NCBI RefSeq assembly: GCF_009827335.1 | Contig: NZ_WTYH01000001.1 | Span: 2,136,001 to 2,200,000, forward strand | DNA length: 64,000 nt | Direction: 5' to 3' | From: Aurantiacibacter arachoides | GTDB taxonomy: Bacteria > Pseudomonadota > Alphaproteobacteria > Sphingomonadales > Sphingomonadaceae | In this document: piece by piece, positions 1-64,000 of the stretch | Layout: every line of letters starts with the position of its first letter | Numbering within the stretch: position 1 is the stretch's first letter | Translations under genes and position numbers: made by a program | The notes under the pieces: generated by a model | What the model saw: only the letters and a program-made list of their open reading frames with translations | Databases searched by the model: none | Told to the model about the DNA's origin: nothing

Positions 1-123
1 GGCATAGTCCGTATAGGGCTGCGCCGCTGCCGTGGCCGGCGCGACCGCCATGATGGCGAACAGTGCGGCAGCCATTGCCAGCAGGGCGGCGAGGCGGTTG
101 AGGGTCAGTCCTGGGCGAGCCAT
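1..123 (-). CDS. Secreted protein, N-terminal fragment (runs off window)
   Basis: Only the first 41 codons are in the window. They read MARPGLTLNRLAALLAM followed by a hydrophobic core and an AxA-type end (PATAAA) before QPYTDYA, a textbook Sec signal peptide with cleavage near residue 34. The ATG lies inside the end of the upstream CoA-transferase gene (19-base overlap), so this is the next gene of the same operon and its product is exported. Nothing beyond the first seven mature residues is visible, so no function can be given. A periplasmic or outer-membrane role would fit a transport/catabolism operon, but that is inference. Confidence 0.6.
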   Translation of the reverse strand, partial: MARPGLTLNRLAALLAMAAALFAIMAVAPATAAAQPYTDYA

Positions 124-1259
124 TGCAGTATCTCCTCGCGGTGCTGGTCGAGCGTGGGGGGCGGTTCCTCGGTGCCCGGGCCGCCCGGCGTCATGGCGAA
201 CCCGGCGTTGGGCACGGCGACATCGGCGCGCGATCCGTTGGTGGGCACGGCAAAGCGCAGCAGGCTGCCCTCGCGGCAGAGAGAGGCCGCCTCGTCCACG
301 CCGCGGACCATGCCGCACGGAATGCCCGCTTCGCTCAGCACGCGCTCCCATTCGGGCGCGTTGCGCGTCAGCATGATCGCCTCGATCTCGGCGAACAGCG
401 CGTCGAAACTGGCGCGCCGCGCATCGGCGTCGACGAAGCGCGGATTGGTCAGCCAATCCTCTCGTCCGAGCACCCTGGCGAGCGATGCGAACTGGTTGTC
501 CTGCACCACGCCGAGCGACACGAAACGCCCGTCGGCGGCGCGAAAAACGCCGGCGGTCGGCAGTTCGGAATAGCCGGTGTTGCCCAGCCGCCGCAGCGTG
601 TTGCCGGTAGAAAGGAACGGGGTGAGCGCCGAGGTCATGAAGCTCAGCGTCGCATCCAGCATGGAGACGTCGATGTAGGCGCCCTCCCCGGTGCGGAAAC
701 GCTGGATCAGCGCGCCCAGAATGGCCGTGGCGGCGGTCTGCCCGGTCAGCGTGTCGACGATGGGGAAGCCGATGCGGATCGGCGGGTCGCCCTCCGCGCC
801 CGACAGCATCATCATGCCGCTGGTGGCCTGCACGATATTGTCGATCGCCGGCCAGTCGCGCTGCGGGCTGTCCTGCCCGTAACCCGAGATAGAGCAGTAG
901 ACGAGGCCGGGATTGCCGTCCCGCACCGCATCGTAACCGAAGCCCAGCCGGCCGATGGTGCCGGGGCGGAAGTTTTCCAGCAGCACGTCGCTCCTGGCCA
1001 CGATACGCCGGGCGATGGCGCGGTCGGCATCGGCCTTCAGGTCCAGCGCGATGCTTTTCTTGCCCACGTTGGCGGCGATGAAGGCGGGCGCCATGCCGCG
1101 CATTTCCCGGTTGCTGCCGTAGTTGCGAAACTGGTCCCCGTAGACGGATTCGATCTTGATCACCTCCGCACCCATCAGGCGCAACAGGTGGCTGGCAAAG
1201 GGCCCGGCCATGACGTGGCTGAAATCGGCCACGCGAACGCCGGCGAGCGGCTGGGTCAA
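105..1259 (-). CDS. CaiB/BaiF family CoA-transferase
   Basis: Class III CoA-transferase of about 384 residues, the usual single-domain length. The N-terminal PLAGVRVADFSHVMAGP, then GAEVIKIES, then FRPGTIGRLGFGYD are family hallmarks, and the Asp in FPIVDTLTG is the expected catalytic aspartate. Such enzymes move CoA between a CoA thioester and a free carboxylate in the cytoplasm. I choose the TTG at 1259 because it is preceded by GAGAGGAA, overlaps the upstream stop (TTGA) and gives the family's usual start; an ATG at 1274 would add five residues. It overlaps the DctP gene upstream and a secreted-protein gene downstream. Its likely job is to activate or recycle the CoA ester of the acid imported by the TRAP transporter of this operon. 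The substrate is unknown. Confidence 0.88.
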   Translation of the reverse strand: MTQPLAGVRVADFSHVMAGPFASHLLRLMGAEVIKIESVYGDQFRNYGSNREMRGMAPAFIAANVGKKSIALDLKADADRAIARRIVARSDVLLENFRPGTIGRLGFGYDAVRDGNPGLVYCSISGYGQDSPQRDWPAIDNIVQATSGMMMLSGAEGDPPIRIGFPIVDTLTGQTAATAILGALIQRFRTGEGAYIDVSMLDATLSFMTSALTPFLSTGNTLRRLGNTGYSELPTAGVFRAADGRFVSLGVVQDNQFASLARVLGREDWLTNPRFVDADARRASFDALFAEIEAIMLTRNAPEWERVLSEAGIPCGMVRGVDEAASLCREGSLLRFAVPTNGSRADVAVPNAGFAMTPGGPGTEEPPPTLDQHREEILQWLAQD

Positions 1260-2290
1260 TTCCTCTCTCCACACATGATCTGGTCGCGGCCCCGGATACT
1301 GGCGCGCGCGACGCGGTAGGCGGCTTCACCATCGATGCCGAAGCGCGACAGTTCGCCGGCATTGGCGCGGCCGATGCGCAGGTACAGGTCGTCAAAGGCC
1401 TGCTGGTCGGCGGCGCTGGGCTGGGTATACCGCACCACGTCCGCCGCGGCGTCGCGCCCGACCTGTTCGGACGCGATGATTTCCTCGGTCAGCGCCCGCT
1501 CCCACACCGGGGTGCTGCGCTCGAGCAGGGCGCGTTCGGCAGGGCTCAGCGCATTCCAGCGGTCCGCACCCATGGCACGCGCGGGATAGGCGCCGCGGGG
1601 CACCTTCAGTTCGAAATAGTTGGTCGCCACCTCGGTGAAATGCAGCGCACGAAAGGTATCGGGCGGCGCGATGACGCCATCGATCACGCCCTTGGCCAGA
1701 GCCGAATAGACCTCGCCCATCGGCATGTTGACCGGGTCCGCACCCAGTTCGCGCAGCACCGGCAGCAGTTCCGTCGGCGCGCGGATCCGCATACCGCGCA
1801 GGTCGTCGAGGCTGTTGACCACGCGCCCGCGCGTCAGCACGCCGGGCAGCAAGCCGCCCTGCACCGCCAGGATCTTCAGCCCCGCAAGCTCTCGTGTGAT
1901 CTGCGGCACGTCGCGCTCCATGCAGCGGTACATCGCCACCTGCGATTCCACGCTGTCCGCTCCGCTGTAAAACCCTGTCTGGATACGCAGCAGGTGGGTG
2001 CCGCCGCGCACGTAGATGGGCGTGATGAGGCCGATGTCGGCGACCCCGTGGCGCAGTTCCTCCATCGACATGTCGGCGGAAAGCAGCGCGCCAGACCACA
2101 CCGGGCGGATCGTCAATGCGCCGCCGCTCTCGGCCTCCACCCAGTCCATCCAGCGCTGGTCGGCGCGGCTGAAGGGGTGAGAGGGCGGATAGGGCGTGGC
2201 GTAGGTCAGCTCGGTGACGCCGGGGGGCACATCGCGCGCGCAGCCCAGCAGCATCAGCGCCAGCACAAGGGATGCGATCAGCCGCGTCAT
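1256..2290 (-). CDS. TRAP transporter substrate-binding lipoprotein (DctP family)
   Basis: 344-residue solute receptor of a TRAP (tripartite ATP-independent periplasmic) transporter. The N-terminus carries a lipobox (LMLLGC, Cys near 17), so it should be a membrane-anchored lipoprotein rather than the usual soluble DctP. Typical features follow: ATPYPPSHPF near the start, LRGMRIRAP with the conserved carboxylate-binding Arg around 170, and PMGEVYSALAKGVIDG around 195-210. Its permeases (DctQ, DctM) lie about 4 kb upstream in the same operon, separated from it by three CoA-enzyme genes, which is an unusual split. It overlaps the neighbouring genes at both ends. The ligand is probably an organic acid, judged from the family and from the CoA-transferases alongside. 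Confidence 0.88.
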   Translation of the reverse strand: MTRLIASLVLALMLLGCARDVPPGVTELTYATPYPPSHPFSRADQRWMDWVEAESGGALTIRPVWSGALLSADMSMEELRHGVADIGLITPIYVRGGTHLLRIQTGFYSGADSVESQVAMYRCMERDVPQITRELAGLKILAVQGGLLPGVLTRGRVVNSLDDLRGMRIRAPTELLPVLRELGADPVNMPMGEVYSALAKGVIDGVIAPPDTFRALHFTEVATNYFELKVPRGAYPARAMGADRWNALSPAERALLERSTPVWERALTEEIIASEQVGRDAAADVVRYTQPSAADQQAFDDLYLRIGRANAGELSRFGIDGEAAYRVARASIRGRDQIMCGERN

Positions 2291-3573
2291 GCTGCGCCCT
2301 CGGCCAGCAGGAAGTCCTCGACCATGCCGACCATCCGGTCATGATCCCAGACCTTGGCATCGACCATGTCGGCATCGATCATCAGCACCGGCACCCCGGC
2401 CGCGCGCAGGGCTGCGGCGGTCAGCTTGTTGCCGGACTGGCTCAGGCGATTGTCGGGCGGCAGCAGCATGATCGCGGCATCGATCCCGCAGCGCTGCGCC
2501 TCGCTGACCATCCAGCCGTTCATCCACGGCGGCAGGTGCAGCGTTTCGTTCATGCTGGCGATACGGCTGGCGAGCGCCTCCATCGGCTTGCCCTTCAGGT
2601 CGCGCAGATAGGCGGGGCCCGCGAACGGCATGTACATCGACCAGACGAAGACCGCGCCCATTTTCTCCTCCAGCGCCTGGTAGAAGCCGGGATCGTGCCA
2701 CACGCCCGCGCCGATCCACATCAGCCGGCGCCGTTCGTTGCTGGAGGCGCCATGGCCGCGCGCGACCAGTTCCAGCACCTCGTCGCGGAACGCTTTGGCG
2801 TGAGCCACCGCCCAGTCCGATCCGCGGTGCCATTGCGGGATCATGGTGTTGGGCATCTGTTCCGCGATGGAAACCGGGCACGGCCGCGCGGTGCCGATGG
2901 CCTGCGCGGCTTCCCAGATATAGCCTTCCTGCACGTTGATCTGCTCCATCAGGTGATGGAACTTCGCCTCGTCGAAGCGGCGGCCGGTGCGTTTTTCCAG
3001 AAGCGCGATCAGGTCGCGCATCTCGTCCACCATGTGGGCGATGCGGTCGGGTTGGTAAACGCGCTCCCAGTCGCTGCGCGAATGCGTGAACCACTCGGGA
3101 TCGGTGTCGGTCCAGGCGGGCGCTTCCATCGGGAAGAACTCCGATCCCATCGCCCTGGACCACTGGCCGAACACGTGCTGGATGCAGTCGCAGGTCAGCC
3201 GTGCGACCATCACCGTTGGCGTCGGCAAACCTCCCCAGGGCGCGGTCTCGGGTTCGTCCGCCAATGTGCAGGCAAGGCCGAGCGAGCAATACTTGCAGCT
3301 GTTGGCGGGATAGCCCCTTTCCACCATCGCATCGAAATAGCGCGAGGAAAGCTGCTTGGCCGAGATATAGGCCGACCACCACTGGTTGGTGATGATGGGG
3401 ATATCCATCGCGTGGAACAGTTCGTGCGGGGTATCGGCCTGCACGATGGCATAGGGCTCGCGGTCCTCCACCACCCGGCGGCGCAATTCCTGGCCGAACG
3501 CCTTTTGGTATTCGGTCGCCGCCGTGGTGCAGGCGAGCGTCTTTCGGCTGCGCTGGTTGGCCGAGGCGTTCAT
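2287..3573 (-). CDS. 2-hydroxyacyl-CoA dehydratase / benzoyl-CoA reductase-like subunit (HgdB family)
   Basis: 428 residues resembling the large [4Fe-4S] subunits of 2-hydroxyacyl-CoA dehydratases and BcrB/C-type reductases. It shows NQWWSAYISAKQ, the Cys cluster SCKYCSLGLAC around 107-117, and LTCDCIQHVFGQ around 145-156, the last matching the family TCD motif. The C-terminal half keeps the fold but where I would expect a third ligand Cys it reads LLPPDNRLSQSGNK, so cluster co-ordination may be altered. Family members remove water from 2-hydroxyacyl-CoA esters or reduce aryl-CoA and need a separate ATP-dependent activator; no activator gene is visible in this window. It overlaps the fused CoA-transferase (ATGA) and DctP genes. 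Family confidence is good; actual chemistry is uncertain. Confidence 0.8.
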   Translation of the reverse strand: MNASANQRSRKTLACTTAATEYQKAFGQELRRRVVEDREPYAIVQADTPHELFHAMDIPIITNQWWSAYISAKQLSSRYFDAMVERGYPANSCKYCSLGLACTLADEPETAPWGGLPTPTVMVARLTCDCIQHVFGQWSRAMGSEFFPMEAPAWTDTDPEWFTHSRSDWERVYQPDRIAHMVDEMRDLIALLEKRTGRRFDEAKFHHLMEQINVQEGYIWEAAQAIGTARPCPVSIAEQMPNTMIPQWHRGSDWAVAHAKAFRDEVLELVARGHGASSNERRRLMWIGAGVWHDPGFYQALEEKMGAVFVWSMYMPFAGPAYLRDLKGKPMEALASRIASMNETLHLPPWMNGWMVSEAQRCGIDAAIMLLPPDNRLSQSGNKLTAAALRAAGVPVLMIDADMVDAKVWDHDRMVGMVEDFLLAEGAA

Positions 3574-5672
3574 CGGAAAATTCCCTGTTCAAGCATGTCC
3601 TCGAACCGTTCCTGCGACAGGCCCGCTATGCGCGTGGCGACTTCGCGCGTGTGTTCGCCCATGCCAGGCGCGCGGAACGGCGCCATCGCATCGCGCGAAA
3701 AGGCGATGGGCGTGGCGATGTGCCCGAACGGGCCGAGCAACGGGTGGTCCAGCATGACGAGCGCCTCGCGCCCGGCGATCTGCGGGTCGTGCTCCAGCAA
3801 ATCCTCGCAATCCTGCAATGCCCCTGCGGCAAGACCGGCGGCTTGCAGTTCGGCGGCGATGGCGTGATCCTGGCGGGTGCGGGTCCAGGCGGCAATGTCC
3901 TCTCCGGTAATGGCCAGCAGGCGGCGCTTTTCCTCGGCGGAAAAGGCGCTGATCGCCACCCAGCGATCCTCGCCCGCGGCGGGGAACACGTCCTGGAAGA
4001 ACACCGCCGGATCGGCGTTGCCGGTGCGCTGAGGCTGTTCACCCGCAAGGGCGAGTGCGAGGCTGGGGCGCATCTGCTGCACGCAGATCTCGTACATGCT
4101 GGCATCGATATGGCAGCCCTGCCCGCTCTCGCGCCGGTGCTGCAGCGCGGCGGCGACGTGGCCCGCCATGACATAGGGCACGATGACATCGCCATAGGGC
4201 ACTGCCCCGGGGATGACGGGGTCGCCGTCGCGATAGCCGGTCAGGTAGGTGCGGCCCGACAGCGCGCCGCCGGTCCCGTCCACGCCCCATTCCTGCGCCA
4301 GCGGCCCGGTCTGGCCGAACACGCTGCCCGAGACCATGACAATGTCGGGCCGGCGCGCGGCAAGATCGTCGTAGCCCAACTCCAGCCTCGCCATGGTGCC
4401 TGGCGAGAAATTCTCGACCACCACATCCGCCCAGTCGATCAACGGGTCGATCACCGCGCGCGCTTCGGGCGCCTTGAGATCGATGGTGAGCGACCGCTTT
4501 GACGAATTGAGGTGCGCGAACCACGGCTTGTCGTCGAGGCTGTCGGCGCTAGAGGCGGAAACCTGCAGGTCGAGGCGCGACAGGTCGGGCCGGGCGCGGC
4601 TTTCGATCTTGACCACGTCCGCACCCATGTCGCCAAGCGTCTTGGTGGTGATGGAGCCGACCAACGCCCAGGCGAAATCGAGCACCTTTACCCCGGAAAG
4701 CGGGCCGGGTCGTTCGCCGGTGTGCACCGCGGGCGCGGCAGCTGTTGCCCGCTTGCCCGGACGGATCGCGGCGAAGCGTTCCGGCAGGCCATCGGCTGTA
4801 TCGAGAAAGCCCCGCGCGGCAAGGTGGCGGTCGGCCAGCACGTCGGCAGGTTCGTTGACCACGCAGGCGTTGATGCCGCGCTCCCGCCCTTCGGTAGCAA
4901 TCTCGGCCTTGGTGCGTGTGGCGAAGAAGGCGGCCATTGCGGCTTCCCACTCTGCGCGGGTTTCGGGCGCCAGGGTGGAGCGGTTGTAGGCGAGCCAGTC
5001 CACCTCGCGCATGGGATTGGCGAACCCCGCCTCGTCCATCCATTGCGACAGGGCGCGGTTGGCGGGCGCGCCGAGCCGCCCGGTCATCAACGCGTGGAAA
5101 CACCAGCCATCGGCCAACCGCCAGATGACCTGCACCTTGGCGCGGCCATAGGCGATGCAACCGCCTGCACGGTCCAGCTTGCGGCGGTCGAACTGCCACA
5201 CCAGCACGCCGTTGGTGTTGCGGCTCATCGCGACCTGCTGAACGGAAATGTCGACGTGCTGCCCCCAGGCGCCCTCTGGCCCGTGCGTGCCGCGGGCATA
5301 GTGGGCAGCCATGGCACCGGCGCCGGCAACCATGTCCGCGTGAAAGATGCAGGCATCGCCCGCTTCCTTCACCGGCTTGTGCCCCGGCTCACCCGTCAGC
5401 CGCAGCGCCCCGCCCATGGCCGAGGCCACGAGCTCACCCCCGCGCCAGTCCTCGCGCGGGCCGCCCGAACCGAACGTGGTGACAGAGACGTGGACGGCGC
5501 TGGCCGGGATGCCGAGGTGCGCGGTCGCGGCGAGGCCGAGGTCGTCGATCACGAAGCTGGCCCCGGCAACATCGCCGCCGATCTCGGCCCCCAGCGAGGC
5601 GAGATACCGCGCCAGGGGGCGCTGGGCCATGGCGCCAAGCGCGGCCACGCGGTGTCCGGCGAGCGGCATCAT
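3570..5672 (-). CDS. Tandem-fused CaiB/BaiF CoA-transferase (two domains)
   Basis: 700 residues, about twice the normal family length. The C-terminal half (about 315-700) is a canonical CaiB/BaiF domain: SGVKVLDFAWALVG, GADVVKIESRARPD, VVVENFSPGTMARLELGYDD, and VPYGDVIVPYV with the likely catalytic Asp. The N-terminal half is a more diverged copy that keeps MPLAGHRVAALG, TTFGSGGPREDW and an FHADMVAGAGAM segment where the catalytic Asp should lie. Such tandem proteins occur among aerobic acyl-CoA pathways. One copy may be structural, since class III transferases are interlocked dimers and the fusion can supply both protomers. Start ATGATG overlaps the upstream stop; the end overlaps the HgdB-like gene. 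Confidence 0.85.
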   Translation of the reverse strand: MMPLAGHRVAALGAMAQRPLARYLASLGAEIGGDVAGASFVIDDLGLAATAHLGIPASAVHVSVTTFGSGGPREDWRGGELVASAMGGALRLTGEPGHKPVKEAGDACIFHADMVAGAGAMAAHYARGTHGPEGAWGQHVDISVQQVAMSRNTNGVLVWQFDRRKLDRAGGCIAYGRAKVQVIWRLADGWCFHALMTGRLGAPANRALSQWMDEAGFANPMREVDWLAYNRSTLAPETRAEWEAAMAAFFATRTKAEIATEGRERGINACVVNEPADVLADRHLAARGFLDTADGLPERFAAIRPGKRATAAAPAVHTGERPGPLSGVKVLDFAWALVGSITTKTLGDMGADVVKIESRARPDLSRLDLQVSASSADSLDDKPWFAHLNSSKRSLTIDLKAPEARAVIDPLIDWADVVVENFSPGTMARLELGYDDLAARRPDIVMVSGSVFGQTGPLAQEWGVDGTGGALSGRTYLTGYRDGDPVIPGAVPYGDVIVPYVMAGHVAAALQHRRESGQGCHIDASMYEICVQQMRPSLALALAGEQPQRTGNADPAVFFQDVFPAAGEDRWVAISAFSAEEKRRLLAITGEDIAAWTRTRQDHAIAAELQAAGLAAGALQDCEDLLEHDPQIAGREALVMLDHPLLGPFGHIATPIAFSRDAMAPFRAPGMGEHTREVATRIAGLSQERFEDMLEQGIFR

Positions 5673-6544
5673 CGGGAAAGTCCTTCCAGGAAAGCGGCAA
5701 TTTCACCGTCCGCGCCGTCACGGGCGAACCAGTCGCGCCGGGTGAGGACCAGCGAGGGCACTCCCGCCTCTTCAAGGGCGCGGCGTTCGGCGGGGAGGTC
5801 CCAGGTCTGCGCCTCGTCTTCCTCGATCCGCCACACGATAACGGCCTGCGCCCGCGTTTCGGCGATGCGGCGCGTCATGCGGGCGGCCGGATCGGCAAAG
5901 GAGCGGGGCCCGGCATCGAGCGCGTGGAGCGCAGCGGAAAGCGCGGCGAAAGGGTCGGTGCCTGGTGCGCAGGGCGCGTCTTCGGTCCACTGCTGCGTGA
6001 TGGTCTGTCCGAAAGCGGCGAAGCCGGCGGCACGCACGGCCGCGTTCAGCCGCTCATCAGGCGCGGGCGTGCCGGTGACGAGACACACGGGGCCATCGCC
6101 TGGCGGAGTTGCCGAAGCCGGCACTTGCGCAGCACCCAGCGCATCGCCCGTCACGCCAAGCCGCTCGGCCAGGTCGCGCAGCTTGGCCTCGGTGCGGGCG
6201 ATGCTGGTGGGGCGCGGGATCTTGGCAATGTCGAAGATCAGCGGCTCGGGCCCACCTGCCCTGCCCGTGCGCTGAAGCTCGCGCAGGTAATAGAAAAGGC
6301 GCTGCGATGTATCGTCGGCGCGGCTGAACAGCACGGCATCGAGGTGATCGTACTCCCCCGCCAGCCAGTGATCGAGTACCAGCGGCGCCCAGGGCATGAA
6401 CTTGCTCTCCATGAACGCCTCGGCGCGCGTGGGGCTGCGGTCGAGATCGAAGGCGAGCGGGCCGGCGTGGCAGCCTGCCGCGCGCAGCACCTGGTGCGGC
6501 AGATTGGGCCCGGCGGTGGCGATGCGCGAAAGGGGCTGCGTCAT
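5669..6544 (-). CDS. 2-hydroxyacyl-CoA dehydratase-like second subunit
   Basis: About 291 residues, a shorter partner to the HgdB-like protein encoded two genes downstream. The segment FSRADDTSQRLFYYLREL (around 90-107) aligns by eye with the D-x2-R-x3-YLREL segment of dehydratase subunits, followed by PLIFDIAKIPRP. The normal TCD cysteine is RAD here, and the only N-terminal cysteine is in AAGCHAGPL, so this subunit probably holds no iron-sulphur cluster. Start chosen at 6544 (ATGACC) because it forms an ATGA overlap with the TRAP permease stop; an ATG eight codons earlier lies inside that gene. Assignment rests on motif similarity and on its company with the 428-residue homologue. Confidence 0.68.
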   Translation of the reverse strand: MTQPLSRIATAGPNLPHQVLRAAGCHAGPLAFDLDRSPTRAEAFMESKFMPWAPLVLDHWLAGEYDHLDAVLFSRADDTSQRLFYYLRELQRTGRAGGPEPLIFDIAKIPRPTSIARTEAKLRDLAERLGVTGDALGAAQVPASATPPGDGPVCLVTGTPAPDERLNAAVRAAGFAAFGQTITQQWTEDAPCAPGTDPFAALSAALHALDAGPRSFADPAARMTRRIAETRAQAVIVWRIEEDEAQTWDLPAERRALEEAGVPSLVLTRRDWFARDGADGEIAAFLEGLSR

Positions 6545-7851
6545 GTGCCGAGCACTCCGGGTAGCCACAGCACCATGGCGGGAAACAGGATGATCATCAG
6601 CAGGTGCACGAAGTCGCTGGCGAGGAAGGGCAGCACCCCGCGAAAGATCGTGCTGATCGATACGTCCTTGGCCACGCCCTGCATGATGTAGAGGTTCATC
6701 CCCAGCGGCGGGTGGACGAACCCGATCTCCATCGCGCGGGTGATGAAGATGCCGAACCAGATCGCGGTCAGCCCCGTCGCCTCCACGATGGGCAGCAGGA
6801 TCGGCGTCATCAGCAGCATCAGCGCAAGACCGTCGAGCACGGAGCCCAGCAGCAGCAGGATCAGCGCGATGAGGATAAGCGTCGCCACCTGCCCAAGCCC
6901 AAGGCCGCTGACGAGATCGCCCGCCGCCGCCGCCAGCCCCGTCACCCCGATGAAGACCGAGAAGATCAGCGCACCGATCAGGATCAGGTAGATGAGGCCG
7001 GTGGTGCGCAGCGTTTCCGAAAAGGCGTTGAACAGCGCTGCCCGGGTCAGCTTGCGGCGGATCATGGCGGTCACCAGCGCGCCCGCTGCGCCCACGGCGG
7101 CAGCCTCTGCCGGGCTGATCCAGCCCATGGCGATGCCGCCGATCACCAACGCCACGATGACGAGGATTTCCCAGATGCGCTTCAGCGATGCCAGCCGTTC
7201 GGCCCAGCTTGCCCGCTCACCCGTGGTTGCAAGACCCGGTCGCATCCGCACGAGGATGAAAACCACGATGGCGTAGAACAATGCCTGCGTAATGCCGGGG
7301 ATGATCGCCGCCGTGAACAGCGTGCCGATGCTGGTTTCGGCGATGATGCCGAACACGATCAGCGCGCCCGACGGCGGGATCATCTGGCCCAGCGTGCCGC
7401 CCGCGGCAATGGTGCCGGTCGACAGGCGGTCGTCGTATCCGCGGCGCTTCATCTCGGGATAGGCGACAAGGCCAACGGTGGCGGTCGTTGCCAGGCTCGA
7501 CCCGTTGATCGCGCCGAACCCGCCGCACCCGGCGATGGAGGCATAGGCGAGACCGCCCTTGCGATGGCCGAGGAACTTGGCCGCCGCGTCGAACAGGTCG
7601 CGGCTGGCGTCGATGGAAAAGAAGATGTGCGCCATGAACAGGAACAGCGGCAGCGTGCCGAGCTCGTACCGGGTCAGCGTGTCGATCACGACGACGCCCG
7701 CCTTGATCAGCGCGGCTTCCGGGCCGAGAACGATGGCAAGGCCGCCGATGCCGACCGCGCCCAGCACGGCGCCGATGCGCCCGCCCGCCAGCAGCAGCGC
7801 GAACAGGACGAGGATGCCCACGGCCCCGGTGGCAGCGCTGGCGTAGATCAT
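6541..7851 (-). CDS. dctM: TRAP transporter large permease (DctM family)
   Basis: 436 residues, the standard size, almost wholly hydrophobic with about a dozen membrane segments. Family marks include GGFGAINGSSLATTATVG (about 95-112), MKRRGYDDRLSTGTIAAGGTLG and IPPSGALIVFGIIAETSIG (around 130-165), and FIGVTGLAAAAGD. DctM forms the sodium-coupled translocation channel that works with DctQ and the DctP receptor. Start ATG overlaps the end of dctQ by four bases, and its stop overlaps the next gene. The arrangement DctQ-DctM with DctP displaced downstream is uncommon but all three parts of one transporter are present in this operon. Confidence 0.93.
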   Translation of the reverse strand: MIYASAATGAVGILVLFALLLAGGRIGAVLGAVGIGGLAIVLGPEAALIKAGVVVIDTLTRYELGTLPLFLFMAHIFFSIDASRDLFDAAAKFLGHRKGGLAYASIAGCGGFGAINGSSLATTATVGLVAYPEMKRRGYDDRLSTGTIAAGGTLGQMIPPSGALIVFGIIAETSIGTLFTAAIIPGITQALFYAIVVFILVRMRPGLATTGERASWAERLASLKRIWEILVIVALVIGGIAMGWISPAEAAAVGAAGALVTAMIRRKLTRAALFNAFSETLRTTGLIYLILIGALIFSVFIGVTGLAAAAGDLVSGLGLGQVATLILIALILLLLGSVLDGLALMLLMTPILLPIVEATGLTAIWFGIFITRAMEIGFVHPPLGMNLYIMQGVAKDVSISTIFRGVLPFLASDFVHLLMIILFPAMVLWLPGVLGT

Positions 7852-8309
7852 GCAGGGTCTCGCTGTGAGGGTCGCACCAGCCGCGCCGCCAGCAGGACGG
7901 CACAGGCGAACAGGCAGACATTGGCGATGAGGCGCAGCACCAGCCACGGCACGCCGACCAGCTCGCTCTGCTCGTGACCGTTCCACAGGTCCGCCGAGAG
8001 CCAGACCGAGCCCGCCAGCAGTGCCAGCACAAAGGCCAGCGTGAGGAGGTCGGAGAGAACGTCCGCCACCCGGCGTGCGGCTGGTGACAGGCGCTCCACC
8101 ACGATGCGGACGCGGGCATGGGACAGGTCCCAGGTCGCCACCACCAGCCCGATCGAGCCGGAGACGAGCACCACGGCCTGCATGAGTTCGATGGATCCGG
8201 TCAGCGGCAGCCCGATGTGCCGCCCGATCACGGCAAAGGTATCGACCAGCGTCGCGGCCAGCAGCGCCAGCCCGCCGATCCATATCACGATGTGCCTGGC
8301 CTTGCTCAT
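7848..8309 (-). CDS. dctQ: TRAP transporter small permease (DctQ family)
   Basis: 153-residue inner-membrane protein with four predicted transmembrane helices (about 8-28, 42-62, 85-108 and 122-145). This is the size and topology of DctQ subunits. The segment LTGSIELMQAVVLVSGSIGL fits the conserved E-x-L-M region of the family. DctQ pairs with DctM to form the permease. The start ATGAGC overlaps the stop of the CapA-like gene and the stop overlaps the dctM start, so translation is probably coupled. No frameshift or odd codon use seen. Confidence 0.88.
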   Translation of the reverse strand: MSKARHIVIWIGGLALLAATLVDTFAVIGRHIGLPLTGSIELMQAVVLVSGSIGLVVATWDLSHARVRIVVERLSPAARRVADVLSDLLTLAFVLALLAGSVWLSADLWNGHEQSELVGVPWLVLRLIANVCLFACAVLLAARLVRPSQRDPA

Positions 8310-9418
8310 GCGGCAATCTCCACGGTGAAATCGTCGGCAATGCGCACCGCTGGCAGGTCGGCGGCGGTGGTGATGCCTTCCACGTAACGGGCGATGGCAC
8401 GGGCACGCTCGCCCGCGGCCAGCACCGGGCGGCCCGGCGGCTCCACGTCCACGGGAACGATGGCCGCCCCCACGCTGCCATCGGCGCGCAGGGTCAGCAT
8501 GCCGATGAAGGCGTTGACGGCCTCGGGATGGAACGGCGCCAGGGGGTAGGCCGGGTCGGGCGTGAAGCCGAACATCCGCTGCCGCTGCTCGGCCCAGGCG
8601 CGGCGGCCTTCGTGGTCCTGCGTGGGCGATAGCGCGGAGGTCACCACGCAGCCGTTGCCCAGGCCATGATAGATCGGCTTGCCACGGTGAAACTCGATCC
8701 CGCGCACGATATGCGCATGGTGCGAGAGGACGGCGTCGGCGCCTGCATCGATGGCGGCCCGCGCGATCTCGCGTTCGTAGGGTTGCAGCATGGCCGGGGT
8801 ATGCACCTGCCCCTTGTGCATGGCCACCAGCACGCAGTCGGCCCCTGCCCGCGCGGCCGCGATATCGTCCAAAAGGGTCTCGAGGGCATCCGGGTGGACG
8901 CGCTCGAGACAGGCTTTGGGAGATACCGCCGCTCCATCGGCAGCGACGATAGGAAGATAGGCGCACCCCGCCCGGCCCGGCGCGGCCCAGGCCATTTCCG
9001 GCCCCACGCAGTTGTAGCTCAGCAGCGCCACGCGCCGTCCGCCGACATCGGCGAAGGCGGGCGCGCGTGCCGCTGCAAGGTCGGCCCCGGCCCCGGCGTG
9101 GGCAATGCCTGCCGCATCCAGCAGAGCGACGGTGTCGGCGATGCCCTGCGCCCCGCAATCGGCAATGTGGTTTCCGGCAAGGCTGACCATGCCGATCCCG
9201 GCGCGTGCGATGGCGGCGATGTTTTCGGGCGGTGCGCCGGGAGCAGGCACGTCGCCTGCCATCTCGTGCGCGCTGGTGGTGTGCGGCACCTCCAGATGCG
9301 CAATGCCGAGGTCGGCGGCGCGGATCGCGGGCGCGATACCCGACAGCCAGTGATCGGCATCGGGCTCGTCGAGCACGAGATCGCCGAGCACGGCTATCTG
9401 GATATCATCGTTCATCAT
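8306..9418 (-). CDS. CapA/PgsA-like metallophosphatase-family protein
   Basis: About 370 residues matching the bacterial capsule-synthesis CapA (PGA_cap) fold. It begins IQIAVLGDLVLDEPD, then LAGNHIADCGAQGIADTVALL (split here as two adjacent motifs, about 85-105), VAMHKGQ around 205, AGADAVLSHHAHIVRGIE around 235-252 and GKPIYHGLGN. These are the metal-site Asp/Asn/His positions of the calcineurin-like superfamily. No signal peptide is visible, so a cytoplasmic location is likely. CapA homologues are linked to poly-gamma-glutamate synthesis, but no synthetase genes are here; within a transport operon it may act on a polymeric, amide or phosphate-containing substrate. Two adjacent ATG codons (9418, 9415) are possible starts. 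It follows the TonB receptor stop by 19 bases. Confidence 0.78.
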   Translation of the reverse strand: MMNDDIQIAVLGDLVLDEPDADHWLSGIAPAIRAADLGIAHLEVPHTTSAHEMAGDVPAPGAPPENIAAIARAGIGMVSLAGNHIADCGAQGIADTVALLDAAGIAHAGAGADLAAARAPAFADVGGRRVALLSYNCVGPEMAWAAPGRAGCAYLPIVAADGAAVSPKACLERVHPDALETLLDDIAAARAGADCVLVAMHKGQVHTPAMLQPYEREIARAAIDAGADAVLSHHAHIVRGIEFHRGKPIYHGLGNGCVVTSALSPTQDHEGRRAWAEQRQRMFGFTPDPAYPLAPFHPEAVNAFIGMLTLRADGSVGAAIVPVDVEPPGRPVLAAGERARAIARYVEGITTAADLPAVRIADDFTVEIAA

Positions 9419-9437
9419 GCGACCCGTGTAGCGCGGC

Positions 9438-12143
9438 TTAGAAGCGGACGCGCGCCCCCACCGCAAAGAACCGGCCCACCGGGTTGGCGGCGGTGGCATC
9501 GTAACCGCCGCTGCCGTTGCCACTGGGCGCCAGGTTCACATAGGGCGGATCCTGGTCCAGCACGTTGCGGACCTCGCCGGTCAGTTCCAGCCCGTTCAGG
9601 CGATCGAAGCCGAAAGCCTCGCCGATGCGGTAGGTTACGCTCAGGTCCACCGGCGTATAGCTGTCGACGTCCTGATTGGGCGTGACGAGGTTGTTGGTGT
9701 AGCCGCCCACGTGGGTGGCGGAGATGCGGCTGGTGAACGGCCCGTGATCCCAGTTCGCGGCGACGCGCGCCTTGAACTTCAAGGGCTGGAAGATGATGTT
9801 CAGCTGGTCCACCAGGTCGGCCTGCGGGGCCACGGCGACCTGATAGTCGGTGAGGTACGTGCCCGAGGCGCTCAGCCGGACCACGTCGTTCGCGCCGAAG
9901 TCCATGCGATAGTTCACGGTGGCGTCGATACCCCGGGTGATCGACTTGCCCAGATTGCGCGAACGGCCATCGACGAACACGTCGATATTGGCGAGGCTGC
10001 CGCCGGGGAAGGCGCCGAGCACGCCCACGCCGGCATCGATCTGCCGCTGGATTTCCGCCCGCGCCGCCGCGCCGCGCAGGATCACGTCGGTCCCGGCGAA
10101 CTGGCCTTCCTGCCCCAGGATGGTCAGGTTCGACAGGTTGGCGCTGACCTGATTGTCATAGGCGACATCGAAGTAGGTCACCGACAGGCGCAAGTCGTCG
10201 ACGGGTTCGAAGTCTGCACCGACGGACCATGTCTCCGCGGTCTCCGGGCCAAGATCGAGGTTGGGTCCCGAAAGGGCAACGCCCACCAGCGGCGCGCCGC
10301 CGGCCGGGTTCTGGTAGTTCTGCACGAACAGGTTGTTGCTGTTGCCGTAGATCTCGGGGATCGTGGGTGCGCGGAACGAGGTGCCGTAGGAGCCGCGCAG
10401 GGTCAGCCGGTCGAACGGCTCCCAGTTGATACCGAATTGCGGGTTGGTGGTATCGCCGGCATCGGAATAGCTGTCGTAACGGATGGCCGCGACCATCTCC
10501 AGCGACTGGAAGCCGGGGCGGGCGTTATCCGGCCCGAAGATCGGCACCAGCAATTCGCCATAGACCGAATCCACCGTGCGGTCGAAACTGCGGAAGGCAA
10601 TGGGCGTGGTCGGGGCGCCGCGCGCCGAACCCAGGTCCACGGTGAAATCCTGGCGCTCGTAACCCACGGCCATGCGCACCTCGCCACCGGGCAGCTGGAA
10701 CAACGGCCCGCTGGCCCCTACCTCGTAGAACGTCAGTTCGCCATCGGTAGGGGCAAGGAATATCTGGTTGAAGATGCCGTCGATCACGGACTGGCTGGTC
10801 CGCCCGCCGAACGGATCGAAGGCAGTGGCCGGGTTGGTGCTGGTGAGAGCAGCGTTGAGCGCGGCGTTGTTGATGCCGGTATAGCTGCCGGAAAAGTCGT
10901 GCGTTTCGCCGTAGGCGAACAGGCCCTCCAGCTCCCAGTCGAACGGCAGCTGCACGCGCACGCCGGGGCTGATCTGGTAGCTTTCGGCGGAACCGAACGA
11001 TTCCTGCGTCGGAATGTTCGGGCCGACGAAGGCGTAATCGACCTGGTAGCTGGTGCCGGTGAAGCCCGCCGGACGCACGAAGAACGGGTTGGTCTGCGGC
11101 ACCGTCAGGCGGGTGGAGGGATTGGCGTTCAGGCGGCGAAAGTTCCGCTTGGAATAGAAGCCGTCGTAAAACACCTCGAGCCAGTCGGTCACTTCGAAGG
11201 TGCCGGTGGAATTCACCGAATCGTAGCTCTGTTCCGGGATCAGATCCTGCCCGCTCAGCGCGTCGCAGCGATTGGCGGTGCCGGCGACAAGCGAGCCTGC
11301 CTGCGCGGCGGCGAAATTGAGCGGCAGGGCAAAAGTCGTGCCGCCCGCGATCAGCGTGCCGGGGTTGCACCGGGTAACGCGGTAGTCGTTGCCGCCGAAC
11401 GGCACCTGGTTGCTGGTGAAGAAGTCACGCTCGTCGCCGTTGAGGTTGGATCGCTCGACGTGTTCGTAGGCGACCATGAACTGCCCGCGGTCGAACCGGA
11501 TGCCGCCCGCCGCGCCGGCAGACCATTCGTCAAAGGCATGATCGTCGGAAAAGCCGTAGCGCGCAAAAGCCTCGAACCCGTCGAGGCTGCGGCGCGGGAT
11601 GATGTTGACGACGCCCGCCACCGCGTCCGAACCGTAGATGGCCGAGGCACCGTTGGCGACCACTTCCACCCGCTCCACGCCCAGCGTCGGCAGGACGGAC
11701 GGATCGGTGGAGCGCGAGTTGTTGACCACCCGGTGTCCGTCGATCAGCACCAGCGTCGCATAGGGGCCGATGCCGCGCAGGTTCACGCTGTTGCCAAAGG
11801 TGATGTTGCCCGAGCCGCCGGCCTGGCCGCGCGAGTTTTCCGACACGCCGAGATCGAAGACCTGCGGCAGTTCCTTGATGACGCGGTCGATGGTGACGTT
11901 GCCCGAGGCGGCGATTTCTTCCTGGCCAAGCACCACGGCGGTTGCACCCACCGGCGCATTGCCCTGGCTGACCCGGCTGCCGGTCACGATGATCGCGTCG
12001 GGAACGTCCTCGTCCTGCACCGGCGGCGGGGTAACGGCCTGGGCAAAGGCCGGCTGGCTGGCGACCAGCGACGCAACGGCAATGGCAAGGGCAGAGCCGC
12101 TGCGCGCAAGCGCGACGGCCGTCGAATTGGCAAGTACAGACAT
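9438..12143 (-). CDS. TonB-dependent outer-membrane receptor
   Basis: 901 residues. A signal peptide (SALAIAVASLVASQPAFAQ) is followed by a short linker and the plug: DAIIVTGSRVSQGNAP, the plug segment around VFDLGVSENSRGQ, NLRGIGPYATLVLIDGHR and GVERVEVVANGASAIYGSDA (about 90-165). The barrel ends in the expected aromatic (ARVRF). There is no N-terminal extension for an anti-sigma partner, so it is a plain transporter. Start chosen at 12143 after a strong GGGGAGAGG. It is the first gene of the operon and precedes CapA, TRAP and CoA-enzyme genes, so it should import the operon's substrate across the outer membrane. Divergent from the GntR gene, 89 bases away, which probably controls it. Confidence 0.93.
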   Translation of the reverse strand: MSVLANSTAVALARSGSALAIAVASLVASQPAFAQAVTPPPVQDEDVPDAIIVTGSRVSQGNAPVGATAVVLGQEEIAASGNVTIDRVIKELPQVFDLGVSENSRGQAGGSGNITFGNSVNLRGIGPYATLVLIDGHRVVNNSRSTDPSVLPTLGVERVEVVANGASAIYGSDAVAGVVNIIPRRSLDGFEAFARYGFSDDHAFDEWSAGAAGGIRFDRGQFMVAYEHVERSNLNGDERDFFTSNQVPFGGNDYRVTRCNPGTLIAGGTTFALPLNFAAAQAGSLVAGTANRCDALSGQDLIPEQSYDSVNSTGTFEVTDWLEVFYDGFYSKRNFRRLNANPSTRLTVPQTNPFFVRPAGFTGTSYQVDYAFVGPNIPTQESFGSAESYQISPGVRVQLPFDWELEGLFAYGETHDFSGSYTGINNAALNAALTSTNPATAFDPFGGRTSQSVIDGIFNQIFLAPTDGELTFYEVGASGPLFQLPGGEVRMAVGYERQDFTVDLGSARGAPTTPIAFRSFDRTVDSVYGELLVPIFGPDNARPGFQSLEMVAAIRYDSYSDAGDTTNPQFGINWEPFDRLTLRGSYGTSFRAPTIPEIYGNSNNLFVQNYQNPAGGAPLVGVALSGPNLDLGPETAETWSVGADFEPVDDLRLSVTYFDVAYDNQVSANLSNLTILGQEGQFAGTDVILRGAAARAEIQRQIDAGVGVLGAFPGGSLANIDVFVDGRSRNLGKSITRGIDATVNYRMDFGANDVVRLSASGTYLTDYQVAVAPQADLVDQLNIIFQPLKFKARVAANWDHGPFTSRISATHVGGYTNNLVTPNQDVDSYTPVDLSVTYRIGEAFGFDRLNGLELTGEVRNVLDQDPPYVNLAPSGNGSGGYDATAANPVGRFFAVGARVRF

Positions 12144-12232
12144 AACCTCTCCCCGGTGCGATTTCCTCTTGCGAGGGACACATCTCGAATGTCGGCGCTG
12201 TCCGCGCATCGCAGGCGGCTTGCAAATGAAAT

Positions 12233-12964
12233 ATGGACGACAAGATTGTTGACAATATCATTGGCGATACGCAGGCTGCCCGGATGCAGGATGCCATCGA
12301 GAGACTCGCCAAGCGCGGGCCCAGCGCCGCCGATATCGCCGACTGGATCCGTTCGCAGATACGCGGCAACCGCCTTGTCCCCGGCCAGCGGCTGATTGAG
12401 GTCGACATCATCCGGCAGACCGGCGGCAGCCGCTTCAAGGTGCGCGAGGCATATCAGCGCCTGGCCGCGGAGGGGCTGCTGGAGATCGAGGAATATCGCG
12501 GCGCCAGCGTGCGCGGCACGTCCATGGCCGAGGTGCGGCAGCTCTATCGCGCCCGCGCCGCGCTGGAAGGGCTGTGTGCTGGCGATTTCGTGCGCAAGGC
12601 GACGGACGACCAGATCGCCCGGCTGGAGGAGGTGGCGCGCGCGATGGAGGAATGCGTGGAGGCCGGGCGGCCGGAAGACTTTGCCCGCATCAATGCCGAA
12701 TGGCACACCCTGCTGATGCACGGCGCGGGCAACTTCGCCATCGAGGATATCGTCAGGCGGCTCAACACGCCGGTGCATCACCTGCAGTTCGGCACCTTCT
12801 ATCGCGGCGAACGATTGCGCGAAGCGGCACGCGATCACCGCCACATCCTGGCCGCGATCCAGGCCCGCGACGCCGACGCCGCCGAACGGGCCATGCGCCA
12901 GCACGTGGAGAACGGCCTCGTCTTCTTGAGCGAGCTTGACCGCGCCGTGCACCTGGAGGCCTGA
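12233..12964 (+). CDS. GntR-family transcriptional regulator (FadR/FCD subfamily)
   Basis: 243 residues. A winged helix-turn-helix (about 30-95, including GNRLVPGQRLIEVDIIRQTG, then FKVREAYQRLAAEGLLEIEE) is followed by an all-helical FCD ligand domain (about 105-235). The FCD domain keeps the Asp/His metal pattern: the first acidic site around EFADFARINAEWH (my reading, ARINAEWH is certain), then HRHILAAIQARDADAAE and AMRQHVENG. FCD regulators usually sense carboxylic acids. It is divergent from the TonB/TRAP/CoA operon and very likely represses it until the substrate appears. The Shine-Dalgarno before the first ATG is poor; a later ATG at codon 18 would place an ATTGT-TG-ACAAT palindrome outside the coding region. 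Confidence 0.86.
   Translation: MDDKIVDNIIGDTQAARMQDAIERLAKRGPSAADIADWIRSQIRGNRLVPGQRLIEVDIIRQTGGSRFKVREAYQRLAAEGLLEIEEYRGASVRGTSMAEVRQLYRARAALEGLCAGDFVRKATDDQIARLEEVARAMEECVEAGRPEDFARINAEWHTLLMHGAGNFAIEDIVRRLNTPVHHLQFGTFYRGERLREAARDHRHILAAIQARDADAAERAMRQHVENGLVFLSELDRAVHLEA
12245..12256. promoter_or_regulatory. Palindrome ATTGT-TG-ACAAT, candidate GntR operator
   Basis: Perfect 5-base arms separated by two bases, just inside the annotated start of the GntR gene and about 100 bases upstream of the divergent TonB receptor gene. TTGT/ACAA arms fit the TxGTxxxACxA type of FadR-subfamily sites only loosely. It also contains a TTGACA hexamer. Position favours a shared operator for the regulator and the receptor operon, which is inference. 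Confidence 0.4.
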
Positions 12965-13011
12965 CGCGCCTTCCCTGCGCAAGCCTTGCCTTTACCCGCC
13001 GCGCCAATTAC

Positions 13012-13025
13012 ATACCAGCCGATAT
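13012..13025. promoter_or_regulatory. TetR operator-like site 1 (ATACCAGCCGATAT)
   Basis: The motif overlaps the tetR start codon. It agrees at 12 of 14 positions with site 2 at 13654-13667 and shares the ATAC/TAT ends with site 3. Binding here would block tetR expression, giving autoregulation. Based on repetition of the motif, not on a known consensus. Confidence 0.5.
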
Positions 13026-13623
13026 GGAAAAGCTTGCAGTCAGAGGTCGCCCGCGCGAATTCGATCCCGATACGGCTCTCGCCGCGGCACTGCTGGTGTT
13101 CTGGACGAAGGGATACGAAGGCGCGTCGCTGTCGGACCTGACGGAGGCGATGGGCATCACCCGCCCCAGCCTCTACGCCGCATTCGGCAACAAGGAGGCG
13201 CTGTTCCGCCAGGCGCTCGATCTCTACCAACGGGACAAGACCGCCTACATCGGCGAGGCCGTGCGCGAGCCGACCGCCCGGGCCGTGGCGCAGTACATGC
13301 TGCAAGGCGCGGTCGATACCGCCACCGGCGGGGAATGCCGCGGGTGCATGGGCGTGATTTCCACCGTCGCCTGCCAGAGCGTGGAGCCCTCCATCCGCGA
13401 TGACGTCAACCAGCGCGCGGAAAGCGCAAAGGCGCTGATTGTCGAGCGGATGCAGCAGGCGATCGACGCGGGCGAATTCCCCGCGCCCACACAAGCCCAG
13501 GCCATCACCCGCTACCTGTTGGCCATCATGCAGGGCATCTCCGTCCAGGCGCAGGCGGGTGCCAGCGAGGACGACCTGCGCCAGCTTGTCGCGGTTGCTC
13601 TGGCGGGCTGGCCCTCCCGGTAA
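13024..13623 (+). CDS. TetR/AcrR-family regulator of the adjacent RND efflux operon
   Basis: 199 residues. The N-terminal DNA-binding domain is clear: RGRPREFDPDTALAAALLVF, then KGYEGASLSDLTEAMGITRP and SLYAAFGNKEALFRQALDLY (about 8-65). The ligand domain contains a Cys-rich patch GGECRGCMG (about 101-109) and VACQSV, typical of the YfiR/NemR-like subfamily in which Cys may be redox or electrophile sensors. It precedes the three efflux genes in the same direction with a 255-base gap holding two operator-like repeats, so it is the probable repressor of the pump and of itself. Inducer unknown. Confidence 0.88.
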   Translation: MEKLAVRGRPREFDPDTALAAALLVFWTKGYEGASLSDLTEAMGITRPSLYAAFGNKEALFRQALDLYQRDKTAYIGEAVREPTARAVAQYMLQGAVDTATGGECRGCMGVISTVACQSVEPSIRDDVNQRAESAKALIVERMQQAIDAGEFPAPTQAQAITRYLLAIMQGISVQAQAGASEDDLRQLVAVALAGWPSR

Positions 13624-13653
13624 TCTGCTGATTTTGCTGCACTGCGCAAAAAA

Positions 13654-13667
13654 ATACCGGGCGATAT
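13654..13667. promoter_or_regulatory. TetR operator-like site 2 (ATACCGGGCGATAT)
   Basis: Lies 30 bases after the tetR stop and 212 bases before the efflux start. It matches site 1 at 12 of 14 positions. Placed to repress the efflux promoter. A possible -35 (TTGACC, starting at 13679) follows it. Confidence 0.5.
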
Positions 13668-13699
13668 AGAATTAGCGCTTGACCTGAACCTCACATAAC

Positions 13700-13713
13700 A
13701 TACTTTGCGGTAT
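13700..13713. promoter_or_regulatory. TetR operator-like site 3 (ATACTTTGCGGTAT)
   Basis: Inverted repeat with ATAC/GTAT arms and a six-base centre, 46 bases from site 2 start to start (about four helical turns). It matches site 2 at 10 of 14 positions. With site 2 it brackets the probable efflux-operon promoter. Confidence 0.42.
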
Positions 13714-13878
13714 AGAAAGCTGCCGGCACGCTCCTTCGACCCGGGGAGGTGCCGTCAGTGCGATGCTGCGCATGCGGCATCGTGCCGCCTGGCCCAACTC
13801 CAGTTCCCGATCATCCGTCGCCGCCCGGCGCCCGGACGAACCAGCTTGCGCCCGAGGTCCGGCGCGAAGGAATTTCGC

Positions 13879-15198
13879 ATGTTCGACACACCTTTCGATA
13901 CCCGGGCAGACGAGCGTGATCGCGCCTTTGCCGAGGCGGACGATAACCTGGAACCCTACGAAGGCGACCACGACCAACAGGCCCCGCTTCCGGCAACGGA
14001 GGCTCCCCCTCCCCGCCGGCGCCGGTTGTGGGTAATGCTGGCCATCGTCGTCGTGATAGCCGCGGCATGGTGGCTGCTGCGCGGCGACGCGGTGCCCGCG
14101 GCCGCGCCGCCCATGGCAGAGGTGACCGTGGCCACTCCGCTACAACGCGAAATCACCGAATGGGACGAATTCATCGGCCGATTCGAGGCGAGCAAGAGCG
14201 TCGAGGTGCGCCCGCAGGTCTCCGGCCAGGTAACCGCGGTGCATTTCACCGATGGGCAGTTCGTGCGCCAGGGTGCCCCGCTTTTCACCATCGATGCACG
14301 ATCCTATCGTGCCAGCCTGGCCGAGGCGCAGGCCGGGGTCGCCAGCGCATCGAGCGCACTGGCCCTGTCGCGCAGCAACCTGGCCCGCGCCCAGCGCCTG
14401 ATCGCGGAAGACGCCATCGCCGCGACAGAGATCGACCGGTTGCAGGCGGAAGTGCGCGCCAACCAGGCTGCGCTCGCCGCCGCGCAGGCGCAGGTCCGCT
14501 CACGCGATCTGGAGGTTGAATTCACCACCGTCCGCGCGCCAATTTCAGGCCGCATTTCCGATCGCCGGGTGGACGCGGGCAACCTCGTCGCCGCCGGGGC
14601 GGGAGAGGCCGCCACCCTGCTGACCACCATCAACGCGGTCGATCCGATCTACTTCGAATTCGAAGGGTCGGAAGCCATGTTCCTGCGGGCACGGCGCGAG
14701 GGCCTGGATGCCGGGGCCGAAGTCGACATCCGCCTGGCGGACGAGAGCGACTATCGCTGGCACGGCACGCTCGATTTCACCGACAATGCGCTCGACCAGC
14801 GCAGCGGCACCATCCGCGCGCGCGCTATCGTCCGCAATGGTGAGGGGTTCCTTGCCCCCGGCCTGTTCGGCAACATGCGCCTCGCCACCGGCGGCACGCA
14901 TCAGGCCCTGCTGGTCCCCGACGCCGCCGTTGCCACCGACCAGACGCGCAAGCTGCTGATGGTGGTCGATGCGCAGGGCACGGTCGCGGCGCGCGAGGTG
15001 CAACTGGGCCCCATCGTCGACGGCCTGCGGGTGATCGAATCCGGATTGGCACCGACCGACCGGGTCGTCATTTCCGGGATGCAGATGGCCATGCCGGGCC
15101 AGCCGGTGCGCACCCGGCCCGGAAGGATCGCCCCGCCGCCGGGCGCAGGCGCGGACCGTCAGCCGCCAGCCGCCGGATCGCCTGCCGCGGCCCGCTAG
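13879..15198 (+). CDS. RND efflux periplasmic adaptor (membrane fusion protein)
   Basis: 439 residues. A cytoplasmic N-terminal stretch rich in acidic residues is followed by one membrane anchor (about 47-67, LWVMLAIVVVIAAAWWLL). Then come the barrel-sandwich and hairpin domains: ASKSVEVRPQVSGQVTAVHF, DGQFVRQGAPLFTIDARSYR, a long helical hairpin with LARAQRLIAEDAIAATEIDR, and VRAPISGRISDRRVDAGNLV. The protein ends in a Pro/Ala-rich tail. It links the inner-membrane RND pump encoded next to the NodT channel. Start at 13879 is preceded by AAGGA; upstream in-frame codons are not protein-like. No lipobox, so anchoring is by the helix. Confidence 0.92.
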   Translation: MFDTPFDTRADERDRAFAEADDNLEPYEGDHDQQAPLPATEAPPPRRRRLWVMLAIVVVIAAAWWLLRGDAVPAAAPPMAEVTVATPLQREITEWDEFIGRFEASKSVEVRPQVSGQVTAVHFTDGQFVRQGAPLFTIDARSYRASLAEAQAGVASASSALALSRSNLARAQRLIAEDAIAATEIDRLQAEVRANQAALAAAQAQVRSRDLEVEFTTVRAPISGRISDRRVDAGNLVAAGAGEAATLLTTINAVDPIYFEFEGSEAMFLRARREGLDAGAEVDIRLADESDYRWHGTLDFTDNALDQRSGTIRARAIVRNGEGFLAPGLFGNMRLATGGTHQALLVPDAAVATDQTRKLLMVVDAQGTVAAREVQLGPIVDGLRVIESGLAPTDRVVISGMQMAMPGQPVRTRPGRIAPPPGAGADRQPPAAGSPAAAR

Positions 15199-15261
15199 CC
15201 GGCACGCCCCCTCTCCCGATCTGCCGACCCGCTGTTTCCCTTTGCCCCGACGGAGGCCCCC

Positions 15262-18200
15262 ATGCGCCTGTCCCGCTTCTTCATCGACCGTCCCATCTTT
15301 GCCGCCGTGATCGCCATCGTGATTACGCTGGTGGGCGCCATCTCCTACGTCTTCCTGCCCGTCAGCCAGTATCCCGAGGTCGTGCCGCCCACGGTGACCG
15401 TGAACGCAGTCTACCCCGGCGCATCGGCGGAGACGGTGGCGGATACCGTCGCCAACCCGATCGAGCAGGAAATCAACGGCGTCGACGGCATGCTCTACCT
15501 GTCGAGCCAGTCCACCGGAGACGGGCGGGCCACCATCACCGTCACCTTCGAGCCGGGCACCGATCTCGACGAAGCGCAGGTGCTGGTGCAGAACCGGGTC
15601 GCCATCGCCGAACCGCGCCTGCCCGAAGAAGTGCAGCGGCTGGGCCTGGTGACCCGCAAGACCACGCCCGATTTCCTGCTGATCGTAAACCTCATCTCGC
15701 CCGACGGTTCGCTCAGCCGCGAATACCTGTCGAACTACGCCCAGACCCGCATCCGTGACCGGTTGCAGCGCGTGGAAGGCGTGGGCGACGTGCAGCTGTT
15801 CGGCCAGCGCGAGCTTGCCATGCGGGTGTGGATCGACCCCGGCCGCGCCGCCGCGCTGGGCCTGACGGCCACCGACATCGTGCAGGCACTGCGCAGCCAG
15901 AACGTGCAGGTTGCCGCCGGCACGCTGGGCCAGCAGCCCAGCCCCGACGCCGCCTTCCAGCTGAACGTGGAGACGCAGGGACGCTTCACCTCGCCCGACC
16001 AGTTCGAGAACGTGGTCATCCGCACCGACGAGCAGGGCCGGCAGGTGCGGGTGCGCGACGTGGCGCGAGTGGAGATCGGGGCGCAGGACTATGCCACCTC
16101 GGCTTACCTCGGGCAGCAGGATTCGGTCATCGTGCCGGTGTTCCAGCAGCCCGGCTCGAATGCGCTGGCCAGCGCGGAAGCGATCAAGGCCGAGATGCAG
16201 AGCATTTCCGCCGATTTCCCCGCGGGCATGGAATACCGCATCGTCTACAACCCGACCGAGTTCATTTCGGAAAGCATCAGCGCCGTGGTTCACACGTTGC
16301 TGGAGGCGATCGTGCTGGTCGTGCTGGTGATCGTCGCCTTCCTGCAAAAGGCGCGTGCCTCGCTCATCCCGGTGCTGGCGATCCCGGTATCGCTGGTGGG
16401 CACGTTCGCGGTGCTGGCGATGCTCGGCTTTTCGCTCAACAACCTCTCGCTGTTCGGACTGGTGCTGGCGATCGGCATCGTCGTCGACGATGCGATCGTG
16501 GTGGTCGAGAACGTCGAGCGCAACCTGGAGGAGGGGCTTTCTCCGCTGGAGGCAGCGCGCAAGTCCATGGACGAGGTCGGCGGCGCGCTGGTCGCCATCG
16601 TGCTGGTGCTGTGCGCGGTGTTCGTGCCGACGCTGTTCATCGGCGGGCTGTCGGGCGCCTTTTACCAACAGTTCGCGGTGACCATATCGGCCGCCACCAT
16701 CATCTCGCTGATCGTGTCGCTGACGCTCAGCCCGGCGCTGTCCGCCAAGATGCTGTGCCGGCACGAACCCCTGCCCGCCGATGCGCCGCGCTGGCGCCAC
16801 GCCGTGGAACGCGCGGGCGACAGGTTCAATGCCGCCTTCGAACGCTTCAGCGATTCCTATGCCGCCCTGACCGCGCGGCTGGTGCGGATGCCGCGGCGCA
16901 TGATGGCGACCTACGCGGGGCTCATCGCGCTCACCGTGGGCGCGCTCGCCTGGACGCCGTCGGGCTTCATCCCGCAGCAGGACCAGGGGTATTTCCTCAC
17001 CGTTATCCAGTTGCCGCCCGGCAGTTCCACCACGCGCACCGACGCGGTGATGCGCCAGGTGGCCGAGCGCGTGCTGAAGATCGATGGCATCAGCAACACG
17101 GTGATGCTGTCGGGCTTCGACGGCACATCGGAAACGCAATCCGCCAGCGCGGCGGCAGCCTACTGGGTGCTCGACGATTTCGCGGACCGCGCCGACAAGG
17201 GGCAGAGCGTCGACGCTCTCATCGCCCAGGCCCAGGCCGCCACCGCAGACATCACCGAAGCACGGCTGATGATCGTCAAGCCCCCGGTCATTCGCGGCAT
17301 CGGTTCGGCAGGCGGCTTCCGCATGGTGATCGAGGATCGCAACGGCCAGGGGTACGCCGCCATGCAGGAGGTGGCGAATGCCGTCATCGCCCAGGCCAAC
17401 GCGCAGGAGGGGCTGGCCGGTGTCTACACCTTCTTCGATACCGGCACGCCGCGGGTGCGGGCGGATATCGACCGTGACAAGGCGCAGGTTCTCGGCGTGT
17501 CGCCGGCCAGCGTGTTCGAAACGCTGCAGGTCTATCTGGGCAGCGCCTTCATCAACGAATTCAACCTGCTCGGCCGCACCTATCGCGTCACCGCGCAGGC
17601 GGACGCGCCCTTCCGCGACCAGGCCTCGGACATCGCCGGGCTCTACACCCGGTCCAGCAACGGCGCGATGGTGCCGCTGGGATCGGTCGCAACGTTCAGC
17701 GACACCGCCGGCCCCTACCGCGTCAGCCGCTACAACCTGGCGCCGGCCGTGGCCATCGACGGCGATACCGCGCCCGGTTACGCCACGGGCCAGTCGCTGC
17801 AGACGATGGAGGACGTGGCGAGCGCCAGCCTGCCGCCCGGCTATGACACCGAATGGACGGGCATCGCCTTCCAGCAGGATACGGCCGGCAATACCGCGAT
17901 CTACGTCTTCGGGCTGGCGGTGCTGCTGGTCTTCCTGGTGCTGGCGGCGCAATACGAAAGCCTGGTCATGCCGCTGGCGATCATCCTGATCGTGCCGATG
18001 TGCCTGCTGGCGGCCATGGTGGGGGTTAACCTGCGCGGCATGGACAACAACGTGCTGACGCAGATCGGACTGATCGTGCTGATCGCGCTGGCGGCGAAGA
18101 ACGCCATCCTGATCGTGGAGTTCGCCCGGCAGGGGGAACTGCGCGACGGCCTTTCGCCCATCGACGCCGCGGTCCAGGCCGCCCGCACCCGCCTGCGCCC

Positions 18201-18453
18201 GATCCTGATGACCAGCTTCGCCTTCATCCTGGGCGCAGTGCCGCTGGTGGTCGCCACGGGCGCCGGCGCGGAACTGCGCCAGGCCCTTGGCACGGCGGTG
18301 TGCTTCGGGATGCTGGGCGTCACCGGTTTCGGCCTGGTGTTCACACCCACCTTTTACGTGGTGTGCCGCGCGCTTGGTGACCGGCTCGACGCCTGGCGCC
18401 ATCGCGGCAAGCCCGTAGCCGTCACCGACCCCCGCACCGTTCCTGCCGAATAG
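15262..18453 (+). CDS. RND multidrug efflux pump, HAE1 family
   Basis: 1063 residues, the usual AcrB/MexB size, with twelve membrane segments. It starts MRLSRFFIDRPIFAAVIAIV. The proton-relay Asp pair is present in GIVVDDAIVVVENVER (about 405-420), and the matching Lys in LAAKNAILIVEFARQG (about 950). Other signatures are ETVADTVANPIEQEINGV, FIPQQDQGYF and the gene-duplicated periplasmic loops. It exports hydrophobic drugs, dyes or detergents using the proton gradient, in complex with the adaptor upstream and the NodT channel downstream. Gap to the adaptor is 63 bases, to NodT 14 bases: one operon, presumably repressed by the TetR protein. Confidence 0.95.
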   Translation: MRLSRFFIDRPIFAAVIAIVITLVGAISYVFLPVSQYPEVVPPTVTVNAVYPGASAETVADTVANPIEQEINGVDGMLYLSSQSTGDGRATITVTFEPGTDLDEAQVLVQNRVAIAEPRLPEEVQRLGLVTRKTTPDFLLIVNLISPDGSLSREYLSNYAQTRIRDRLQRVEGVGDVQLFGQRELAMRVWIDPGRAAALGLTATDIVQALRSQNVQVAAGTLGQQPSPDAAFQLNVETQGRFTSPDQFENVVIRTDEQGRQVRVRDVARVEIGAQDYATSAYLGQQDSVIVPVFQQPGSNALASAEAIKAEMQSISADFPAGMEYRIVYNPTEFISESISAVVHTLLEAIVLVVLVIVAFLQKARASLIPVLAIPVSLVGTFAVLAMLGFSLNNLSLFGLVLAIGIVVDDAIVVVENVERNLEEGLSPLEAARKSMDEVGGALVAIVLVLCAVFVPTLFIGGLSGAFYQQFAVTISAATIISLIVSLTLSPALSAKMLCRHEPLPADAPRWRHAVERAGDRFNAAFERFSDSYAALTARLVRMPRRMMATYAGLIALTVGALAWTPSGFIPQQDQGYFLTVIQLPPGSSTTRTDAVMRQVAERVLKIDGISNTVMLSGFDGTSETQSASAAAAYWVLDDFADRADKGQSVDALIAQAQAATADITEARLMIVKPPVIRGIGSAGGFRMVIEDRNGQGYAAMQEVANAVIAQANAQEGLAGVYTFFDTGTPRVRADIDRDKAQVLGVSPASVFETLQVYLGSAFINEFNLLGRTYRVTAQADAPFRDQASDIAGLYTRSSNGAMVPLGSVATFSDTAGPYRVSRYNLAPAVAIDGDTAPGYATGQSLQTMEDVASASLPPGYDTEWTGIAFQQDTAGNTAIYVFGLAVLLVFLVLAAQYESLVMPLAIILIVPMCLLAAMVGVNLRGMDNNVLTQIGLIVLIALAAKNAILIVEFARQGELRDGLSPIDAAVQAARTRLRPILMTSFAFILGAVPLVVATGAGAELRQALGTAVCFGMLGVTGFGLVFTPTFYVVCRALGDRLDAWRHRGKPVAVTDPRTVPAE

Positions 18454-18467
18454 AAGAGGCCAAGGCC

Positions 18468-19883
18468 ATGCGCACCCGTTCCTTCCTTCTCGCCGCGCTG
18501 TCATCGCTGGTTCTGGCGGCCTGTGCCGCGGGTCCCGATTACGTGGCGCCGCTCCCCCCTTCGCCGCAGGCCACGGGCGGCTTTGTGTCTGCCGAGGCCG
18601 GGATCGTGACGCCCAGCCCGCTGCCCGCCGACTGGTGGCGCCTGTATGACGATCCGGTGCTCGATACGCTGGTGGAGGACGCGCTGCGGGCCAATACCGA
18701 CCTGCGCCAAGCCAGCGGGCGCATTGCCCGCGCCCGCGCAGCCCTGCGCGGCGCGCGCGCCGATCGACTTCCGCGAGCCGGCCTTTCGGCAAGCCCCGCC
18801 TACGTGCGTTCCAGCGCTGTCGAGGCCCCGGGGGCCGATGATCGCGAGGGGTTCGTCCTCGATGCCGGCATCGACGTGTCCTACGAGGTGGATCTGTTCG
18901 GCCGCATAGGGCGCGGCGTGGAGGCGGCGGCAGCCGACGTGGACACCGCGCAGGCCGATGCCGATGCGGTGCGTGTCATCGTGGTGGCCGATACCACGCG
19001 CGCCTATGCCGATGTGGCGAGCACTGCCGCGCGGATCGCGGTCGCGCGCCAGATCGTGACCTTGCTGGACGACAGCCTGCGCATAACCCGCCTGCGGCAC
19101 GACTCCGGGCTTGAAAGCGGGCTGGCCGTCGCCCGGATCGAGGCGCTGCGCGACCAGCGGGCGGCGGACATTCCTGCGCTGGAGGCGCAGAGACGCGCCG
19201 CCCTGTTTGCCCTCGCCACGCTGACGGGGCGCGCGCCGGCGGATCTGCCGCCCATCGCGGGCGAGCGCAGCATCGCGCTGGAGATCGCCGCCCCCCTGCC
19301 CGTCGGCGATGGCGCGGCCATGTTGGCCCGCCGCCCGGACATCCGCGCAGCAGAGCGCCGACTGGCGGCGAATACGGCGAGGATCGGAGTGGCCACGGCA
19401 GACCTCTATCCCCGCATCACCCTGGGCGGATCGGTCGGCTCCACCGCAACCAGCCTGGGTGACCTGCTGTCGGGCGGTGCGCTCAACTTCCTCGTCGGGC
19501 CGCTCATCGACTGGGCCTTTCCCAACCGCGAGCCGGTCCGCGCGCGCATCGATGCGGCAGCGGCGGATGCGGACATCGCGCTGGCCGCCTTCGATGGCAC
19601 CGTGCTCACCGCCTTGCAGGAAGCCGAGATAGCGCTCTCCAACTATGCCCGGGCACTGGACCGCCGGGCCAGCCTGCGACAGGCGACGGCGGCGGCGGGG
19701 CGCGCGGCCGCGATCACCCGGGCCCGGCAACGCGAGGGGATCGTCAACTCGCTCGAACTGCTCGATGCCGAACGCACCCTGGCAGAGGCCAGCGCCGCGC
19801 TGGTGGCGCAGGACGCCGAGGTGTCGGGCGCGCAGATCGACCTGTTCCGCTCGCTGGGTGGAGGATGGTCCGGCAGCGGGTGA
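18468..19883 (+). CDS. RND efflux outer-membrane lipoprotein, NodT/OprM family
   Basis: 471 residues. Lipoprotein signal with lipobox LAAC (Cys near 19), then AGPDYVAP, the normal NodT start. The two repeated outer-membrane efflux domains follow: WWRLYDDPVLDTLVEDAL, ANTDLRQASGRIARARA, SYEVDLFGRIGRGVEAA, and in the second half RRPDIRAAERRLAANTARIG and DLYPRITLGGSVG. It forms the trimeric exit channel for the pump. Last gene of the operon: it ends 12 bases from a convergent FAD oxidoreductase gene and I see no clear intrinsic terminator between them. Confidence 0.94.
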   Translation: MRTRSFLLAALSSLVLAACAAGPDYVAPLPPSPQATGGFVSAEAGIVTPSPLPADWWRLYDDPVLDTLVEDALRANTDLRQASGRIARARAALRGARADRLPRAGLSASPAYVRSSAVEAPGADDREGFVLDAGIDVSYEVDLFGRIGRGVEAAAADVDTAQADADAVRVIVVADTTRAYADVASTAARIAVARQIVTLLDDSLRITRLRHDSGLESGLAVARIEALRDQRAADIPALEAQRRAALFALATLTGRAPADLPPIAGERSIALEIAAPLPVGDGAAMLARRPDIRAAERRLAANTARIGVATADLYPRITLGGSVGSTATSLGDLLSGGALNFLVGPLIDWAFPNREPVRARIDAAAADADIALAAFDGTVLTALQEAEIALSNYARALDRRASLRQATAAAGRAAAITRARQREGIVNSLELLDAERTLAEASAALVAQDAEVSGAQIDLFRSLGGGWSGSG

Positions 19884-19895
19884 CGGGATGACCTA

Positions 19896-21374
19896 TCAGG
19901 CGACCGGGCCGACATCGGCGGTCTTGGCCATCGCCGGCTCGGCATCGGCCGGTTCCTGCAGGAAGACGCCCTGTCGCTGCAATTCGCCGCGCAGTTCGGT
20001 GACATCGACGCTGCGCGGTTCGACCTGTGCGGAAACAGCCAGCGCCGCCGCTGCGCCTGCCGCCTGGCCAGTCAGCCAGCACTGCGGTATCTCGCGCATG
20101 AAGCCATGCGAATTGGCATCGCAGCTGACATGCCGCCCGCCGACCAGCAGGCCATCGAGCTGGCGAGGAACCAGCGCCCCGTAGGGCACGGAGATCACCG
20201 GGAACTTCAGCGATACCGATGGGCTCACGCCGATCTCGTCAGGCAGCGCGATCCCTTCGGACCACTGGCTGCGCAGGATCTTGCCCATCCCCGCCAGCCG
20301 CCGCGTGTGCCTTACGCCGAGCTGCGGCGCGCTTTGCAGCATATAGGCGTTCTCGAACCCCGGGGCGTGGGCGAGGAAGAAGTCGCAATGCGTCTTCATC
20401 ATCCGGTGCGAGCGGATTTCGAGCTCGGTCTGGTCATCGATGTCGAGCGCCGAAAGCCCCGACTGCCGCGGCCCGAGGAACAGCGCGATGTCGTTGCGCC
20501 ACGACACGTAGGGCGGCTGGAAGAATCCCAGCTTTTCCCGCCCCATCTTGGCAAAATTGGCGTACTGCGCAGGGTCGCTACCGCGAAACGCCAGCCACCT
20601 GTCCATGTCGACCCCGCCGAGCATGAACGAGGTGTTGGCGCTGTGATGGACGTCGCCCTGTTCAATATCGGTTTCGAATTCCGCGCCAGCGCGGGCGAAA
20701 ACGTCGCCATCGCCCGTCGTGTCGACCACGACTTTGGCCCGCAGGGCCTGGCGACCGCCCTTCGATTCGAAGACCACGCCGCGCACCGCGCCATCGGTGA
20801 CGATCGGCATGGCGGCCCATCCGTGAAACACCAGCCGCACGCCCGCCTCGATCAGCATTTCCTGGCTGATCAGCTTGAGGCGTTCGGGATCGAGCGTGGG
20901 CGACCAGCAGACGGTGCCGTGAAAGGCAGCGGTGCGCTGGCCCCAGTAGCTGGCCTTTTGCGGATCGCGCGAACCCCAATCGTCAGGGCGCGGGCCGGCA
21001 AACCCGGCCTCGGGCATCCGATCGAACACCTCGCGGGCAAATCCTTGGATGACCTGCCGCCCGTTCCAGTCGGTCATCCGGTCGATCCAGATGACCAGTC
21101 CGCCGGTCGAAAGGCCGCCGAGGTGGTTGTAGCGTTCCAGCAGGACGACATCGGCCCCCGCCCTTGCCGCCGCATAGGCTGCCGCCGTCCCCGCCGGACC
21201 GCCGCCGACGACAAGCACGTCGCAGCTGTGATAAACGGGCACGCTGCGTTCCGGCTCGACATGCACGCCCGTGCCGTTGGCCGGAGCAAAGGTGCGCTGC
21301 GTGGTCTCGAACAGATCGGATCCGAGGAACCTGTCCTCCGACCTGCGGACCTCCTGTACTTTCACATCAGTCAT
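19896..21374 (-). CDS. FAD-dependent oxidoreductase (FAD_oxidored type)
   Basis: About 492 residues. The dinucleotide-binding motif GGGPAGTAAAYAAARAG lies around 55-72, followed by LERYNHLGGLSTGGLV; VVDTTGDGDVFARAGAEFET (about 220-240) is the second FAD contact. The C-terminal part contains GGRHVSCDANSHGFMREIPQ and GQAAGAAAALAV, typical of the PF12831 family whose members oxidise sugars, polyols or unknown small molecules. No signal peptide, so cytoplasmic. Start at 21374 follows GAGGAGAG; earlier in-frame codons are not credible. It stands alone between the efflux operon (convergent) and a divergent pair, so context does not reveal its substrate. Confidence 0.85.
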   Translation of the reverse strand: MTDVKVQEVRRSEDRFLGSDLFETTQRTFAPANGTGVHVEPERSVPVYHSCDVLVVGGGPAGTAAAYAAARAGADVVLLERYNHLGGLSTGGLVIWIDRMTDWNGRQVIQGFAREVFDRMPEAGFAGPRPDDWGSRDPQKASYWGQRTAAFHGTVCWSPTLDPERLKLISQEMLIEAGVRLVFHGWAAMPIVTDGAVRGVVFESKGGRQALRAKVVVDTTGDGDVFARAGAEFETDIEQGDVHHSANTSFMLGGVDMDRWLAFRGSDPAQYANFAKMGREKLGFFQPPYVSWRNDIALFLGPRQSGLSALDIDDQTELEIRSHRMMKTHCDFFLAHAPGFENAYMLQSAPQLGVRHTRRLAGMGKILRSQWSEGIALPDEIGVSPSVSLKFPVISVPYGALVPRQLDGLLVGGRHVSCDANSHGFMREIPQCWLTGQAAGAAAALAVSAQVEPRSVDVTELRGELQRQGVFLQEPADAEPAMAKTADVGPVA

Positions 21375-21539
21375 GCTTGGCTCTCCTCGGATCACGCGGC
21401 CGTGAACCCCGCCTTGCCTTGCCACAGCGGTCCCGCTTCGCGAAGACCCGGCAACGAAACGATGGGAAAACAGGCATAGCCGCCCGACCAGGCCCCGCAT
21501 GCACGTGACGCGGACAGTGGCTGGTGCTAGCGGCGATCG

Positions 21540-21809
21540 ATGCAATTCGATGACCTTCTTTTCCGCTATTTCGGCACCCGCGCGCTCGATGAACTGGAGG
21601 ACGCGCCGCGGATTTCCGGCATCGAACAGATGCAGGTTGATTTCGGGCTGTCGCGCGATCGCGGCCAGCGGTTCGCGCTGTGGTCCGTCCTCTACCTGCT
21701 CGATGCCGCCCCCGATCTGGACATCGCGTTCCCCGACCCCGACGATCGGAACGCGGCCCGCAGCTTCATGGACCTGATGGCCGCTGCCAACGAAGGCCCT
21801 GAGGCCTGA
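21540..21809 (+). CDS. Small uncharacterised protein, coupled to RoxA-like gene
   Basis: 89 residues, acidic, helical in appearance, no signal peptide or cysteines. It starts MQFDDLLFRYFGTRALDELE and contains GQRFALWSVLYLLDAAPDLD. I do not recognise a family. Its stop overlaps the start of the following oxygenase gene (TGATG), so the two are co-translated and may act together, perhaps as a small partner. It shares an intergenic region of 165 bases with the divergent FAD oxidoreductase. Confidence 0.72.
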   Translation: MQFDDLLFRYFGTRALDELEDAPRISGIEQMQVDFGLSRDRGQRFALWSVLYLLDAAPDLDIAFPDPDDRNAARSFMDLMAAANEGPEA

Positions 21810-22990
21810 TGCACACCCTGCACGCCTTCGACACGCAGCGGTTCCTGCGCGAATCCTGGCAGAAACGCCCACTGCTGATCCGCGGAGCCTGGGCCGACTG
21901 GGCCAATCCGCTCGACCCGGACGAACTGGCGGGTCTTGCCTGCGAGGCGGAAGTCGAATCCCGCCTGGTTCGGCATACGGCACCCGGTGAATGGGCGCTG
22001 GAGCACGGTCCGTTCGCGCCCGACCGGTTCGGCGCGTTGGGCGATTGCCCGTGGACCTTGCTGGTCCAGGCGGTCGATCATCACGTGGCCGATGTGGCCG
22101 CGCTTATCGAGCCGTTCCGGTTCATCCCCGACTGGCGCATCGATGACGTGATGGTCAGCTATGCCGTCGACGGCGGCGGGGTCGGGCCGCACTTCGACCA
22201 GTACGACGTGTTCCTGGTGCAGGGGCTGGGCCGGCGTCGCTGGCGCGTGGGGCAGCGCTGCGACGAGAGCTCGCCACTGCTGCCGCACGACGGCCTGCGC
22301 CTGCTTGCCGAGTTCGATCCGGTGGACGAATGGGTGCTGGAGGCGGGCGACATCCTCTACGTGCCACCGGGTTTCGCGCATGACGGCGTGGCGGTGGGCG
22401 ACGACTGCATGACCTACTCGGTCGGCTTTCGCGCCCCGTCCCGCGGCGATCTGGTGTCGGCTTGGGCGGATCACGTGCTTGATCGGCTGGACGAAGACGA
22501 CCGCTACACCGACCCGGACCTTGTCGAAACAGCGCATAGGGGCGAAATCGCGCCCGAGGCTCTCGCGCGGTTGCACGCCATGGCGGCGGATGCCCTGGCG
22601 GACCGGGACGCGTTTGCGGCGTGGTTCGGCGCCTACGTCACCGCGCCCAAGGATGATCGGCTGGACTGGGCACCGGAGGAACAGATTGTCGCTGCCGACC
22701 TGGTGGAGGAGACGAACGGGTGCGCGCTGGTCGAGCGCAATCCGGCGAGCCGCTTTTCCTTCATCCGGCATGACGATGGGCAGGGCGATGGGCAGGGCGA
22801 TGACGCGGTGACACTGTTCGTGGACGGAAGAACCTATCCTTGCCACGGCCCCTGTGCCACGCTGGCCAGACGCATATGCGCAGAAACACAGTTCGCGCTG
22901 GAGCCCGAACTCGCACGCGATCCTGCGGTTGCCGACCTGCTCGTTGACCTGATCAATCGCGGCTCCCTTGCCAGGAGCACGGCCGACTGA
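21809..22990 (+). CDS. JmjC/cupin ribosomal oxygenase, RoxA (YcfD)-like
   Basis: 393 residues, matching the Fe(II)/2-oxoglutarate-dependent cupin family that hydroxylates an arginine of ribosomal protein uL16. It opens FLRESWQKRPLLIRGAW. The metal-binding HxD is in VGPHFDQYDVFLVQGLGRRR (about 130-150) and the distal His in VPPGFAHDGVAVGDD (about 186-200). The winged-helix C-terminal domain is present (about 230-390). A low-complexity GDGQGDGQGDD stretch near residue 325 comes from a DNA microrepeat. The gene is coupled to the 89-residue protein and ends 7 bases from a convergent rRNA pseudouridine synthase, so both neighbours are ribosome-modifying enzymes. Confidence 0.85.
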   Translation: MHTLHAFDTQRFLRESWQKRPLLIRGAWADWANPLDPDELAGLACEAEVESRLVRHTAPGEWALEHGPFAPDRFGALGDCPWTLLVQAVDHHVADVAALIEPFRFIPDWRIDDVMVSYAVDGGGVGPHFDQYDVFLVQGLGRRRWRVGQRCDESSPLLPHDGLRLLAEFDPVDEWVLEAGDILYVPPGFAHDGVAVGDDCMTYSVGFRAPSRGDLVSAWADHVLDRLDEDDRYTDPDLVETAHRGEIAPEALARLHAMAADALADRDAFAAWFGAYVTAPKDDRLDWAPEEQIVAADLVEETNGCALVERNPASRFSFIRHDDGQGDGQGDDAVTLFVDGRTYPCHGPCATLARRICAETQFALEPELARDPAVADLLVDLINRGSLARSTAD

Positions 22991-22997
22991 GGCGCGC

Positions 22998-23540
22998 TCA
23001 ACCCCGTCGCCATTCTCCGGGTGCCAGCCCGTCGATCGTCCATTGCCCCACCGACCAGCGGATCAGCCGCAGCGTGGGAAATCCGACGGCTGCGGTCATC
23101 CGCCGGACCTGCCGGTTGCGACCTTCGGTGATCGTCAATCGCAACCAGCTGTCTGGCACGGTCTTGCGCACCCGGATCGGGGGATCGCGGTGCCACAGCG
23201 CAGGGTCCGCGATGCGATCCGCCCTGGCAGGACGCGTCAGGCCGTCCTTCAACCGCACGCCCCGACGCAGCGCGCCGAGCGCCGCCTCGGTTGGCTCGCC
23301 CTCGACCTGCGCGAGATAAGTCTTTTCCAGTTTGAACCGGGGGTCAGCGATGCGCGCCTGCAAGCGCCCATCGTCGCACAGCACCATCAGCCCCTCGCTA
23401 TCGAAATCGAGCCTGCCCGCAGGATAAAATCCCGGCGCGTCGATATAGGCCGCCAGCGTGGGGCGCGGTTCGCCTTGCCGCTCGTCTGTAAATTGGGAGA
23501 GCACGCCGAAGGGCTTGTTGAACAGGATGATCCCGCTCAT
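22998..23540 (-). CDS. rluE: 23S rRNA pseudouridine synthase, RluE-like
   Basis: 180 residues of the RsuA/RluB/E/F family, but without the N-terminal S4 domain, as in Rlu[17 protein letters not shown] starts it. The catalytic Asp is in [14 protein letters not shown] (about 42-55), [16 protein letters not shown] follows, and the tail holds [20 protein letters not shown]. RluE converts U2457 of 23S rRNA to pseudouridine. Start at 23540 forms ATGA with the stop of the upstream small gene. The end is convergent with the RoxA-like gene. Confidence 0.88.
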
Positions 23541-23731
23541 TGGGCCAGCCACTCGGTCGAAATCGGTCGCGCGATGCGCTTGCCCTTGCGGCGGCTGGTC
23601 AGGTGGAATGCCCGGCAGCGATCGCAGCGATATTGCCTGAGATCGGTTTCCGCCATTTCCGCTGCCGCCAGCGCATCGTCCGCACAGCCGAAACGCCGCT
23701 TTCGTATGCAGACGCTCAGGCGTGTGCGCAT
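23537..23731 (-). CDS. Small Cys-rich protein between ABC-F and RluE genes
   Basis: About 64 residues, strongly basic at the C-terminus. It has a Cys pair in [19 protein letters not shown] (about 38-56) that looks like half of a zinc ribbon; two more Cys ([11 protein letters not shown]) lie near the start, so a four-Cys metal site is possible. It overlaps the rluE start (ATGA) and begins 5 bases after the ABC-F stop, so it belongs to an operon of translation-related genes. RNA or ribosome binding is a reasonable guess from charge and context; the family is not recognised. Confidence 0.68.
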
Positions 23732-23736
23732 CGCTG

Positions 23737-25587
23737 TCAGGCCTCTGCCCGTTCCAGATCCTGCTGCGCATCCAGCCATTGCAGCTCGGCTTCCTCAAGC
23801 TCTGCGGCGACACTGGCCCTCTCGCGCATGAGATCGGCAGGCGACGCGCCGGCTGAACCCGCGGGGCCGGCGAGCACGCTGTCGAGCGATGTCAGTTTGT
23901 CCTGCAGGCGGGAGACCGCCTTTTCGGACGCCGTCACGCTGCTGCGGGCAAGGCGCACGGCCTCGCGATCCTTGCCACTGGCGCGCTTGCCCTTCTTCGG
24001 CTTCGCGCGGCCGCTTTCCTTGGGCTGGTTTCTGCCCAGCACGAAGTCGATGTAATCCTCGATGCTGCCGGCATATTCCCTTGCCGTTCCGCCATCCACC
24101 AGCACGAGCCGATCGGCCGTGAGTTCGACCATGTGCCGATCGTGGCTGATCAGGATGACGGCCCCGTCAAAAGCGTTCAGCGCTTGCACCAGCGCCTCGC
24201 GCGCATCAACGTCGAGGTGGTTGGTCGGCTCGTCCAGGATCAGCAGATGGGGTGCGTCGCGCGTGATGAGCGCCAGTGCGAGCCGTGCCCGCTCCCCGCC
24301 CGAGAGCGTGCCGATGCGCGCGACTGCCCGGTGGCCGGAAAAACCGAACCGACCGAGCTGCGCCCGCACCGCACCAGGGGATGCGCCTTCCATGGCGCTG
24401 GTCATGTGATCGAGCGGGGTGCCGTCCGGAGACAGTTCCTCCACCTGATACTGGGTAAAATACCCCACCCGCATCCGACCCGACGCCTGCATCGCGCCGT
24501 CCATCGGTGCAAGTTGCGCGGCGAGGAGACGCGCCAGCGTCGTCTTGCCGTTGCCGTTGCGGCCCAGCAGGGCAATCCGGTCGTCCGGGTCGATCCGCAG
24601 GTTCAGACGTTCAAGAATGGGCACCTCGCCATAGCCGACTGCCGCGAGATCGAGTGTGATCAGCGGCGGCCGCATTTCGTCGGGGCTGGGAAAATCGAAG
24701 CTGAGGCTGGGATCTTCCATCAGCGCCGCAATCGGCTGCATCTTGGCCAGCATCTTGGCACGCGATTGCGCCTGCTTCGCGGTTGAGGCGCGCGCACTGT
24801 TGCGGGCGACATAGTCCTGCAGGCGCGCGCGCTGCGCATCCTGCGCCGCCTTTGCCGCCGCCAGCTGCGCGGCGCGCTCCGCACGCTGTTTCTCGAACGC
24901 GTCGTAGCCGCCGGGATAGAGCGTCAGCTTGCCATCCTGCAGGTGCAGGATCGCCGTAACCACGTTGTTCAGCAGGTCACGCTCGTGGCTGATGACGACG
25001 AGGGTGCCTTGATAGGCCTTGAGAAAACTCTCGAGCCAAAGCGTCGCCTCGAGATCGAGGTGGTTCGAAGGTTCATCGAGCAACAGGACGTCAGGGTTCG
25101 AAAGCAGCAGTGCGCCTAGCGCCACGCGCATCTTCCACCCGCCCGAAAAGGTATCAAGCGGCTGGGCTTGCATATCCTCGTCGAACCCGAGTCCGGTGAG
25201 GATAATTGCCGCACGCGATGGCGCGGCATAGGCATCGATAGCCAGCAACCGGTCATGAATATCGCCCAGACGGTCCATGTCGGTGCACGCCTCGGCCTCA
25301 CCCAACAAGGCTTCGCGCTCGGCATCGCCTGCCAGCACTGCATCGAACGGCGTAATCGTTCCGCTCGGTGCCTCCTGAGCGATATAACCAACGCGCGCAC
25401 GGCGCGGCATGTCGATCGAGCCGCTGTCGGGCTCAAGCTCGCCGATCAGCGCTTTCATGAGCGTGGATTTGCCAGCACCGTTGCGCCCGATCAGGCCGAT
25501 ACGGCCCCCTTGCGGAATGGATGCAGAGGCGTCTTGCAGGATGGGGCGTCCGCCGAGGCGAATGGTTAGGCTATCGATGGAGATCAT
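23737..25587 (-). CDS. ABC-F family ATPase (Uup-like)
   Basis: 616 residues with two ABC cassettes and no membrane segments. First cassette: Walker [10 protein letters not shown] (about 35-43), signature FSGGW, Walker [13 protein letters not shown]. Second cassette: Walker [10 protein letters not shown] (about 335-343), signature LSGGERARL, Walker [13 protein letters not shown]. The linker contains the arm-like [14 protein letters not shown]. The C-terminal tail (about 540-616) is basic then coiled-coil, like Uup. ABC-F proteins act on the ribosomal E site and rescue stalled or drug-bound ribosomes. Start at 25587 gives the family's [12 protein letters not shown]. First gene of a three-gene operon. 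Confidence 0.92.
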
Positions 25588-25796
25588 GACGGCGCGGCTC
25601 CTAGCAGGGAGTTGTGAAACCGAGAACCCGTAAGGTGCTGCAACGCGCAGGCAGCCAGGCTGCGCGGAGGCAAAGCTCTTATCAGTGCAAAACGCGCGCA
25701 AGAGCGCCCAGCATTTTAAACGCCCGCCCAATCCGATTGGACAGCACACCGCAAACCGAGGCAATTAGCGTGGCAGTTGAAATTGTGGGGGATCGG

Positions 25797-25841
25797 TGGT
25801 TGCGGGGGTTGGATTTGAACCAACGACCTTCAGGTTATGAG
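25797..25841 (-). other. 3' half of tRNA-fMet(CAT), attachment-site core
   Basis: Reading the minus strand from 25841 gives the anticodon loop CTCATAA, the 3' anticodon stem CCTGA, variable loop AGGTC, T-arm GTTGG-TTCAAAT-CCAAC and the acceptor end CCCCGCAACCA. This is the 3' half of an initiator tRNA with encoded CCA. The bases that should form the 5' half (25842 upward) do not pair: the opposite anticodon arm would need TCAGG but reads AGCCC. It is therefore a displaced tRNA 3' end, as left at one end of an element that integrates into a tRNA gene. An integrase gene starts 193 bases away. Confidence 0.82.
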
Positions 25842-26033
25842 GGCTCTATGTCCGACCTACCCTGCGTTACCTTTATTCACGCTAAAGCCCTTTATAACAG
25901 CGACTTAGATTGACTGTTGAAGCACGTTCTCGCTGTGTGGCTACGCACGGTTTCGCTTCGGTTCGTTCCCGCCTGCTTCCTATGTGCTTACGGATCGGAG
26001 CTCGAAACCGCCACTGGTAACAGGAGGCGTAAG

Positions 26034-27197
26034 ATGGCCAAGCTCACGAAGCGTCGAATCGAGGCGCTCGAGCCAGCCGAGAAAGACTATTTCGTCTGGG
26101 ACGGAGATCTCTCGGGGTTTGGTATCAGGGTGTTTCCCACCGGCCGCAAGCAGTTCGTCGTCCAATACCGATATGGGCGCATCTCACGCAGGATGAGCCT
26201 CGGCCGCTTCGGTGCCATCACGCCAGACCAAGCGAGGGGACTTGCTCTCGAAGCGCTGGTGAAGCTTCGCAAGGACATCGATCCTATTGCCGAGAAGCGC
26301 AATCGGCGCGACGCATTGCTGGTCAAGGAACTGGCGCAGCGCTTCGACCAAGAGCACATTGCGGTGCACCTTAAGGCCAGCACAGCGAAGGAATATCGGC
26401 GCAATCTGGCACTCTTCATTTTGCCGGCGATCGGTCATCTCCGCATCATCGATGTGACCCGCGCAGACATTTCCAAATACCATCACGACTGGCGGCACCG
26501 ACCTTACCAGGCCAACCGCAATCTCGAGATCATCTCCAAGATGTTCAATCTTGCCGAACTATGGGGGCTGAGGCCTGACGGCACTAACCCCCGCAAGCAC
26601 ATCAAAAAGTATCCGGAGAAGAAGCGCGAGCGCTACTTCTCCCCAGGCGAGCTGCAAGCTCTCGGCCGCGTGCTCGGCGAAATGGAGGAAGAGCGGATCG
26701 AGCTTCCGTCGGCGATTGCAGCGGTGCGCCTACTTCTCTTCACGGGGTGCCGCCTTGGCGAGATCATGACGCTCCGCTGGGAGCACGTAGATTTGGCTGC
26801 AAACCTTTTGCGTCTTCCCGACAGCAAGACCGGCGCGAAGGTTGTCCATCTTGGGTCCGCCGCAGCAGGCGTTCTGCGCGCTTGTGAGCGAGTTCCTGAC
26901 AATCCTTTCGTGATCGTAGGGCGCAACCCGGGCGCGCACCTAACAGACCTCCAGCCGTTTTGGCAGCGCTTGCGTGGCCGAGCGGGTCTCAAGAATGCGC
27001 GGATCCATGATCTGCGCCACACCTTCGCGTCGGTGGCAGTGAGCAACGGGCAGAGCCTGCCGATGATCGGGAAGCTCCTCGGACACACCCAAGTTCAGAC
27101 GACTGCCCGATACGCGCACCTCGCCAACCAACCGGTTCTTCAGGCCGCGAATGACATTTCGGCGCTCATTGAGCTCCAGCTTAGAAGCTCAAATTGA
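26034..27197 (+). CDS. int: Tyrosine integrase, P4/DUF4102 type
   Basis: 387 residues. An N-terminal arm-binding domain (LSGFGIRVFPTGRKQFVVQY, about 22-42) is followed by a SAM-like core-binding domain (about 95-185) and the catalytic domain. The active-site residues are visible: Arg in FTGCRLGEI (about 245), HDLRHTFAS (about 326), LGHTQVQTTARY with the nucleophile Tyr (about 358). Start at 26034 follows CAGGAGG; codons upstream are not protein-like. Such integrases recombine at tRNA 3' ends, matching the tRNA-fMet fragment next door. A 7-base hairpin lies just after the stop. Confidence 0.92.
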   Translation: MAKLTKRRIEALEPAEKDYFVWDGDLSGFGIRVFPTGRKQFVVQYRYGRISRRMSLGRFGAITPDQARGLALEALVKLRKDIDPIAEKRNRRDALLVKELAQRFDQEHIAVHLKASTAKEYRRNLALFILPAIGHLRIIDVTRADISKYHHDWRHRPYQANRNLEIISKMFNLAELWGLRPDGTNPRKHIKKYPEKKRERYFSPGELQALGRVLGEMEEERIELPSAIAAVRLLLFTGCRLGEIMTLRWEHVDLAANLLRLPDSKTGAKVVHLGSAAAGVLRACERVPDNPFVIVGRNPGAHLTDLQPFWQRLRGRAGLKNARIHDLRHTFASVAVSNGQSLPMIGKLLGHTQVQTTARYAHLANQPVLQAANDISALIELQLRSSN

Positions 27198-27203
27198 CCC
27201 AAA

Positions 27204-27226
27204 GGTCCCAGTTATCGTTTGGGACC
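27204..27226 (+). terminator. Hairpin GGTCCCA / TGGGACC after the integrase
   Basis: Perfect 7-base arms with a nine-base loop, six bases after the integrase stop. No T-run follows, so it may be a weak or factor-assisted terminator or a recombination-related inverted repeat. The same arms with the same loop length recur at 44452-44474. Confidence 0.4.
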
Positions 27227-27383
27227 GAAGGGTATGGCTGCTTGGCGCCCTAATACCCGCCGTTCTGCTTATTCGTTCGCTGCCCCAAAAGCTGACACTT
27301 ATTTGGGAGGGGATCACCCGGAAGTCCGCTGCCATGTCAGCAAAGTAATGGCTGAGGTGGTGAGAGATCTGCAGAGTGGTCCC

Positions 27384-28313
27384 CTAGCGCTTCCTCTTGG
27401 GAGGACGTGGCGCGCCAGAAACAAAGCTGCTGGGCACTCTCTCCAGCGTTCTATGACGCTTCTGCAGTATTTCTATTCGCTGCAGCATATCCTCTCCCAG
27501 GTGGACCGTCTGGAGCCATGCGTTGCGCTTGCCCAACTCGATGGCGCTCAGCCCAGGCGTCTTGCCATCGGGAGAGCTATCCACATGCTGCGCAATGGCT
27601 CCCCTGATCACCTCCATCCAAACAGCCACCCGCTCTTTCAGCAGATTGCGCGCTTTCAAATGCACAGCGCTGAGGCCAGCCATGTAGTCCCTGAGGAGGG
27701 GCTCCACCGATAGTTCCTCATCAGAGATTTCCGCCAAAACCGTCTGTTTGAAAGCATCGTCTCCCTGGAGCTGGCTTAGATCAATGCTGGTGGCCACTGA
27801 GTATTGCAGCAAGTCAGGCTCCTGGCGACTGATGGCGTAGGAGCTGCCATGGAGGGGGAGGCCGCGATGCTGGGAATAGTTTCGCATCGCCTCCATGAAG
27901 CGATAGCCCAAGCGCGTGTCGTATTCACGGCTGCGGGCCTCCTTGAAGGCCGTGGCATCGCCCCCATCCGGTTTCAGGCTCCCCAAATGGTGCGTAGTCT
28001 GGTCCAGATAGGCCCTGCAGCTGCTCAGGAGGTTGGCCATTCTCACGGCGAAACTGAGCTGCCAATCGTGCAGGGTTTGCCATTCGTAATCGGCCATCAC
28101 CATGTGCCTCAGTGCTGCCTCCAGCAAGCCTTTCTCCAGCTCCATGTAATTCTGGATCACAGCGGCCCATTGTTCCTCCAACGCAAGAATGTGCTGCAGG
28201 TTAGCTGAGGCTGTCTGGATTTCCTCAAATCTGGCCTGGTCAATTTCTACCCTGTGATGCTGGCCCAAGGCGCGAATGGCCAGGAAATAGCCTTCCTCAT
28301 CAATCCACCTCAC
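27384..28313 (-). CDS. Unknown protein with HEPN-like RX4H motif (unit gene 2)
   Basis: 309 residues, cytoplasmic, helical. The segment YRFMEAMRNYSQHRGLP places an R-N-x3-H pattern at Arg144-His149, the active-site form of HEPN ribonucleases and nucleotide-modifying toxins. The C-terminus is basic (PPKRKR). Base composition is clearly lower in GC than the chromosomal operons. Its GTG start overlaps the stop of the upstream 213-residue gene, which carries its own RX4H motif, so the two form one translational unit. Context on an integrase-bearing island beside an Nmad2-like gene suggests defence or toxin function. That is inference; I recognise no named family. Confidence 0.7.
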   Translation of the reverse strand: MRWIDEEGYFLAIRALGQHHRVEIDQARFEEIQTASANLQHILALEEQWAAVIQNYMELEKGLLEAALRHMVMADYEWQTLHDWQLSFAVRMANLLSSCRAYLDQTTHHLGSLKPDGGDATAFKEARSREYDTRLGYRFMEAMRNYSQHRGLPLHGSSYAISRQEPDLLQYSVATSIDLSQLQGDDAFKQTVLAEISDEELSVEPLLRDYMAGLSAVHLKARNLLKERVAVWMEVIRGAIAQHVDSSPDGKTPGLSAIELGKRNAWLQTVHLGEDMLQRIEILQKRHRTLERVPSSFVSGAPRPPKRKR

Positions 28314-28951
28314 AAGGCCTCCTGCATGTTATCGCAATGGGTTTCGATCTGGGCAGCCAGCTGCTCCAGCTGATCCAGCTCACCAGGCTCCAGGTGATGC
28401 ACCACCACCTCCAGTAACGTGACAGCGGTGCGCGCCGCTACAGGCAGCGGCTCCAGGATATAGGCAATCTCAATGCCCCAGTGAGACTGCTTTGGATGCT
28501 CGATCCCATCCCTGAGAAAGCAAAGTCGTTCCAGGAGCTGCTCCTCATGCTCAGACAGGGTCAGTGGCTCATGTGTCCATTCCAGCGGCGCGCTCATGGC
28601 CCGCTTCAGGAGGCCCTTGAATGCCAGCACCCGATCATCATCGGGCCTCTCACCTGTGCCATCTTGGTAATGAGCTAGCTTCGAAATTCTGAGCTTCTCA
28701 GGGTGTGCGCCAATATTCATGGAGCCTGCCAAGGCAGCAGTAAGTGCGGCCTGCACAGCCAAATGAGCTGATTTCATGGCCTGAGCCAGTCGCAACTTTT
28801 CATCGCCAGCCCGCTTCAGCTGCTCCTCACAGTCCTTTAGGCTGAGTATCGCCACGATTGCTGGAGTGATGTGGATGTAACCCTGCGGCTCATCGCCATT
28901 ATCCACACTCGCCACAATAGCTGTCCAATCTGTTTCTTCATCTTGTTGCAC
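28310..28951 (-). CDS. Unknown protein with HEPN-like RX4H motif (unit gene 1)
   Basis: 213 residues, helical and acidic. ERLCFLRDGIEHPKQSHWGI (about 141-160) contains Arg147-Asp-x3-His152, again the HEPN R(D/N)x3H form. Start is a GTG at 28951 with only a weak ribosome-binding site (AAGCAGACAAA); no better start exists. It is first in a two-gene unit and lies only 21 bases from the divergent Nmad2-like gene, so at least one promoter must sit inside coding sequence or the gap is a compact bidirectional promoter. No nucleotidyltransferase (MNT) antitoxin is encoded nearby. Confidence 0.68.
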   Translation of the reverse strand: MQQDEETDWTAIVASVDNGDEPQGYIHITPAIVAILSLKDCEEQLKRAGDEKLRLAQAMKSAHLAVQAALTAALAGSMNIGAHPEKLRISKLAHYQDGTGERPDDDRVLAFKGLLKRAMSAPLEWTHEPLTLSEHEEQLLERLCFLRDGIEHPKQSHWGIEIAYILEPLPVAARTAVTLLEVVVHHLEPGELDQLEQLAAQIETHCDNMQEAL

Positions 28952-28972
28952 TTTGTCTGCTTAAATCCTGAC

Positions 28973-29518
28973 ATGACCCGTGCCTATCGCTACATCCTTA
29001 CCCACGACAGCGGGATGGCTCCTTGCCCCGACGGCGGCCTGATCTCGCTCGCCACCTGCAAGCCGGTGATCCGCCGCGTTGCGCGGCCTGGCGACTGGGT
29101 CTTGGGCTTCCGCCCCGGCTCGCTGGAGCGCGGCCTGATGCTGTGGGCCGGAAGGGTCGCGGAGAAGATGTCACACGGCGAATACCAGCGGCAGCACGGT
29201 AACCGCTCTGATGCCGTATACCGCATGGGCAAAAATGGCGATTACGAGCGTCTCGATCCGGCCTACCACCCTTCGCAGGCCGAGATGGATAGGGACGTGC
29301 GCGAGCCGGTGCTGCTGTTCGATAAAGCGGTGTCGGTCTACCTTGGCGGCCAGCCAGCGTCCTTGCCGGATACTCTCGCCCAGCTCGCCGCTGCCGGGCG
29401 CGGGCACCGGGTAAGTGAAGTAGCTCCCGATGAGCTTGCGGCGCTCGAGCGCTGGATTGGCGCCCTCACCCCGGCCCCCTCTGTCAGAGGCCGCGGCAGG
29501 CGGCAGTCTTGTCGCTAA
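28973..29518 (+). CDS. Nmad2-like protein (nucleotide modification-associated domain 2)
   Basis: 181 residues. The start TRAYRYILTHDSGMAPCPDG and LISLATCKPVIRRVARPGDW, then VLGFRPGS and LMLWAGRVAEKMSHGEYQ, match the Nmad2 family as I know it: small domains found beside phage and island DNA base-modification genes, predicted to be enzymes or readers of modified bases. No partner base-modifying enzyme is seen within a few kilobases. GC is higher than in the divergent HEPN-like pair, so the two may have separate origins. Start at 28973 removes a hydrophobic, non-conserved upstream stretch. Confidence 0.72.
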   Translation: MTRAYRYILTHDSGMAPCPDGGLISLATCKPVIRRVARPGDWVLGFRPGSLERGLMLWAGRVAEKMSHGEYQRQHGNRSDAVYRMGKNGDYERLDPAYHPSQAEMDRDVREPVLLFDKAVSVYLGGQPASLPDTLAQLAAAGRGHRVSEVAPDELAALERWIGALTPAPSVRGRGRRQSCR

Positions 29519-29568
29519 AAGAAGCGGCCGCGAAGGCTTGGAAAGCCTTGAGAGCGATTACCCTCGGA

Positions 29569-30021
29569 TCATGAAAAGAACCGGTCAGTAGGGTCCTCCT
29601 CTACTTCTTCAGTGATGACGATCCCAGTACGGGCCGCAGGGGAGAACCCAAACTCTGCGCACAGTGACTTCATGATAACCGTCTGTTGGTTGAGCATACG
29701 CTGATATGGCGAGAGGGCGATGTTTCCCGTGGCGCTGCGGACCAGCAGTGATGAGTTGGTGAGCTTCTGAGCGGCCTGATTTCTTAGGTCCACGGCGAAG
29801 ACCCACGACAAATAGAGCTCCCGGTCCGCTGCCTTGAAGAGACCCGGCGGGAGCGATGCTAAGCCGTGCTCCCAAATCTCAAGTTGAGCTCGCGTGAGCC
29901 ACTCCGGGGGCACGAGAGGATCGTTGGCAAGCCGGGGCTCACCGTTACGCAATGCCTGAGGCCGCCGATCTCGGGAATTTTCGATGCGCTTTAGATGCGT
30001 CGGTTTAGTGCGTCGCCCCAC
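29569..30021 (-). CDS. Phage terminase small subunit, P27 family
   Basis: 150 residues. It starts MGRRTKPTHLKRIENSRDRR, contains NGEPRLANDPLVPPEWLTRA and ALSPYQRMLNQQTVIMKSLC, and ends in a short acidic tail: the layout of P27-type small terminase subunits, which recognise phage DNA for packaging. GTG start after AGGAGAAACTC. No large terminase, portal or capsid gene follows in the window, so it is an orphan from a decayed prophage or a satellite-like element. Confidence 0.8.
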   Translation of the reverse strand: MGRRTKPTHLKRIENSRDRRPQALRNGEPRLANDPLVPPEWLTRAQLEIWEHGLASLPPGLFKAADRELYLSWVFAVDLRNQAAQKLTNSSLLVRSATGNIALSPYQRMLNQQTVIMKSLCAEFGFSPAARTGIVITEEVEEDPTDRFFS

Positions 30022-30314
30022 GAGTTTCTCCTCTCACTCGCAATCACAGCTAAAAATGATGAAAAACCAACCCCGGCCTCGGCGAATTCGTGAAGGAGCG
30101 TATAAAAAGGGACTACCGCGCATTTTGAAATATCGACCATGCGGGAAATTATGCCCCACGCCGGTGTCTTTCGATAGGGGCCTAGGGTTTTCCCTCCCCC
30201 CCCCTGGAACCCCGCTTCGGCACAGGTGCTACTTTTGACGAGGTTTGCATGCGCTTGACAAAAGGCCTGGGTAGCGAGCATCGCACCCAGGCCCCCCGAC
30301 ATACATTTCTTTTT
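30022..30314. other. Non-coding gap, 293 bases
   Basis: Lies upstream of the terminase gene and downstream of the 190-residue unknown gene. It holds a C-run (30195-30205) and the likely minus-strand promoter of the terminase gene. I see no credible gene, repeat or RNA in it. Confidence 0.5.
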
Positions 30315-30887
30315 CTAGCCCCTGCTGGCTTCGGCCATCGTGCACAGCTGCTCCACCAAAAACTTGTTGTGGCATTCGATCACAAGCGACTGCTGCTTAA
30401 GGAGTTCGCGAATAGGAGCCAAATCCACTTCCTCGATGTGCTGCGAGCTGATCATGATCAATTTGCCCCGGAAGACCTCGCCATAGGGCCGCTGCATCGT
30501 CTCGCCCGGAGGGAGGTGCCAATCATCGTAACGGCACCGGCTCGGAAGCACATCGTGGATCTCATCGGGCGAGCAATCCCAGAAAAGCGCGTCCCCGGTG
30601 AACGAGATGGCGAATTGGTATTCCATTGAGCCGTTGCTGACTTCCCAGCTCTTCTGGAGCCGGATCTGATCGGACAACCAGAGCGGCTCGCTCAGAAACC
30701 GATAGCAGATACGGTCGAACAGGTCGGTGATGTCTCCCTTCAGCGAACCCTCTGCAAACTGCGAAATCGCCAGTGCGAAGCGTTGGTCCAAGACGCTGCT
30801 GAGGTTGAGCTGCGTGAAAAGCCGCCGCTGGAACAAAAATTGTGACCCGAAGTCGACTTTGATCTTATCGAACATGACCATCTCCAT
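30315..30887 (-). CDS. Uncharacterised protein
   Basis: 190 residues beginning MEMVMFDKIKVDFGSQFLF. Mixed alpha/beta character, no signal peptide, no membrane segment. A WEVSNGSMEYQFAISFTGDA segment near 82-101 reads like paired beta-strands. I recognise no family. Two in-frame ATGs (codons 1 and 3) and a third at codon 5 could be used. It stands alone within the island, followed downstream by the terminase gene after 293 bases. Confidence 0.6.
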   Translation of the reverse strand: MEMVMFDKIKVDFGSQFLFQRRLFTQLNLSSVLDQRFALAISQFAEGSLKGDITDLFDRICYRFLSEPLWLSDQIRLQKSWEVSNGSMEYQFAISFTGDALFWDCSPDEIHDVLPSRCRYDDWHLPPGETMQRPYGEVFRGKLIMISSQHIEEVDLAPIRELLKQQSLVIECHNKFLVEQLCTMAEASRG

Positions 30888-31338
30888 TGGAGCCCACCGC
30901 TCAGCCTTAGAGCCGACAGGGCGTTGCGCTTTGGAAGGCCTGCTACGCTTCGCTAGTTCGATGGCTCACGCTTCGCAGGCCTTCCTTATTAAAGGTCGCG
31001 AGCAATCAGGGTGATATGATCCTTGGTGAAGCCTGAGCGGAGGGCATAGGACGACCAACCCCCGCCAATATGGCCGGGTTGGTCCTCCCCTAATGCATAT
31101 CGTATGCTCCTCGGAGCCAGCCGTCGCATTCGGGCGTGGGTAGTGCCGGCACCAGCCTATCCACTTAGCAGCTGCTTACGAAACGATGTGCCGCTCCGGA
31201 GATCCCCGCTCTGCCTTTCGGACTCGGGCTCCCGCTTTGATCTCACCCCATTTGGTAGCGGAATTGGATTGGGCGCATTCCCAAACGTATTGAACCAAAC
31301 AAATGCGCCAGACGCGGCACAGCCGCGGGACGCTTTGC
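30888..31338. other. Non-coding gap, 451 bases
   Basis: Contains the 11-base inverted repeat at 30933-30985 and otherwise no convincing reading frame on either strand. Short plus-strand frames here lack a ribosome-binding site and protein-like composition. Confidence 0.5.
30933..30985. repeat. Inverted repeat GGAAGGCCTGC / GCAGGCCTTCC
   Basis: Perfect 11-base arms separated by 31 bases that themselves contain a near-repeat (TACGCTTCGC and CACGCTTCGC). TTATT follows on the plus strand. It is 45 bases upstream of the 190-residue gene. It could be a bidirectional terminator for flanking genes or an element end. Confidence 0.4.
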
Positions 31339-31536
31339 TCAGAGAAGTTCGGGAGCGACGGTCGACCAATCGTGTTCAGCACGCTCGACAGCGTCGATGT
31401 GATAACGGACGCGATTACCGATCTTGGTGTAGCAGGGGCCGATCCCCTTATCGCGCCATCCCTCGAGAGTTCGCGGACTGATGCGCCAACGGTGCGCCAG
31501 CTCTTTGGTAGTTAAAAAGATCTGCGTGTTTGCCAC
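31339..31536 (-). CDS. AlpA/excisionase-like helix-turn-helix protein
   Basis: 65 residues of the MerR-like HTH_17 type: FLTTKELAHRWRISPRTLEG (about 7-26), then WRDKGIGPCYTKIGNRVRYH, the winged second half. Such proteins act as excisionases or as activators of island integrases. GTG start preceded by GAGGTGATCAG. It is the element's only obvious DNA-binding control protein, which supports a once-mobile island. Confidence 0.85.
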   Translation of the reverse strand: MANTQIFLTTKELAHRWRISPRTLEGWRDKGIGPCYTKIGNRVRYHIDAVERAEHDWSTVAPELL

Positions 31537-31646
31537 CTGATCACCTCGCCTAGGACTAAGGCAGCGGTGATTTGCGCAGACGAGCGTCGATTAAGAGGCG
31601 AGGAAGTGGCTCAAGGCTTTAAATAAGCTCCAGCCTTTCGTGACGC

Positions 31647-32219
31647 TCACTTCGGCGGGCGATTCTGGTATTTGTTTTCGTCTGGAAACTCGGCTCGCCA
31701 GATGCCGTTGAAGAGGTTTTCTGAAACTTGGTATTCCGGGCGAAGCTCTTCACGCACTAGGGCCAACATGTCCTGCCTCGTGATTTGGGATTCTGGGTTG
31801 GTTTTGAGCCAGGTAGCTACGACCCTGCTCACTGCGGAGCGCACCTGAGGTTTTGACGTTGGCATACTTTGGTGGGCACGCTGGTCGATGCAGATCGAAC
31901 TAAAGCCGATCCGGCCTCCTTCCGCGTAGCCAAGCTCATTGAACCAAATGTTATAGTGCATTGTCGCCCAATGCATGGGCTCGATCTCTCGGAACAGGTG
32001 CTCTTCACCCCAACGACCGAAAGCGACAAGCTCACCTTCGTTTAACCGCGCTATTAGGCGCGCGAACAAATCGTCGGCCAGATCATGCGGAACGTCGGGG
32101 TTTCGGCCGGAACGGTCTAGCATTATGGGTCTGGGTTGCGCGCGCCAGATTAGGAACTCGGCCCACTCCTCATCGGTGGCGACCAGCCTCACGGTCTCGG
32201 GCATCGGTTTTCTTGTCAC
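31647..32219 (-). CDS. Uncharacterised island protein
   Basis: 190 residues, acidic N-terminal half, GTG start. It has a Trp-rich centre (EPMHWATMHYNIWFNELGY, about 80-98) and a C-terminal helical part with QITRQDMLALVREELRPEYQ and ENLFNGIWRAEFPDENKYQ. No signal or membrane segment. I do not recognise a domain. It lies 110 bases upstream of the HTH gene in the same direction; the two may share a transcript. Confidence 0.65.
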   Translation of the reverse strand: MTRKPMPETVRLVATDEEWAEFLIWRAQPRPIMLDRSGRNPDVPHDLADDLFARLIARLNEGELVAFGRWGEEHLFREIEPMHWATMHYNIWFNELGYAEGGRIGFSSICIDQRAHQSMPTSKPQVRSAVSRVVATWLKTNPESQITRQDMLALVREELRPEYQVSENLFNGIWRAEFPDENKYQNRPPK

Positions 32220-32542
32220 TACGCCTGACTACGCGACCGCTCGCAAATCGCAAAGCCGCCGAGGGTGATAACGGCGATTATGCGAGGCCAACTTCCCACC
32301 GGACCCGCGCAAAAAAAATGGGGCAGGTACGATACTTGCCAATGATGGCAGCTTATGGGCCGTGTCCGGACAGTCTGCTTTCGAGCGCGAGACCTCGCGA
32401 AGCGGCCATCCGGCTAACGCCCCCATCCCAGACATTCACTCGCAATCGGAGTTTCGGCATAAGCGGGCAGGCTGCTTGCTTCCGGGATCCTTGAAAACCG
32501 CACCGACATCAAGCGCCCCCTCAGGCGAAACTGGTCGAAAGA
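32220..32542. other. Non-coding gap, 323 bases
   Basis: Between the GGDEF/EAL gene end and the 190-residue gene start, both on the minus strand. It must carry the promoter of the latter. I see no gene, hairpin of note or RNA. Confidence 0.45.
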
Positions 32543-34786
32543 TCACGCTGCCAGCGGCGTCCTTTTTTGGCGATTTCTCATATTCCTCATGCCGGCCAAC
32601 GTGACGTTGCTAAGATCCATAGCAGGGCTGAACAGGAAGCCTTGCCCAAATCCGCATCCCATCTGCTGGAGCAACTGGCGCTGCTCTTCGGTTTCAATGC
32701 CCTCTGCAATGATTTGGATGTTCATATTCTTCGCCATCGCGATGAGTGCCTGAACGATTGTCCGAGCCTGCCAATCTGATGTCATCGCTTGCACAAAACT
32801 GCTGTCGATTTTTACCTTGTCGATTGGAAAGTCCCTGAGGTGTGAAAGGGATGAAAATCCGGTGCCGAAGTCATCGAGCGCTATGGCAATCCCCGCCTGG
32901 TGGAGCTGGTTCAGAACCTTGAGCACCGTCCCATTGTCATTGACCAGAAGCATTGTCTCGGTGATTTCCAGCGTCACATTCTGCGTAGACACTTTCGCAT
33001 CCGACAACGACGCCAACAGCTTTTGCGCAAATCCACGGCTGAGGAGATCTCCCTCGGCCACGTTCACGCTCACAAATTTAAGATCAGGTTGGGCTTCCTT
33101 CAACGTGCTCAAGTCAGAACAGAGAGAACGAAGGATGCGCTCGGTGATTTCACGCGACAGAACCGGGTCCAAAAGGGCTGGGAGCACCGCAGTCGCTGTC
33201 AGGCGTCTGCCTGCTTGAGTTGTAAGGCGCATCAAACTTTCAAATCCGACTACCGCTCCGTTCGCCAAATCCAGGATCGGCTGGTATGCGGGAAACATTC
33301 GATCTTCGTCTAAAGCAGCGCGGACCTCTGCAATCGCCGATTGTCGCGCTTTATTGCAGGTCTCAAGCACCGGGTTGTAGAAGTGGATAGCGCTCCGCTC
33401 ACGCTTCTTGCCTTCATAAAGGGCAAGGTCCGCCCTTCTGATGAGCTCCCTCGCTGCCATCCCCTCTTCGAACCAAGCAATCCCGACAGTGCCGCTCAGT
33501 TGCAGTTTGTGTTCCGAGATTTCCACCTGACTTCTGATCGCAGCCAACGCCGCTTCCGCGAGTGACGAAACTTCCATAAGCGAGGAGCCGAGCGGCGGAA
33601 GGAGCGCGAACTCATCACCTCCCCAACGGGCAAGCACGGTGCCGTCGTCAAGCGCATTTAGGACGCGTGCACTAAGTTCTTCCAGCACGACATCACCAAT
33701 GACATGACCGAACGTGTCATTGATGTCTTTGAATCCGTCAAGATCGAGAAGCACTAATGACACCTTCTGCTGTGTCTTGCGGTGCTCTCGAATTCTTTCT
33801 TGCAAACTCCTGTCGAACGCGTGCCTGTTGTAGATGCCCGTGAGACTGTCGTAGTCTGCCGCCCGCTTTAGCGCGAGGTTCGCATGGTGTTTGTCTGAAA
33901 TGTCTTGCACTACTCCGACCACGCGTGGAAAGTTTTGCTCGTTTCCTTGGAGCCTCTCGCCGACGCACCGGATGCGCTTGACGGAGCCCTCGGTCGTATA
34001 AAAATCAGCCTCATAATCAAAAGACACGCCGTTTATCGCAGCTTGCCGTATCGCTTGGTCGATCCGCGGGCGGTCGTCCTCCGCGTAAAATTCTAGGGCT
34101 CGCTTGGTGTCGATCGACTCATCTAATCGGAGTCCCGAGAAAGCATACATCTGATCTGAAAATTGAAGTGTTTCTGATTTCAGATCCAGCTCCCAGGCGC
34201 CGATGCCGCCGGTTTTCTCGGCCTGCTTTAACAATTGGTTGCTCTTCGTTAGCGCGCGAGTCTCTCTCCGAAGCAATTTGTTAAGTCTCGCGGAAGCAAT
34301 CTTGTCAGCGTGCGCGCGAATGAGGTCTTCCACTACTGCGGCGAGGCCCTCAAGCCGGGCGACATCTTGTTGCGTGAATTTGCGAGGGCGATCATCGGCT
34401 ACACAGAGCGCACCCAGCAGGTGGCCTTGGGGCCCACGAATGGGTTGCCCAAGGTATGAACGAATGTGCGGTTCGCCAGTTACATTCGGATTAATGGCGA
34501 AACGCGGGTCCTCCAAGGTGTCTTCGATGCTGAGACAAGTGCCAGCAGCGATCGCATGGTTACAAAACGACTCTTCCCGGGGAGTTTCCCGGAGATTAAC
34601 GCCTACTGCTGAGAGGAACCATTGCCGCTCTTCATCGACCAGGGAGACTAGCGAGAAGCGGCAGTCAAGCAGCTGTGCCAAAAGATTTGTGACCCGATCG
34701 AAGCTGAGTTGTGGATCCGTATCGAGCAGGTTCAGCTCACGCAAGGCGGCAACCCGCCCGACGTCGTCGGCGACTAATGGATACAT
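32543..34786 (-). CDS. GAF-PAS-GGDEF-EAL cyclic-di-GMP protein
   Basis: 747 residues. GAF domain at about 15-160 (RFSLVSLVDEERQWFLS, FCNHAIAAG), PAS at about 190-300 (ENTGGIGAWELDL-type start, VVGVVQDISDK end), GGDEF at about 310-475 with intact ARWGGDEFALL, and EAL at about 490-735. The EAL signature is ESL (VGFESLMRL), but the metal and base residues look kept: SVNVAE, LEITET, LDDFGTGFSS, VKIDSSF, AEGIET. It may both make and break cyclic-di-GMP. No membrane segment, so it is a cytoplasmic sensor. No partner gene adjacent. Confidence 0.93.
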   Translation of the reverse strand: MYPLVADDVGRVAALRELNLLDTDPQLSFDRVTNLLAQLLDCRFSLVSLVDEERQWFLSAVGVNLRETPREESFCNHAIAAGTCLSIEDTLEDPRFAINPNVTGEPHIRSYLGQPIRGPQGHLLGALCVADDRPRKFTQQDVARLEGLAAVVEDLIRAHADKIASARLNKLLRRETRALTKSNQLLKQAEKTGGIGAWELDLKSETLQFSDQMYAFSGLRLDESIDTKRALEFYAEDDRPRIDQAIRQAAINGVSFDYEADFYTTEGSVKRIRCVGERLQGNEQNFPRVVGVVQDISDKHHANLALKRAADYDSLTGIYNRHAFDRSLQERIREHRKTQQKVSLVLLDLDGFKDINDTFGHVIGDVVLEELSARVLNALDDGTVLARWGGDEFALLPPLGSSLMEVSSLAEAALAAIRSQVEISEHKLQLSGTVGIAWFEEGMAARELIRRADLALYEGKKRERSAIHFYNPVLETCNKARQSAIAEVRAALDEDRMFPAYQPILDLANGAVVGFESLMRLTTQAGRRLTATAVLPALLDPVLSREITERILRSLCSDLSTLKEAQPDLKFVSVNVAEGDLLSRGFAQKLLASLSDAKVSTQNVTLEITETMLLVNDNGTVLKVLNQLHQAGIAIALDDFGTGFSSLSHLRDFPIDKVKIDSSFVQAMTSDWQARTIVQALIAMAKNMNIQIIAEGIETEEQRQLLQQMGCGFGQGFLFSPAMDLSNVTLAGMRNMRNRQKRTPLAA

Positions 34787-35246
34787 GGAATCGACCCCCT
34801 TATGTCCAGTAAGGGACTATGCTGATGGATATAAATTTGGGTTAACGACTGACCCATCGGCCATTGTGTCGACAGCAAATAGCAATCCTCCTGCCGACCC
34901 TGCGACCAACCGGGCAGTCTGAAGGCGGAGAGAGCCTAATGCTTGCCGCTTGCGTTCTGCGATCGCATGCAGGGCGAGCTTGCTAAGTCGGAAAGAAGAT
35001 GTTGAACGTTCGCGCGTCTGGGCATTACGGCTGATAGCCGGCTGGTAGCTTCAGCCCCTAATCCGAGAGAAGCGCGGAAGCTAACGACGGCATTGTGCAA
35101 GCCGACACCCAGCCTGCCGAGCGCTTGAGCATCGTTCAGTCGGCGGTGTAGGGTATGTCCGCTTTCCACCCCAATTGAAGCCAATCGCACCTTTCCAGGC
35201 GCATCCCGAAAGCGGTCGACCAGGTGAGGTCGACCGCCCGAAGGTG
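34787..35246. other. Non-coding gap, 460 bases
   Basis: Upstream of the GGDEF/EAL gene and downstream of the small integrase. It presumably holds the GGDEF/EAL promoter. Short frames on both strands have no supporting start signal or recognisable sequence. Confidence 0.5.
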
Positions 35247-35879
35247 TCAGATTTCCGTGCGCTCCGCCAGTAGTAGTGCGTCTTCGACATCGACCCCAAG
35301 ATAGCGAACGGTGTTCTCGATCTTGGTGTGACCTAGAAGTATCTGAATTGCGCGGATGTTGCCCGTAGCGCGGTAGATCATCGCGGCCTTCGTCCGTCGA
35401 AGCGAGTGCGTCCCGTACTCAGATTTCCGTAGGCCAATCGCGGTAACCCACTCATCCACCAAACGCGCATACTGGCGCGTGCTCGTGTGTCCGGCGTGGT
35501 CGATCCTGCTTGGAAAGAGGTACTCGCTGGTCGAGCCGCCCCGACGTTCTAACCAGGAAAGCAGGGTTGAACGGACATCGGCTGTGAGCTCGAACTGAAC
35601 TCGCCGATTGGTCTTCTGCTGGACGACAATTGCCCTCGTGCGGATGTCGGTCCCAGCTACGACGTCGCCGATCTTAATCTTGACCAAGTCGCATCCGCGC
35701 AACTTGCTATCGATTGCTAGGTCGAATAGCGCCTTATCCCGTAGCCGACCTTCACGATCCAGATGGAAGCGGATTGCCCAAATCTGTTTTTGTGTCAGTG
35801 GTCGCTTTGTGCCGACGGTCTTGCCAGCATTCCACGCTGCACGCGCCTGTATGGCAGGTTCAAATCTCGAATAACCCAT
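35247..35879 (-). CDS. Small tyrosine recombinase/integrase
   Basis: 210 residues; start at 35879 follows GAGGAGAACGAC. It is mostly the catalytic domain: Arg in DSKLRGCDLVKIK (about 62-74), THSLRRTKAAMIY (about 160), ILLGHTKIENTVRYLGVD with the nucleophile Tyr (about 195). A reduced N-terminal DNA-binding region (about 1-45) remains. This size class is common on plasmids and islands of sphingomonads. It is a second, unrelated recombinase, 9 kb from the first, and may mark a second inserted segment. Confidence 0.88.
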   Translation of the reverse strand: MGYSRFEPAIQARAAWNAGKTVGTKRPLTQKQIWAIRFHLDREGRLRDKALFDLAIDSKLRGCDLVKIKIGDVVAGTDIRTRAIVVQQKTNRRVQFELTADVRSTLLSWLERRGGSTSEYLFPSRIDHAGHTSTRQYARLVDEWVTAIGLRKSEYGTHSLRRTKAAMIYRATGNIRAIQILLGHTKIENTVRYLGVDVEDALLLAERTEI

Positions 35880-36585
35880 TGTCGTTCTCCTCGGCCATGA
35901 TTGGCCACAAAAAGAACGGTCGCAGCTTGGCGGGTGGTAAGCCGGAAGCCGACTGGCCGCTATCGGTGGCGGCAGCGCCGTAAGCTGCCTTCCGCAAGCG
36001 ACCCTATGCATACGGTAACGGCAGAGCAAATCCACTTGGTGGGCCAGCTGGCACGTGCGCATAATACGCTCGTTCAGCTGAAGGAGGGGATGCTTCGCGC
36101 CGATCTACCAGAAGCACCAGGTCAAGGTATCGCCACGCTCCCATTCACGCCTGGATTGGCGCAGCGGTTGTCTCCTCGTCCATCTTCATCTGGCATGCGC
36201 TCGGCATCATTCCGACAGAAACTACCAACAATCTCTCCAAGACTTTATGCATCCCGCTCGACTTTGCGGCCGCCTAGCCACCCCGGTGTCCTCTTAAACG
36301 ACCCGACCCAAGAAGCTTTTGTGCTCATTCGAGCGCATCGAGCCGTTGGCCGCGCGTTGGTTCGCGTAGCAGTCGCATTCATTGACAATTTCGACAAGGG
36401 GTCCAATATGAAACCCATGGACCCTTGGGCACCATATTTCCGGTTCTGGAATCATTCGGGACAACTGCTCGCATGCAGTTGGTCCCCAGGCCGCTCGTTC
36501 ATCTGAAGCGGCTTGGGGGGACGACGCTCGCTTGAGGCGTAGCGCGTCAAATCTTCACCCACGTATCTTCAGCTGGAAAATCGAA
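35880..36585. other. Gap of 706 bases, no confident gene
   Basis: A plus-strand frame (35901-36506) is open for 201 codons but reads as mixed, non-protein-like sequence until a stretch near 36409 (MKPMDPWAPYFRFW), which could be a phasin-like or other gene remnant. No ribosome-binding site supports a start. Best treated as decayed or intergenic DNA. Confidence 0.45.
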
Positions 36586-36999
36586 ATGACCTTGAAAACC
36601 GTTGCGTCCGACGAGGCGCCTCCGATCCACATCACGAGCGCAGACTATGATTTGGTCGCCGAACTGGCGATCCGGCTGGAGGCGCACAATCCGAAATTGA
36701 GCGCCCTGATCCTCAACGAGATCGATCGCGCCCATATTCACGAAACCAGCGATATTCTTCCCGACATCGTCGCTATCGGCTCCGAAGTGACCTTCGCGGA
36801 CGGCATCAACGGGGCCGAACGCACGGTGACGCTCGTACTGCCGGGCCAAGCGGACATCGAAAAGGGCCGCATCTCCGTTCTGACCTCGGTCGGCGCCGGG
36901 CTGCTCGGGATGCGCGTGGGAAGCACTATCGAGTGGCCTTGTCCCGATGGACGGCCGCGAACCCTCACTATTCTTCGCGTGACGCCGAGCGAAACGTAG
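36586..36999 (+). CDS. rnk: Rnk-type nucleoside diphosphate kinase regulator / GreA-GreB C-terminal domain protein
   Basis: 137 residues. ITSADYDLVAELAIRLE starts the N-terminal helical part. The C-terminal FKBP-like fold carries VAIGSEVTFADGING, ERTVTLVLPGQADIEKGRIS, VLTSVGAGLLGMRVGSTIEW, the hallmark of GreA/GreB/Rnk C-terminal domains. Rnk binds RNA polymerase and modulates nucleotide metabolism. Start at 36586 with weak signal (TCGAA before ATG). First of three same-strand genes with a glutamate-synthase-like protein and an MreB paralogue. Confidence 0.85.
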   Translation: MTLKTVASDEAPPIHITSADYDLVAELAIRLEAHNPKLSALILNEIDRAHIHETSDILPDIVAIGSEVTFADGINGAERTVTLVLPGQADIEKGRISVLTSVGAGLLGMRVGSTIEWPCPDGRPRTLTILRVTPSET

Positions 37000-37198
37000 A
37001 AGAAAGTTGGGCCAAACGGCAGTTCTCCTAGCACGCGATTGGCGAGTTTTTTGTCGCAATGAGACCGTGCAAATCTCCGTAACGTAGCGGTCCCAAGCAG
37101 GCCCAACCATTCAACGAGCGGCGAACCTATCCGCCTGGGCCTCAGCCCCATCCAAAGTCGACATTCCATTCGCGGCCATCGGGCCGCACGGCATCGCC

Positions 37199-37220
37199 GT
37201 TGTCCGGCGCGCCGGACAAC
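37199..37220. promoter_or_regulatory. Perfect 22-base palindrome before the glutamate-synthase-like gene
   Basis: GTTGTCCGGCG followed at once by its exact complement, with no spacer. It ends 17 bases before the GTG start; the ribosome-binding CGGAG is just outside. It could be an operator for a dimeric regulator or, in RNA, a hairpin controlling translation. Confidence 0.5.
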
Positions 37221-37237
37221 CCTCACGGAGCCCTCTC

Positions 37238-38836
37238 GTGTCTTTTGCCCGCTTTACCGCTTTCGGTGTCAGCATCGTCGCGCTCGCAATCTCTGGAATC
37301 GCCCTGCCGTCAGTATGGGCGGTCGCTGTGTTCCTGGTATCCGGGGCGCTTGTGGGCGTGGGGATTCACGACCTCAGCCAGCCGCTCCATTCGGTGCGCC
37401 GCAACTATCCCATTCTCGGCCACTTCCGCTGGTTCTTCGAGGAGATTCGCCCCGAAATCCGCCAGTACCTGATGGAAGACGATCAGGTGAAGGTGCCATT
37501 CTCCCGCGCGCAACGCAGTCTGGTCTATGCGCGCGCCAAGAACGAGAGCAGCGAACGTGCATTCGGGACTCTGACCGACGTCTATCTCAACGGTTACGAG
37601 TTCATTTCCCATTCTGTACGACCGGTCGCGGCAGGCGATCCGGCCGGCTTTCGCGTGCCCATCGGCGGGGCGGACTGCACGCAGCCTTACTCCGCTTCGA
37701 TCTTCAACATTTCGGCCATGAGTTTTGGCTCGCTCAGCGCCAACGCCATCCTCGCCCTCAACAAGGGGGCCAAGATGGGCGGCTTCGCGCACGACACGGG
37801 TGAAGGTAGCATCAGCTCCTACCACCGTGAGCACGGCGGCGACCTGATCTGGGAAATCGGCAGCGGCTATTTCGGCTGCCGCACCGAGGACGGGCAGTTC
37901 GACCCCGTACGGTTCGCCGAACAGGCGGCCAGTCCCCAGGTCAAGATGATCGAGATCAAGCTCAGCCAGGGGGCCAAGCCGGGGCATGGCGGAATCCTGC
38001 CGGGCTCCAAGGTCTCGGCAGAAATCGCTCTTACTCGCGGCATTCGTCAAGGTGAGGACTGCGTGTCGCCGGCGTTCCATCCCGCGTTCTCGACGCCGCT
38101 GGAGATGATGGCATTCATCGGCCAATTGCGGATGCTGTCGAACGGCAAGCCGATCGGTTTCAAGTTGTGTGTCGGCCAGCCTTGGGAGTTCATGGGCATC
38201 GTTAAGGCGATGCAGATCACAGGCATTCTGCCCGACTACATCGTGGTCGATGGCGCCGAGGGCGGGACTGGTGCGGCGCCACTGGAATTTGCCGATCACC
38301 TTGGCATGCCGATGCGCGAGAGCCTGCTGTTCGTTCACAACACACTCGTGGGCGCCGGCCTGCGCGACCGGATCCGCATTGGCGCGGCGGGCAAAATCGT
38401 GAGCGCGTTCGACATTGCCGCCGCGCTCGCGCTCGGTGCCGATTGGACCAACGCCGGCCGGGGGTTCATGTTCGCGCTCGGGTGCATCCAGTCCCTGACC
38501 TGCAACACCAACCTGTGTCCTGTCGGCGTGGCGACGCAGGACCCGTTGCGTCAGCGCGCCCTGGTGGTCCCGGACAAGGCCGAACGCGTCTACAATTTCC
38601 ACCGCAACACCCTACGCGCGCTGTCAGAGATGCTAGCAGCCGCCGGGCTCTCCCATCCCAGCCAGGTCGGTCCACATCATCTTGTCCGCAGGGTGAGCCT
38701 CACGGAGATCAGGATGTTTTCCCAGCTGCACATGTATCTTAGCGAGGGCGAACTGCTCACCAGCGACCACAATCGCGATTTCTACAGCTCGGCGTGGAAA
38801 CTGGCCCGAGCCGACTCGTTTGCTCTTGCCGCGTGA
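37238..38836 (+). CDS. FMN-binding glutamate-synthase-like protein (GltB central domain family)
   Basis: 532 residues. Two membrane helices at the N-terminus (about 8-50) are followed by the FMN-barrel domain of glutamate synthase: ISAMSFGSLSANAILALNKG (about 158-177), HDTGEGSISSYHREHGGDLI, KLSQGAKPGHGGILPG, IVVDGAEGGTGAAPLEF, and a 3Fe-4S site CIQSLTCNTNLC (C-x5-C-x4-C, about 422-433). No amidotransferase domain, so it is one of the stand-alone homologues whose reaction is undefined. GTG start after CGGAG. Confidence 0.9.
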   Translation: MSFARFTAFGVSIVALAISGIALPSVWAVAVFLVSGALVGVGIHDLSQPLHSVRRNYPILGHFRWFFEEIRPEIRQYLMEDDQVKVPFSRAQRSLVYARAKNESSERAFGTLTDVYLNGYEFISHSVRPVAAGDPAGFRVPIGGADCTQPYSASIFNISAMSFGSLSANAILALNKGAKMGGFAHDTGEGSISSYHREHGGDLIWEIGSGYFGCRTEDGQFDPVRFAEQAASPQVKMIEIKLSQGAKPGHGGILPGSKVSAEIALTRGIRQGEDCVSPAFHPAFSTPLEMMAFIGQLRMLSNGKPIGFKLCVGQPWEFMGIVKAMQITGILPDYIVVDGAEGGTGAAPLEFADHLGMPMRESLLFVHNTLVGAGLRDRIRIGAAGKIVSAFDIAAALALGADWTNAGRGFMFALGCIQSLTCNTNLCPVGVATQDPLRQRALVVPDKAERVYNFHRNTLRALSEMLAAAGLSHPSQVGPHHLVRRVSLTEIRMFSQLHMYLSEGELLTSDHNRDFYSSAWKLARADSFALAA

Positions 38837-38902
38837 CCAGCCGCGCTCAACGTGTCGAGTTGCGGCGTGTGTCCTGACCATCGAAGTGCTAGGCAATTCC
38901 GG

Positions 38903-39919
38903 ATGATTTCAACCTCACCTTCCGCAACGCGTAAGCGCACCCTCGGCATTGACCTTGGCACGGCCAACACGGTCGTCGTCGCGCCGGGAGCAGGCATCGT
39001 GTACGATGAGCCCACCGTGTGCTGCTTCCAAGCCTACGATGCCGTCCCGCGGTTTGTCACTGCGGGAACAGAAGCGCGCAATTTCGTAGGCCGGGTTGCC
39101 AAGCCGCTCAAGATCGTCCGCCCGCTTCGAAACGGTGTTCTGAGCGACATGGTCGCCACGCGCGAGCTGTTCCAGTTCGTGCGGCGGTCGGTCGGACCCC
39201 TGCGCAGGTTCGGGAAAATCAGACCCGATATCGGGATTCCGGCAGACGCAACGCAAAGCGAGCGGAGGGCGCTTGAAACTGCTGCCATGGACGCCGGTTT
39301 CGCAAGACCGCGGCTTTTCTCCGAACCTCTTCTAGCAGCGATCGGACTTGACCTGGATATTGCCGAGCCCCGCGGCCGGATGATCGTGGACTGCGGTGCG
39401 GGAACCACCGAAGTAGCTGTGATCTCGCTGGGAGGAGTTTGCCTGAGCAAGGCGGCCCGAGGTGGGGGCGAAGCGCTCGATCAGGCTTTGATCGACTATT
39501 TCGCTTCACACCACCGGTTCAAGATCGGCCATTCTTCTGCCGAGGCACTGAAGATCCAGCTCTCGAACGTGCTGGCTGGCGATGGGGAGAAGGGTTGGGT
39601 AGAGGTTCGCGGCCTAGAAATGGCCACTGGTCTCCCTCGAACTGTGCAGATGCCGGCGGCCGAGGTGCTGCCGGTTTGGCTGAAACACGTTGAACAAATC
39701 GTCCACATCGTTCGCGACGCGTTAAGTGAAACGCCGCCGGGGCTATCGGAAGGCATTCTGGAGGATGGCATCACCCTTACTGGTGGTGGTGCACTCGATA
39801 GAATGATCGCGGATAGTATCGAGGCCGAGACCGGCGTCAGGGCCTATGCCGCCGAGGGAGCACTGCATTCGGTAGCGCGCGGGCTGGAGCGCCTCATCGA
39901 AGGTAGTTCCGTGCGTTGA
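38903..39919 (+). CDS. MreB/actin-like rod-shape protein paralogue
   Basis: About 338 residues. Actin-fold phosphate loops: LGIDLGTANTVVVAPGAGIV (about 12-31), then RPLRNGVLSDMVATRELFQF (about 74-93), RMIVDCGAGTTEVAVISLGG (about 158-177) and TLTGGGALDRM (about 288-298). Shorter and more diverged than housekeeping MreB (about 345) and without the usual mreC/mreD neighbours, so it is a paralogue. Start at 38903 chosen over 38852 because upstream residues are not MreB-like. Follows the glutamate-synthase-like gene by 66 bases. Confidence 0.85.
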   Translation: MISTSPSATRKRTLGIDLGTANTVVVAPGAGIVYDEPTVCCFQAYDAVPRFVTAGTEARNFVGRVAKPLKIVRPLRNGVLSDMVATRELFQFVRRSVGPLRRFGKIRPDIGIPADATQSERRALETAAMDAGFARPRLFSEPLLAAIGLDLDIAEPRGRMIVDCGAGTTEVAVISLGGVCLSKAARGGGEALDQALIDYFASHHRFKIGHSSAEALKIQLSNVLAGDGEKGWVEVRGLEMATGLPRTVQMPAAEVLPVWLKHVEQIVHIVRDALSETPPGLSEGILEDGITLTGGGALDRMIADSIEAETGVRAYAAEGALHSVARGLERLIEGSSVR

Positions 39920-40003
39920 TAACTCCTCGTTCGCGTCACCGCCGGGGCTGGAATATCTTGCGGCACGCACCGGGTCGGACAGGCGCTCGCTACCGCGGCT
40001 GAG

Positions 40004-40942
40004 TTACGCTAAGATCCGCATGATCCGATCGCGCGCCTCGTTCGAGGCGCAGAGAATGCCGACGCCGATCAGGCCCATGCCCAGAAAGTGGAACCCGCGG
40101 ATTGGCTCGGCCAAGAGAACATAGGCGAGAACAGCCCCGATCACCGGCATGATGTTGAGGTAAAGCGCGGTAGGGGCCGATCCCAGCAGCTCAACGCCGC
40201 GATTGAAGAACAAGTACGCGATCAGCGAGGGAAACACACAGACATAGGAAATCGCGAGCCAGCTGTCCGTCGTGCTGACGATAAGGCAGCCGTTCGCAAT
40301 TTCGCCCAGATAAAAGGGGAGGAGTGCTGCAAGGCCCATGGCGAAAGTCGTGGCCAGGAAGCTCAAGGGGTGGACAGCCGGTCGCTTGCGCAGAAGCACC
40401 GCGTAGAACGATCAGACCACCACTGCGGCGCAGATCACGAGATCCCCCGGATTGAAAGCCATCGCTCTGAGGCGGCTCAGATCACCGGCAAGAACGATCA
40501 TCAACGCGCCACCGATCGAAAGCGCGACGCCGAGCACCTGGGGAACACGAACCCTTTCGTGAAAAATTATCGCGCCAAGCAATACGATCAAGGCGGGCTG
40601 CAGCGATTGCAGAAGCATCCCGTTGACCGCCGTCGTGGAGCGCAGGCCCGTGTAGAGCAGGGTGTTGAAGGCACCGATCCCCAGCGTGCCCAGCGCCACC
40701 ACCCAGATCCAGTTTCGGCGCAGGACGGGGAGATCGCGCCGTAGATGCGGCCATGCAAATGGAAGCAGCAGCGCCAATGCAAGCGCCCAACGCCAGAAGG
40801 CGAGCGCCACTGGTGGAACCACATCCCGCGCGGCACGCCCGACAATCGAATTGCCGGCCCAGAAAAGGGCGGTGAACGTGAGCAGCAGGTAGGGCCTGGA
40901 CCAGAACCAGTCGACCAGACGGGAGGTAGGTGAGTGCGTCAA
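40004..40942 (-). pseudogene. EamA/DMT transporter gene interrupted by an in-frame TGA
   Basis: Two halves of one EamA drug/metabolite exporter are in the same frame. The 5' part (from about 40942, TTG) covers YLLLTFTALFWAGNSIVG to VICAAVVV; TGA at 40414-40412 then SFYAVLLRKRPAVHPLSF and the second EamA repeat to the stop at 40004. Family members have Trp at this spot (VVVWSFYAVLL type), so a single TGG-to-TGA change explains it. Ten-helix protein when whole. Either a recent null mutation or a sequencing error. Confidence 0.82.
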
Positions 40943-41117
40943 AAATGCGCCTGCTCTTTGGTTACGCTTGAACAGCTCTCGTGCTCGCTTGTGCCACCGG
41001 CAGGCGGCCTGATGATGGTATGAGACTGACCGGTTTCCGGAAACAGCCCAAAATACCGGATTCAGCAGCCGGGGTGATCCCCACTCATGGCGACCAAGGC
41101 GATGGGAGAACGAGGCG

Positions 41118-42062
41118 CTAAGGCTCGCCGACTTCGAATTCAGGATCGAGAGTGCCGCCCTCCGGCACAAAGCTGATCTGAACTAGGCGCCATTGGTCGA
41201 CGGGGTCGCCCGGCCAGATGTCCTGCAGATCGACCGAAGGCGGAGCTGGCACGCCAGCGACCTCGGCGCGCATATATCGCCCGGTCTCCCGAAGCCGCAC
41301 TTTGGCGCCGGGGAAGCGCTGCCGGACCGCCGCGATCACTTCGTTCGCATCGTCTGCGATCTCGACGCGTCCCAGCGACCTGGGGGTGCCATCGACCAAC
41401 TCTGCGGTTGCAACGCGAAGGGACGTCACGCCGTCGCGCAGGATACTGAAGGAGATCAAGCCGGCAGCGAGGGAATCCGCCCACCAGAAACCCAGCCCGA
41501 CCCCGATCACGCCGCCAATGCCGGCGAGCCCCGTCATCCAATCCGCCCGCTGCATCATGGAGTCCGTATCGAGCACCTCGTCCTTGAGCCGCCGGGCTAT
41601 GGGTTGTTTGATATGACCGAGGATAACGGGCGGTACGACCGAGTACACAAGCGCGGCCACCATGATCCAGCCGAGCCATACATCCTGGCCCATTACCCTG
41701 ATCAGTCCGATAGTTGGATGCTCCTGCTTGATCAGCGCGCTCGCGGCTTCAAACAGGAGGAATGCGCCCACCGTCGCTAGGGCGACCGCCGCGATCAACG
41801 AAGCGAGGCTGTGAACGCGTTCAAATCCGAACGGGAACCGGGCCGTTGCCGCCTTTCTTTCGAACCGCGACGCGACCAGGAATACGATCGCGGGGATGAG
41901 GCTCAGGACGTCTTCGATGAGCGCCGTTTTCATCGCCTGGCTGGATCCCATCACCAGCCACATCACGCCGACCACCGACCCCATCCACGCGAGGGTCCAC
42001 CATTCAAGCCGTCTTGCACGGGCGAGGTCGGCTGTAATCTCAGCCGGAAGATCGCGAATCAT
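41118..42062 (-). CDS. Cation diffusion facilitator (CDF) family transporter
   Basis: 314 residues with six membrane segments. WWTLAWMGSVVGVMWLVMG (TM1), SQAMKTALIEDVLSLIPAIV (metal site region of TM2, with Asp), KAATARFPFGFERVHSLASL, and DSMMQRADWMTGLAGIGGV (TM5) match the CDF fold. The second-site motif is altered, so metal specificity cannot be told. The C-terminal cytoplasmic domain runs from about 235. Start ATG overlaps the lipoprotein gene stop by four bases. Confidence 0.82.
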   Translation of the reverse strand: MIRDLPAEITADLARARRLEWWTLAWMGSVVGVMWLVMGSSQAMKTALIEDVLSLIPAIVFLVASRFERKAATARFPFGFERVHSLASLIAAVALATVGAFLLFEAASALIKQEHPTIGLIRVMGQDVWLGWIMVAALVYSVVPPVILGHIKQPIARRLKDEVLDTDSMMQRADWMTGLAGIGGVIGVGLGFWWADSLAAGLISFSILRDGVTSLRVATAELVDGTPRSLGRVEIADDANEVIAAVRQRFPGAKVRLRETGRYMRAEVAGVPAPPSVDLQDIWPGDPVDQWRLVQISFVPEGGTLDPEFEVGEP

Positions 42063-42511
42063 TGTTGCTTCTCCAAGCTCCTGGCCTCCCGGTGAAGCAG
42101 AGTGATCCACTCGTTCTCTCCGTTCCGGGCAACGGCGAAGCTGGCAACCTTCAGCCCGCGATCCGCCAATGTCTTGGTTTCAGGAACGAAGGTGACATGC
42201 GTATTCCACGGCGTCGCGGTATCGAATTCTCCGATCACCACATCGAGTGCCCCATCTTGAAGTTTCACGAGGAGCGGTTCCGTCGCGCCTCTTTCCACGA
42301 CGGCATTCGCGCGGGTTGCCTGTTGAAGCCGCGCGATCAGGGCGCGCTGCACTGACGCGTCCTTTTCCCCGGACGAGACGATCCCGACCCTTATCGCTTG
42401 CTTGTCGCGGATCCGGTCGAGCGTGCCTTCGGGATCCTGCGGAATTCGCTCGCATGCTGATAGAAGCGCGAGGAACGCGAGCAGGAGCCCGCGCCGTCTG
42501 ATGTCATTCAA
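42059..42511 (-). CDS. Lipoprotein with one lobe of a family-3 solute-binding fold
   Basis: 150 residues. Lipobox LLSAC (Cys near 19), then DRIRDKQAIRVGIVSSGEKD, the usual first strand of SBP family 3, and KLQDGALDVVIGEFDTATPW. About half the normal binding-protein length, so only one lobe is present; it ends in a basic helix (LHREARSLEKQQ). Coupled to the CDF transporter gene by an ATGA overlap, hence possibly its periplasmic accessory. Confidence 0.72.
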   Translation of the reverse strand: MNDIRRRGLLLAFLALLSACERIPQDPEGTLDRIRDKQAIRVGIVSSGEKDASVQRALIARLQQATRANAVVERGATEPLLVKLQDGALDVVIGEFDTATPWNTHVTFVPETKTLADRGLKVASFAVARNGENEWITLLHREARSLEKQQ

Positions 42512-42896
42512 GAGATCACCTCGTTGAACTTGGCGTCACGCGCCTGGTACGCTCTGGCGCCTGGGAGTGGCGGGGCTGCCGCACTGCAGATGATCGGGGA
42601 AACGGAGCCCTTGCTGCACCCGATTTCAGTTTCACTCGGATCGCGCGCTCGCCTCAGACGGCTGTCACGTCCAAGCGGAGTAGGCGCGCGGTACTGCTAC
42701 CTTCCGGCAGCTCAGGGCGCTCGATGGTGAGGGCGGCCGACATGGGTGCAGGAAGGGCCGATTAACGTCCTTTGTCAAGGCGGGTGAACCAGAATGGAGG
42801 CGCCGGTGCGGCGCCTGGATAACAACCGCAAGTCGATCGTCGTTCACGGCGCTGCCCCTCCGCGACGACCATGCAGCAGGATCCTGGCCTCATCCC
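42512..42896. other. Gap of 385 bases with hairpin at 42798-42816
   Basis: Holds a perfect 7-base hairpin (AGGCGCC, loop GGTGC, GGCGCCT) 81 bases after the DUF488 stop, without a T-run. Otherwise only promoter space for the lipoprotein-CDF pair. No supported gene. Confidence 0.45.
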
Positions 42897-43439
42897 TCAG
42901 GCAGGCGGGTAGAGCAGGACGCGATCGTGCCGCTGTACTGCGGGGGTCAACTTTGCCGGATCGATCCGCCCCGCGCCCATTATGTGACGCACGTCGTGCC
43001 CCTCGGCCAACAGGTAGTCGGCGATGATCCTGCGATGACAACGCCACCAGACCGCTTCCGAGCACATGATGGCGCAAGGCTCGTCATCATGGAACGCGAG
43101 CAGCTTCTGTAATCCCGAACGGAATTCGCCGGACATCGCGAAATCGGCGTAGTTGTGAAAGCTCTGGTTGATCCAGAACGCGTTGATATCGGCGGCCACT
43201 CCTTGCTTGCTCCGCCGGCCGCCCAGTTCGGGAATGATGGTGTGACGAATCTGCCAGCATCGCAGGGCATCGGGCAGGAAGTCGAGATTGTACTGGGGGT
43301 TCGTGCGCGATCGCGGAATACTGCGTACATCGATCAGGCGCTGCACCCCAGCGCCCCGAAGAAGGTCGACGAACTCTTCTAGCGTGCGGGTCGAGTGGCC
43401 GATCGTATACAGAGGGTGGTCCGCGTGCGTGCCCATCAC
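42897..43439 (-). CDS. DUF488 family protein
   Basis: 180 residues. PLYTIGHSTRTLEEFVDLL (about 9-27), LIDVRSIPRSRTNPQYN (about 35-51) and AIMCSEAVWWRCHRRIIADY (about 122-141) are the DUF488 signatures. Family function is unknown; the conserved Cys and Arg suggest an enzyme. ATGATG start overlaps the stop of the UDG-superfamily gene, so both are made from one message. A nucleic-acid repair role by association is inference. Confidence 0.88.
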   Translation of the reverse strand: MMGTHADHPLYTIGHSTRTLEEFVDLLRGAGVQRLIDVRSIPRSRTNPQYNLDFLPDALRCWQIRHTIIPELGGRRSKQGVAADINAFWINQSFHNYADFAMSGEFRSGLQKLLAFHDDEPCAIMCSEAVWWRCHRRIIADYLLAEGHDVRHIMGAGRIDPAKLTPAVQRHDRVLLYPPA

Positions 43440-44017
43440 TGACTGAGAGCACCTTGCACCGCGTCCCGCAGCACTGGCAGGACCTCCCGTTCGAACCAGG
43501 GGTTTTGATCAGCCCAAAGACGCGAGCGCCACGACGGGTGCGGGAGCGGGAAAAAGCGCGGCAGATAGTCCCGGAAGTTGCGAACCCGGTCGATCATCCG
43601 GCCCGGTCCAAGGGCATCGATTTGCGCGTAGGTGCCCACCAAGAGCGTCAGCCGCAACTCAGGCATCCGCGCGAGCAGCTCACTGCGCCACGTCCCGGCG
43701 CACTCGGTGCGCGGCGGAGCGTCGCCGCCGCCCTTCTTCCCGGGGTAGCAGAAACCCATCGGCACGATCGCCACACGAGTTGCGTCATAGAAGACATCGC
43801 TGGTCAGGCCCAGCCAGCCGCGCAATCGGGCTCCTGAATCATCGGAGAACGGGACGCCCGAGGCGTGCACTCGTGCGCCCGGTGCTTGACTGGCAACGAG
43901 TATTCTCGCCGTTTCGCAAACTTGCAGCACGGGCCGCGGCCCAAACGGCAGGTCATTCGCGCAGGCTTGGCACGCACGGACCCGTGAGACCAGGTCGTCC
44001 AGTTCATTCGGGTACAT
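43436..44017 (-). CDS. Uracil-DNA glycosylase superfamily protein
   Basis: 193 residues. ILVASQAPGARVHASGVPFS (about 39-58) holds the family A-P-G motif, DAPPRTECAGTWR and LTLLVGTYAQIDAL follow, and FFPLPHPSWRSRLW (about 153-166) is the C-terminal H-P-S motif. The Cys pair CQACAND near the start could be half of an Fe-S site, but the remaining ligands are not evident. Probably removes damaged bases; the exact family is uncertain. Confidence 0.8.
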   Translation of the reverse strand: MYPNELDDLVSRVRACQACANDLPFGPRPVLQVCETARILVASQAPGARVHASGVPFSDDSGARLRGWLGLTSDVFYDATRVAIVPMGFCYPGKKGGGDAPPRTECAGTWRSELLARMPELRLTLLVGTYAQIDALGPGRMIDRVRNFRDYLPRFFPLPHPSWRSRLWADQNPWFEREVLPVLRDAVQGALSQ

Positions 44018-44111
44018 GTTGGCAGAACGATCCGGTCCCCGATCGGTTCATCCTGCCGGTCCCGCGGGCGGGTAGCGACCGCGGTGATCGCGGCGGTCGC
44101 CGCTCAAGCGA

Positions 44112-44333
44112 TCAGCGAGGGAGCGACACGATCGTCACCATCCGCACCAGTTCGGACAGCGTCTTGGCCTGCATCTTCATCATCAGGTTGGCCCGGTAGA
44201 CCTCCACCGTCCGGGCGCTGATGTCGAGGTCGAAGGCGATCACCTTCTTGCCTTGCTCGCGACCGGACTGTCCATCACCTGCCGCTCGCGGAGACTGCGA
44301 GTGGCGATCCACTCGAGCACCATCTGGCGCTGG
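44112..44333 (-). pseudogene. FixJ/NarL-type response regulator remnant (HTH only, frameshifted)
   Basis: The last 45 codons (44112-44249) read VIAFDLDISARTVEVYRANL followed by MMKMQAKTLSELVRM, the DNA-recognition half of FixJ-type HTH domains. The preceding LRERQVMDSPVASKARR is in another frame, and the normal LxPREREV...GxxNK junction is lost. No receiver domain is found upstream. A frameshifted 3' remnant. Confidence 0.75.
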
Positions 44334-44451
44334 GGCGACTGCTTTCGGGCTGCTGAGAGCCTTTGTGGAATGACCGAGAGTGGGGCGCAAACCAGCCGCC
44401 CGGGCTGATAATGCCATTTATGTCGAATGTATGCGGCCGGACGAACCCATC

Positions 44452-44474
44452 GGTCCCAGAAAAAATATGGGACC
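44452..44474. repeat. Hairpin GGTCCCA / TGGGACC (second copy)
   Basis: Same 7-base arms and nine-base loop as the hairpin behind the integrase at 27204-27226; one more base pairs on each side. Its loop is AT-rich. It lies 26 bases past the methyltransferase stop and could terminate that operon. Confidence 0.4.
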
Positions 44475-44500
44475 GACGGTCCATTCGAGGACAGCGGACC

Positions 44501-45082
44501 TTACGCCCGCTTCTGAGCGATTCCGTTCACCCAGTGCTCGTCCCCGCGACCGGGTCTGACGTCGGCTGAAATCCAAAGCTCGACTATCGCTAGTCCAGCC
44601 GCTTGCAGAAGCTGAGACATCTCCTCTTCCGAGACATCGGTGAAAAGCCGCCCCTCGACGCTTCGCTCTTCGTCCCCCTGTTTCATCGACACATAAAACG
44701 TGCCCCCCGGACGCAACGCCTTCGCTAGAGCGGCGATCGCGCGCGCCAGATTTGCCCGCGGCACATGAAGAAGGCTGGCGCTCGCCCAGACCCCATCAAA
44801 TTCGCCATCCCAAGCTACTTCTTCAAATGTCATATGCAAGATGGGCAGATGGGTATGGTCCGCGGCCAACCGGACCATTTCTGCGGAAGCATCAAAGGCA
44901 GTGACCCGAAAACCGGAATTGGTGAAGGCGAGCGCATCTCGACCTGAGCCGCAACCGGCGTCTAGGATGTGACCTTTCAGCGCTACGTTAGCGAGGAAGC
45001 GCGAGCGCGCACCGCTCATATCGGCGTTGACGGTGCCAGCAAAGAAAGCCTCGGCATTCTCGTCATAAAACCGAACAGACAT
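44501..45082 (-). CDS. Class I SAM-dependent methyltransferase
   Basis: 193 residues. SAM-binding motif I is HILDAGCGSGRDALAF (about 37-52), followed by VTAFDASAEMVRLA (motif II) and GVWASASLLHVPRANLARAI, ALRPGGTFYVSMKQG (motif III region). It resembles small TehB/UbiE-like methyltransferases, with no DNA-methylase catalytic motif (no NPPY or PC). Its start overlaps the HNH nuclease gene stop by one base (TGATG), so the two are a unit. Confidence 0.85.
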   Translation of the reverse strand: MSVRFYDENAEAFFAGTVNADMSGARSRFLANVALKGHILDAGCGSGRDALAFTNSGFRVTAFDASAEMVRLAADHTHLPILHMTFEEVAWDGEFDGVWASASLLHVPRANLARAIAALAKALRPGGTFYVSMKQGDEERSVEGRLFTDVSEEEMSQLLQAAGLAIVELWISADVRPGRGDEHWVNGIAQKRA

Positions 45083-46095
45083 CAGAACGCTCGAGCTGCG
45101 ACTGCGATGGGCTCCCACCGAGCTCCCCGCTGAAGAGCCACCTCGCCCCATGCATTCTGAAGAAAGCTCGCCCGTCCGCCGGAAGTGAGACCGGTTTGCA
45201 TCATCAATGTTTCTCGCAAAGGATGGTGGCTCAGTATGAGAAATTCGTTCCGCGTGTGAAGCCGGTGGAGTATTCCCAGCGCCGGGACAAGGTCGTGTTT
45301 GCCGGCTGGACCGCGATTGCACGCCTGGCACGATAAAACTAGGTTCCACACTCCATCGACATTGCCGCCAATGTGCGCACGCGTTGACCATGGGAGAAAA
45401 TGATCGACGTCAGCGAGGGTAGGTCCAGGCACGATTGCTATCTTCCCGAAGCAGTAAAAGCAGCAACCTTTCTGGTAGCCGTTCAGAGCTGCCCGGACCG
45501 ATGTCACCGCCGCGCGGCGGTCTCGCCTGCGAACTGCCAGCGAGCCTTGTTCCGCATCATGTTCAATAAGGGGGTGGGACACGCCAAGTTCCCAAGCCGT
45601 CTCCACCAGCCGCCAGCGAGCTTCGGTCTCATCGGTTAGCTCCTGCGTGACATCCATTTGCACTAGTCCGCGCAACTCATCAGTGATGCGGATGCCCCTG
45701 CTTTGAGCCCGCTCATCCATGAAGAAACGAATAGGAAGGTCAGCTGGCCCGAGACGATGAAAGGCGTCAATGACGTTGGTGAACCCCAGCCGCACAGTCA
45801 GGTCCCGCAGCTGATCCCCGGGTAGCGTGCCGGCGTTTGCCAAGCGGCAAGCGTCAAGGAATTTACTCGTTGGACTGGTCGCCTGCTTCGGTGATGCTGC
45901 GACATGCTCACAAAGATGGCGACTGAAGGGAGCTGCAAGTTCGTCTAGCCGGATAAAATCATCTCGGCGGTCTGCCATCTCGAGCAGACTTCTTGCCAAA
46001 GCAAATTTGTATGATGCCACATTGCGTCCAAAAAGGATCAGCGAACGCCAATGATTTGCCGTGGTAGGCTGAACGTCTAGGAAAGCTTGCACCAT
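45082..46095 (-). CDS. HNH endonuclease-domain protein
   Basis: About 337 residues from the ATG at 46095 (an ATG at 46194 is also open). The N-terminal region (FLDVQPTTANHWRSLILFGR, then NVASYKFALARSLLEMA) is a conserved helical domain of unknown role. The C-terminal HNH nuclease has CCFYCFGKI, then DVDHFLPWS and NLVLSCQACNRGPAGKHD, with two Cys pairs for zinc and the catalytic His. Paired with a methyltransferase, it could be a small restriction-like or defence unit. Confidence 0.82.
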   Translation of the reverse strand: MVQAFLDVQPTTANHWRSLILFGRNVASYKFALARSLLEMADRRDDFIRLDELAAPFSRHLCEHVAASPKQATSPTSKFLDACRLANAGTLPGDQLRDLTVRLGFTNVIDAFHRLGPADLPIRFFMDERAQSRGIRITDELRGLVQMDVTQELTDETEARWRLVETAWELGVSHPLIEHDAEQGSLAVRRRDRRAAVTSVRAALNGYQKGCCFYCFGKIAIVPGPTLADVDHFLPWSTRAHIGGNVDGVWNLVLSCQACNRGPAGKHDLVPALGILHRLHTRNEFLILSHHPLRETLMMQTGLTSGGRASFLQNAWGEVALQRGARWEPIAVAARAF

Positions 46096-46880
46096 ATCAT
46101 CATAGCCATGCGTGGCTTCTGATCGAAGCAACAAGATTGAAAACTGGCCTGCTTGCTGATGATGCGTAGTGACGCAGAACAAGTGTCCCACCAACGAGCA
46201 GGGAGCACCTCATCCGCCGAGCCTTAACATCAGCTCGCGTTCAAAGCTTGTGCGCACATCGACCCGAGCGGTAGCGTCATCCTCTGTAGCGCTTGGCTGT
46301 CAATTCTGACTTCCTCAACCTCCGACGCGGATCCAGTTCGCCTTGATTGCATTCTTGTCGGCGACTTGTCTTTCTGTCGCGGTGTTCGGGCGAGCCTGCT
46401 TGCCGCCTTGGCACTGATGCCCGCCATGCCGATTTGCCCGCCGGGACCGCGCGATGATTGGGTGGTAGATGGCGATAAGCCCCATGGGCGCTGTTCTGTT
46501 GGATCAGTCCCCGTTGCCTCGCTGATGGTCGCTTTCTGGTCCGGCGTCGGAGCGCGGTCCCGTCAGGCAGGCTGAAACGGCAAGCGCTGCCTAGCTTTGC
46601 TCGGCATCGCATGAACCCACGCTCTTTCTCTCGCTCAGCACCTGCGCCGCACACCCAGCGATGCCTGGAAGTAGTCGTAGTCGGCACCTGTCTAGGCACT
46701 GGCCGAAGGAGTTGTGGTGTAAGTTAGCTCGCCCAGCACCGACTAATCCCGCGCGCCCTCGAGGCTGATGACACGGCCACTGAAGTAGGTGGCACGAGGC
46801 CGGTCGCTGTCGGATTCGCGCTGCGCTCCAAGACGCCACGCCGAGCAATTGCCAGCCGCCCACGAAGCGTCGCATCTCCA
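46096..46880. other. Gap of 785 bases, decayed DNA
   Basis: No intact gene. On the minus strand, fragments such as DYDYFQASLGVRRRC (about 46630-46680) look like the last strands of an outer-membrane protein, broken by stops. This, and the IS6 remnant beside it, mark a degraded junction. Confidence 0.45.
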
Positions 46881-47063
46881 CTATGGGAAGCACCTCGACT
46901 CAGGGTTTCGTGGCTGATGTCGATACCCCCGTTTGAACCGCAAGTCCTCGACGAATTGGAGCGACAGCGCGAGGCGGACGTACATCATCGCCACCAGGCG
47001 GATCACCTCGGGCGACGAGTTGAAATAGCGGAACGAGCTGGCTGGTTTGCGAGGTCTTGGCAT
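46881..47063 (-). pseudogene. IS6-family transposase remnant (5' end only)
   Basis: The first 45 or so codons, MPRPRKPASSFRYFNSSPEV then IRLVAMMYVRLALSLQFVED, match the N-terminus of IS6-family transposases of sphingomonads. A one-base insertion in a G-run (near 46935) shifts the frame: removal restores GIDISHET. The catalytic DDE region is missing. No terminal repeats found. Confidence 0.82.
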
Positions 47064-47134
47064 AGTCGCGCCTCTAGCTAATTAGGCGCGTCCCGCCAGC
47101 GGGTGCATATGCTCTGACAGGACCCGGGGGGGGG

Positions 47135-48601
47135 CTAGAGAGCGGCGAAATTGCCGGCGCAGGCGGCAAGCATAGTGCGCGCAGCCTCGACATCGGCCAC
47201 CTCCACGCCCGGCGGCGAGGCCTGCATCTTGGCCAGCGGCGGAAAAGTGCCATAGCCTGCGAACAGCGCATACCAGCTCATCGCGGGATAAGCGGGCTCG
47301 GGATAAGTGCGCGCGTTGACCTCGGCGATGTCGGCGTGGGTGAACCAGGCGGTGAACATGGCCTTCAGATTGTCCGACAGGTTCTGGTTGCCTGCGTTGT
47401 CGCGCCAGAAGGCCGTGTCAGTGCGCTGGTTCATCCGGTAGTGCGCCACGATGTAGTCGCGCACACTCTCGTAGCGGGCGGCGATCTGGCGGTTGAACCG
47501 GTCGCGGTGCTGCGCGGTGAAACCGCCCTCCTCGAACGCTTCGGCGAATTCCAGAGCGGTGGCGATGACAATGTGGAGCGCTGTCGCCTCCAGCGGCTCG
47601 ATGAAGCCTTGCGCGAGGCCGGCGGCGAGGCAGTTGCGGGTCCAGCTGTGCTCCAGCCGGCCGACCTTCATCTTGAGGAACCGCGCCTCGGCCATGCTGC
47701 CGGTGGCGGCGCGCAGTTCGGCCTCGGCCTCCTCGTCCGCGAGGTACCGCGAGGAATAGACGTAGCCGTTGCCCACCCGGGTGGTCAGCGGGATGCGCCA
47801 GCGCCAACCCGCCTTCATGGTCACGGCCTCGGTTTGCGGCAGGTAATGCGCAACGCTTTCGGTCGGCACGACGACGGCGCGGTCGGCGAAGAGGTTGCCA
47901 TCGAAGGGCAGGAACCTGGCCCCCAGCGCTGCTTCCGCGATCAGCGCGCGAAAGCCCGAGCAATCGACGAACAGGTCGCCCGCGATCCGCTCCCCGCCCT
48001 CGCAGACGAGCGCCGCGACGTCCCCATTGCCGGCCAGCTCGACCTCGCTGACGCGCGCTTCGCGGTGGACGGCGCCCCGCGCCGTGGCCCATTCGCACAG
48101 AAAGGCACCGAGCTTGTAGGCGTCGAAGTGATAGCCGTAGCTGGGAGCAAAGGGAAAGGCGGGGCCGGGATGCGGGCCTTTGCCCTCGGCAGCGAGGCGC
48201 GCTGCAAGGAACCAGTCGTCGGGCAGCGCGGGCACCTTGAACCCTCGCCGCGCCAGCATGACGTTGCGGGTGAAGCCGGGCTCGGTATGCAGGTCCACCG
48301 GGCCGGGAAAGGCGTGGAAGTAGCTTTCGAACCCAGGCCGCTCGCTCCAGCCGTTGAAGCGGATGCCGAGCTTGTAGGTGGCGTCGCAGGCGGCCATCCA
48401 CTCGGCCTCGGCAATGCCCAGGTGATCGAACAGCGCTTTCAGTTGCGGAGTCGAGCCCTCGCCCACGCCGATGATCCCGATCTCGGGGCTCTCGACGACG
48501 GTTACCGGGCCGCCCCACCGGTGGTGCAGCATGCAGGCGGTGATCCAGCCTGCGCTGCCGCCGCCCAGGACGACGATAGAAGGCGGTTGCTTATCGCTCA
48601 C
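47135..48601 (-). CDS. Flavin-dependent tryptophan-halogenase-like protein 1
   Basis: 488 residues, GTG start overlapping the GH97 stop (GTGA). FAD motif GGGSAG at 13-18, the catalytic Lys in ATYKLGIRF (Lys77), the halogenase signature GWRWRIPL, and the active-site Glu in IEPLEATALHI. All features needed for HOCl/HOBr formation and delivery are present. Homologues are common in TonB-receptor/glycoside-hydrolase loci of sphingomonads and Caulobacter, with unknown physiological substrate; they may not act on free tryptophan. Last gene of the maltose operon. Confidence 0.88.
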   Translation of the reverse strand: MSDKQPPSIVVLGGGSAGWITACMLHHRWGGPVTVVESPEIGIIGVGEGSTPQLKALFDHLGIAEAEWMAACDATYKLGIRFNGWSERPGFESYFHAFPGPVDLHTEPGFTRNVMLARRGFKVPALPDDWFLAARLAAEGKGPHPGPAFPFAPSYGYHFDAYKLGAFLCEWATARGAVHREARVSEVELAGNGDVAALVCEGGERIAGDLFVDCSGFRALIAEAALGARFLPFDGNLFADRAVVVPTESVAHYLPQTEAVTMKAGWRWRIPLTTRVGNGYVYSSRYLADEEAEAELRAATGSMAEARFLKMKVGRLEHSWTRNCLAAGLAQGFIEPLEATALHIVIATALEFAEAFEEGGFTAQHRDRFNRQIAARYESVRDYIVAHYRMNQRTDTAFWRDNAGNQNLSDNLKAMFTAWFTHADIAEVNARTYPEPAYPAMSWYALFAGYGTFPPLAKMQASPPGVEVADVEAARTMLAACAGNFAAL

Positions 48602-50631
48602 CGCACCGGCTGCAACCGGATGGCGAGCCCGCCGCCCGGCGCGAGATGGAAGGTATGCGCCTCGCCGGCGCGGACCTCGAAGCTGTCGTAGGCGATATTG
48701 TGCCGCGCCTCGGTGAGGTAGGTCGCGCCCTCGCCGTCCTTCCACACGCTGGCGCGGTAAGTCGTGCCGGGTTCGAGGAAGGCGAAGTCGAGCGTCACGT
48801 CGCGCGCGGTCGCATCGTTGATGCCGCCGGCATACCAGTCCTGCGAATTGCGATCCTTGCGCGCGAAGATGGCGTAGTCGCCGATCGCGCCCGCGACGAG
48901 GTGGCTTTCCGCCCAGTCGGCGGGCACGGCCCGGATGAATTCCAGCTCGCGCGGGTGCGCCTCCAGGCTCTCGACGAAATCGGCGGCCATCTGGATCGGC
49001 GAATAGATCGCGAGATAGAGACCCAGCTGCTTGGCGAGCGTGGAGGCCATTGGCATCCCGTTGTCGCCGACCAGCCCGAGCACGCCGGGCGTGTAGTCCA
49101 TCGGCCCTGAAAGCATCCGGGTGTAGACCAGCGTCGGCTCATGATCGGGGCCATTTCCGAACACGCTCCAGGCGTTGTATTCCTGCCCGCGCGCGCCCTC
49201 CCGCGTGACCCAGTTGGGATAGGTGCGCCTAAGACCGGTATCCTTCACCGGCTCGTGCGGGTTCACCGCCACGCGGTTTTCGGCCGCTTCCTGCACCACG
49301 CGCAGGTGGTGCTGCACCTGGCGCTGGCCGTCGTGCCATTCCATCACCTGCCCCTCGCACGGGGCGGCGATGTCGGCGTTGCAGCTGATGATGGAGCCTG
49401 CGTCGGCGACGTAGCCAGTCTTGACCACGTCGATCCCCAGCCGTCCGTAAAGCGCCATCGCGTCTTCCAGCTGCGCCTCGTAGTTCGCGATGTTGCCGCC
49501 GGTCTCGTGGTGGCCGATGAGGTGAACGCCCCGCTCCTGCGCGTAGGCCGCCAGCCCTTCGAGGTCGAAATCGGGATAGGGCCGGGTGAAGCTGAAATCG
49601 CGCCCGTTGCCGAACCAGGTGCCGTCCCAGCCGTAATCCCAGCCTTCCACCAGCACGCCGTGAAAGCCGTTGTCGGCAGCGAAGTCGATGTACTGGCGGG
49701 TGCGCGCGGTGGTCGCGCCGTGGCGCTCGCCCTGCGCCCAGGTCCAGCGATTGGAGATCATGCCCCACCAGATGCCGATGTACTTGGCGGGTTCGAACCA
49801 GCTGACATCGCCGAGCACGTTGGGCTCGTTCAGATTGAGCTCGAGATCGTTCTCGACGAGGCCCGCTGCATCGTCCGCGATGCGCAGCGTGCGCCAGGGC
49901 GTGGTGAAGGCGCCGGTGCGCACGACCTTGGCTCCGCGGCTCGACGGCGCTAGGACGGAACGGAAGCGCTGCCCGTCCATGCGTTGCAGCCACATGCCCG
50001 AATAGTCGACCAGCGCCGCCTCGTGCATGGCGAGGTGCGTGCCGTCGTAGAGGCGGAAGGTGATCGGCGTGTGCGCCAGGCCGACGGCGGAGATCGCGCT
50101 GTTCTGATAAAGCTGTTCGTAGCGGTTCCAGTCGCCCGCGGGGATCCACCAGGCCTCGCCCGCAGGGGCCAGGTTGAATTCGGTCAGCTCCTCGGCGATG
50201 CGCATCTCGCCGCGGTCGGGCAGCTCGTAGCGGAAGCCCACGCCATCGTCGAAGACGCGCAGCCGCACGGTGAACTCGCGCGCCATCGCGTCCTGCTGGC
50301 GGAAGGTCACGGCCAGCTCGTTGTGACGGTCGACGACGAACTGCCGCTCGCCCCACGGCTGCTCCCACCTAGCGTCGGCGCTGTCGGTGCCCTGCGCCAC
50401 CACGGCGAAGTTGCGGCGCAGCGGATCCTCGTTCTCGATGTTGAAGCCGAGGCCCGAGGGCGCGATCAGCACCTCGCCGTCGCGCATGACACTCCAGTTG
50501 GGCTTGCCTTCGCCGTCGACGGTCAAGCTCGCCTCGATCCGCCCATCGGGGGAGGTGACGCTCTGCGCCAGTGCGGCTGTGGAGGTGAGCAGCAGGGCGG
50601 CGAGCGAGAGGGTCGTGCGAAGGATCGTCAT
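48598..50631 (-). CDS. susB: GH97 alpha-glucosidase (SusB-like)
   Basis: 677 residues with a signal peptide (LSLAALLLTSTAALAQ), hence periplasmic. N-terminal beta-sandwich, then the (beta/alpha)8 barrel: YIGIWWGMISNRWTW, DVVKTGYVADAGSI, and the acidic residues of VNPHEPVKDTGLRRTYPNW and EGARGQEYNAW, which fit the inverting, calcium-dependent SusB type rather than retaining GH97. It releases glucose from alpha-linked oligosaccharides. ATGA-type overlaps at both ends place it in the operon with GH13 and halogenase genes. Confidence 0.92.
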   Translation of the reverse strand: MTILRTTLSLAALLLTSTAALAQSVTSPDGRIEASLTVDGEGKPNWSVMRDGEVLIAPSGLGFNIENEDPLRRNFAVVAQGTDSADARWEQPWGERQFVVDRHNELAVTFRQQDAMAREFTVRLRVFDDGVGFRYELPDRGEMRIAEELTEFNLAPAGEAWWIPAGDWNRYEQLYQNSAISAVGLAHTPITFRLYDGTHLAMHEAALVDYSGMWLQRMDGQRFRSVLAPSSRGAKVVRTGAFTTPWRTLRIADDAAGLVENDLELNLNEPNVLGDVSWFEPAKYIGIWWGMISNRWTWAQGERHGATTARTRQYIDFAADNGFHGVLVEGWDYGWDGTWFGNGRDFSFTRPYPDFDLEGLAAYAQERGVHLIGHHETGGNIANYEAQLEDAMALYGRLGIDVVKTGYVADAGSIISCNADIAAPCEGQVMEWHDGQRQVQHHLRVVQEAAENRVAVNPHEPVKDTGLRRTYPNWVTREGARGQEYNAWSVFGNGPDHEPTLVYTRMLSGPMDYTPGVLGLVGDNGMPMASTLAKQLGLYLAIYSPIQMAADFVESLEAHPRELEFIRAVPADWAESHLVAGAIGDYAIFARKDRNSQDWYAGGINDATARDVTLDFAFLEPGTTYRASVWKDGEGATYLTEARHNIAYDSFEVRAGEAHTFHLAPGGGLAIRLQPVR

Positions 50632-52217
50632 ATCTGTACCACCAAGGCTGCGTAGGGAGGGAGAGTGTCGGTCGTGGCGCCATTCACGGCGGTGAGCACC
50701 GTGCCTTGCGCCTCGTCGGCGCCGAGCAAAGCCTCGCCCGCGCCGAGATTAAAAAAGGTGCGGATGCAGTCCTCGCCGTGGCGGCGGCCCAGCACAAGCA
50801 GGTCGCCGCGCGTTTCGCAGCGCGTCACCCGACCGTAGAGCAGCGCCGGATGCGCCTTGCGCAGGGCCAGCAAGGCGCGGGTGTGGGCGAGCAGTGAATG
50901 GGGGTCGCCCTCCTGCACGGCAGCGGCGCGGGCGAGGTTTTCCTCCCCGTGCGGCAACCACGGCGCCTCGTGCCCGAACCCGCCGCCCGCGACCTCTTCC
51001 CACGGCATCGGCGTGCGCGCGCCGTCGCGGCTGAGAGTGAGCGGCCAGTTGGCGATGGCCTCGGGATCGTGGAGCTGCTCGAACGGGATCTCGACCTGCA
51101 GGAGGCCCAGCTCCTCGCCTTGGTAGAGAATGGCGTTGCCGCGAAGGCAGGCGAGCAGCGCCACCTTGAGCCGGGCGAATGCCTCGCGGTCGCCTTCCTC
51201 CACCCAGCGGCTGAGCGCGCGCGGCGCGTCGTGGTTCTCGAAGGCCCAGCTCGGCCAGCCCACGCCCTCCTCGTCGGGCCATTCGGCGAGCGCGGCGCAG
51301 ACGAGGCCGGGGGTCAGGCGCTCGGCATAGAGGAAGTTGAACCCGTAGGCCGAATTGAGGTGCGTTTCGCCCGCGGTAAAGGCTTTCATCTCGGCGTGCG
51401 CCTCGTCCCCGCCCACCTCGGCGACGGTGAATACGGCCTCGTACTCGTCGGTCAGCGCGCGGATACGCTCGATGAAGCGCGGAATGTCCGGGTGCGACTG
51501 GTTGTGGCGCTTCAACTGGAAGTCGAAGGGACGGGTGCGTGGGCGATCTGTCGCGGGCGCGGGCGGATTGTCGGTGAAAGCCGGGTCGTGCATCGCGAAG
51601 TTCAGCGCATCGATGCGGAAGCCATCGACGCCGCGGTCCAGCCAGAAGCGCATCACGTCCAGCACGGCGTCCTGCACGGCCGGATTGTGCAGGTTCAATT
51701 GCGGCTGGCAGCTGAGGAAATTGTGCAGGTAATACTGCCGGCGGCGCGCATCCCACGTCCATGCCGGGCCGCCGAAGACCGACTGCCAGTTCGACGGCGG
51801 CGACCCGTCGGGCTTGGGGTCCGCCCAGACATACCAGTCGTTCTTCGGACCGGTTCTGTCGGCGCGGCTCTCGGCGAACCACTCGTGTTGGTCGGAGGTG
51901 TGGGAATAGACCTGATCGATCAGGACTTTCAGGCCAAGTTCGTGCGCGCGCGCGACGAGCGCGTCGAAATCCGCCAGCGTGCCGAAGATCGGGTCGACCG
52001 CGCGGTAATCGGACACGTCGTAGCCGAAATCCTTCATCGGGCTGGCGAAAAAGGGGCTGACCCAGATGGCATCGACGCCAAGGCGCGCGACGTGATCCAG
52101 CCGGCTGGTGATGCCGGGCAGGTCGCCTATCCCGTCGCCGTTCGAATCCATGAAGCTGCGCGGGTAGATCTGATAGATCGCCGCGCCCTTCCACCACGGG
52201 GTCTCGCTCCCGCTCAT
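50628..52217 (-). CDS. GH13 alpha-glucosidase (oligo-1,6/alpha-glucosidase type)
   Basis: 529 residues, no signal peptide, so cytoplasmic. GAAIYQIYPRSFMDSNGDGI starts the barrel. Catalytic residues: nucleophile Asp in GVDGFRIDALNF, acid/base Glu in FTVAEVGG, and the third Asp in FENHDAPRAL. Subfamily-typical QPQLNLHNPAVQ is present. Cleaves imported maltose/maltooligosaccharides to glucose. Start at 52217 overlaps the amylase stop. Confidence 0.94.
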   Translation of the reverse strand: MSGSETPWWKGAAIYQIYPRSFMDSNGDGIGDLPGITSRLDHVARLGVDAIWVSPFFASPMKDFGYDVSDYRAVDPIFGTLADFDALVARAHELGLKVLIDQVYSHTSDQHEWFAESRADRTGPKNDWYVWADPKPDGSPPSNWQSVFGGPAWTWDARRRQYYLHNFLSCQPQLNLHNPAVQDAVLDVMRFWLDRGVDGFRIDALNFAMHDPAFTDNPPAPATDRPRTRPFDFQLKRHNQSHPDIPRFIERIRALTDEYEAVFTVAEVGGDEAHAEMKAFTAGETHLNSAYGFNFLYAERLTPGLVCAALAEWPDEEGVGWPSWAFENHDAPRALSRWVEEGDREAFARLKVALLACLRGNAILYQGEELGLLQVEIPFEQLHDPEAIANWPLTLSRDGARTPMPWEEVAGGGFGHEAPWLPHGEENLARAAAVQEGDPHSLLAHTRALLALRKAHPALLYGRVTRCETRGDLLVLGRRHGEDCIRTFFNLGAGEALLGADEAQGTVLTAVNGATTDTLPPYAALVVQI

Positions 52218-54058
52218 TGCGCAGTCTCGCTGACGCGGCAGACGGCCCATCCGAAGGCGGGGAGCGTGAAGGCGGCGCTGCCCGGCGCGGTGACGGCGGC
52301 GGGGCACTCGCCCGCCAGCGTCTGGAAGCGCCGCGCCTCGCTGCCAAGCCAGACGTTGGCCGCGCGCGGGGCATCGCTGGTGTTGAACACGGCGAGATAT
52401 TCCGCGCCGCTGGCGGGATCAAAGCGGCTGACGGCGAAAATCCCCGGCTCCTGCTCGTAATGGCGCACCTGCTGGCGGCCACGGGTGAAGGCCGGGTGCT
52501 CGCGCCGGATCGCGCTGAAGGCGGCGATCAGGCGGTAGAGCGGGTGGCCGGTGTCGAAGTTGCTGTCCGCCGTGGTGGCGCGGGTGCCGATCAGCACGTT
52601 GTCATTGTATTCTGCCGTAAGGCTGGGAAACATGTCCTCGCGCGCACGCTGGTCGTTGCCGTCGCCGACGAAGCCCTGCTCGTCGCCGTAGTAGACCGTC
52701 GGGCTGCCGCGCAGGCTCAGCATCATCGCGTGGCCGAGCATGACGCGGGCGAGCAGTTCCTGCTGCGACACGTTGAGCATGTCCTCACGCAGCAGGGTGG
52801 AGAAGCGCCCCATGTCGTGGTTGCCGAGGAAGGTCGGCAGCGTCAGCGCGGTCTCCTCGCCGCCTTCGTAGAGGACGTCGCCATCGAACAGGTGGGCGAG
52901 CACCACGGTCCCCCGCCCGCGCCCCAGCGTCTCGCGCATGGCGGACTGGAAGGCGAAATCGAGCACGGCGGGCAAGCCGTCGCGGCGGGTGTATTCGGCG
53001 ATGTATCCGCTTTCCGGCACGTCCTTGTAGACCTCGCCGAACATGTGGAAGTTCGGAATGCCGGCGGCATCGGCACAGGCTTCCATCGCGGGCACGAATT
53101 CCTGCCAGAAGCCCGGATCGACGTGGCGAGCGGTATCGATGCGGAAGCCGTCGACGCGGGTGCGGGTGATCCAGTCGCAGAAGATCTGCTGCATCCCGGC
53201 ACGCACGCGCGGGTGTTCGGTGAACAGGTCGTCGAGCCCGGCGAAGTCGCCGAAGCGGCTGTCCTCGCCGGTGAAGCTGCTGTTGCCGCGATTGTGGTAG
53301 TAGATCGGATCGTTGAGCCAAGCGGGCACCTTCGCGGCGCGCTCTGCCTCTGGCACGCGCGGAATATAGGCGTAGTTCGGATCGGTCAGGCGGTCGAAGT
53401 TGGCCGCGCTCGAATCCTCGTGCCCGGCGAAGCCTTCGTTGATGCGCGCCCCGTCCGGCCCGCCGCGGGTGGAATAGGGGTAGTCGCCAAGGCTGCGATA
53501 TTCGAAGTTCGTCTCCGGCCCGTCGGCATAGGTGATGACGTCGGCGGTGTGGTTGGTGATGATGTCCATGTAGACCTTCATCCCGCGAGCATGGGCGGCA
53601 TCGACGAAGGCGGTGAATTCCTCGCGCGTGCCGAAGTGGCCGTCGGGGCGGGTGAAGTCGGTGACCCAGTACCCGTGATAGCCCGCACTCTCGTCGCCAG
53701 GCGGGCCCTGCACGGGCTTGTTCTGGAAGATCGGCGCGAACCAGATGGCGGTGACGCCCAGCCCTTCGAGATAGTCGAGCCGGCTGGTGAGGCCGGCTAG
53801 GTCGCCGCCGTGGAAGAAGCCCCGCGCGGAAGGATCGAACCCGGTGGCGAGGCGGTCGCCGGTGAAGTCGCCGGTGTCGTTCGACGGGTCCCCGTTCTCG
53901 AACCGGTCGGGCAGGACGAAATAGATGATCTCCTCGCTCGGCTCGCGCGCGAGGTAGCTGCCGACGGGAGCGACGGGTGCGGCGGGCGGCGCGGGCGGCA
54001 CGGTGGCGCAGCCGGAGAGTAGCGTTGCGGCAAGGCCGATGGCGAACGCGCGCTTCAT
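52214..54058 (-). CDS. GH13 alpha-amylase lipoprotein
   Basis: 614 residues with lipobox LLSGC (Cys near 17) and a Pro/Ala linker, so it is anchored to a membrane facing the periplasm or surface. EEIIYFVLPDRFENGDPSND starts the barrel; catalytic residues are in VDGFRIDTARH (Asp), FHMFGEVY (Glu) and FLGNHDMGRF (Asp). Degrades starch or maltodextrin to oligosaccharides taken up further by the operon's receptor and the GH13/GH97 enzymes. Coupled to both neighbours. Confidence 0.94.
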   Translation of the reverse strand: MKRAFAIGLAATLLSGCATVPPAPPAAPVAPVGSYLAREPSEEIIYFVLPDRFENGDPSNDTGDFTGDRLATGFDPSARGFFHGGDLAGLTSRLDYLEGLGVTAIWFAPIFQNKPVQGPPGDESAGYHGYWVTDFTRPDGHFGTREEFTAFVDAAHARGMKVYMDIITNHTADVITYADGPETNFEYRSLGDYPYSTRGGPDGARINEGFAGHEDSSAANFDRLTDPNYAYIPRVPEAERAAKVPAWLNDPIYYHNRGNSSFTGEDSRFGDFAGLDDLFTEHPRVRAGMQQIFCDWITRTRVDGFRIDTARHVDPGFWQEFVPAMEACADAAGIPNFHMFGEVYKDVPESGYIAEYTRRDGLPAVLDFAFQSAMRETLGRGRGTVVLAHLFDGDVLYEGGEETALTLPTFLGNHDMGRFSTLLREDMLNVSQQELLARVMLGHAMMLSLRGSPTVYYGDEQGFVGDGNDQRAREDMFPSLTAEYNDNVLIGTRATTADSNFDTGHPLYRLIAAFSAIRREHPAFTRGRQQVRHYEQEPGIFAVSRFDPASGAEYLAVFNTSDAPRAANVWLGSEARRFQTLAGECPAAVTAPGSAAFTLPAFGWAVCRVSETAQ

Positions 54059-55572
54059 GCCGCCTCTCCGACGCGCGCGCCGCCGATGTAGCCTTGCAGG
54101 AAATCGAGATGGCGGGGCATGGGCTTCACCTGTTCGACGAGGGCAGTTTCGGTCTGTTCGAGCATGGCGCGAAGATCGGCCTCGGGCAGCGCGTCGGCCA
54201 TCGGGTTGTAGCCCCGCGCCTCCACGCCCTGCCCGGCCAGCACCTGGAACCAGCCCACCTCGGTGAACAATTCTTCGTGCTCGCGATGGATGAACCCCGC
54301 TTCGCGCCACAGCTCCAGCTTGGCAATCAAGGTATCGGGCAGCGGCATGTGCCGCACGTGGTCCCAGAACGGTTCGCCCTCGCGCTGGTTGGCGGTGTAG
54401 TGGAGGACCAGGAAATCGCGGATGCGCTCCCACTCAAAAGCAGCCTGATGGTTGAACCAGTCCCGCACCGCCGGTGCGGCCTCGCCGTGCGCTGGCATGA
54501 CCGCGAGGAAGCGGCTGATGGCCGACTGGACGAGGTGGATGCTGGTCGATTCCAACGGTTCCATGAAGCCTGCCGCAAGGCCTAGCGCGAGGCAGTTGCC
54601 GCGCCAGTGCTCGGCCCGCCTGCCGGTGGTGAAGCGGATGGGGCGCGGGTTTCCCTGCGGCTCGCCGTCGAGGCCCCCGAGCAGCGTGGCGCTCGCCTCG
54701 TCGTCGGAAAGGTGGGTGCTGGAATAGACGAGGCCGTTGCCGATGCGGTGCTGCAGCGGGATGCGCCATTGCCACCCGCTTTTCCCCGCGATCGAGCGGG
54801 TGAACGGCGTGAAGTCGCCGCCGCTGGCGCAGGGTACGGCCACGGCCCGGTCGCAGGGCAGGTAGTTCGACCAGTCGTCGAACCCGGTGCCCAGCGCCTC
54901 GCCGATCAGCAGCGCGCGAAAGCCGGTACAGTCGAAGAAGAAGCGGCCCGCCACCTCGCGCTGGCCCCCAAGCCGCAGCGCAGCGATGTCGCCGCTCTCG
55001 CCGTCCAGCGCGACGTGTTCGATGATCCCTTCGATCCGCTCCACCCCGCGCGTTTCGGCGAACCGGCGCAGGGTGGCGGCGTAGAGCGCGGCGTCGAAAT
55101 GGTAGGCATAGGGCATCTCGTGACCGCCCGCCGTCTTGCCCCGATGCATCCGCATGGTGCGCGCGGCGAGCTCGTTCAGCGAGTAGCGTTGCAGCGGCTT
55201 GGCAAGCCCCAATTTCTGCGCCCTGAGCCAGAAATGCTGAAACGGCAGCAGGCCGAGCGGACGGCCCACGTTGCCGAAGGCGTGCATGTAACTCGCCCCC
55301 TCGCGCAGCCAGCCGTCGAAGCTGATGCCGAGCTTGAAGGTGCCCTTCGTCTCGCGCAGGAAATCCGCTTCGCCCAGGCCCAGCGCGCCGTTGAAATGGT
55401 GGATCTGCGGTATTGTGGCCTCGCCCACGCCGACAGTGCCGATGGCTTCGCTCTCCACCAGTGCGATGCGGGTGCCGGGCGGCGTGAAGCGAGCGAGGGC
55501 AGCGGCGCACATCCAGCCGGCGGTGCCGCCGCCGGCGATGACGAAATCGTATGGTGCGCTGCCTGTCATCAT
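54055..55572 (-). CDS. Flavin-dependent tryptophan-halogenase-like protein 2
   Basis: 505 residues (ATGATG start). FAD motif GGGTAG at 14-19, catalytic Lys80 in GTFKLGISFDGW, the signature SGWQWRIPLQ, and the Glu in EPLESTSIHLV. Second member of the pair in this locus, about the same size as the first but clearly diverged. It follows the TonB receptor after a 106-base gap with a strong hairpin. The recurring link to sugar receptors suggests modification of a peptide, receptor or aromatic compound, but no substrate is known. Confidence 0.9.
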   Translation of the reverse strand: MMTGSAPYDFVIAGGGTAGWMCAAALARFTPPGTRIALVESEAIGTVGVGEATIPQIHHFNGALGLGEADFLRETKGTFKLGISFDGWLREGASYMHAFGNVGRPLGLLPFQHFWLRAQKLGLAKPLQRYSLNELAARTMRMHRGKTAGGHEMPYAYHFDAALYAATLRRFAETRGVERIEGIIEHVALDGESGDIAALRLGGQREVAGRFFFDCTGFRALLIGEALGTGFDDWSNYLPCDRAVAVPCASGGDFTPFTRSIAGKSGWQWRIPLQHRIGNGLVYSSTHLSDDEASATLLGGLDGEPQGNPRPIRFTTGRRAEHWRGNCLALGLAAGFMEPLESTSIHLVQSAISRFLAVMPAHGEAAPAVRDWFNHQAAFEWERIRDFLVLHYTANQREGEPFWDHVRHMPLPDTLIAKLELWREAGFIHREHEELFTEVGWFQVLAGQGVEARGYNPMADALPEADLRAMLEQTETALVEQVKPMPRHLDFLQGYIGGARVGEAA

Positions 55573-55631
55573 GTCGTCCTCGTCCCGGCCACGGACCCTT
55601 GGCGTCCGGGCCTCAGGAGCGATACAGGAAA

Positions 55632-55667
55632 CCGGCGGGGAGCAAAGGGAGGAGCACTCCCCGCCGG
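55632..55667 (-). terminator. Strong hairpin between TonB receptor and halogenase genes
   Basis: Perfect 11-base arms (CCGGCGGGGAG / CTCCCCGCCGG) with a 14-base loop, 11 bases after the receptor stop. No T-run on the minus strand. Likely a partial terminator or a 3' stabiliser that lets receptor mRNA exceed that of the enzymes. Confidence 0.6.
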
Positions 55668-55678
55668 CCCATGACCGA

Positions 55679-58492
55679 TCAGAAGCGGTAGGAGGCCCCG
55701 ATCAGGTAAGTGCGACCGTACTGTTCGTAGTCGATGATCTGTTCACGATCGCCGTTCTGGAACGATACGAAGGGTTCGTCGGTGAGATTGAGCGCCTGCA
55801 GCGTCAGCGACAGCCCGTCGAGCATGCCGCTGTCGAAGCGGTAGCCGATCTGTGCGTCGAAGATCGATTCCGGCTCCGTCTCGCGGAACGAGCGGCTGGC
55901 CGAGATACCGATGAATTCCGCCAGGAACTCGGTGCGGTAACGATGGCTGACGCGCGCCTCGAAGCCGCCGGTCTCGAAGAACAGCGTGGAGTTCACCACC
56001 CACTTCGACAGGCCCGGAACGTCGGTATCGAACGGGTCGCCCTGATCCGGCGTGATCTCCAGCTGGCTATCGGTATAGCTCACGCTGGTCTGGAATCCGA
56101 AGCCTTCGAGCGCGTCGAACAGCGAACCGAAGGGCAGCGACAGGCTGGCTTCCACGCCGAAGATGTGGCCGTCCGCCTGGTTGTCCGGACCGCCCACGAA
56201 GCCCAGCGTGTTGTTGCCGGTCGCGGCGAAAGCGGCCTGCTGCTGGGCGTTGAGGATCGGCACGAGGTAGCTGAAGTCACGCACCACCACTGCGTTGGGG
56301 TTCACGAAATCGCTCAGCCACTTGTAGTAACTGGCGAGCGCGAAGTAGCCCTGGCGGCCGGCGAAGTAATGCTCGAACGACACGTCCACGCTGTCCGCCA
56401 CGTAGGGCCGCAACTCGGGATTGCCGCCGCCCCCGCCGAAGATGGTGAACTGGCCCGGTAGCACGGTGTTGGCGATGCTGGCGTTGTAGGAGGCGTTCAG
56501 CTGGTCCATGCGCGGACGGGCCAGCGTGCGCGCCGCGCCGAGGCGCAGCAGGGTGTTGTCGCCCACCTCGAAGCTGAAGGTGGCGCTCGGCAGGACGTGG
56601 AAATACTCGTCCCCGCCCTCAGTCGGGGTCAGCTGCGCGCCGATACCGCCCGAGGAGTTGAAGCCGGTCGAGCTCTGGTCGGTGTAGACGAACTGCAGGC
56701 CCGCGTTGCCGGTCATCGGCATGCCCAGCATCTCGGTGTCGAGGTCGAACCGGGCGTAGCCGGTGTAGACCTTTTCGTTCACAGTCCAGTCGCCCGGGAA
56801 GGGCAGGTCGGAGCTCTGCACGTCGGTCAGCACATAGGTGCCGTTGTTCAACAACACGAACGGATCGTAGGCAACCTGCGGGCCGAACCCGAGGAAGCCG
56901 AGCGAAGAGGTGGGGTCGAGCAGCGCATCGGTCGGGATCGGCAGGCGGGTCACCGCGCCCTGGCCGGCATAGACGGACGGGCCGCCCGACAGGCTCAGGA
57001 AGTTCTGCGTGATGTCGCGGCTCTTGGTGCGATCGTCGTAGGCGAGACCCAGCACCACCGCTTCCAGCCCGTCGAAGGCCTGGCGGGCCAGCGCGGCCTC
57101 GGCCCGGACAGTCCACAGTTCGTCCTCGGTCGCGGTATCGTTGATGAAGCCGGCCTGCACGATGCCGCCCGCACCCCAGCCGCGCGGATCGGTCAGCTGG
57201 ATGAGGTTGGTATCGGAATAGTCGATCTGGTTGGTGAACTGGAACGGGAAGCCGCCCGGATTGCGCGTGTAGGTCACCGTGTCCGAAGGCGCGGCCGGGT
57301 TGGCGGCGTAGCTGAGACCCGAATTGCTCTCGATCTGCTGCAGCCGGCGATCGGCGCTCGAATAGGCGATGTCGAGGCTGAGCAGGACATCGTCGGTATC
57401 GTAGCTGGTGTTCCAGCCGATGGCGAAGGTTTCTGTATCCTTGCGGTCGAAGTCGTTGCGGACCACGGGCTGCACGCCGGTGAATGTGACAGAGTCGGGA
57501 AAGTCGCCGCCGCTGTTGCCGGTGATCGTGGCGCCCGATCCCCAGCCCGGGTTGAGCGGGAACTCGATACCGCGCTGCGGGATGCGCTCGCGATAGTCGG
57601 CGTAGAACACGTCGAGGGTGGAATTCCACTCGGGGCTCGGCTCCCACTCAAGTGTGCCGAACACGCCCAGACGATCGAGGTCGACCGAGCGCGCATAGGG
57701 CTTCATGCCGCCGAGCACGGCGAAACCGGCATCGTCGGGATAACCCCAGGCGTTGAAGCGGCGCACCTGGCTGGGCGAGGACTGGTAGGCGACGCCCAGC
57801 GCTACGCCGAGGGTGTCATTGGCGAACTGGTCGACGAAAGTGCCGGTGGCGCGGTAGCCCCAGCCCTCGATGTCGGGGTTGAGCGAGCCGTCCTCGTTGA
57901 ACTCGAGGCGGCCGCTGAGCGACACGATGCGGTCGGCCTGGTCGAGCGGACGAATCGTGCGAAGGTCCACGGTTCCCGCGAGGCCCTGACCGATGAGGCC
58001 GGCGAACGGCGTCTTGTAGACCACGCCCGAGTTGATGAGCTCGGAGGGATACTGGTCGTATTCGACGGCGCGGTTGTCGCCCGAGGAGACGAGTTGGCGG
58101 CCGTTCAGCAGCGAGGTGCCGTAGTCCGGGCCGAGGCCGCGGATCGACAGGCTCTGCGCGCGGCCATCGATGCGCTGCACGGCGAGGCCGGGCAGGCGGC
58201 CGAGCGTTTCGGCGATGGAGATGTCGGGCAGCTTGCCGATGTCCTCGGCGCTGAAGGCCTCGACGATGACCGAGCTCTCGCGCTTGGTGTTGATCGCGCT
58301 TTCCAGCGCCTGGCGGTAACCGGAGACGATGATGGCCTCGCCCTGCGCGACGTCATCCTGGTCGCCGACGGTGGCCTCGTCCGACTGGTCGGCGGGGTCG
58401 ACCTGCGCCAGCGCGACGCTTGGCAGGGCAAAGGCGGCGACGGTAAAGGCGGTGGTGCTGGCGCCAGAGCGCAAGAGATTACGGATGGTCAT
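55679..58492 (-). CDS. TonB-dependent receptor, maltose/maltodextrin type
   Basis: 937 residues. Signal peptide ending ALPSVALAQ, then the TonB box region (AIIVSGYRQALESAINTKRE) and the plug: SVIVEAFSAEDIGKLPDISI, ETLGRLPGLAVQRIDGRAQS, SIRGLGPDYGTSLLNGRQLV. This plug wording is that of the oligosaccharide-uptake subfamily (GYRxALxxAxxxK type). The barrel ends YLIGASYRF. First gene of the minus-strand operon with amylase, two glucosidases and two halogenase-like genes. A palindrome 146 bases upstream is a probable LacI site. Confidence 0.94.
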   Translation of the reverse strand: MTIRNLLRSGASTTAFTVAAFALPSVALAQVDPADQSDEATVGDQDDVAQGEAIIVSGYRQALESAINTKRESSVIVEAFSAEDIGKLPDISIAETLGRLPGLAVQRIDGRAQSLSIRGLGPDYGTSLLNGRQLVSSGDNRAVEYDQYPSELINSGVVYKTPFAGLIGQGLAGTVDLRTIRPLDQADRIVSLSGRLEFNEDGSLNPDIEGWGYRATGTFVDQFANDTLGVALGVAYQSSPSQVRRFNAWGYPDDAGFAVLGGMKPYARSVDLDRLGVFGTLEWEPSPEWNSTLDVFYADYRERIPQRGIEFPLNPGWGSGATITGNSGGDFPDSVTFTGVQPVVRNDFDRKDTETFAIGWNTSYDTDDVLLSLDIAYSSADRRLQQIESNSGLSYAANPAAPSDTVTYTRNPGGFPFQFTNQIDYSDTNLIQLTDPRGWGAGGIVQAGFINDTATEDELWTVRAEAALARQAFDGLEAVVLGLAYDDRTKSRDITQNFLSLSGGPSVYAGQGAVTRLPIPTDALLDPTSSLGFLGFGPQVAYDPFVLLNNGTYVLTDVQSSDLPFPGDWTVNEKVYTGYARFDLDTEMLGMPMTGNAGLQFVYTDQSSTGFNSSGGIGAQLTPTEGGDEYFHVLPSATFSFEVGDNTLLRLGAARTLARPRMDQLNASYNASIANTVLPGQFTIFGGGGGNPELRPYVADSVDVSFEHYFAGRQGYFALASYYKWLSDFVNPNAVVVRDFSYLVPILNAQQQAAFAATGNNTLGFVGGPDNQADGHIFGVEASLSLPFGSLFDALEGFGFQTSVSYTDSQLEITPDQGDPFDTDVPGLSKWVVNSTLFFETGGFEARVSHRYRTEFLAEFIGISASRSFRETEPESIFDAQIGYRFDSGMLDGLSLTLQALNLTDEPFVSFQNGDREQIIDYEQYGRTYLIGASYRF

Positions 58493-58637
58493 TCGGTCCC
58501 CCCGGTGAAAAAAAGCCGGTCGGACGACGAGCGTCACTTTCCGGCGGTCCTGCTCCAAAAATCGCGGGTCTTGGGGTCGTTGTCCCGCCACGCTTGCCTG
58601 CCTGCCTACAGGGCGGTCCGGCGCATTAGGAAGACAG

Positions 58638-58653
58638 CATACGAATGCGTATG
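58638..58653. promoter_or_regulatory. Palindrome CATACG-AATG-CGTATG, candidate LacI operator
   Basis: Perfect 6-base arms, four-base centre, upstream of the maltose TonB receptor gene. Ten bases (ATTCGTATGC, read on the minus strand) recur exactly upstream of the MFS transporter gene at 60626-60635. Position and symmetry suit the LacI-type regulator encoded at 59560. Confidence 0.55.
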
Positions 58654-58725
58654 ACGCGCCGGGCCGGGTACTGTGGCGCAATTGTCGCAGCCCGCCGGTT
58701 CTGGCCCCGTGGGCGGGCCAGCGGC

Positions 58726-59460
58726 TCAGGCCTTGAGGAACAGGTTGAGCGTGAGCCGCCCTCTGCGCGGGTCGGCCACGGGGGCGAAGCCATTAGGCGG
58801 CGCAGCGCAGTGCAGCGTGTTACCGCGATAGGCGATCATCCGGTTCGCCGCGCCGTCGACCTTGCAGGTCCTGGCGAACAGCGGGGACCTCTCGCCGATA
58901 TAGCAGGCTTCCGGTACTCCGTGGCGCGCGCTTTGCTCATCGAGCGCTTCGCGGTAGGCATCGAAGCGGCCGGCATCGACGCTCTCGAAACCCGTCGCGC
59001 GCTGGCGATAGAAGGCCGTGCCGCCTGCCGCATCGTCCGACAGGTAGAGGAGCACGGCGATGCGTTCCGGCTCCACCCCGTCGAAATGCGGCAGGCGCTG
59101 GATCGGGGCAAGATCGGCAGGGGCCACGGTGACGAGGCTGAGATAGCATTCGAAATAGCGCGGCGGGCCGGCCAGCCCGAAGCCCCGCTGCATGGCGGGC
59201 AGCAGCGGGGCAACAAGCGGCATGGCGACGCCTTCAGACACCGGCGCGCGCACGCCGGGATAGAAGGGGCCGATGGGCCGGTAGGCATGGCGCGCGGCGA
59301 TCTCGCGCACCAGCGCGAGATCGGCCACCGCATCCTCGATCGTCAGCAGCGGCTGCCGCTCCACGCCGAAGCTGCTCAGCGAGGCACGGTGGGCAGCAGA
59401 GAGAGCAAGCGGCGAGGTTATCGGCGTGGGTCCCGTTGGCGCAAATGTCACAACCGCCAT
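58726..59460 (-). CDS. DUF6445-like protein of the sugar-utilisation locus
   Basis: 244 residues. It contains RYFECYLSLVTVAPADLAPI, LPHFDGVEPERIAVLLYLSD and a late MIAYRGNTLHCAAPP; the HFD...H spacing is that of a 2-oxoglutarate/Fe(II) oxygenase double-stranded helix (His/Asp near 132-134, His near 221). I connect it with the DUF6445 family often found beside halogenase-like and TonB genes. No signal peptide. Divergent from the LacI gene by 99 bases. A hydroxylase working with the halogenases is possible. Confidence 0.7.
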   Translation of the reverse strand: MAVVTFAPTGPTPITSPLALSAAHRASLSSFGVERQPLLTIEDAVADLALVREIAARHAYRPIGPFYPGVRAPVSEGVAMPLVAPLLPAMQRGFGLAGPPRYFECYLSLVTVAPADLAPIQRLPHFDGVEPERIAVLLYLSDDAAGGTAFYRQRATGFESVDAGRFDAYREALDEQSARHGVPEACYIGERSPLFARTCKVDGAANRMIAYRGNTLHCAAPPNGFAPVADPRRGRLTLNLFLKA

Positions 59461-59559
59461 GCAACCGTCGGCCCGTGTTGGCAATCGCGCCTGCCCGCGA
59501 TATGCCTTTGCCCAATCGCGCGGGCGGAGAGGAGCCCGGCCCGCGCGGGAGGAGAGCAC

Positions 59560-60612
59560 ATGGGACGCGCGCCGACCGGTCGGCCGACCAGTTTCGACAT
59601 CGCCTATTTGGCGGGGGTCTCCCAGCCCACGGTCAGCCGTGCATTGCGCGGCGACAAGGCCGTCAGCGAGGCGACGCGCGAACGCATCCGCCAGATCGCC
59701 CGCGACCTCAACTATACCGTCGACAAGAACGCCTCCTCGCTGCGCTCGCAGCGCTCGAACACCATCGCCCTGCTGTTCTTCGAGGACCCGACTCCCGACG
59801 AGAGCATGATCAACCCCTTTTTCCTCGCCATGCTGGGATCGATCACCCGCGCCTGCGCCAGCCGCGGGCTCGACCTCCTGATCTCGTTCCAGCGCATGGA
59901 GGACGACTGGCACGTCCAGTACCAGGACAGCCACCGTGCCGACGGGCTGATCCTCTTGGGCTACGGCGACTACACGCTGTACGAGGAGCGGCTGGAGCAA
60001 TTGCAGCGACAGGGCACGCACTTTGCCCGCTGGGGTTCGGTCACCAGCGACGCGACGGGCTCCACCGTGGGATCCGACAACTTCGGCGCCGGGCGGCTGG
60101 TGGGCGAGCACCTTATCGCGCAAGGGCGCCGTCGCCTCGCCTTCCTCGGCCACGCGGACGAGCATTATCCCGAGTTCGCCCAGCGCTATCGCGGGATGTG
60201 CCGGGCGCTGGAGGAGGCCGGGATTGCGCCCGACGGGGCGCTGCAGGCCGACGCGATCACCACCGAGGAAGCGGGCCGCGCCGCCATGCTGGCGCTGCTG
60301 GCACGCGGGGGCGAGCGGCCCGACGCGATCTTTGCCGCCAGCGACCTCATCGCCATCGGGGCCATGCGCGCTTTGGCTGAGGCAGGCCTTGCCGTCCCGG
60401 GCGACGTGGCGGTCGCCGGTTTCGATGACATTCCCGCCGCCAGCCTTACCTCGCCCCCGCTCACCACGATGATGCAGGACATCCGCGGCGCGGGCGAACG
60501 GCTGGTGGAAACGCTGCTCGCACGCATAGAGGAGCGCTCCGGACCCGATGCGCGCCTGCCCACCCGCCTGATCGTGCGCGGCAGCACCGGAGCCTGCCTG
60601 ACCACCGGCTAG
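59560..60612 (+). CDS. LacI-family transcriptional regulator
   Basis: 350 residues. Helix-turn-helix TSFDIAYLAGVSQPTVSRAL (about 10-29), hinge DKNASSLRSQRSNTIALLFF, then a periplasmic-binding-type sensor domain with DGLILLGYGDYT, GRRRLAFLGHADEHYPEFAQ and VAVAGFDDIPAASLTSPPLT. Start follows GGGAGGAGAGCAC. It sits between the receptor operon and the MFS transporter gene and probably represses both in the absence of maltose or a derivative. Confidence 0.92.
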   Translation: MGRAPTGRPTSFDIAYLAGVSQPTVSRALRGDKAVSEATRERIRQIARDLNYTVDKNASSLRSQRSNTIALLFFEDPTPDESMINPFFLAMLGSITRACASRGLDLLISFQRMEDDWHVQYQDSHRADGLILLGYGDYTLYEERLEQLQRQGTHFARWGSVTSDATGSTVGSDNFGAGRLVGEHLIAQGRRRLAFLGHADEHYPEFAQRYRGMCRALEEAGIAPDGALQADAITTEEAGRAAMLALLARGGERPDAIFAASDLIAIGAMRALAEAGLAVPGDVAVAGFDDIPAASLTSPPLTTMMQDIRGAGERLVETLLARIEERSGPDARLPTRLIVRGSTGACLTTG

Positions 60613-60620
60613 GTCAGCCT

Positions 60621-60635
60621 CTTGAATTCGTATGC
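60621..60635. promoter_or_regulatory. Second CGTATG-type site, candidate LacI operator
   Basis: CTTGAATTCGTATGC, 91 bases before the MFS transporter start. One arm (ATTCGTATGC) is identical to the palindrome at 58638-58653; the other arm is degenerate around a GAATTC centre. Confidence 0.45.
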
Positions 60636-60725
60636 AGCTTGTAGGCCGTGGCCCGCTGTGCCAGCCATCGCGGCAGGCGCAGCGCGGCGAAGATCGTGCC
60701 AGCGGGGACGAGAGAGGAATGGCCA

Positions 60726-62282
60726 ATGGCATCGGTTCACGGCGCGCCCGAAGCGGCAGCAGCGCTAGGCACGGCAATGCGCAAGCCGCGCATGGGCGCC
60801 GGGGGGCTCGCCAACATCAGCCTCGGCTTTTTCGGCATTCAGATCGGCTTCGTTCTCCAGAATTCGAACATGAGCCGCATTTTCCAGACGCTGGGCGCGA
60901 GCATGGACGACCTGCCCGCGCTGTGGGTCGCCGCGCCGCTGACCGGGTTGATCGTGCAGCCGATCATCGGCCACCTGTCGGACCGGACATGGAACCGCTT
61001 CGGCCGCCGCCGCCCCTATTTCATGGCCGGCGCGCTACTGGCCGCAATCGCCCTGCTGCTGATGCCGCTCGCCCCTGCATTTGCCGCGCCGCTGGTCTTC
61101 GCCGCCGCATTGCTATGGGTGCTCGATGCCAGCCTCAACATCGCGATGGAACCGTTCCGCGCCTTCGTCGGCGACATGCTCGATAGCTCCCAGCACGCCA
61201 CCGGCTACGCGGTGCAGACCGCCTTCATCGGCGCGGGCGCGGTGGTCGCGGCGATCTTCCCCTGGCTGCTCGAACAGTTCGGTGTCAGCAATGTCGCGGC
61301 GGCGGGGGAGATACCCGCCACGGTACGCTGGAGCTTCTGGGCGGGCGCGGTTGCACTGTTTGCGGCCATCGGCTGGACGGTGGTAAGCACAAGGGAATAT
61401 TCGCCCGAACAGATGGCTGCGTTCGAGGCCGAGCGCGAGGTCGAGGCGCTCCAGCCGCTGCGCGCGCTCGCAGCGAAGAGCTATGCATCCTCGCTGCTGT
61501 GGCTCGCCGCCGGTGCGGTGGTAGCTGTGATCGTCGCGCCGCTCGGGCTGGAAAAGGAAATCTACCTCCTCGCTGGCCTGCTGGCGACCTACGGCGTGCT
61601 CTCGGCCATCGGCATCGCCATGGCCAGGCAGGGACGCGAGGCCAACATGCTTTCCAGCATCGTTGGAGACTTTTCGGGGATGCCCGACACCATGAAGCGC
61701 CTGGCGCTGGTGCAGTTCTTCAGCTGGTCCGCACTATTTATCATGTGGATCTATTCCGGCCCCATCGTCTCACAGTATTTCTACGGCAGCGCCGACCCGA
61801 CCAGTGCCGCCTACAACGAGGGCGCGAACTGGTGGAACCTCATCTATACCGTGCAGAACGGCGTCGCTGCCGTCGCCGCACTGCTGCTGCTGCCGGCCAT
61901 GTCGCGGCGGCTGGGCAAGGCGCGCACGCACATGGTCTGCCTGATGCTGGGCGCGGCGGGGTTCCTCGGATACTTCGTGCTGCGCGACCCGGACCTGCTG
62001 ATCGTGTGCGAGGTGCTGAAGGGTATCGCCTGGGCCAGCATCCTCGCCATGCCTTACGCCATCCTCGCCAGCAGCCTGCCGCAAGCGAAACTCGGCATCT
62101 ACATGGGCCTGTTCAACATCTTCATCGTCGTGCCGCAGTTGCTAGTGGCAACGGTCATGGGCAGCGTGATGAACGCCTTCTTCCCCGACGATCCGGTGTG
62201 GACCATGCTGTTCGCCGCTGCGGCCTGGGCGCTGGCCGGACTTGCCATGCTGCGCGTCACCGTGCCGGACGAGACGCGATGA
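60726..62282 (+). CDS. MFS sugar transporter (maltose/sucrose SUT-like)
   Basis: 518 residues with twelve membrane segments. [20 protein letters not shown] (about 86-105) is the signature loop between helices 2 and 3 seen in GPH/SUT-like sugar carriers. [20 protein letters not shown] opens the first helix. Probably proton-coupled uptake of maltose or maltooligosaccharide from the periplasm. Start at 60726 follows GAGAGG. First gene of the plus-strand arm, 113 bases after the LacI gene. Confidence 0.9.
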
Positions 62283-62304
62283 GGCAGGGCGCGCAAGTCG
62301 CAGC

Positions 62305-62721
62305 ATGAGCCTCGTCGGGGTCATCGAGGCGGGCGGCACCAAGTTCGCCGCCCCGCCTGCCAGACCTGACGGCACGTTGCTCGATCGTATGCACATGGAT
62401 ACCCAAGCGGATGCGAAAAGCTTTGCCAAGCTGGCCAACCGGTTCGCCGTCGCCGCCCGGCACGGTCCCATTGCCGCCCTTGGGGTCGCCAGGTTCGGCC
62501 CATTCGACCTCGATTCCGCCTCCCCCGCCCACGGCATTTTCACCACCACCCTTAAGCCCGAGTGGAGCGGGGTGAACTGGCACGAGGCGCTAAAATTATT
62601 TGGCGTGCCCGTTGCCATCGATATCCACGTCAACGGCGCGGCCATGGGCGAAAGGATGGCGGGTGCGGGGCGCGGCAGGTGCACGATCGCCTACACCACG
62701 ATCAGCGCCGGCATCGGTACA
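62305..62721 (+). pseudogene. ROK-family glucokinase/fructokinase, 5' fragment
   Basis: About 139 codons: VGVIEAGGTKFAAPPARPDG (ATP-site start, altered), IAALGVARFGPFDLDSASPA, then VAIDIHVNGAAMGERMAGAG and YTTISAGIGT. The catalytic Asp of ROK kinases (DVN) is His here (HVN). Homology stops at 62721 and becomes the C-terminus of an MFS transporter in another frame. Remains of the locus' glucose-phosphorylating enzyme. Confidence 0.82.
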
Positions 62722-62966
62722 TCTGCGAGATCTTTCTCAGCGTCGCGCGCGCCAAGGGGAAGTCGCTGGGCGCAGGCACGCACTGGGTCTTCGCCGCCGC
62801 GGTTACGCTGGGGATGCCCGCCGTCCTCGCCGCCGTGTCGCCGGTGGCAATCTTCCTGTTTTACGCCGGCATGATGGCGCTGCAGGTGGTCTCGATGGTC
62901 GAGACCGGCGGCCTCGCGCTGGAAGACGTCGCTGTCCAACTCTCCCCCGCACACAAGGAACCCTCG
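62718..62966 (+). pseudogene. MFS sugar:proton symporter, 3' fragment
   Basis: AKGKSLGAGTHWVFAAAVTL, then GMPAVLAAVSPVAIFLFYAG and VETGGLALEDVAVQL are the last two helices and the PETKG-like tail (here ETGG) of a sugar-symporter family member. Everything upstream is missing: the ROK fragment abuts it directly. No in-frame stop precedes the next gene, so the fusion runs on into it in another frame. Confidence 0.78.
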
Positions 62967-64000
62967 CATGAAGAAACACCTCCTCGTTGCCGCCGCGCCG
63001 CTCTTCACGCTTTCCGCCTGCGCTACTGTTCCGGCCACCGCGCCTGCCGCCACCGACCCGTGGCAGCCGCGGCCCTATGTGCAGATCGAGGCGCCCGAAT
63101 GGACGCGCGATGCCGTGCTCTACCAGATCAACACTCGCCAGTTCACGCCCGAGGGCACGTTCCGCGCCGCCGAGCGAGAGCTTCCGCGCCTGCGCGAGCT
63201 AGGTGTCGACATCCTCTGGTTGATGCCCATCCACCCGATCGGCGAGCTCAACCGCAAGGGCACCCTCGGCAGCCCCTACTCCGTGCGCGACTACTACGCC
63301 GTGAACCCGGAATTCGGCACCGAGGCGGAGTTTCGCAGCTTCGTCGATGCCGCCCATGCGCAGGGCTTCCGCGTCATCCTCGATCTCGTTGCCAACCACA
63401 CCGCCTGGGACAACGCCCTCGCGAGCGAGCACCCCGACTGGTACGAGACAACCTGGGACGGTCAATTCCGCCCCACACCGTGGTGGGACTGGTCCGACAT
63501 CATTGATCTCGACTGGTCGCAGCCCGGCGTGCGCGAACACGTCGGCGGGGCGATGGAGCACTGGGTGCGCGAATTCGGCGTCGACGGCTTCCGCGCCGAC
63601 GTGGCGGGATACGTGCCGGTCGATTTCTGGGAGACCATGCGCGCACGCCTCGATGCCATCCGCCCGGTCTTTATGCTCGGCGAGGTGCAACAGTCGAGCT
63701 ACCACCGCGCCGCCTTCGACGCGAGTTACGGCTGGGATTGGCATGTCGCCTCCAAGCGCATTGCCCAGGGGCAGGCGGATGCCACCGGCTTTTTCGGCTA
63801 TTACGCCGAGGACGAGAGCCTGTGGCCGCGCGAGGCCATGCGACTCACCTACATCGAGAACCACGACTCCAATGCCTGGGAAGGCACGATGGAGGAGAAC
63901 TACGGCCCTGCGCTAGAGGCTATGACGGCTCTCAGCTTCACGCATGACGGTCTGCCACTGATCCACAACGGGCAGGAAGCCTGCAACACCAAGCGGCTAG
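62967..64000 (+). CDS. GH13 amylase/maltodextrinase-like lipoprotein (cut by window end)
   Basis: At least 344 residues; the gene runs off the right edge. Lipobox LSAC (Cys near 18). Barrel start DAVLYQINTRQFTPEGTFRA, ILDLVANHTAWDN, nucleophile Asp in GVDGFRADVAGY, acid/base Glu in VFMLGEVQ, third Asp in YIENHDSNAW. Likely acts on maltodextrin in the periplasm. Start follows AAGGAA. It overlaps the tail of the broken MFS reading frame. Confidence 0.92.

Follow-up and report, generated by a model that had tools for sequence, protein, structure and literature searches.

A conserved operon linking TonB and TRAP uptake genes, CoA-transferase genes and an unusual HGD-D-like pair in Aurantiacibacter arachoides and other proteobacteria

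Results

Layout of the operon

We analyzed a window of 64,000 nucleotides (bases 2136001–2200000) of the single-contig, 2.94 Mb genome of Aurantiacibacter arachoides. At the beginning of the window a row of genes is found on the minus strand with a regulator gene divergent to it (signal peptides and lipoboxes were judged by eye):

9438..12143, minus strand: TonB receptor, 901 aa; PF00593 123 bits, PF07715 56 bits; N-terminus signal-peptide-like
8306..9418, minus strand: CapA, PGA_cap-like protein, 370 aa; PF09587 184 bits; no signal peptide seen
7848..8309, minus strand: DctQ, TRAP small permease; PF04290 59 bits
6541..7851, minus strand: DctM, TRAP large permease; PF06808 307 bits, TIGR00786 314 bits (cut-off 268 bits)
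5669..6544, minus strand: HgdS (name coined here), small HGD-D-like protein, 291 aa; PF06050 25.5 bits (cut-off 28.4)
3570..5672, minus strand: CaiB2, two-domain family III CoA-transferase-like protein, 700 aa; PF02515 346 bits in two stretches
2287..3573, minus strand: HgdB, HGD-D family protein, 428 aa; PF06050 165 bits
1256..2290, minus strand: DctP, TRAP solute-binding protein; PF03480 89 bits; N-terminus lipobox-like
105..1259, minus strand: CaiB1, family III CoA-transferase, 384 aa, TTG start; PF02515 357 bits
1..123, minus strand: CocE/NonD (S15) hydrolase, first codons (full gene L002:14123-12384); PF02129, PF08530, TIGR00976 197 bits (cut-off 66 bits)
12233..12964, plus strand: GntR/FCD regulator, divergent; PF07729 104 bits, PF00392 42 bits

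From capA to caiB1 eight genes are joined by seven 4-base overlaps, six of them ATGA and one TTGA, and the TonB receptor gene precedes capA with a gap of 19 bases. Coordinates and junctions match a preliminary description of this DNA, and it is confirmed that the block is one operon. For caiB1 the TTG at position 1259 was chosen as start; a GTG at 1274 is open as well. The TRAP set is complete within the operon, DctP, DctQ and DctM all being above the Pfam cut-off. The intergenic stretch 12144–12232 separates the receptor gene from the regulator gene, whose product contains FCD-type GntR domains, in line with its earlier assignment as a carboxylate-sensing-type regulator. CapA, HgdS, CaiB2, HgdB and CaiB1 have no start resembling a signal peptide or a lipobox.

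The operon had been described as extending from position 1 to 12143. The gene block stands but the end point does not, since four further genes follow in the same direction past the window edge (L002:14123-8768), so that the operon together with its downstream part comprises thirteen genes in one direction. The gene for the CocE/NonD hydrolase starts at window position 123, sharing 19 bases with caiB1; it is joined through an ATGA overlap to an alpha/beta hydrolase gene, and an aldehyde dehydrogenase gene (ALDH) and then pobA follow after short gaps. The alpha/beta hydrolase gave no match in Pfam and NCBIfam and is named from its own sequence and from weak matches of one relative; its N-terminus is signal-peptide-like, as is that of the S15 hydrolase. 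ALDH obtained its best scores with the solved vanillin (837 bits), salicylaldehyde (767 bits) and 4-hydroxybenzaldehyde dehydrogenases, and PobA is above the TIGR02360 equivalog cut-off (614 vs. 539 bits). The two hydrolases and the ALDH/pobA end of the operon suggest an ester or amide as substrate and an aromatic route.

Conservation of the gene order

A search of named genome contigs with HgdB yielded 64 loci, of which 47 span the interval and 17 are too short to judge. The order capA-dctQ-dctM-hgdS-caiB2-hgdB-dctP-caiB1 on one strand is found exactly in 40 of the 47 loci and with an additional CapA match downstream in two more, so that 42 of 47 keep the order and five (L055, L057, L081, L085, L086) deviate from it. 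The preliminary description had proposed such a gene-neighborhood search and named as a refutation an order unique to this genome or homologs dispersed in relatives; the search contradicts both and shows that the HgdB-like pair co-occurs with CaiB and DctM. Hosts of HgdB loci include Aurantiacibacter, Altererythrobacter, Novosphingobium, Sphingosinicella, Asticcacaulis, a Parvularcula metagenome-assembled genome (MAG), Steroidobacter and gammaproteobacterial MAGs, and loci keeping the order occur in Sphingomonadales, Asticcacaulis, Parvularcula and Gammaproteobacteria.

The in-frame 4-base NTGA overlap is present at the seven junctions, in order, in 33, 35, 24, 37, 40, 40 and 22 of the 40 exact-order loci, the caiB2/hgdB and hgdB/dctP overlaps being found in every one of them. 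Because they recur across these loci the overlaps are more than chance. A same-strand match to TonB was seen in 36 of the 40 loci and a match to S15 likewise in 36; both counts are by similarity with E values up to 1e-8, irrespective of position within the locus, and may include unrelated family members. GntR was matched in 21, many flanks being too short for a decision. In the copy carried by the Croceicoccus marinus plasmid, CocE and CapA are not separated by a TonB gene.

Among 298 genomes of the family, HgdB is present at 77–100% identity in 15 and as a relative of 39–43% identity in four, while two genomes have distant HGD-D proteins only. The identities of the other components rise along with that of HgdB (Spearman 0.42 to 0.92, without correction for phylogeny), a trend which we did not use as evidence.

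Two operon forms

The 39–43% relatives sit in a rearranged operon, here called type II as opposed to the type I order above. In all four type II loci examined DctQMP and CaiB1 come before and CapA after HgdB, and TonB is present; S15 was seen in three of the four, as was an extra CaiB-type sequence between HgdB and CapA. HgdS and HgdB form a single open reading frame of 716–799 aa in each of the four, with the HgdS part N-terminal, and in the one fusion tested in Pfam PF06050 matches as two stretches. This fusion supports the view that both proteins act together. Among the best 120 of 439 matches to the fusion (8000 candidates scored) the named ones come mostly from Sphingomonas and Novosphingobium. 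Within 246 genomes of the order the fusion was matched in 11, full-length in two (G432, G433) and over the HgdB part in the others. Type I and type II HgdB share 39–43% identity and may act on different substrates.

Cluster cysteines and activator

In HGD-D proteins three cysteines bind an open [4Fe-4S] cluster. We took their canonical places from two HGD-D proteins of one genome (G088), one of which covers the first two places only. By this comparison all 24 type I HgdB sequences keep two of the three cluster cysteines (C93 and C128), have the third replaced by Asn or Ser and contain the additional cysteines C96, C102, C130, C232 and C362. The four type II sequences have none of these seven cysteines and no canonical cluster cysteine. 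In a larger alignment of 69 rows, including type II and other HGD-D proteins, Cys occupies the seven positions in 60 to 65 rows. In HgdS no cysteine is common to all 56 aligned rows, and it is HgdB and not HgdS that exceeds the PF06050 cut-off.

The activator (TIGR00241) was found in none of the 19 operon genomes; as a positive control it was detected in G088, near ordinary HGD-D genes. No member of the activator family PF01869 was found in the A. arachoides genome. As the searches gave no activator and cluster ligands have been changed or are missing, the acyl-CoA dehydration or reduction assigned to the pair is not supported in the form given in the preliminary description, which had proposed a full path; the other parts of this path, namely uptake, periplasmic capture, import and CoA transfer, are supported. 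Judged from their sequences, HgdS and HgdB would not form a standard 2-hydroxyacyl-CoA dehydratase, which requires three cluster cysteines and an activator, and activator-driven radical dehydration or ring reduction by the pair is unlikely. We infer that the seven type I cysteines may form a metal or cluster site which was lost as a unit in type II.

CoA-transferases, CapA and DctP

Family III CoA-transferases have an active-site Asp. The window CaiB1 has Asp202, and D is found in 62 of 69 aligned sequences. In CaiB2, whose active-site places were matched by motif, position 528 of the second domain is Glu in 62 of 63 sequences and Asp in the one type II row; the matching place of the first domain is Gln in 42, Glu in 20 and His in one. 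With Glu or Gln at these places, the type II row excepted, only CaiB1 is a confident CoA-transferase. CaiB1 scored best with oxalate/formyl-CoA-type transferases, below their cut-offs. The best solved match of CaiB2 is a subunit of benzylsuccinate CoA-transferase (9fn0, 168 bits), an enzyme with two CaiB-like chains that are comparable to the two domains of the single protein CaiB2. CaiB2 differs from it by Glu at 528 (62 of 63 sequences) and by Gln or Glu at the matching site of the first domain (also 62 of 63).

In CapA six histidines (H84, H201, H206, H233, H234, H236) show a conservation of at least 95% across 58 sequences, the four of type II among them, and they likely form a metal site. 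The solved matches to CapA are only MslH-type chains such as 8gq9 (the name MslH being taken from NF038314), i.e., one protein and its variants, and therefore say little about the reaction.

In DctP the residues C17, R168 and R170 are at least 95% conserved in 65 sequences. Arginines of the R168/R170 type have a role in carboxylate binding, and their conservation fits the carboxylate substrate proposed earlier. The best solved relatives are 4n6d, 4nap and 4pgn; the ligands of the latter two are presumably aromatic (D-tryptophan, indole pyruvate), which we did not use as evidence.

Link to aromatic catabolism

The co-occurrence of the operon with genes of aromatic catabolism was analyzed in the 298 family genomes, which are not independent of each other, and with thresholds differing among the searches. 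FerB was found in all 19 operon genomes and in 47 of the 279 others (E to 1e-70; Fisher p 4e-14), and ALDH in 18 of 19 (G069 being the exception) and in 40 of 279 (E to 1e-150). UxaC, taken as a control for lifestyle, shows enrichment as well (15 of 19 vs. 74 of 279, p 7e-6; family search, E to 0.001), so lifestyle accounts for part of the FerB and ALDH co-occurrence. That of FerB at first looked like decisive evidence and was weakened by this control.

In the flanks of the 64 loci we counted ALDH seven times, PobA twice (leaving out one edge fragment in L066), FerA once, FerB once and UxaC and ManD not at all. The upstream flanks reach little past S15/TonB, and on the Novosphingobium ES2-1 plasmid UxaC and ManD are situated just upstream of the operon, so that finding UxaC in none of the 64 flanks has little force as a control. 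Gammaproteobacterial flanks had no match to ALDH, PobA, FerA or FerB. H538, an undescribed protein with a weak CXXCH/MauG signal, is encoded in 17 of the 64 locus flanks.

ALDH and pobA end the operon in A. arachoides as well as in two congeneric relatives (L025, L095). FerB and ALDH come after the operon in G204 (L096), and in G165 ALDH and PobA are located beyond the regulator (L115). In Croceicoccus marinus the plasmid-borne operon is followed, on the opposite strand, by genes for a FerA-like ligase, FerB, DUF3237 and ALDH; for the EMRT-2 and ES2-1 copies these four are not annotated within about 41 kb, so that one of the three annotated plasmid neighborhoods contains FerB and ALDH. The ES2-1 plasmid has a tannase/feruloyl esterase about 7 kb downstream and an MmgE/PrpD gene also nearby.

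The sphingomonad FerA–FerB route for hydroxycinnamates is present elsewhere in the A. arachoides genome. Its FerB passes the NF006588 equivalog cut-off and adjoins a FerA-like ligase, which is 52% identical to the "acetate–CoA ligase family" protein of Croceicoccus and whose NCBIfam matches are below cut-off. Since a FerA-like ligase is thus encoded by the host itself, free cinnamates do not require CaiB1. Taken together, a connection to hydroxycinnamate/4-hydroxybenzoate catabolism is indicated, and we regard the aromatic reading overall as about evenly balanced.

Discussion

The products of the block seem to take up and degrade an organic acid or ester which probably derives from plant aromatics. 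Starting from the gene content and order, their conservation, the cysteine pattern and the activator search we infer a pathway of which the compartments, the substrate, the order of the steps and the reactions of HgdS–HgdB, CaiB2 and CapA are predictions. A substrate of low abundance, either an aromatic ester or some other carboxylic conjugate, would cross the outer membrane through the TonB receptor and would be cleaved in the periplasm by the CocE/NonD and alpha/beta hydrolases. The lipoprotein DctP would bind the freed carboxylate for import via DctQM, and CaiB1 would transfer CoA onto it. HgdS–HgdB, probably together with CaiB2, would convert the thioester in a manner that dispenses with the activator-driven radical mechanism by which ordinary 2-hydroxyacyl-CoA dehydratases work, and the aromatic half would be passed on to the FerA-like ligase, FerB, the aromatic aldehyde dehydrogenase and PobA. 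That we are dealing with a conserved catabolic operon of aerobic proteobacteria which feeds an aromatic ester or other carboxylic conjugate into the hydroxycinnamate/4-hydroxybenzoate route is in our estimation as probable as its opposite.

The substrate could also be a non-aromatic hydroxy- or polycarboxylic acid or an ester thereof, with ALDH, PobA and FerB merely reflecting a lifestyle shared by degraders of plant matter. The enrichment of UxaC, the best scores of CaiB1 and the MmgE/PrpD genes that neighbor some of the Novosphingobium and Croceicoccus copies (a single one was compared and matches IDS-epimerase and cis-aconitate decarboxylase) point in this direction, but the linkage of ALDH to seven loci as against none for UxaC and ManD, and the three operons that terminate with ALDH and pobA, argue for an aromatic compound; we think the non-aromatic reading possible and rather doubtful. 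Steroid acids came into consideration through the Steroidobacter hosts and the P450 genes near some loci and were dropped for want of specific support, as the one P450 tested, encoded near the Croceicoccus copy, scores about equally with CYP125-type and many other P450s. DddD of dimethylsulfoniopropionate (DMSP) catabolism is a two-domain CaiB; a DMSP-type operon with this gene set did not appear in titles and abstract starts on DMSP. A capsule or poly-gamma-glutamate locus, which the PGA_cap domain of CapA might suggest, is barely conceivable given that CapA heads the row of TRAP and CoA-transferase genes in 42 of 47 loci and that the annotated neighbors of the three plasmid copies (L125–L127) include no capsule gene.

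For the HGD-D pair itself a close known arrangement is that of the phenyllactate dehydratase system FldABC–FldI of Clostridium, compared here by its described make-up, in which a family III CoA-transferase is combined with two HGD-D proteins. In an aerobic counterpart CaiB1 would make an aryl-2-hydroxyacyl-CoA (e.g., dihydroxyphenyllactyl-CoA from a rosmarinate-type ester) and HgdS–HgdB would dehydrate it to hydroxycinnamoyl-CoA for FerB and ALDH. The same combination of proteins, the presence of FerB as consumer of the predicted product in every operon genome and a CocE/NonD hydrolase suited to an ester agree with this proposal; yet such a dehydration is known to run via a ketyl radical, and the operon, joined as it is to TonB, TRAP, hydrolase and CapA genes, differs from the Fld system in the activator not found in 19 genomes and in cluster cysteines of which the third is absent from all 24 type I and every one from all four type II sequences. 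We consider such a counterpart improbable. An ordinary anaerobic-type 2-hydroxyacyl-CoA dehydratase or benzoyl-CoA reductase operon acquired by an aerobe would agree with the clear PF06050 membership of HgdB and with its nearest solved relatives, BzdO and MbdO (8s02, 9g87) and the HadB-type chain 3o3m; the alignment with 9g87 (E 1e-7) and 3o3m (E 2e-6) covers the greater part of HgdB, that with 8s02 residues 175–315. Unlike these proteins, type I HgdB has no third canonical cysteine and five further ones, and type II has none of these; with the HgdS score below the Pfam cut-off and the activator not found, this already disfavored explanation is very improbable.

The preliminary description knew of no described pathway with this set of genes, and we too found no description of the combination in open-license PMC papers, searched by titles and abstract starts. 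Nothing on this gene set appeared among the matches listed for Fld-type pathways in aerobes, at the level of the text excerpts searched. For sphingomonads, PMC12997858 names ferA, ferB and aromatic aldehyde dehydrogenases in the passages covered, and its main text does not use the terms CoA transferase, dehydratase and TRAP.

With its conserved order the operon is a widespread and strictly ordered catabolic system. It also presents a natural experiment on the reshaping of an oxygen-sensitive family, type I with partial and added cysteines standing against type II with none while the operon parts otherwise match. As a speculation that we ourselves hold to be rather unlikely, HgdS–HgdB might be an oxygen-tolerant HGD-D branch which dispenses with the archerase activator, and in type II also with all Fe–S ligands of the family, when it acts on a 2-hydroxyacyl- or aryl-hydroxyacyl-CoA. 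Aerobes could in this way derive hydroxycinnamoyl-CoA, or a thioester related to it, from the hydroxy acid contained in plant phenolic esters. Should a plant phenolic ester prove to be the substrate, the operon would give aerobes that degrade lignin-related and other plant phenolics an additional route from uptake to CoA activation.

Genes surrounding the operon

Past the divergent GntR regulator three features of the window were recognized by eye:

13024-18453, a TetR-like gene with RND efflux adaptor and pump genes
25917-27197, a tyrosine-recombinase-like ORF
38852-39919, an ORF resembling an MreB-type actin homologue

The two ORFs lie within the region 24000-48000, in which the GC content is 0.56-0.63 compared with about 0.66-0.70 in the surroundings. 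Judged from this lower GC and the tyrosine-recombinase-like ORF, the region looks like an integrated island. The tRNA and Rfam searches of the whole window gave no matches.

Two further elements are found at other loci:

L043:14053-15669, L125:163-1677 (EMRT-2) and L128:4890-6392, a hypothetical protein, roughly 500-540 aa long, that scores weakly for CXXCH, MauG and cytochrome c
L126:26743-34455 (Novosphingobium ES2-1 plasmid) and L128:9375-12940, a second module that combines CapA2 and MmgE/PrpD with a membrane-like protein for which Pfam gives no match

The hypothetical protein adjoins a TonB receptor and a partner of 256-271 aa, and it is present in the flanks of 17 of the 64 operon loci, in the flank of the type II locus L089, where HgdS and HgdB are fused, and likewise on pNL2 of Novosphingobium aromaticivorans. 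The second module adjoins the operon at several Novosphingobium loci, and its ES2-1 plasmid copy is also accompanied by TonB and tannase genes.

In Novosphingobium sp. ERN07 (L085:5602-13600) TonB, dctP and caiB1 are only fragments and matches to dctQ and dctM are absent; this copy therefore appears to be an operon in decay.
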